From positions 1 through 20,745 of IMG/VR virus record IMGVR_UViG_3300046411_000983: DNA of 20,745 bases. One strand, written 5' to 3'. Below, piece after piece: positions 1 to 20,745 of this stretch; the stretch's first letter is position 1, and each line of letters opens with the position of its first letter. Source of the stretch: a virus. The position numbers and the translations under genes are program-made. Below the pieces are notes generated by a model, which was not told where the DNA came from, did no database searches, and worked only from the letters and a program-made list of their open reading frames with translations.

Positions 1-1085
1 CCGGTGCAGTCATTGTAATAGTTTTGTTTTTGTAATCAACTGTGTATGCAGATTGTAATTGAATGATATTATTAATCTTAACAATTAATGCATCTTTGCT
101 TTGCGGTTGACCGTTGTACTTGAATACTGTTTTTCCACCATCACCAATGTATGATGTGCTTTCTATAATACTTGCACCACTTCCTACTCTATCATAAATT
201 TTCATATCAAGAGTATCAAGTACCTGTCCTGGAACTTGTTCTTCCGGACCTTTACTTGTTAATTGTGTTACAAATCCGTCACCGTCAATATTAATATCTT
301 CTGGATTAATACCTGTTGCACTTGAGTATGCCAAGTCGCCGCCTGTAACTAATGTGTCATATGCTCTTGGATCAGGAACAAAAGAACCGTCACTTGTATT
401 TTTTCTAAATATTAAGACATCGCCATTGCTTGGACTATTAGCACCATTAATATCTAATCCATCATTATCAAGGAATATAGTTGTTGTTGTACCGTCACCA
501 GTAAGTGTAGTACATCTTGCATTTGGATTAGTTGGACTACCTGGGAAGTTTGGATCATCAATTCTTGTGCCATTCAAGTAAACATTATATTCAACACCAT
601 TTTCTAATGGCTTAGAAAGTGTTACACTAATTGTACTTCCGTCTAAACGTATTACTTCATCTTCGTATGTATTATCATATGAATCATATGCACCTGTAAA
701 CCAACCTTCTGCACTCCAACCTGAACCACCGCCAAAGTCAAAACTCTTAACTTGAACTCCACCGTAGTCAATACCGTCTAATAATTGTCCAAGGTCATTT
801 GCTAACATTCCTGTAGTTGGATTGTAGAATAAGTTAATTCTATCCTGTGCAGTTAACATTGAAATATCTTTTCTATACGAAACTGATATTGCACTGTTAT
901 TTGCAGGAGGATTTGTAAATGTAACTTGTCCTATTTTACGTCCATGTGTTCTACCTACACTGTCGTCAATGTTTGAAACTGTGTATCCGCTTTGTAATAC
1001 TTCTGATCCAGCAACTGTAATTGTTACTTGGTCGCTCTTAATATCCATTGGCCATTTTAACTTAAAGTTATATTTGCCGCCTGTA
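1..1085 (-). repeat. Beta-rich 'GDGxTxxF...VxxNxxxQ' units at the open C-terminal end
   Basis: Three loosely similar units occur between about residue 4015 and the edge: one at about 1085-870 (KYNFKLKWP...VTITVAG...SGYTV), one at about 505-345 (TGDGTTTTIFLDNDG) and one at about 150-1 (YIGDGGKTVFKYNG...LIVKINNIIQLQSAYTVDY). Between them lies QLLDGIDYGGVQVKSFDFGG. The 'GdG.tT.F........v.VNg..q....Ytvd....I....aP' pattern is typical of stacked beta units in tail fibre and adhesin proteins. The last unit is cut off by the window edge. Confidence 0.45.
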
Positions 1086-4000
1086 CCTACAAACGTTTCT
1101 GTTTCAGCAAGTGTTGTAATAAAGAACGTTCCCGTTACTCTATCAAACTTAACATTCATGTGTGTAGTTCTTAAATTTGTATTACCTATGATTGCACTTG
1201 CTCTACCAGTCTTGCCGCCATCTGCTACTGCGCCGTTAAGCACTACTGTTGGTGCAGACACATAACCTGTTCCTGGATTGTCTATTTTAATCTCTGTAAT
1301 TTTTCCACCGCCAACATACGCTGTTGCCTTGGCTCCTGTTCCGCCACCGCCTACAAATTCTACTCCTGGTGCATTTTCATAACCACTACCTGCATCAAAA
1401 ACATCAACCTGTTTAATTTGGAAACTTGCATTGTCTACCCAATGTTTGCTTGGATAACTTGTAATGTTAGATGATGTTACTATTTCATCATTAACAACTC
1501 TAACTGTTTGTGGTACAATTCTTCCTGCTGTGTCGCTGTAGAATGGTGGTAAGTCAAAGTCAGTAACCATGTTTTCTGATTTCTCATCACCTTCGTATGT
1601 ACTTAGGTATTCTCTAATTTTAGATTTGTATGGTTTGACTTCTTTTACATACTCCTCATAACTTTCTAAGAAGTCATTATTAAATGTAATGTCTTTTCTT
1701 AGTTTACCAAGATTATGTTTTGCTTTGATGAATGAAGTTTTAAACATCCAGTCTACAAATTTTTGTTCTGATAAAATATAACGCATTTGTGCAAAGAATA
1801 ATTTGTTATATTCAATAGCAAGTTCGTCAACAAATATTTTATCTCTTAATGCTGTTAAGATAATACGCATTTCATCAATTGGTTGTATATCAAATGCACT
1901 GTCATCATAACCATATGAGTCATAACCAATTAAGTCTTCACTGTAATCATACAATGATTTTGATAATTGTATTGTTGCATTTTGTCTACCAATAGTTCTG
2001 TAATTTATTGTATAGTCTACATCTGCTTGATCGTCAATTTTTTGTAATAATAACCAACCGCCTGATCCTACATTGTTAATTTTAACAATACTGTTGAATG
2101 AATCCTCTAATGATTCTAACTCATACGTTTCATTAATTACAAAGTCTGCTTTTGTTAGTTCATTGTAACCTGTTGCATACCAATCAACATATGACCAATA
2201 AGGTTTTACGTCATATCTTTGACTCTTAATTCTATTCCAAGTTTGTTCGCCACCTACATATTCGTATAATGACCACTTGTTGGCGTAACTTGCATCTATT
2301 GTTGTAAGAACTGTAAACGGTCTAACTCTGATTGTATCTGTTTGTGCATAGTTACTACCACTCTTAACAACTGTTGCTGTTTGTATCTGTCCTACATTGT
2401 TCATTGTAAGTTCAATAACAGCACCTTCACCTGTGTTTGTTGTGATTTGTGTTGTTGGTACTGTTTTATAACCGTAACCCTGTTCAATAACATCTGCTCT
2501 TAGGATTTTACCGTCTTGAATAGTTAAATTAATAGTTGCTTGTTTTAATCTACCTACTGGTACAAAACTTAATTCGCTATCACTATCAATCTCTGTGTCA
2601 AATCTTCTTGATGCTAAAGTTGGAATAGCATCATTGCTTTGGAAATCACTTAGATCAAAGTCATCAATTAAGATATTTTCCTTAAGAACACTGTTTGTTC
2701 TTTCAACAAGTTGTTTTAATGCTTCAATTCTGTTTACAAAGATAGATTGTCTTGGATCATTTAAAATACCATACCTATCTCTTTCAGTTAATTGTCTATC
2801 TGGAACAGGTCTACCTTGGTTATCAAAGCCAATTAAACTGTCAAACCATTTTAATTCTAAATCTGTTTTAGGAAGACTTGTTGCTAACCCGTCTGTAATA
2901 ATTTTGTATTGATTATGTACATTTTTATCAGTTTCATTAATATTCCAATACGCAAACTTAAGAACTGTATCATCTCCTGTGATAGAACTTTGTAAGTTAT
3001 GTAAAGTCCACTCATTCTTATCAAGCATAGTTGCAAATTTTAGTCCTGCACCTGATGGATCTCTAATTAATTCTTGTACGTCTGCGGCACTTAAAGTTCT
3101 GCCTGGTGCATCTGGAGTAGTTTTCTTATTTCTTACCCAGTAGTAGTAGAAAGTTGTAAACTTCTGTGCTTCTTCATCATATACACGTCTTGTACTGTAT
3201 GCATTGTCACCGTATTTAGATTTACCACTAATACCTTGTGCTAAAGCAGTTTCTGTATCTGCTTCTTCGTCCCACTCACTTGGAAGTAATGTGCTTTCAA
3301 CCCATTCATAAACTTCAACTTCTGTTCCTGGGAACACTTCGTTCATTGTGTTACTTGTAGTAAAGATGTTTCCTGTATTGCTGTATGGATTTAAAAATCT
3401 TACAGCGTCAATATCCCACCATAACTTACCAACATTGTCAGTTGTGTTAAACATTGTTTCATCTTTTACAACTGTTGTATCAGTTGCTATATTATATGTA
3501 CACGGATCATAAGTTGTTTTGAATGATAGTTCAGTTTCAGCCGTTCCTGCAATTTTTCCTTGTGCAGGATCAATGTAGTCAATATATTCTGTAACTTGAT
3601 TTGTATTTTTATTGTATAAACTAATACCTTTGAATCTACTTAGGTCAACTAATGGTCTTGCAGATCTAATTTTTTCCCATAATTTAGTATTAGGAGTTGA
3701 TCTATAATCTAATAAAGTTCCTCTACTGTTGTTATCATCTCTCTTGTAAGAAGGTATACCAACATAAATGTGGTTACCATTAATAAACATTGTCTTACCA
3801 AAGTATAATGCTTTGCTATCTGCAAATTCTAACTTGTCTGCATACACATATCTGTTACCTAACAGTTCGTAAACAAAAACTTCACCAGTATCAATTAATG
3901 ATGTATTGAATAATGTAGTTCCATTATCAAATGCTGTTATGCCTCCATCAAATTCTGTAATACTTGTAAGGTCACCACCTGCTGAATGTACTGCAAGTCT

Positions 4001-7000
4001 ATCAGTTCCGTACTTAACAACAGTACCAAACTTCTCATTTGCAATTCCTTTAGGTCCAGTTAGGTGTTGTACCATTTCGAATGTGCCGTTAATGCTTTCG
4101 TAAATGAATACTGTACCTTGATTTACATATTGATTGCTATATTTAGGAGCACCTACTGCAACAAATCTACCATCATTGGAAACTGTTACAGAACTTCCAA
4201 AGCCAATGTCTGCCGCATAAGCATCAATTACTTGACTAAACAGGAAGTGTCCTAATACTTTTCTGTAAATTGCTAACTTCGGTGTATTAATGGAACTATC
4301 TATAGCATCACCATACTTAACAATAGTTGCTAATACTTCTCCATCACTGCTAATTCCGTATTCTGTACCAAACTCATATAAGTTGTTGTTTTGAATTGCA
4401 CTATCATCACCAATAATAAATCCTGTATCGTTTGGCAAGTAACCATTTAGATCAAGACCTTCTGTAACTACTGTCCAATTTGATTCGTTCCATGCACTTG
4501 CAATAATATTTGTTTGTGCTTGATAAATTAATCCAAGGTATTTTACATATTCGCCTTGTCTGTATGTTACAGTTTCACTAAAGTCGCCTTTGTAATCTAC
4601 ATCTTGTCCTAAAATCCAACCGTTAATTCTGTCATATTTTATAACATTGATTCTGCCTGGTTGATTAAACGTTCCGTTACCTTTGCTTAACAAGTATGCA
4701 GTATAAGTTCCGTCATTGTGTGTAACCATTTCAACTTTTGCACCTAAGTGTCTACTGCTTTGTGCATCAGGCATAATATAAATGTTATGCAAGTTGTAGA
4801 AGTTACTTGTATTTCTTTCGAAAATTGCGTATGCACCTTGTCTTGTAAATGCACTTGCAACACCGGCATTGTTTGCAGTAATATTGTAAACTCTTTGCCA
4901 ATCATTATTAGTATTACTTGGTGGATTTGCATCTCTTGCGATACCTGACTGTTCTACACTGTCATAAATCCAGTATTCAAATCCTTGTAATGTTCTTGTT
5001 GAACCTACTGTTAAGTTTGTTCCTCTATCTACAACAATAATCGGGCCTGCTGTATCTGATTCTAAATGTCTTGTGTTAATTGTACCAACAAGTCTTACAA
5101 CGCCTGCGCCTTGTGAACCACCGTTAATACTTAAACTTGAAATGTCGCTGTTCTGTGAACCAAACTTCCAAGTACCATTAACATTTTTAACCCATAGTCT
5201 TAAAGTATTAAACAGTTTTTCTACTCCTGCAACTTCTGCCGTTGCAAGTGTGTCGTTATCTTGTACTGTATCTCCAACAACAGGAATAAAAGGTTGACCA
5301 TAATTAGGATTGTAGTCTGGATCACTTGGTGTTGGTGAACCTCTATCATCAAATGCTGTAAGATTTACTTCAATCCAACCGTTCCAAATATCATTAATAG
5401 TATGTTCTGTTCTGTTTAGATAGTCGTGTGTTAGTTCAGGACTTATTACACCTGGATCTTGAATTAAATTATCAGCAGTTGCATATTCACTAAAGTAAAA
5501 ATTAAATGTATTTCCTACTACAAGATTACTTGTTAAAGTTGCTGGTGCTCTAAATACCCATTTGTCTGAAAGTACGTTACCACTATCACCTAAGAATGAT
5601 AAAGTTTCAATGTAACTTGTTATTGTAGGATTCTGGTCTGTTAAATTATCCTGGATTCTTAGTGCATTTTCATAATATTTTATACTACGTGATACGCCTG
5701 TTTTAATAATGTCTTGAATAACAAGATATGGTTTAGTTTCAATAGTAACTGTTGAAGTGAAACTTGCATTTGGTCCAGCAATTTGCCACCAACCACCTAA
5801 GTAATTCTCATCTTGTTGTACTGCTCTTTCAAATACACCAATCTCAATGTCACCAACAAATAATGTACCTGTTGTTTCAAACAATCCATTAGCATCTTTA
5901 ACATAAATTAAACTTCTGTTATCACCTGTAGTATGTACATAAGTAACTTCTGCCACTGCTGTTGCACTACTAATTGTTTCTCCTACACTTGGAATTGCTT
6001 TTGTATTATCAATTAAAAGTATATCATCAATTTTTTGTACAATAGCATGTTCACCGTCGAAGTATGCCTTAGTCATTAACGGGTCATTATTGAAAGGTGC
6101 TATACCACTTGGATATCTTGTGTTAATGTCATTCCATAATAACTGTAACTTGTCGCCTACTTCTGTTCCGGAGTACTGTGTTTTAGGTGCTCTGATCAAT
6201 ACATGGTCTGTAAGTTCTTCAGGGAAACTAAAATTACCTCTTAATATAAATTGTAAGTTACTATATGCATTATTTTCTCTTGTACTAACAAGTGCCTGTA
6301 CATGAGAGTCAAATGTTTGATATTCTAAATCTGGATCTTGTGGCTCAACTGTAGTTTTTGCTTTCCAGTATTGATTAGTGTATTTTACAATATCTTCTTG
6401 TGTGTAAGTTGAAGCACTATTAAAGTCTCCTTTATAAAAAGACTTAACATTCGAAGCATACGGTATACCAACAATTAACCATTTGCCATCTGTTGATATA
6501 TTTGTGCTTTGACCAAAACTATTTTCGCCACTACTCATATACCCATCTGGCATATCAAGTATTTGTGATTGTACAGCCTTAAGGTTTTCTGATGCTCTAA
6601 AGTAAATGTCTACTCTACCGTTTTCAGTTTCACCTGGTACACCAACTGGAATAATGCTGTTAGTTGCATTTGCACTAATACTTGTTCCAAAGTTATTAGT
6701 ATCAGTTCCTAATATACCTTCAATGCTGTTACTAAAGGTTTGCTGTTTTAAATCATATTTGTTTCTGTTTTCTACAACTGCCCATCTATTGTTTTCATCA
6801 TGATCAACCCATACTCTTTCGTTGTTGCTAACATTGTCTCTTGTAATTTTTGTATTAACACCATTAAGGTCGTCAACCCTTACACTAATTAATTGTGTAA
6901 TGAATGCTGAAATCTCTGGTAAGTCTTTTTGTTCTCCAGACGTTGTAGCATAGATTGTATTAAGACTTGTTCTTTGTACTTTATAAAACCTGTCAGTATC

Positions 7001-10000
7001 ACCTGTACCAAGTATACTAATAATATCATCTTTAACAAACGCAGGTGCTTTACCTGTTGTAATCTCTATCATGCCCGAACTATCCGAGTTTACAATAGCA
7101 CTTACTTTGAATGGTGTTTCTGTTTGACGTAAAACGTCCCATGTTTGCGACTTTTTAGCGACCCAAATATATTTTCCTACATCAATTGTATTAGGATCAA
7201 GTGCAAGTATATCATCATAATTTGTAACTTTGAAATCAATGTCTGCTTCTGCAACATATCCTGCTGTCTTAATATATGACTCATCTTCCGGAATATATTT
7301 TGTTGGGAAAGGAGCATGATTATAATCTGCTGGTTTGCTGTAAGCATCTGATGGTACATATCTGTAAACAAGATCTGTTGCTAACGGATCAATGTTTTGT
7401 ACCAATTGGAATGGTTGAGGACTTAATCTAAATTTACCTTCGTCAAGTTTATACTCAATTTCTTCAAAGCCTCCATTGGCTCCATACTGTCCAACCTTAA
7501 ATGCCCATTCCTCAAAAAACTCTAAACTTGAATTTTCTGTATTAGATAATGCATCAAATAATTTCTTTAATGAATTAGTTGTACCTTTATCTTGAATATA
7601 TCCTTGATAAAATTTATACTGTGAAACATCATCATTAATAATATTTTCAATATACTTACGTTTCTGATAACCTGTTAAGTGTTGTGCCATACGTTGCTGT
7701 TCACTGTCAAAGTTATCTGTGTCTAAATCATAAAAGTCTGCAAACTGATTTGCTTTGTAATCTAAGTTTGGTACAAGTTCTGATTTAGGTTTTGCAGGTA
7801 GTTTATACCAATCGTCTTCAAAGAAGTTTGTGCTACCTTGAATTTTATATTTTGCACTATAATAAAAAGTTTTATATTGTACAACATCAGCAATATCATA
7901 ATCTTTATTTTCTTGCCAATCTTTTACTGTAACACCATCGTAAGTAAATCCTGGAATATGTAAACCACCGTTCCAGTCTGTAGTTCTGTAACCTAATATC
8001 TTAATTCTTGCTTGTCTATATCCTGGTGCCGGATTGTAAATTGTATCATTGAATACTGTTTTGTTATCAAGTAAACAAACATGCTCTTTTTGTACAAGCG
8101 GTAATTTTAAAAAGTATATTCCGTCAGCAGTATTTTTAAGTTGTAAGCCAAAACTGTTTTGACTACTACGCAACGTATTTGTAAATTCTTCTTTAAGTTT
8201 TTGACCGTCTGCTTTTAATAATGTGTAATCATAAAAGTTATCAAAGATATTGTCAACTACTGCATATTCTCTTCTAAAGTTTAAATTAATAGCACTTGGA
8301 GAAAGTGTTAATAATGCACCTTCACTCCAGTTTTGTGTAGTCCAGAATAAAAACTCTCTTGCACTTAATTCCCAGTTCTCAATAGTTTCAAGTTCTCTGT
8401 TAAATGCACTAAAGTCAAATCCTTGTTTAATTAAGTATTGCTCATAGCCTAACAAAAAGTCAATAACTTCTTGTGTAGTTCTTAACATTGTACCGTAGTT
8501 TAGTTTAGAAGTAGTTGATTCAAACTCTCTTCTAAGGATACCTTCTCTACCACCTTCAATTGGTAACTCTGCAAGTTTAATAAAGTTGTCATCTGTGATA
8601 GTTGCAAATATTCCTGTAGTCTTTACACGATAAAAACTTGTGCCAGTACGTATAATTTGTCCTTCAACATAACGTTCACCTGGTGTCCACTCTAAGAAGT
8701 TTTCACTAACACCACCTACATTAACAACTGGGTCAGCGGCACGTTCAATATGTTGGAAATAATCAAAGTAAGGTTTGCTTTTGTCATAACCTTTAACAAC
8801 AAATCCTGCTGGACGTTTTTCAACAATTACACCACTGTAAGAAACTGTGTCAATTGGTGAACTTGTGTTTAAGAATATTTTATAGTTTTCATCTGGAATA
8901 AAAACATTACCCTTGTTATTAGGTGTTCTTGAATCAAGTAATAATCTAAACTTATCTTTTGTAGTAAATCCGCCAACCTTAAATCCAAGTTGTACTTCAA
9001 GACCTTTAACACTTTCACTATATGCTTTGTTTAGTTTTGTTACGTCTGCATTAATATAATTGAAAATATAGTTAACAAGACCTGCTGTAGTTATACGTGT
9101 AGTGTCTTCTACTGTATTAGGGAATACAATATTCTTTGGTTCTAAACGTTTGTTGTTTTCTGAATAAACAATTCCACCTGCTGGATTACGTATAATTCTT
9201 GCTCTATCAAATCCTACACCCATTACCTTAGCAGGTTGATGAATTAAATATGCAAGTAATAATGCAAAAGGCCATTCCGAACTTCTACGCCATGCTGTTT
9301 CAACTGGTGACTCATCACCAAACACAAATGAGTTATCTGTTTCAGGTACAATAAGTCCTTGTGCATATCCGCTGTCATATGGACTTATTAAATTACCCTG
9401 TGTGTTAACAGGAATGTATTTTGTTAAATCTTTTCTTTTATAATTTGTTTTATATCTAATAGGTTTGTTAGGCTCACGCACTAAACCTTTTTCAAGGTCT
9501 CCCCAAAGAATTAAATTTTCTGCTGTGTATGGTGCTGGACCATAAACTGTTTCCCACCAAGTTGGTTGATCAATGTAACCTAAAACCTTCCATGGCGTTG
9601 TATGCGGAGTATCTGTGCCTAAATATCTATTATAAATTCCTCTCCAGAAACCTGGTAAAGGTAATCCATCTGGATCAGCAAGTTTAGAATAGTTCCAAGT
9701 AAATGGATCTGCTCTGTCATAGAATGAAATATCTGTGTAATCAGGATCACCTGCAATGCTTAACCATTCAACAAAATCAGTAATAGTAACGTTCTCTGAA
9801 TCTTCTCTTGTAAATCCTGTATCTCTTGAAGGGTGTCCAAGGAAAGCATCAATATCAAATATTGTAGAATCGTAACTTACTTTAACATTATTGTAGATTC
9901 TTTTTTCAATCTCTAAAATAATATCATCTCGATAATCATTGTATGCTTTAACAACACTGCCGTCATGTCCTTTGATAAGCACACGTGGTTCTTGATATGT

Positions 10001-13000
10001 ATTGTCAGTAAATTTTATTGGCTTGTGTAAAGGATACAAACCTAACTTTGTTGGAGTAGGTGGAATGTACGAAGCATCAGTTGATTCGTATTCGTAAATT
10101 GTAACTGTATCATCTACAGCAAGAACGTAATCGTTAGCAATCTGTACAAAGCCTTCGCTTGTAAATGTATAATCTTGTCCGTGTAATAATTGTATACCGT
10201 TGTGATATACATAAACTGCATTAGCACTAATAGTTGATAATGAAAACGGAGTTGTTAAACTGTAAAACTTATTGCCAACATCTGTAACAGTAAATTCACG
10301 CTTGTTATTAGCACCTGAACCAATCATGTCTGTCCAGTAAAATGCTGTTTGTTTTGATTTTTCAGACTGCCATTTTTCAATTACTTTATCTGCTAAGAAT
10401 GGTGCTGTACCGTCAACACCTAAATTATCTGCAATGTCAACAACTGCTCTTTTAAATTTTGCATATTCTTTTCTTGCAAATCTTAATGCTTTTACAATGT
10501 TGTATTCTTTATTTGTAATGTGATATGATGCTAAAGGTATTGCACCAGAATGTTGTACAAACTTTGTACCAAGTTTTGCAAGTCCACCTAAGTTACGTAA
10601 ATTACTTGGTCCTGGAAAACTTCCTGTAAATCCTGTAGCATTGGAAATAATTGATTGCACATGATCTGTTACTTCACCATATGTAAAGTCTGCAATGTTT
10701 TCATTCAATGGATTGTTTTGTAAGTTAATTGGAAACTCGTATTTTCCATTTGCATTTTTATCTGCTTCACTTGTACAATGTAAAATTAAAATGTCGTCAT
10801 TTTTTAAATCTGTTGTAAATCTTACGTATGCAATACCATTAATTCTATTCAATGTCCATGCTGTTTGTCTTGTGTTGTTTACAAAAACTTTTACGTCTAA
10901 TTGATTTAAGTCACCGCTTCTGTCATACACATCAACTGCAAAGTCGTTCTTTTGTCCAGATACAATATACTGTCTAATAACTTTTTGTTTACTGTCAGTA
11001 TCTACTTTCTCCCAACCACTTACATTTGTATAAGTGTTAAGTCCTGTATACTTTCTTAAAGTTGATGAATCAGTTTTTACTGTGTAGTCTGTTTGGTTAA
11101 GTTGGTAATTAAATGAATCAGTTAACAAGTCAAAGTTAAAAACAATGTCTCCACTGTTTTCAATGTTTCTATAACTTAAAGGAAAACCTAATACTGTATC
11201 ATTAGCGCCAGTACCTTGTTTGTAACTAAACAAATCAGTACCCGTAAATGTATTTGATGTATAAGTGTCAAACCCTACATCAGTAATATCATAAAGATTA
11301 AATTTAGGTTTTTGATTTGCTTTTGTTTTATCTTGTGCTTTGATCCACTTGGATCCATTGTACCAGTAAATCTTACCCGAGTTTACTGTACCACCTGTAA
11401 CTAATACTGTTTGATCTGTTAATGGCTCTGTATCTGTTTCTTCTTGTAATGCAACTTGTCTTACACCGTTGTGTGTAATAAATTTTACTTTGTAAATTCT
11501 ACCATTGACTCTTATGTCTGGATCTGCTGTAAACAATACACGCAGTCCTTCAGTAAGTTCAACACCATCAACATTATAACCTGTGCTACCTTCAATGGTA
11601 CTAAAAACATCAATAGTAAAATCATCAATTAGATCAACATTTGCTTTTTTCTCACTACCAAAGTTATATAAACGTAACCCTGGATTAAATTCAATAATAG
11701 GTCTTGAAGCACGTTGTAATTGATCTATTTCAACCTCTGTGCCATTTGCCAACGCTGTTCTTTCAATAGTGTCTTTGTGGAACCAACGATTGTGTCTACT
11801 CCATTGGTTACCGTCAATACTTGCTCTATTGATTGTAATATAGTCTTGTTCTTTAGGATAATTTAGTGCTTGTCCAAATGGTAACTTATCAAAGTTTTCT
11901 GTATCAAATGGTACAAATATATTTGAACTGTATGCTCCTGTGATCTCAAGATCGGATTTGTTGATTAATTGTATTGATTCGCCAACACCTTCAACATACC
12001 AATATCCTTCTGAATATTTTGCTGGTGTAACATCACCTAAGAATTCTACTAACATACCATTGGATAAGTCAGTGTCAGTTCTTGTTGTGTAAGTTACTTT
12101 TTGTAGAATTTCTTTTTCTACATCAATTTCTGTATTTTCTAATATATTATAAAGTGTAACTAAACCTGATGTGTTTACGTCATTTTGACTGATATAAAAT
12201 AATGTATCTGGTGCATCAAGTGGCACTGTAAATTTAAGTGTGCCTTTTTCTACATACACTGTTGCTGATTCAACACCGTCGGTATATATTGTAGAGATAT
12301 TATCTCCGTCCTTGAATCCTGTAATACCGCCTTCAACAGGTTCTACTATGTAGTCACCTGTGTCATAGCCATCGGTGTCATATAATTCTGCTTCAAACTT
12401 ACCAGATGCCAACACACCTTCAACTGTCTCAGTTATAATCGCCTGTCCTGGAGTAAATGCTCTATTGGTTGCAAAAGCAATAGGGTGTCCAGGAGTATCA
12501 ATCTCGAATATGTAAGTTTGACCTTTGTAAAGTTTTAATGTAGGGTTTTGTGTTAAACCTGTTGGGGTAAATTTATACGCTACGTTGTCATCATTTTCCT
12601 CCAAGGATACTTTAAATGTAGAAACTATTTCTTTGTTTTGACCAAAGATAGGTAATACTTGTGGTCCTGCTGGTAGCCAATAGTATTCTCTAAAGTTTAC
12701 AAACTTGTCCCAATCAATATGTGGTTGCCACGCATAATATTCTTGTGCGTTTATTTTACTATGATCAGGAGTTTTATTACCAAACGCCCTTAGTTGGTTA
12801 ATGTAATCATTATAGTCTTTGTAGAAGTCAACATTGTCTGCGTCGTCTTTTAAAACAACTGCTGGTTCTACTTGGTAGTCTTCTCTTTGTTTTGTAACAT
12901 CTGCAACATAGTTGTCATCTGCTGTTAACGCCTTTGCATCTCTACGACCATAATATGAATTAAGTTTTTCAACTTCTCCTGGATTTGTTAACTGATCCAG

Positions 13001-13126
13001 AGTACTTGTTAAAAACTTTTTATTTGCAGGTGTTCTGAAATATTTAGGTAAGTGACTTAGACTTGTTCTATTTTCGTCTTCACCTGGTCCAATTGGAAGA
13101 TCATTCTGGTCGTTATCATACGCCAT
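1..13126 (-). CDS. Giant modular baseplate/tail structural protein, 3'-partial (at least 4375 aa)
   Basis: One frame runs from ATG at 13126 to the left edge with no stop found in my reading; the C-terminus lies outside the window. The start is well supported: a perfect GGAGG Shine-Dalgarno sits 6 nt upstream, and the ATG overlaps the gp6 stop (TAATG). The N-terminus reads MAYDNDQNDLPIGPG. In order I see a cupredoxin-like motif (about residues 190-220), CBM5/12-like modules (about 1475, 1727, 2224 and 2828), FG-GAP propeller blades (about 2140-3142), a duplicated VGxT/VKxxNG module (about 2376 and 2612), GxGY repeats (about 3535-3602 and 3899-3980) and beta-rich 'VxVNG...Y.VD' units up to the edge. 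I spotted only about four cysteines and no signal peptide or membrane segment, as expected for a virion protein. It follows gp6, where T4 has wedge gene 7 (about 1030 aa), but I see no specific gp7 signature. Inferred role: a peripheral baseplate or fibre-network protein that contacts host surface glycans. Frame and phage-structural nature are secure; the precise role is not. Confidence 0.88.
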   Translation of the reverse strand, partial: MAYDNDQNDLPIGPGEDENRTSLSHLPKYFRTPANKKFLTSTLDQLTNPGEVEKLNSYYGRRDAKALTADDNYVADVTKQREDYQVEPAVVLKDDADNVDFYKDYNDYINQLRAFGNKTPDHSKINAQEYYAWQPHIDWDKFVNFREYYWLPAGPQVLPIFGQNKEIVSTFKVSLEENDDNVAYKFTPTGLTQNPTLKLYKGQTYIFEIDTPGHPIAFATNRAFTPGQAIITETVEGVLASGKFEAELYDTDGYDTGDYIVEPVEGGITGFKDGDNISTIYTDGVESATVYVEKGTLKFTVPLDAPDTLFYISQNDVNTSGLVTLYNILENTEIDVEKEILQKVTYTTRTDTDLSNGMLVEFLGDVTPAKYSEGYWYVEGVGESIQLINKSDLEITGAYSSNIFVPFDTENFDKLPFGQALNYPKEQDYITINRASIDGNQWSRHNRWFHKDTIERTALANGTEVEIDQLQRASRPIIEFNPGLRLYNFGSEKKANVDLIDDFTIDVFSTIEGSTGYNVDGVELTEGLRVLFTADPDIRVNGRIYKVKFITHNGVRQVALQEETDTEPLTDQTVLVTGGTVNSGKIYWYNGSKWIKAQDKTKANQKPKFNLYDITDVGFDTYTSNTFTGTDLFSYKQGTGANDTVLGFPLSYRNIENSGDIVFNFDLLTDSFNYQLNQTDYTVKTDSSTLRKYTGLNTYTNVSGWEKVDTDSKQKVIRQYIVSGQKNDFAVDVYDRSGDLNQLDVKVFVNNTRQTAWTLNRINGIAYVRFTTDLKNDDILILHCTSEADKNANGKYEFPINLQNNPLNENIADFTYGEVTDHVQSIISNATGFTGSFPGPSNLRNLGGLAKLGTKFVQHSGAIPLASYHITNKEYNIVKALRFARKEYAKFKRAVVDIADNLGVDGTAPFLADKVIEKWQSEKSKQTAFYWTDMIGSGANNKREFTVTDVGNKFYSLTTPFSLSTISANAVYVYHNGIQLLHGQDYTFTSEGFVQIANDYVLAVDDTVTIYEYESTDASYIPPTPTKLGLYPLHKPIKFTDNTYQEPRVLIKGHDGSVVKAYNDYRDDIILEIEKRIYNNVKVSYDSTIFDIDAFLGHPSRDTGFTREDSENVTITDFVEWLSIAGDPDYTDISFYDRADPFTWNYSKLADPDGLPLPGFWRGIYNRYLGTDTPHTTPWKVLGYIDQPTWWETVYGPAPYTAENLILWGDLEKGLVREPNKPIRYKTNYKRKDLTKYIPVNTQGNLISPYDSGYAQGLIVPETDNSFVFGDESPVETAWRRSSEWPFALLLAYLIHQPAKVMGVGFDRARIIRNPAGGIVYSENNKRLEPKNIVFPNTVEDTTRITTAGLVNYIFNYINADVTKLNKAYSESVKGLEVQLGFKVGGFTTKDKFRLLLDSRTPNNKGNVFIPDENYKIFLNTSSPIDTVSYSGVIVEKRPAGFVVKGYDKSKPYFDYFQHIERAADPVVNVGGVSENFLEWTPGERYVEGQIIRTGTSFYRVKTTGIFATITDDNFIKLAELPIEGGREGILRREFESTTSKLNYGTMLRTTQEVIDFLLGYEQYLIKQGFDFSAFNRELETIENWELSAREFLFWTTQNWSEGALLTLSPSAINLNFRREYAVVDNIFDNFYDYTLLKADGQKLKEEFTNTLRSSQNSFGLQLKNTADGIYFLKLPLVQKEHVCLLDNKTVFNDTIYNPAPGYRQARIKILGYRTTDWNGGLHIPGFTYDGVTVKDWQENKDYDIADVVQYKTFYYSAKYKIQGSTNFFEDDWYKLPAKPKSELVPNLDYKANQFADFYDLDTDNFDSEQQRMAQHLTGYQKRKYIENIINDDVSQYKFYQGYIQDKGTTNSLKKLFDALSNTENSSLEFFEEWAFKVGQYGANGGFEEIEYKLDEGKFRLSPQPFQLVQNIDPLATDLVYRYVPSDAYSKPADYNHAPFPTKYIPEDESYIKTAGYVAEADIDFKVTNYDDILALDPNTIDVGKYIWVAKKSQTWDVLRQTETPFKVSAIVNSDSSGMIEITTGKAPAFVKDDIISILGTGDTDRFYKVQRTSLNTIYATTSGEQKDLPEISAFITQLISVRVDDLNGVNTKITRDNVSNNERVWVDHDENNRWAVVENRNKYDLKQQTFSNSIEGILGTDTNNFGTSISANATNSIIPVGVPGETENGRVDIYFRASENLKAVQSQILDMPDGYMSSGENSFGQSTNISTDGKWLIVGIPYASNVKSFYKGDFNSASTYTQEDIVKYTNQYWKAKTTVEPQDPDLEYQTFDSHVQALVSTRENNAYSNLQFILRGNFSFPEELTDHVLIRAPKTQYSGTEVGDKLQLLWNDINTRYPSGIAPFNNDPLMTKAYFDGEHAIVQKIDDILLIDNTKAIPSVGETISSATAVAEVTYVHTTGDNRSLIYVKDANGLFETTGTLFVGDIEIGVFERAVQQDENYLGGWWQIAGPNASFTSTVTIETKPYLVIQDIIKTGVSRSIKYYENALRIQDNLTDQNPTITSYIETLSFLGDSGNVLSDKWVFRAPATLTSNLVVGNTFNFYFSEYATADNLIQDPGVISPELTHDYLNRTEHTINDIWNGWIEVNLTAFDDRGSPTPSDPDYNPNYGQPFIPVVGDTVQDNDTLATAEVAGVEKLFNTLRLWVKNVNGTWKFGSQNSDISSLSINGGSQGAGVVRLVGTINTRHLESDTAGPIIVVDRGTNLTVGSTRTLQGFEYWIYDSVEQSGIARDANPPSNTNNDWQRVYNITANNAGVASAFTRQGAYAIFERNTSNFYNLHNIYIMPDAQSSRHLGAKVEMVTHNDGTYTAYLLSKGNGTFNQPGRINVIKYDRINGWILGQDVDYKGDFSETVTYRQGEYVKYLGLIYQAQTNIIASAWNESNWTVVTEGLDLNGYLPNDTGFIIGDDSAIQNNNLYEFGTEYGISSDGEVLATIVKYGDAIDSSINTPKLAIYRKVLGHFLFSQVIDAYAADIGFGSSVTVSNDGRFVAVGAPKYSNQYVNQGTVFIYESINGTFEMVQHLTGPKGIANEKFGTVVKYGTDRLAVHSAGGDLTSITEFDGGITAFDNGTTLFNTSLIDTGEVFVYELLGNRYVYADKLEFADSKALYFGKTMFINGNHIYVGIPSYKRDDNNSRGTLLDYRSTPNTKLWEKIRSARPLVDLSRFKGISLYNKNTNQVTEYIDYIDPAQGKIAGTAETELSFKTTYDPCTYNIATDTTVVKDETMFNTTDNVGKLWWDIDAVRFLNPYSNTGNIFTTSNTMNEVFPGTEVEVYEWVESTLLPSEWDEEADTETALAQGISGKSKYGDNAYSTRRVYDEEAQKFTTFYYYWVRNKKTTPDAPGRTLSAADVQELIRDPSGAGLKFATMLDKNEWTLHNLQSSITGDDTVLKFAYWNINETDKNVHNQYKIITDGLATSLPKTDLELKWFDSLIGFDNQGRPVPDRQLTERDRYGILNDPRQSIFVNRIEALKQLVERTNSVLKENILIDDFDLSDFQSNDAIPTLASRRFDTEIDSDSELSFVPVGRLKQATINLTIQDGKILRADVIEQGYGYKTVPTTQITTNTGEGAVIELTMNNVGQIQTATVVKSGSNYAQTDTIRVRPFTVLTTIDASYANKWSLYEYVGGEQTWNRIKSQRYDVKPYWSYVDWYATGYNELTKADFVINETYELESLEDSFNSIVKINNVGSGGWLLLQKIDDQADVDYTINYRTIGRQNATIQLSKSLYDYSEDLIGYDSYGYDDSAFDIQPIDEMRIILTALRDKIFVDELAIEYNKLFFAQMRYILSEQKFVDWMFKTSFIKAKHNLGKLRKDITFNNDFLESYEEYVKEVKPYKSKIREYLSTYEGDEKSENMVTDFDLPPFYSDTAGRIVPQTVRVVNDEIVTSSNITSYPSKHWVDNASFQIKQVDVFDAGSGYENAPGVEFVGGGGTGAKATAYVGGGKITEIKIDNPGTGYVSAPTVVLNGAVADGGKTGRASAIIGNTNLRTTHMNVKFDRVTGTFFITTLAETETFVGTGGKYNFKLKWPMDIKSDQVTITVAGSEVLQSGYTVSNIDDSVGRTHGRKIGQVTFTNPPANNSAISVSYRKDISMLTAQDRINLFYNPTTGMLANDLGQLLDGIDYGGVQVKSFDFGGGSGWSAEGWFTGAYDSYDNTYEDEVIRLDGSTISVTLSKPLENGVEYNVYLNGTRIDDPNFPGSPTNPNARCTTLTGDGTTTTIFLDNDGLDINGANSPSNGDVLIFRKNTSDGSFVPDPRAYDTLVTGGDLAYSSATGINPEDINIDGDGFVTQLTSKGPEEQVPGQVLDTLDMKIYDRVGSGASIIESTSYIGDGGKTVFKYNGQPQSKDALIVKINNIIQLQSAYTVDYKNKTITMTAP
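1185..1430 (-). repeat. GxGY glycine-rich beta repeat, region 2
   Basis: About residues 3899-3980 contain VDVFDAGSGYENAPGVEFVG, a GGTGAKATAYV strand, ITEIKIDNPGTGYVSAPTVV and a closing GKTGRASAII. The two rounds are clearer than those of region 1 and show the full 'DaGsGY..aP.v.f.GGgGtGA.A.a.V..G.It.I.i...GtGY..aP.v' pattern. Confidence 0.7.
2320..2525 (-). repeat. GxGY glycine-rich beta repeat, region 1
   Basis: About residues 3535-3602 contain ADVIEQGYGYKTVPTTQI, a GEGAVIEL strand, then TATVVKSGSNYAQTDTIRV. This is two rounds of 'V...G.GY...P...I..G.GA.....'. The pattern is common in phage fibre and baseplate proteins and is probably a structural beta stack. Confidence 0.6.
4450..4645 (-). 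other. CBM5/12-like module 4, inserted between propeller blades 3 and 4
   Basis: About residues 2828-2892 contain DYKGDFSETVTYRQGEYVKY, then LGLIYQAQTN and a closing WNESNWTVV. This is the best match of the four to 'YKG.w....Y..Gd.V.Y.G..Y.A......W....W'. Its aromatic positions are all present. It lies between two propeller blades. Confidence 0.6.
5150..5290 (-). repeat. Duplicated VGxT/VKxxNG module, copy 2
   Basis: From about residue 2612 the segment reads IPVVGDTVQDNDTLATAEV, then LRLWVKNVNGTWKFG. Shared landmarks with copy 1 are IP.VG.T, AEV..V and (Y/W)VK..NG followed by an aromatic. Both copies lie in the long insertion between propeller blades 2 and 3. Confidence 0.6.
5848..5998 (-). 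repeat. Duplicated VGxT/VKxxNG module, copy 1
   Basis: From about residue 2376 of the giant protein the segment reads IPSVGETISSATAVAEV, then LIYVKDANGLFE. It matches copy 2 at 5150-5290 (IPVVGDTV...TAEVAGV...LWVKNVNGTW) over about 45 residues. The repeat is seen at protein level; the two copies have diverged at DNA level. Confidence 0.6.
6325..6455 (-). other. CBM5/12-like module 3, inserted after propeller blade 2
   Basis: About residues 2224-2267 contain FYKGDFNSASTYTQEDIVKY, then TNQYWKAK. This is the 'yKGdws....Y...D.V.Y...yw.A' pattern. It begins directly after the second FG-GAP blade motif (VGIPYASN), so it looks like an insertion in a propeller loop rather than a separate domain in the chain. 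Confidence 0.55.
7785..7945 (-). other. CBM5/12-like module 2 in giant protein
   Basis: About residues 1727-1780 contain KDWQENKDYDIADVVQYKTF, then YYSAKYKI and a closing DDWYKLP. The spacing W...Y...D.V.Y...YY.A...W.. fits the small three-stranded aromatic module that binds polysaccharide in CBM5/12. Sugar binding is inferred from the pattern only. Confidence 0.5.
8565..8705 (-). other. CBM5/12-like module 1 in giant protein
   Basis: About residues 1475-1519 read WTPGERYVEGQIIRTGTSFY and continue with RVKTTG. This matches the 'W..g..Y..Gd.V.y.g..Y.a' spacing of chitin-binding-type modules (CBM5/12) that recur in phage tail proteins. The fit is the weakest of the four copies, because the position after the central Val/Ile is Arg and the terminal Trp is missing. 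Confidence 0.4.
12455..12590 (-). other. Cupredoxin-like motif in giant protein N-terminal region
   Basis: About residues 180-224 of the giant protein contain TPTGLTQNPTLKLYKGQTY followed by an FEID..GHPIAF segment. The pattern 'NPTL.L.RG.TY.F.....GHPF.' is common in marine phage and bacterial structural proteins and resembles a cupredoxin-type beta-sandwich. The metal ligands of true cupredoxins are not evident beyond the single His of GHP, so a structural rather than redox role is likely. Confidence 0.45.
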
Positions 13127-16100
13127 TAGTAACCTCCGCTATTGCCTGAACCTGAGTTACCTGAAGAACTTGAACTCGATGAACTCGAACTTGTTGATGT
13201 TGAAGTTGTAGTTGTTGTTGAAACTGTATTTGCACTTGATGTAATCCCTGCGTTTTCTGTTGATGCTGTAGTTACTACAGTACCTGATGTTTTTAATCTT
13301 GATGCTGTAATGCTGTCAATAATTTCAACATCATCTACTGTTGCACCACTAATAAAAATTTCATCATTCTCAGTTGAAATTTCATATAAACTTCCAAATG
13401 CTTTTTCTGTTTGGTTCGGAACCAATACAAGTGTTGTAATATCCGGCGCCAAAGAATTAATAATATATGTAGACAGTTCTGTAAAACTAAACTTATCTCC
13501 AAAATCCCAAAACTCTAAACTAAAGAATTCATTAATTGCTTGGATAATTCTTAACTTAATATCATTATCATTACTAATTACTTCTGGATTCTTAACAACT
13601 TTAAATGTTGCTTGTAGATCTGGGTCTGCTTTATTACCAAATAAAATTTTGTAATTAACTGGGTGATAAATTACTTCATCACTAATTGATTTAATCTTAT
13701 TAATTTCTGCACCAAAGTTCTGGAATAATTCGTCTGAACTTGGTGGTAAAGGTTTATTAGGTATTGTATCTGCCAAGTATTGTCTAAATGATTTGTCATA
13801 CGTTTTAGTTAACAAGTATGTGTCAACAATGTTTGAACTACTTGGATCTAATCTGTTATTCTCATCTGCACTGTGTACATATTGGAACACAAGTTTATCT
13901 CTACCTTGATATGCTTTGTAACCTGTTTTTAATGTTAAGTTTGCATTTGCTTTATTATATACTTTAAACACATCTGCATCTGTAAAGTAAAATAATGTAC
14001 CATCGTCATATTGTGATAATGCACCTGTTGATGTTTCTGATAAAAACGTTCTAATATTTTCTACGCCGGCATCTACATAATCATAGTTTGTAGATTGGTT
14101 GTTTGAAATTCTTTCTTTTAAGAAAATATATTTTGTTAAAGGATTTGTATCCTGTGCAACAAACGCATCAAACAAGTCTGGATTATCAACAACACCATCG
14201 CCATCGCTGTCAAAGAAACCTACTTCTACTTTTTTACTATTAACATATCCTTCGTCATCTCTAAACTCTTTAGTAACTTGCCAAGGATAATCAACAGTTT
14301 CAGGTAAACTTGAATCTGGTTTCTTATTGATTGACATTATGTTAATTTTATCTCTAACAATTTGTCCTGTTCTACTATCGTAAATTTTATCTGTTTCATC
14401 AAAGTAAAACTTAACTTCTTGGTTACTTTCAAAAATGTATCTAACACCTCTGTAAGTAATAGTATACTTTTCACCGTCTGTTTCAAATAACATTAACCAA
14501 CTTGAATCTAAGTTCTGTCCTGATACGTCACCTGTCTTACCCATATTAAATGGATTACCAATACTTAAATTGTTATTAAGAATTACACGCCATTCTCTAT
14601 CTACAGTACTGTAACGTAAACCAAATGTTTTATAAGCAAAAATTTGATCAATCATTTGCGTTGTAACATCTGTTGTTAAGTTTGTTGCAAACTTAGGTTT
14701 AATTTCATCTAATAATGCACCTGTTGGAACAACATCATTAAAGATAATAGGACCTTGTCCGTCCTCATAATTTTCAGTGCCTTTTTCATTTACTCTAATA
14801 ACTTTAGTCCAAAGATATTTTGTTGCTGATGGATGATCAGCATCACCGTCCATTAACGCATGACTGTTATCTTTCATAAAATGTTTGCCTGGAGGTGCAA
14901 CAAATTTAACAATAGCACCTGGTTCTAAATATTTTAGTGTGCTACCAGTAAATGCACCTACTGTTAATTTAATATCTAATGTGTCCGCAATATAACCGCT
15001 GGAGTTATTAGTTTGTTTTGCAACCTGTGTCCAGTCTGCTTGTAAATCTGCTGTTGATATTTTAGGAAACTGATTTAAGAAAAAGTTTTTAACTACACTG
15101 TCTGAAAGTAACGGTGTAACTATATTTTGAATCTTGCCTTCTACATCTGTTTTTGTAGTAAAACTAAAACTAACTTTTTTATCAAATACATCTTTATAGA
15201 TAGCGCCATCGTTACCAAAGATGTTTGTGCTTGAATATTTTCCTGTTGAATCAATCAAGTCAAAGTATCTTGAAATACCTGAACTTGTTCTATTAATACT
15301 TTTTACTTTAACTACTTCTTGGCTAACTGATCTTGGTGCAACATTATAGTCCTCACCAGTAATCATTCTGTTTTGTGTATAATATGTACTTGGAGCATTT
15401 TCTTTAATGCTCTTATTAGTTTCAGGACCACTTGCATTATCAACTGTGTATTTTAGTGAAGCAACAAATGTAAATGTTTCTGCTGTTCCTGCTCTACTTG
15501 TATATGGTACACTAATAGTTACGTTTGTTAAATCTTCAGGATTGATTGTAAACTTTGTACCAAGTCCTTTTCTAAAGTAACATCTAAAGTTTCCTTTAGG
15601 TAAATCACCAAATGTTCCGTCTGCAAATAATAAACTAATTCTGTCATCAATACGTGATTGTACAGCATACAAACTTCTGTTTGATTTGCTAACACTATTG
15701 TAGATAACATTGTTACCTTCAACTGCATCAACCTTAGTCCATAACTGTTGTTCGTTTCCGTTGCTGTCTAATCTGTAAAGCCAAACATCTGAGTTGTTAA
15801 TATTTGTTGTGTCAATAGCAACTGCTTGATTAGTTGTAGGATTGTCAATGCTAAAATTACCTGTGTCCATTACACCTTGTCTAAAGTGTACAAAGTAACC
15901 TGAGTTTGAACTACCTGCACCTTTACCATCTTCTCTGTATAAAAATCCTAAACTATTTCCTGGTAACGGATCTTCTTCAAAAATCTTGTCAGCATCAATA
16001 GTTGCACTTGTTATTTCAAATACAATATTTTTTTCTCCTACGTTTTTATTAAAACTGTAGATAGGTAAGTTTGAGTTTGATGCATTGAAACGATATTGCT

Positions 16101-16653
16101 CAGTTGTAATACCTGCAATAGTTTCTTTCTTTACCGGCTTACCTACAATACTGGCTTCTGGTAAAGCCGCATTTAAAATTTTTCTAAACTGTTCTGCCCA
16201 ATCAGGATTTGAAGGATCATTCCATAAAATAGTTTGTCCTGATAAGTTAACACCGTTAGTGTCATTAATTTGTTCTGTAGTTTGCACACTTTCAAATTTT
16301 AATAATCCGTTTGCCGCTTGATTACGCTTTGGATTATAAGAAAGTAAACGTGCTAAACGTAATACGCTTTCTCTACGTTCTGCTAATTCAAGGAAGTTTT
16401 CACGTGCATTTAGGTCAACACGGAATGCCATGTTTTGTCCAAGATATGCAATAAGATCAATTAGTGCAAGATACTCTGAACTTTCAATGTAATCGTTAAA
16501 GTCTTCAGGATAGTTCTCACGCAAATATGAGATCATAGTTCTACGTAAACTATCAAAATCATACGATTTGAAGTCCGCAGTTTTAAATGTTTGATATACT
16601 CGCTTCCAATCTTCAGCAAGTAATAATCTATTTTGTCTATCCGTTGTTGACAT
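13126..16653 (-). CDS. gp6: Baseplate wedge protein gp6, enlarged (1175 aa)
   Basis: gp6 forms the dimeric ring core of the T4-type baseplate wedge, joining wedges to one another and to gp25/gp53. The N-terminal 120 residues are typical: DWKRVYQTFKTADFKSYDF, then SLRRTMISYLRENYPEDFND and a LIAYLGQNMAFR..LNARE.FL..A..R.SVLRLAR..SY segment. The C-terminal part (about residues 1005-1120) contains HPVNYKILFG, the INEFFSLEFWDFGDKFSFTE segment and a wedge-type strand region. At 1175 aa it is nearly twice T4 gp6 (about 660 aa); the extra mass is in the middle, including a DSDGDGVVDNPD acidic loop at residues 815-826. The last roughly 50 residues are Ser/Thr/Gly-rich with a run of ten serines encoded by mixed TCN and AGY codons. 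The start is supported by AAGAGG 7 nt upstream. The stop overlaps the start of the giant gene. Family assignment is firm; the function of the central expansion is unknown. Confidence 0.93.
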   Translation of the reverse strand: MSTTDRQNRLLLAEDWKRVYQTFKTADFKSYDFDSLRRTMISYLRENYPEDFNDYIESSEYLALIDLIAYLGQNMAFRVDLNARENFLELAERRESVLRLARLLSYNPKRNQAANGLLKFESVQTTEQINDTNGVNLSGQTILWNDPSNPDWAEQFRKILNAALPEASIVGKPVKKETIAGITTEQYRFNASNSNLPIYSFNKNVGEKNIVFEITSATIDADKIFEEDPLPGNSLGFLYREDGKGAGSSNSGYFVHFRQGVMDTGNFSIDNPTTNQAVAIDTTNINNSDVWLYRLDSNGNEQQLWTKVDAVEGNNVIYNSVSKSNRSLYAVQSRIDDRISLLFADGTFGDLPKGNFRCYFRKGLGTKFTINPEDLTNVTISVPYTSRAGTAETFTFVASLKYTVDNASGPETNKSIKENAPSTYYTQNRMITGEDYNVAPRSVSQEVVKVKSINRTSSGISRYFDLIDSTGKYSSTNIFGNDGAIYKDVFDKKVSFSFTTKTDVEGKIQNIVTPLLSDSVVKNFFLNQFPKISTADLQADWTQVAKQTNNSSGYIADTLDIKLTVGAFTGSTLKYLEPGAIVKFVAPPGKHFMKDNSHALMDGDADHPSATKYLWTKVIRVNEKGTENYEDGQGPIIFNDVVPTGALLDEIKPKFATNLTTDVTTQMIDQIFAYKTFGLRYSTVDREWRVILNNNLSIGNPFNMGKTGDVSGQNLDSSWLMLFETDGEKYTITYRGVRYIFESNQEVKFYFDETDKIYDSRTGQIVRDKINIMSINKKPDSSLPETVDYPWQVTKEFRDDEGYVNSKKVEVGFFDSDGDGVVDNPDLFDAFVAQDTNPLTKYIFLKERISNNQSTNYDYVDAGVENIRTFLSETSTGALSQYDDGTLFYFTDADVFKVYNKANANLTLKTGYKAYQGRDKLVFQYVHSADENNRLDPSSSNIVDTYLLTKTYDKSFRQYLADTIPNKPLPPSSDELFQNFGAEINKIKSISDEVIYHPVNYKILFGNKADPDLQATFKVVKNPEVISNDNDIKLRIIQAINEFFSLEFWDFGDKFSFTELSTYIINSLAPDITTLVLVPNQTEKAFGSLYEISTENDEIFISGATVDDVEIIDSITASRLKTSGTVVTTASTENAGITSSANTVSTTTTTSTSTSSSSSSSSSSGNSGSGNSGGY
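13132..13137 (-). promoter_or_regulatory. Strong Shine-Dalgarno for the giant gene (GGAGGT)
   Basis: The minus strand reads GGAGGTTACTAATG. The perfect GGAGG is 6 nt from the ATG and is itself coding sequence, since it specifies the Gly-Gly before the last Tyr of gp6. Together with the TAATG overlap this suggests translational coupling, and it fixes the start of the giant protein. Confidence 0.85.
14178..14211 (-). other. Acidic DxDxDG calcium-loop-like motif in gp6
   Basis: Residues 815-826 of gp6 read DSDGDGVVDNPD. Asp at loop positions 1, 3, 5 and 9 with Gly at 6 matches EF-hand/dockerin/thrombospondin-3-type calcium loops. No helical EF-hand flanks are obvious, so a single stabilising calcium site is the most that can be proposed. 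Confidence 0.45.
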
Positions 16654-16660
16654 CTATTTT

Positions 16661-16666
16661 CCTCTT
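16661..16666 (-). promoter_or_regulatory. Shine-Dalgarno of gp6 (AAGAGG)
   Basis: The minus strand reads AAGAGGAAAATAGATG, which puts AAGAGG 7 nt before the ATG. It lies just downstream of the AATAAATA late-promoter box, so a transcript from that box would begin almost at the Shine-Dalgarno itself. Confidence 0.75.
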
Positions 16667-16672
16667 ACAATG

Positions 16673-16680
16673 TATTTATT
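16673..16680 (-). promoter_or_regulatory. Candidate T4-type late promoter (AATAAATA) upstream of gp6
   Basis: AATAAATA lies within the 56-bp gp25-gp6 gap, which is the largest gap in the window. It differs from the T4 late box TATAAATA at the first base only and fits the relaxed NATAAATA form reported for T4-like cyanophages. In T4 the box is the sole recognition element, read by gp55 with gp33 and the gp45 clamp. Using the T4 spacing (last A at -6), the start would be near 16667 and give a leader of about 13 nt carrying AAGAGG. The motif is short in an AT-rich genome, but its location supports it. Confidence 0.55.
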
Positions 16681-16709
16681 TAAACGAGATATCTGAGTAC
16701 TTAATTCTG

Positions 16710-17156
16710 TTACACGCCAAAGCCTGAGTTCTGATCGAATTCAAACTTCAGTTTCTCAGATATGTTGTATGGCAAGTACGTAAGTTCGCACTCAATTTGA
16801 ATACCACTTTCATACTGGTCAACAACTATTGCGGATGCAGTTACTCTTGGATCACCGTTTACAATCTCTGTTACATTGTTTATAATTGCTTCTTTTAATG
16901 AATCAGTCATAGGCTCAAACAAAACGTCCCAAATGATAGTCCCAAACTCGGGATTTTCAAGTTTTTCGCCTTGTCTAATATGAAAGTGATTCAGTAAATC
17001 TTGTTTAATCAAGCCAATGTCATACAATGCATAAGAAGTATTGTCAGAATTGACTGTGCTAAGACCTTTGTATGCTCTGCTTTTTACAGGAGGTCTTTCT
17101 TTGACGTTTGATGATACTTTAACATTTCTTACTGTATTTTTTTCTAAACTGCTCAT
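16710..17156 (-). CDS. gp25: Baseplate wedge subunit gp25 (148 aa)
   Basis: gp25 (GPW_gp25 family) is the small wedge protein that caps the inner baseplate and offers the first docking strand for sheath polymerisation. T4 gp25 is 132 aa; this protein has about 30 extra N-terminal residues rich in Lys/Arg/Val. The core is typical: LYDIGLIKQDLLNHFHIRQG, NPEFGTIIWDVLFEP, then EIVNGDPRVTASAIVV, where GDPR replaces the EPR core motif of the family, and a closing amphipathic beta region. The protein ends in SGFGV. The start has no good Shine-Dalgarno: the nearest purine run (AAAGG) is 15 nt away. A perfect TATAAATA box ends 5 nt before the ATG. The gene lies 8 bp after gp5 and 56 bp before gp6. Identification is firm. 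Confidence 0.93.
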   Translation of the reverse strand: MSSLEKNTVRNVKVSSNVKERPPVKSRAYKGLSTVNSDNTSYALYDIGLIKQDLLNHFHIRQGEKLENPEFGTIIWDVLFEPMTDSLKEAIINNVTEIVNGDPRVTASAIVVDQYESGIQIECELTYLPYNISEKLKFEFDQNSGFGV

Positions 17157-17161
17157 ATCAA

Positions 17162-17169
17162 TATTTATA
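17162..17169 (-). promoter_or_regulatory. Perfect T4-type late promoter (TATAAATA) abutting gp25
   Basis: TATAAATA matches the T4 late consensus exactly. It overlaps the gp5 stop codon (TAA at 17167-17165) and is followed by TTGAT and then the gp25 ATG. With T4 spacing, where the last A is at about -6, the first transcribed base would be the A of the gp25 start codon. The box implies that the phage encodes a gp55-like late sigma factor. Confidence 0.65.
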
Positions 17170-18694
17170 CACCTTTCTTGAACGTATCTGGAGCATTATC
17201 ATAATCAAATGCTGACGTCATTATTAATTCAAGGTTCCTATCAGTTTTAATTGGTGTATACACTTCAGGGTCAACGTTTTCGTGATGTGACCACGGCTCA
17301 TGCTGTGGCAAGCGTCGATGCAACGAAGTTGTAGCGGTAGCGGTAGCGCCGGGCAAGACGTGTGTGTATAACGGAGTTACTGCGGTAGCGGTGGCCGCCT
17401 GCGGTCCATTCATATGGATCTGTGGAGCAGTTTCTGTATGGTTGCCTCCTGAGTTGATGTCCGTTGTGCCTCCTGCTGTAAACTTGTTTGCTCCAGTTGT
17501 GTTTACATCATAATCTAACAGTGTTGTAACTTGATTGTTCATTGCAACGTATGTTGTCATGTTTGCATTAGTTTCAACTTGTATGTCTTCTTTTGATAAC
17601 ACGTTAAAGTTGCGTCCTGCGTTTAGGTTAATGTCTCTATCCGCTGTCAGATTGAAATCGTTTTCAGTGTGCATACTAATACTGTCTTTTGAATACACAT
17701 CAATTTTACCATTAGCAGTCATTTCTATCCAACTGTTACCACTGCCATGATCTATACGTACCAAGTCTTCCGTGTTATGGAATAATATTTGATGTCCTGT
17801 GCGTGTTCTAATACGCATAAGTTCGTTGTGTGGTAGCGTTACATCTCCACCCTTTTCACCCTTTTCAACATTGACATATTCTTTCTTTGTAGTTGACGCC
17901 GGACCTTTACGTAAAATCTTGTCATCTCCGTCGTCCATTACAAACACAGTGCCGCCAAGTCTATTGAAAGGAACCTGTGCCGCTGTACCGCCCGGTCCGT
18001 ATCCTGCTTTAGGACTACCAGGACGCTTGTCATAAGGTCCAGGTGTGTTTATACCAAACACCATGCTTGGCAGTTCACGCCTTGCACTGCTTGTTGTTAA
18101 TGCTCTTGTGCCATCTGAGGCAAGTCCTGCTTTGTGCAGTAAGTCCATCCATTCTTCATTGATAGGCTTTTTAAATTTTGTAGGGTCGTTACCTTTGTTG
18201 TCTGCGAGATTCTTTTTGTTAATTTCTCCAACAACAACCTTACCAGTACGCTTCTTGGCTTCCTTGGCACCTTCGCCTTTGGGACTACCTGTAAAGAAAG
18301 TTGATGCAACCTTGTCTGGTACGTTTAGGTTAACATAGTTGTCAGGTATACAACCAATCCAGAAACCCATGTTGGCCGCGCCTTCCGCAAACACAACAAT
18401 TACTCTACTGCCAACGTCCGGCGGTGTCATCCACATACCATAAGCGGATTGTGTGTATGCAAAGTCTGTGTTTGCACTGATACCATTAACTGGTGTTTGT
18501 CCCCAGAATGGACTTGCATAACTTACCTTGAACGTTTGACCTTCACTGTCGTCATTGTTACCTGTTGTGCCTTTGAGCAGTTGTACTTCCAATGCACCCA
18601 TATAGTTTGGATCAAGATGGCCAACCACACGTCCAACGTATGGACCTGCGTCCATTAATGCTTCTTGTCCTACCGTTCTTTTTTCGTTAGCCAT
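17165..18694 (-). CDS. gp5: gp5-like baseplate hub spike protein without lysozyme domain (509 aa)
   Basis: gp5 trimers form the needle under the tail tube. Residues about 17-130 form the OB-fold seen in gp5 and VgrG proteins: GPYVGRVVGHLDPNYMGALE, then MTPPDVGSRVIVVFAEG and FWIGCIPDNYVN. Residues 131-245 are a linker with GEGAKEAKKR, SSARRELPSMVFGINTPGP and a Gly/Pro-rich stretch. Residues about 245-425 move into a beta-helix with alternating short strands (GNSWIEMTANGKIDVYSKDS, FNLTADRDINLNAG). The C-terminal end has two ATATA segments and LHRRLPQHEPWSHHENVDP. T4 gp5 has a lysozyme domain of about 165 residues after the OB-fold. Here the linker is about 115 residues and lacks a lysozyme-like Glu/Asp/Thr active-site pattern. 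The start abuts the hub stop (TAA|ATG), with AGGA 6 nt upstream. Confidence 0.88.
   Translation of the reverse strand: MANEKRTVGQEALMDAGPYVGRVVGHLDPNYMGALEVQLLKGTTGNNDDSEGQTFKVSYASPFWGQTPVNGISANTDFAYTQSAYGMWMTPPDVGSRVIVVFAEGAANMGFWIGCIPDNYVNLNVPDKVASTFFTGSPKGEGAKEAKKRTGKVVVGEINKKNLADNKGNDPTKFKKPINEEWMDLLHKAGLASDGTRALTTSSARRELPSMVFGINTPGPYDKRPGSPKAGYGPGGTAAQVPFNRLGGTVFVMDDGDDKILRKGPASTTKKEYVNVEKGEKGGDVTLPHNELMRIRTRTGHQILFHNTEDLVRIDHGSGNSWIEMTANGKIDVYSKDSISMHTENDFNLTADRDINLNAGRNFNVLSKEDIQVETNANMTTYVAMNNQVTTLLDYDVNTTGANKFTAGGTTDINSGGNHTETAPQIHMNGPQAATATAVTPLYTHVLPGATATATTSLHRRLPQHEPWSHHENVDPEVYTPIKTDRNLELIMTSAFDYDNAPDTFKKGV
17331..17398 (-). repeat. GC-rich Ala-Thr codon repeat in gp5
   Basis: Two short plus-strand tracts, gtagcggtagcggtagcg (17331-17348) and gcggtagcggtggccgc (17382-17398), encode ATATA segments at about residues 434-456. 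They flank PLYTHVLPG. The local GC content is well above that of the rest of the window. The tracts look like a small internal duplication near the end of the beta-helix. Confidence 0.6.
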
Positions 18695-20745
18695 TTAAAA
18701 TCCTATGTTTGCACCTTGGTTACGAGCCGCTAATCTGTTATTAACGTCTTTTTGATTTTTTGCTTTTGCTTCTGCGGCGTCTGCGGCTTCTGCATCTGCA
18801 ATATTCTTTTCAAATGCCGCCTGGTTCGCCGCCGCGTCGTCCTCGCCGCCTATACCAGAATTTTTTACATCATCCTGTTTGTTTACGTCTGCTTTCTCAT
18901 CAACAATTTCTTGGTTGCCTTTTTCACCTGCCTGTGCTGTTGGCTTAGGTGACTGTTGCGGACGTCTTACAAGTTCAAGTGTTTGTTTAAATTCCCCTGA
19001 AGCAAACTCGTTCTTAACAGTAATTACCATATATAATCCGCTAAAGAAATCAACTGGCACAGTATCATTAGGGAATCCCATGATACCGTTTTCTCTATAA
19101 TCTATTGGTGTTCTAAATAATACTTCAACATCCACTTCACCGTATTGGTAATCTATCGTGCCGTCTGCATCAATGTTAATATATTGTGTGTTCTCTGAGT
19201 TATAGTTACCTACACCACTGTCAGCAATATAATAAGGATCGCCCATGATTGTCATGTCAAGTGTTAGCAAGTCAGCATCACTGTTTACGATTGCTTCATT
19301 AAATCTACGTGCAATTTCAACCTGCATGTCATCAAGACTAACCGCACCTGCGGCTTTGGCATTGTTCTTTTGTACTATTCCTGCTTTGTTGCTAACCTGC
19401 GAATCATTGTTTACTGCTGTTGCTTTAATTTTTTGTTTTGGATCTTCTCCTTCTTTAGAACCGTCTGCCAAGTTATTCTTTGGCAGTGTACCTGGACTCA
19501 TGCTTTTAAAGAATGTGTTATCAAGATTAATTTCAAGATCTAATATATCTTCGTTTGCGCCACTGTAAATGTAATTGTAACGTTTTACACATTGTTTTTT
19601 AAGTTCTCTTAGACCGTATGGTGTTTCGTCTGGTGCAATAAATTTACTTTCGTGTACCATGTATGGTAAAATTCTAAACACATAAATTCTTGGAGGTCTA
19701 CCTAATTTCTTTTCTGTTTTTCTATCTGTGATATTAAAAACTTGTGTATCAATTTTAAACCAAGGACGCATACCTTTTTCTGCTGGTGCACTAATAATGT
19801 TTCTACCGTATTCGCTTAGGATTACAAGTTCTTCAATAATATCCTGTATCCTTGTTCCTTGAATAAATTTAATTGCACCAAGTCCTGGATCAATTTGTAA
19901 TTGTCCGTTTGCTCTGTGCCAAACTTTTTTATCCTTGTCATATGTAAATGACGCATCACCAAACGGTTGATTGTTTGTACCAAGTTTTTCAAGAGCAAAC
20001 ATTTTCGAAAGTCCTATTACATTACTATTACTTTCGCCTGTTTGCTTTGCTTTGATTTCTTCGCCAAGTGCTGTTTGTGTAATTAAACTTTTAACTTGCT
20101 CAACCCATGCTTCAAATACCGCTTCATCTACGTTGACATCACCCATCGCGGCAACCTGTGCATATAGTTCGTCAAGACTTGCTTCTTGTGCCGCAGTTTT
20201 TCCTTTTGAAGTTGTTGTTACACCTATTGATTCTGAGTCGTTACCTGCATCAGTGGCACTTTGGCCAGCGGCGCCGCTACTGCTTAATTTTCCTTTACTT
20301 GCACGTTCTTTTGGAAATACTACAAAATATTGATCTGCTGTATAAACTTGTTTGTCTTGTGCTTTTTTACCTTCGTGTTTGTTAAGTTCATTGGATAAAC
20401 TTTTTATGTTACTTTGTAACATTTCTTCTAACGTTCTACCCATTAGTGTAACATCAACTGGAATACGCTGTGTTTCATCCATTAATGCACCTTCGTTATA
20501 TGCAACACCTTCAACAACATAAGAACTTCCTCCTGCTGTTACACTTAAATCACTACCAACAAGTTTGAATGGCATATTTTTAGATGCTTCAGGAACCACA
20601 TAAACTTTTCCGTTATCATCGTATCCTATAAAATCAATAGTAAGCAAGAACGGAGATTCTAAATAGTTTTCATGTCCTGCTTGGTATGACGCCATTTGCA
20701 ATGTTTGTAAAAACAATCCCATGCTGTAAGGTTCTGTAATTTCAA
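18695..20745 (-). CDS. Probable baseplate hub protein (gp27/VgrG-N class), 5'-partial
   Basis: The frame is open at the right edge. Upstream of the first in-window ATG (20722) the codons EITEPYS continue without a stop, and there is no Shine-Dalgarno there, so this Met is probably internal. The in-window part has at least 675 residues. It starts ASYQAGHENYLESPFLLTID, which leads into a beta-rich region. A spacer at about residues 130-215 is Ser/Ala/Lys-rich. The later core contains LLTLDMTIMGDPYYI, VEVLFRTPIDY and FFSGLYMVITVKNEF followed by a strand ending in LELVRRPQQ. This 'GDP.y....sG.Y.V..v.n.f..G.F.q.L.l.R' ending is the tube-domain pattern of hub proteins such as gp27, Mu gp44 and P2 GpD. 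The last 80 or so residues are an Ala/Glu/Lys/Asp-rich low-complexity tail. Position directly before gp5 supports a hub partner. T4 gp27 is 391 aa, so this protein is much larger; a marine-phage-specific structural protein is the alternative. Confidence 0.65.
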   Translation of the reverse strand, partial: EITEPYSMGLFLQTLQMASYQAGHENYLESPFLLTIDFIGYDDNGKVYVVPEASKNMPFKLVGSDLSVTAGGSSYVVEGVAYNEGALMDETQRIPVDVTLMGRTLEEMLQSNIKSLSNELNKHEGKKAQDKQVYTADQYFVVFPKERASKGKLSSSGAAGQSATDAGNDSESIGVTTTSKGKTAAQEASLDELYAQVAAMGDVNVDEAVFEAWVEQVKSLITQTALGEEIKAKQTGESNSNVIGLSKMFALEKLGTNNQPFGDASFTYDKDKKVWHRANGQLQIDPGLGAIKFIQGTRIQDIIEELVILSEYGRNIISAPAEKGMRPWFKIDTQVFNITDRKTEKKLGRPPRIYVFRILPYMVHESKFIAPDETPYGLRELKKQCVKRYNYIYSGANEDILDLEINLDNTFFKSMSPGTLPKNNLADGSKEGEDPKQKIKATAVNNDSQVSNKAGIVQKNNAKAAGAVSLDDMQVEIARRFNEAIVNSDADLLTLDMTIMGDPYYIADSGVGNYNSENTQYINIDADGTIDYQYGEVDVEVLFRTPIDYRENGIMGFPNDTVPVDFFSGLYMVITVKNEFASGEFKQTLELVRRPQQSPKPTAQAGEKGNQEIVDEKADVNKQDDVKNSGIGGEDDAAANQAAFEKNIADAEAADAAEAKAKNQKDVNNRLAARNQGANIGF
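18701..18704 (-). promoter_or_regulatory. Shine-Dalgarno of gp5 (AGGA) inside the hub gene
   Basis: The minus strand reads TAGGATTTTAAATGG. AGGA is 6 nt before the gp5 ATG and lies within the last codons of the hub gene, whose TAA directly abuts the ATG. This arrangement favours translational coupling of hub and spike. Confidence 0.6.

Follow-up and report, generated by a model that had tools for sequence, protein, structure and literature searches.

A predicted seven-bladed FG-GAP-type propeller with nested insertions in the giant baseplate wedge protein of an uncultured phage

The heads of integrin alpha subunits are seven-bladed propellers of the FG-GAP type; alphaI integrins carry an additional ligand-binding domain, which interrupts the propeller between its second and third blades. 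In phage T4, the gp7 gene follows gp6, and gp7 is not known to contain a propeller. The giant proteins of PHROG 10938 in jumbo phages (MIJ3/PA5oct, Atu_ph07, Munch and GAP32) have the same wedge core that, in the protein described here, lies on both sides of a propeller. The large, contractile-tailed phage CBB has Kelch beta-propeller proteins, one of which (CBB_552) was found in the virion; these are encoded by separate Kelch-type genes and are not nested in a wedge protein (PMC5259590). An initial sequence-only reading of the DNA analyzed here knew of no description of its architecture, and full-text searches of CC-licensed PMC articles, among them PMC5259590, PMC11821841, PMC6892783, PMC12923769 and PMC6851490, found none.

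Genomic context of the giant wedge ORF

The window, as we call the whole stretch of DNA, comprises positions 1-20,745 of IMG/VR record IMGVR_UViG_3300046411_000983, from an uncultured phage. Its giant ORF, P0001 (window 2-13126, minus strand), encodes at least 4375 residues and is open at the contig end. P0001 has both features by which PHROG 10938 giants were recognized, a core profile match and a place after a gp6-like gene. The regions flanking the propeller are as follows.

2..3664, minus strand: downstream part of P0001 (residues 3155-4375), cut by the contig end, where the PHROG 10938 match resumes
6767..13126, minus strand: upstream part of P0001 (residues 1-2120), mostly conserved and common to jumbo-phage giants without a detected blade
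13126..16653, minus strand: gp6-like baseplate wedge gene (PHROG 10646 and 219; tblastn matches in 213 phage records)
16710..17156, minus strand: gp25-like baseplate wedge gene (Pfam GPW_gp25, 27.4 bits with a cut-off of 27.2)
17165..18694, minus strand: gp5-like baseplate hub gene (PHROG 13211; Phage_base_V below cut-off)

The adjoining gp25- and gp6-like genes and the PHROG profiles bear out the baseplate context first proposed for the propeller ORF. The PHROG 10938 profile matched P0001 in 5 stretches with 1085 bits, and tblastn of residues 1-2099 gave matches in 60 phage records. Queries with residues 3151-3490 and homologues were confirmed in at least 581, 593 and 583 of 599 stretches. 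Mean identity over 351 pairs was 58.4% for residues 1-1000, 59.7% for 1001-1900 and 44.3% for 1901-2120. The P0001 core profiles found no convincing sequence match among PDB chains. A match to PHROG 460 ("head closure") was rejected as a guide to function because all that matches is a short C-terminal repeat, and a cyanophage link through psbA was discarded (0 of 10 records).

The giants of MIJ3 and Atu_ph07 also follow a gp6-like wedge gene, a position shared with T4 gp7. P0001 is about four to five times longer than gp7. Neither the MIJ3 nor the Atu_ph07 giant has a blade match. MIJ3 joins its cores with 330 residues (446 by a second measure, as this length varies with where the core match ends), whereas the window has 1251. 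By our reading, the three kinds of ORF that come after the giant are the same in an insertion-bearing relative (L013) and in one with a bare ring (L127). No relative of the window was found among cultured phages by megablast, nor by tblastn of the window propeller or of the L068 ring. A single stretch matched the L103 ring, in a different gene of phage Phosso, and the L136 ring had one match, to a free-standing FG-GAP gene in a small uncultured phage.

Blade assignment and predicted ring closure

Seven blade motifs had been noticed over about 1000 residues, and this count held: the units span residues 2146 to about 3154, with F/L-G starts at 2146, 2204, 2794, 2919, 2976, 3033 and 3109. The blades, all in P0001, are listed below.

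6542..6700, minus strand: blade 1 (residues 2143-2195), from blade comparisons, blade profile and AF2 strands
6437..6529, minus strand: blade 2, strands 1-2 (2200-2230), from blade comparison and the insertion-free relatives L068 and L114
4760..4849, minus strand: blade 2, last two strands (2760-2789), from hhalign and model strands E665-672 and E678-685
4598..4759, minus strand: blade 3 (2790-2843), 83.6 against blade 5, with AF2 model and VIA
4214..4384, minus strand: blade 4 (2915-2971), from blade comparisons and blade profile
4040..4216, minus strand: blade 5 (2971-3029), the most typical FG-GAP blade, with Pfam FG-GAP_2 at 2973-3009, below cut-off
3812..4039, minus strand: blade 6 (3030-3105), which has an additional hairpin, FDNGTTLFNT, from blade comparisons and blade profile
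3665..3814, minus strand: blade 7 (3105-3154), the weakest by sequence, with a VIA range that reaches 3150

Profile comparisons gave probabilities above 90 in 8 of 21 blade-blade pairs, while none of 63 pairs of blades with non-overlapping controls exceeded 50, showing likeness among the blades beyond chance. Blade 7 runs directly into the downstream core, and reached an hhalign probability of at most 16.3 and a blade-profile E value of 0.09. The Pfam family FG-GAP_2 (PF14312; gathering score 23 bits) stayed below cut-off in the window, with 12.9 bits for the whole ORF and 19.9 for the region. Seven of eight insertion-free relatives scored above it, with up to 66.7 bits, and all 23 aligned relatives matched at E ≤ 0.1 (best 1.1e-14). 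The calcium motif DxDxDG was found in none of the 511 blade segments from 73 sequences, and looser patterns in 3 and 14. A still looser pattern hit 39 of the 511, but the 20 listed were all D-x-S turns and it was set aside.

We then considered the predicted structure. The AF2 model of residues 2100-3180 has a pLDDT of 74.5 and a pTM of 0.60, which is moderate, and integrins were present in AF2 training. The best Foldseek match of this model was integrin alpha6 (E 4.4e-9). VIA aligned 353 residues with integrin 7usm_A (Z 31.6, rmsd 3.1) over model residues 23-1051, which are P0001 2122-3150, and 326 of 343 residues with the seven-blade WD40 ring 4h5j_A (Z 28.9). Because the aligned residues themselves are not listed, closure was judged from the range, the number aligned and the match to whole rings. 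In the predicted model, seven four-stranded blades lie in one closed ring with the insertions outside the match, as the sequence-only reading anticipated. Alternatively, each end could form a partial propeller around an unrelated middle domain, giving two folds and never one ring. The roughly 530 residues between the halves of blade 2 and the pTM of just 0.60 for the whole model would fit such an arrangement, but the alignments run from model residue 23 to 1051 against whole seven-blade rings and insertion-free relatives show the same blades in a row, so that two independent folds are very improbable. Together, the model and these comparisons make it very likely that seven FG-GAP-type blades form a single closed ring with nested insertions.

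The integrin-alpha-like fold that had been suggested is likewise supported, as integrin alpha heads are among the best fold matches: alphaM, alphaL and alphaX, then alpha5 and alphaV (7usm, 5e6r, 3k71, 3vi3), share the seven-bladed FG-GAP-type fold at Z 31.6-28.4. The best integrin match lies 2.7 Z above the best WD40 match. However, only the alphaM/L/X entries (31.6-29.4) exceed the WD40 value of 28.9, whereas the other integrins (29.3-28.4) are tied with it, so that the likeness in fold does not by itself establish descent from an integrin-type ring. The phage ring further differs from integrins in lacking DxDxDG and a thigh/calf context, and identity in aligned residues is 15-17%.

The blade 2 insertion and the CBM5/12-like modules

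The sequence-only reading placed about 590 residues between blades 2 and 3. That spacing is correct for the blade starts (2204 to 2794, 590 residues), but it is blade 2 itself that the insertion interrupts, after strand 2 and before strand 3. Strands 3 and 4 (2760-2789) were placed after the insertion because insertion-free relatives align in this way. The rejoined blade 2 matched blade 5 with a probability of 99.2 and a score of 87.7; when arbitrary pieces of the insertion were joined instead, the eight scores were 62-77. Blades 1 and 6 likewise matched the true join best, but with blade 4 an arbitrary join did better (40.7 versus 32.7). The insertion consists of a CBM5/12-like module, overlooked in the sequence-only reading, that is split around a block of about 475 residues containing a domain in two copies. 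Another such module follows blade 3.

6335..6436, minus strand: CBM5/12-like module 1, first part (P0001 2231-2264), from uninterrupted copies in relatives
5852..6208, minus strand: insertion domain copy A (2307-2425), from hhalign against copy B and AF2
5123..5566, minus strand: insertion domain copy B (2521-2668), from hhalign against copy A and AF2
4856..4912, minus strand: CBM5/12-like module 1, last part with DW motif (2739-2757), aligned with the uninterrupted module end in, e.g., L078 and L103
4445..4597, minus strand: CBM5/12-like module 2, between blades 3 and 4 (2844-2894), from Pfam CBM_5_12 and PDB profile matches to 8fqc and 9rkv

Copies A and B align over 118 columns with an hhalign probability of 97.7; one of 36 clean control pairs had scored 93.4, which pointed to this internal duplication. 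The model of the insertion (P0001 2222-2775, 554 residues) has a pLDDT of 91.1 and a pTM of 0.83, and in structure searches nothing from the PDB reached E ≤ 0.001. Matches to galectin-fold and laminin-LG entries had E values of at least 0.012 and Foldseek probabilities of at most 0.08, and an eIF2-gamma domain match combined a probability of 0.99 with an E value of 0.027. The 16 matches at E ≤ 0.001 among viral structures all had TM below 0.2 (at most 0.14 for those named LamG) and were taken as uninformative. VIA matches were tied between T4 baseplate chains and translation-factor barrels (Z 7.0-5.3). For copy A, the best, though tied, were 5hx2_A (Z 7.0) and 5iv5_BJ (Z 6.8), which are probably gp7, judging from their length and a Gp7b entry among the viral structure matches. 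No I domain (vWA fold) was among the structure matches listed; the insertion point of alphaI integrins is close to the phage point, which is inside blade 2.

Module 1 is uninterrupted at the same place in L078, L083, L103, L104, L115 and L119. It is the best CBM_5_12 stretch (gathering score 26.2 bits) in L104, at 28.6 bits, and also in L083 (25.4) and L078 (17.6), where it is below cut-off. Module 2 is the best stretch, above cut-off, in L103, L115 and L119. In the window, CBM_5_12 matched residues 2849-2883 below cut-off (19.7 bits for the whole ORF, 25.1 for the region), in accord with the CBM-like module originally seen between blades 3 and 4. Module 2 is closest to phage tail-spike and fibre modules (8fqc, the tail spike gp124, E 5.4e-14) and more weakly resembles chitin deacetylases and chitinases. 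It shares with CBM5/12 (ChtBD3-like) domains the framework Y-x-x-G-D/E-x-V-x-Y ... Y-x-A ... W. Module 1 departs from such domains in being split by about 475 residues.

These modules raise the alternative that the propeller and its insertions form a host-recognition head, binding a receptor or glycan besides the fibres, with specificity set by the insertions. The presence of CBM5/12-like modules and the weak galectin- and LamG-type matches favor this model. However, all 31 module 2 sequences lack an aromatic residue at each of three positions tested downstream of Y-x-A, a place at which tryptophans are found in CBM5/12 modules that bind sugar, and the PDB and viral structure searches gave the bulk insertion no confident match of a carbohydrate-binding kind. 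Thus, the "sugar-binding insertions" of the sequence-only reading survive as CBM-like modules, whereas their sugar-binding role is weakly indicated.

Distribution among relatives and proposed role

The relatives comprised 259 giants (23 lacking one core, 1 partial), of which 127 non-redundant ones were counted. Both states expected of related phages were found: 55 have the insertion and 60 have blades without it (some of them bare rings), and 12 gave no blade match. L068 and L114 were read by eye as bare rings. Insertion members formed one clade on core trees, with L077 counted among them. Support was 89 with L061 and L086 left out for their short core, and 97 on a second tree that carried a long-branch warning for L044 with L232 and took the L177 gap as shorter than it is. 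We used core-to-core length, since cross-matching among the blade profiles made some blade-to-blade distances negative. A blade profile trained on insertion-bearing members only found 5-8 matches at a loose threshold in all 12 relatives tested, of 29 with a short core-to-core distance. Exactly seven were found in 5 of the 12 (e.g., L136), as in the window, whereas six of six members without detected blades gave 0-2 weak matches (E ≥ 0.09).

Mean identity among relatives is similar for the ring (42.7%) and the insertion (42.4%), and dN/dS is at most 0.36 in every segment; therefore, there is no sign of a hypervariable part. In the insertion (0.14-0.30) and the CBM-like modules (0.20-0.36), dN/dS is higher than in the blades (0.11-0.14) or the segments of the core (0.09-0.20), which is also compatible with host contact. 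That the insertion is cleanly present or absent at a single point could suggest a selfish or foreign element of recent arrival with no functional domain. Yet the insertion occurs in 55 of the 127 giants as one clade, has dN/dS well below 1, folds with high confidence, and includes no intein or nuclease family among its Pfam matches, making a selfish origin scarcely credible.

Computation supports the ring as a predicted model, the position and nesting of the insertions, and the series of bare ring, ring with small modules and ring with large insertion. Since some relatives have a bare wheel, others small add-ons and others no detectable wheel, the protein looks grown by domain nesting, and we infer the order in which domains were gained. 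The "compact" and "mid" length classes outside the insertion clade each changed 11 times, which means that growth did not follow a single simple path, and L042 has a further insertion beyond the large duplicated one.

We propose that the giant wedge protein, whose gene comes next after the gp6-like one, contains within its conserved wedge core a nested domain that forms a closed, seven-bladed propeller of the FG-GAP type. In one clade, ring loops would bear further domains: a CBM5/12-like module after blade 3 and another inside blade 2, itself holding the block of about 475 residues with the duplicated domain. The ring may serve as a rigid platform at the periphery of the wedge. Its loops on one face, which we presume from propeller topology rather than coordinates to carry all insertions, would present outward modules that dock neighboring baseplate or fibre subunits, the ring acting as an interaction scaffold as the integrin head does. 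We give this explanation as a whole a probability of roughly 0.6. Its docking function is tentative and falls slightly short of even odds.

In integrin heads, ligands bind to the face on which the insertions would sit. This parallel, the highest dN/dS in insertion and CBM-like modules, and their presence or absence by clade would suit a host-recognition head, but the insertion differs between relatives no more than the blades do. Host binding is a live rival that we consider rather unlikely, and the ring is most likely a platform of the wedge that serves its structure or docking. More doubtful still is the idea that this lineage independently reached the alphaI-integrin design, with the blade 2 loop carrying a doubled ligand-binding module on a split CBM-like stalk, and the wedge becoming a host-recognition or fibre-triggering head through three domain-within-domain levels (four in L042).

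These results locate an integrin-head-like propeller in the baseplate wedge of large uncultured phages, in a protein whose family runs to hundreds of stretches and is labeled only "virion structural protein". With members that have no detected ring, a bare ring, small modules, a large duplicated insertion or the extra insertion of L042, the family provides a natural series in which the growth of a giant phage protein by nesting may be traced, and it allows testable guesses about the outward-pointing face of such baseplates.

The giant wedge-linked gene and its neighbours

The 20,745 bases of the window carry five genes in series, all on the minus strand:

18695-20722, minus strand: virion protein with no Pfam match, first gene
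17165-18694, minus strand: gp5-like hub protein, second gene
minus strand: gp25-like wedge protein, third gene
minus strand: gp6-like wedge protein, fourth gene, followed by the giant ORF
13126-2, minus strand: giant ORF, truncated by the contig end at 4375 codons

Two relatives match the giant product (P0001) at 100% identity across 1081 matched residues (L003) and at 94% identity (L004), and their reading frame spans 4,954 codons between stops. Complete giants have 4,970 aa in L013, which carries the large insertion described below, and 4,694 aa in L127, which lacks it. P0001 matches PHROG 10938 with 1085 bits, and in the jumbo phages MIJ3 and Atu_ph07 a related giant likewise comes after a gene with a baseplate wedge annotation.

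PHROG 10938 is filed under "head and packaging", and its genes adjoin baseplate genes. A GGGGTGA-type repeat at P0001 residues 3898-4001 (positions 1124-1435) matches PHROG 460, "head closure", together with several other structural PHROGs, and therefore such labels can mislead. In PHROG, the gp5-like protein is labelled "baseplate hub subunit and tail lysozyme", with the best match confined to residues 248-431, and its Pfam rows contain no lysozyme family. The two 1-kb windows at 17000-19000, which cover this gene and the near ends of the flanking genes, have GC contents of 0.41 and 0.45, compared to 0.32-0.36 per 1-kb window elsewhere. The C-terminal tail of the gp6-like protein (13129-13285) is rich in serine, threonine and glycine.

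Seven blades and their predicted ring

The sequence-only reading had proposed seven FG-GAP blade motifs spread over about 1000 residues, and seven units were indeed located within P0001 residues 2143-3154. With clean controls, 8 of 21 blade-blade profile pairs exceeded a probability of 90, compared to none of 63 blade-control pairs above 50; one of 36 control-control pairs exceeded 90. Blade 7 was the weakest, reaching at most 16.3. Pfam FG-GAP_2 and CBM_5_12 both score under cut-off in the window; FG-GAP_2 was matched in all 23 aligned relatives (E<=0.1) and was over cut-off in seven of eight insertion-free relatives. A blade profile, built from insertion-bearing members and applied at a loose threshold, found seven units in the window, six in L103 and five to eight in each of 12 tested relatives (from 29) with a short distance between the conserved cores that flank the ring, exactly seven in five of them. 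Six members without detected blades each gave zero to two weak matches.

AlphaFold2 modeled the ring region from 23 sequences with pLDDT 74.5 and pTM 0.60. The best PDB match by Foldseek was the integrin alpha6 head (E 4.4e-9), with DDB1 and other propellers close behind. VIA-align superimposed integrin alphaM over model range 23-1051 (353 residues, Z 31.6, rmsd 3.1). Whole WD40 rings of seven blades reached Z 28.9 (326/343 residues), with alpha5 and alphaV integrin rows tied with the WD40 rows. Because the aligned count is about that of one ring, the bulk of the insertions would lie outside the propeller match, as judged from that count and the model range. The prediction thus agrees with the earlier proposal that the dispersed blades close into one toroid.

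Nested insertions and their distribution among relatives

Blades 2 and 3 had been described as 590 residues apart. The spacing is correct, but alignment with insertion-free relatives places the insertion within blade 2, where strands at 2760-2789 complete those at 2200-2230. Joined at this point, the blade 2 profile scored 87.7 against blade 5, compared to 62.2 for its first half alone and 62-77 for eight arbitrary joins; with blade 4 as target, one arbitrary join outscored the true join (40.7 vs 32.7). Six relatives (L078, L083, L103, L104, L115 and L119) carry only a short CBM5/12-like module at the insertion point, ending in a DW strand. In the window this module is itself split, with its start at 2231-2264, its DW end at 2739-2757 and about 475 residues between. 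This block holds a duplicated domain, copies A and B, at 2307-2425 and 2521-2668 (hhalign 97.7, 118 columns), and hhalign found no other stretch of the 4375 P0001 residues matching it above a probability of 30. L042 (within 10001-14452) has about 400 further residues inside the nested insertion. In L083 (8015-10063), blades 1 and 2 are separated by an additional domain that matches Pfam E1_FCCH (33.4 bits, cut-off 29.5), marking another domain-accepting loop.

Modeled alone from 55 sequences, the insertion reached pLDDT 91.1 and pTM 0.83, and a structure search gave no PDB match at E<=0.001. Tied VIA rows related copy A to T4 baseplate chains and copy B to eIF2-gamma and EF-Tu barrels at Z 7.0-5.3, a range (below 8) that may merely reflect a common arrangement.

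Presence of the insertion varies among related phages, a comparison that the sequence-only reading had called for: 127 non-redundant giants comprise 55 with the insertion, 60 with blades only and 12 with no blade match. The full set of 259, many near-identical, comprises 117 with the insertion, 102 with blades but no insertion, 16 with no blade match, one partial and 23 missing one core. These counts are not natural frequencies, because each scan contributed its 80 best stretches out of 581-593 confirmed, in a listing that ended at 599. The cores lie at most 740 residues apart in 29 of the 60 blades-only giants and farther, up to 1392, in the other 31, and therefore other spacers exist.

On a 73-row core tree, three changes, the fewest possible, account for the four architectures, and the insertion group has support of 89, under the starred level. 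In the 127-row tree, the insertion rows (54 plus L077, an insertion member that this tree mislabels) form one clade (support 97) beside a CBM-only group and then bare rings, and all 12 rows without blade match fall on one side. The pattern fits a putative stepwise nesting on the window's side of the tree. Elsewhere in that tree, the length classes "compact" and "mid" need 11 changes each; the roots are midpoints, some long branches group together, and losses may have occurred in addition to gains. Diverged rings may be present in long-spacer members without blade match, Atu_ph07 for example; MIJ3 has little space for a ring between its cores.

FG-GAP propellers, giant wedge proteins and CBM-like tail modules are each already known. 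Full-text literature searches found no propeller of this kind nested in a baseplate wedge with a blade interrupted by a module that is itself interrupted. The Kelch-type propellers of phage CBB are separate proteins (PMC5259590), in contrast to the window's ring, which is nested in a wedge protein. Propeller lectins occur in the fibres of extracellular contractile injection systems (PMC12923769). A separate, very long hypothetical protein of Sinorhizobium phage Phosso (L125:1859-8312), encoded far from that phage's baseplate wedge gene, includes an FG-GAP-like stretch. In a small freshwater Caudovirales genome, a stand-alone gene with the annotation FG-GAP repeat (L261:11884-13305) lies four genes past the tape measure gene.

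The upper face and its possible role

The upper face of a standard propeller bears both the loop between strands 2 and 3 of blade 2 and the link from blade 3 to blade 4. In integrins this face binds ligands, and in alphaI integrins it bears the I domain. Across 351 pairs of 27 sequences, mean identity was 42.7% for the ring and 42.4% for the insertion, compared to 54.5-60.4% for core segments; it was likewise low (44.3%) at 1901-2120, directly before the ring. In six pairs of four close sequences, dN/dS was 0.11-0.14 for blades, 0.14-0.30 for the bulk insertion and 0.20-0.36 for the CBM-like modules; the core segments 1-1900 and 3155-3490 gave 0.09-0.15, and 3491-4300 reached 0.20 at most.

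The sugar-binding role first suggested for the insertions is weakly supported. CBM5/12-like modules are present; the one between blades 3 and 4 is closest to tail-spike and tail-fibre modules and has aromatics at the three tested columns in 0 of 31 sequences. Galectin and laminin rows for the insertion have probabilities of 0.08 or less. On inspection, giants with (L013) and without (L127) the insertion are both followed by ORFs of matching kinds, one for a 204-aa protein and two for long putative tail-fibre proteins. With modest confidence, we favor a platform with a structural or docking role; a head that binds sugars is the less likely reading.
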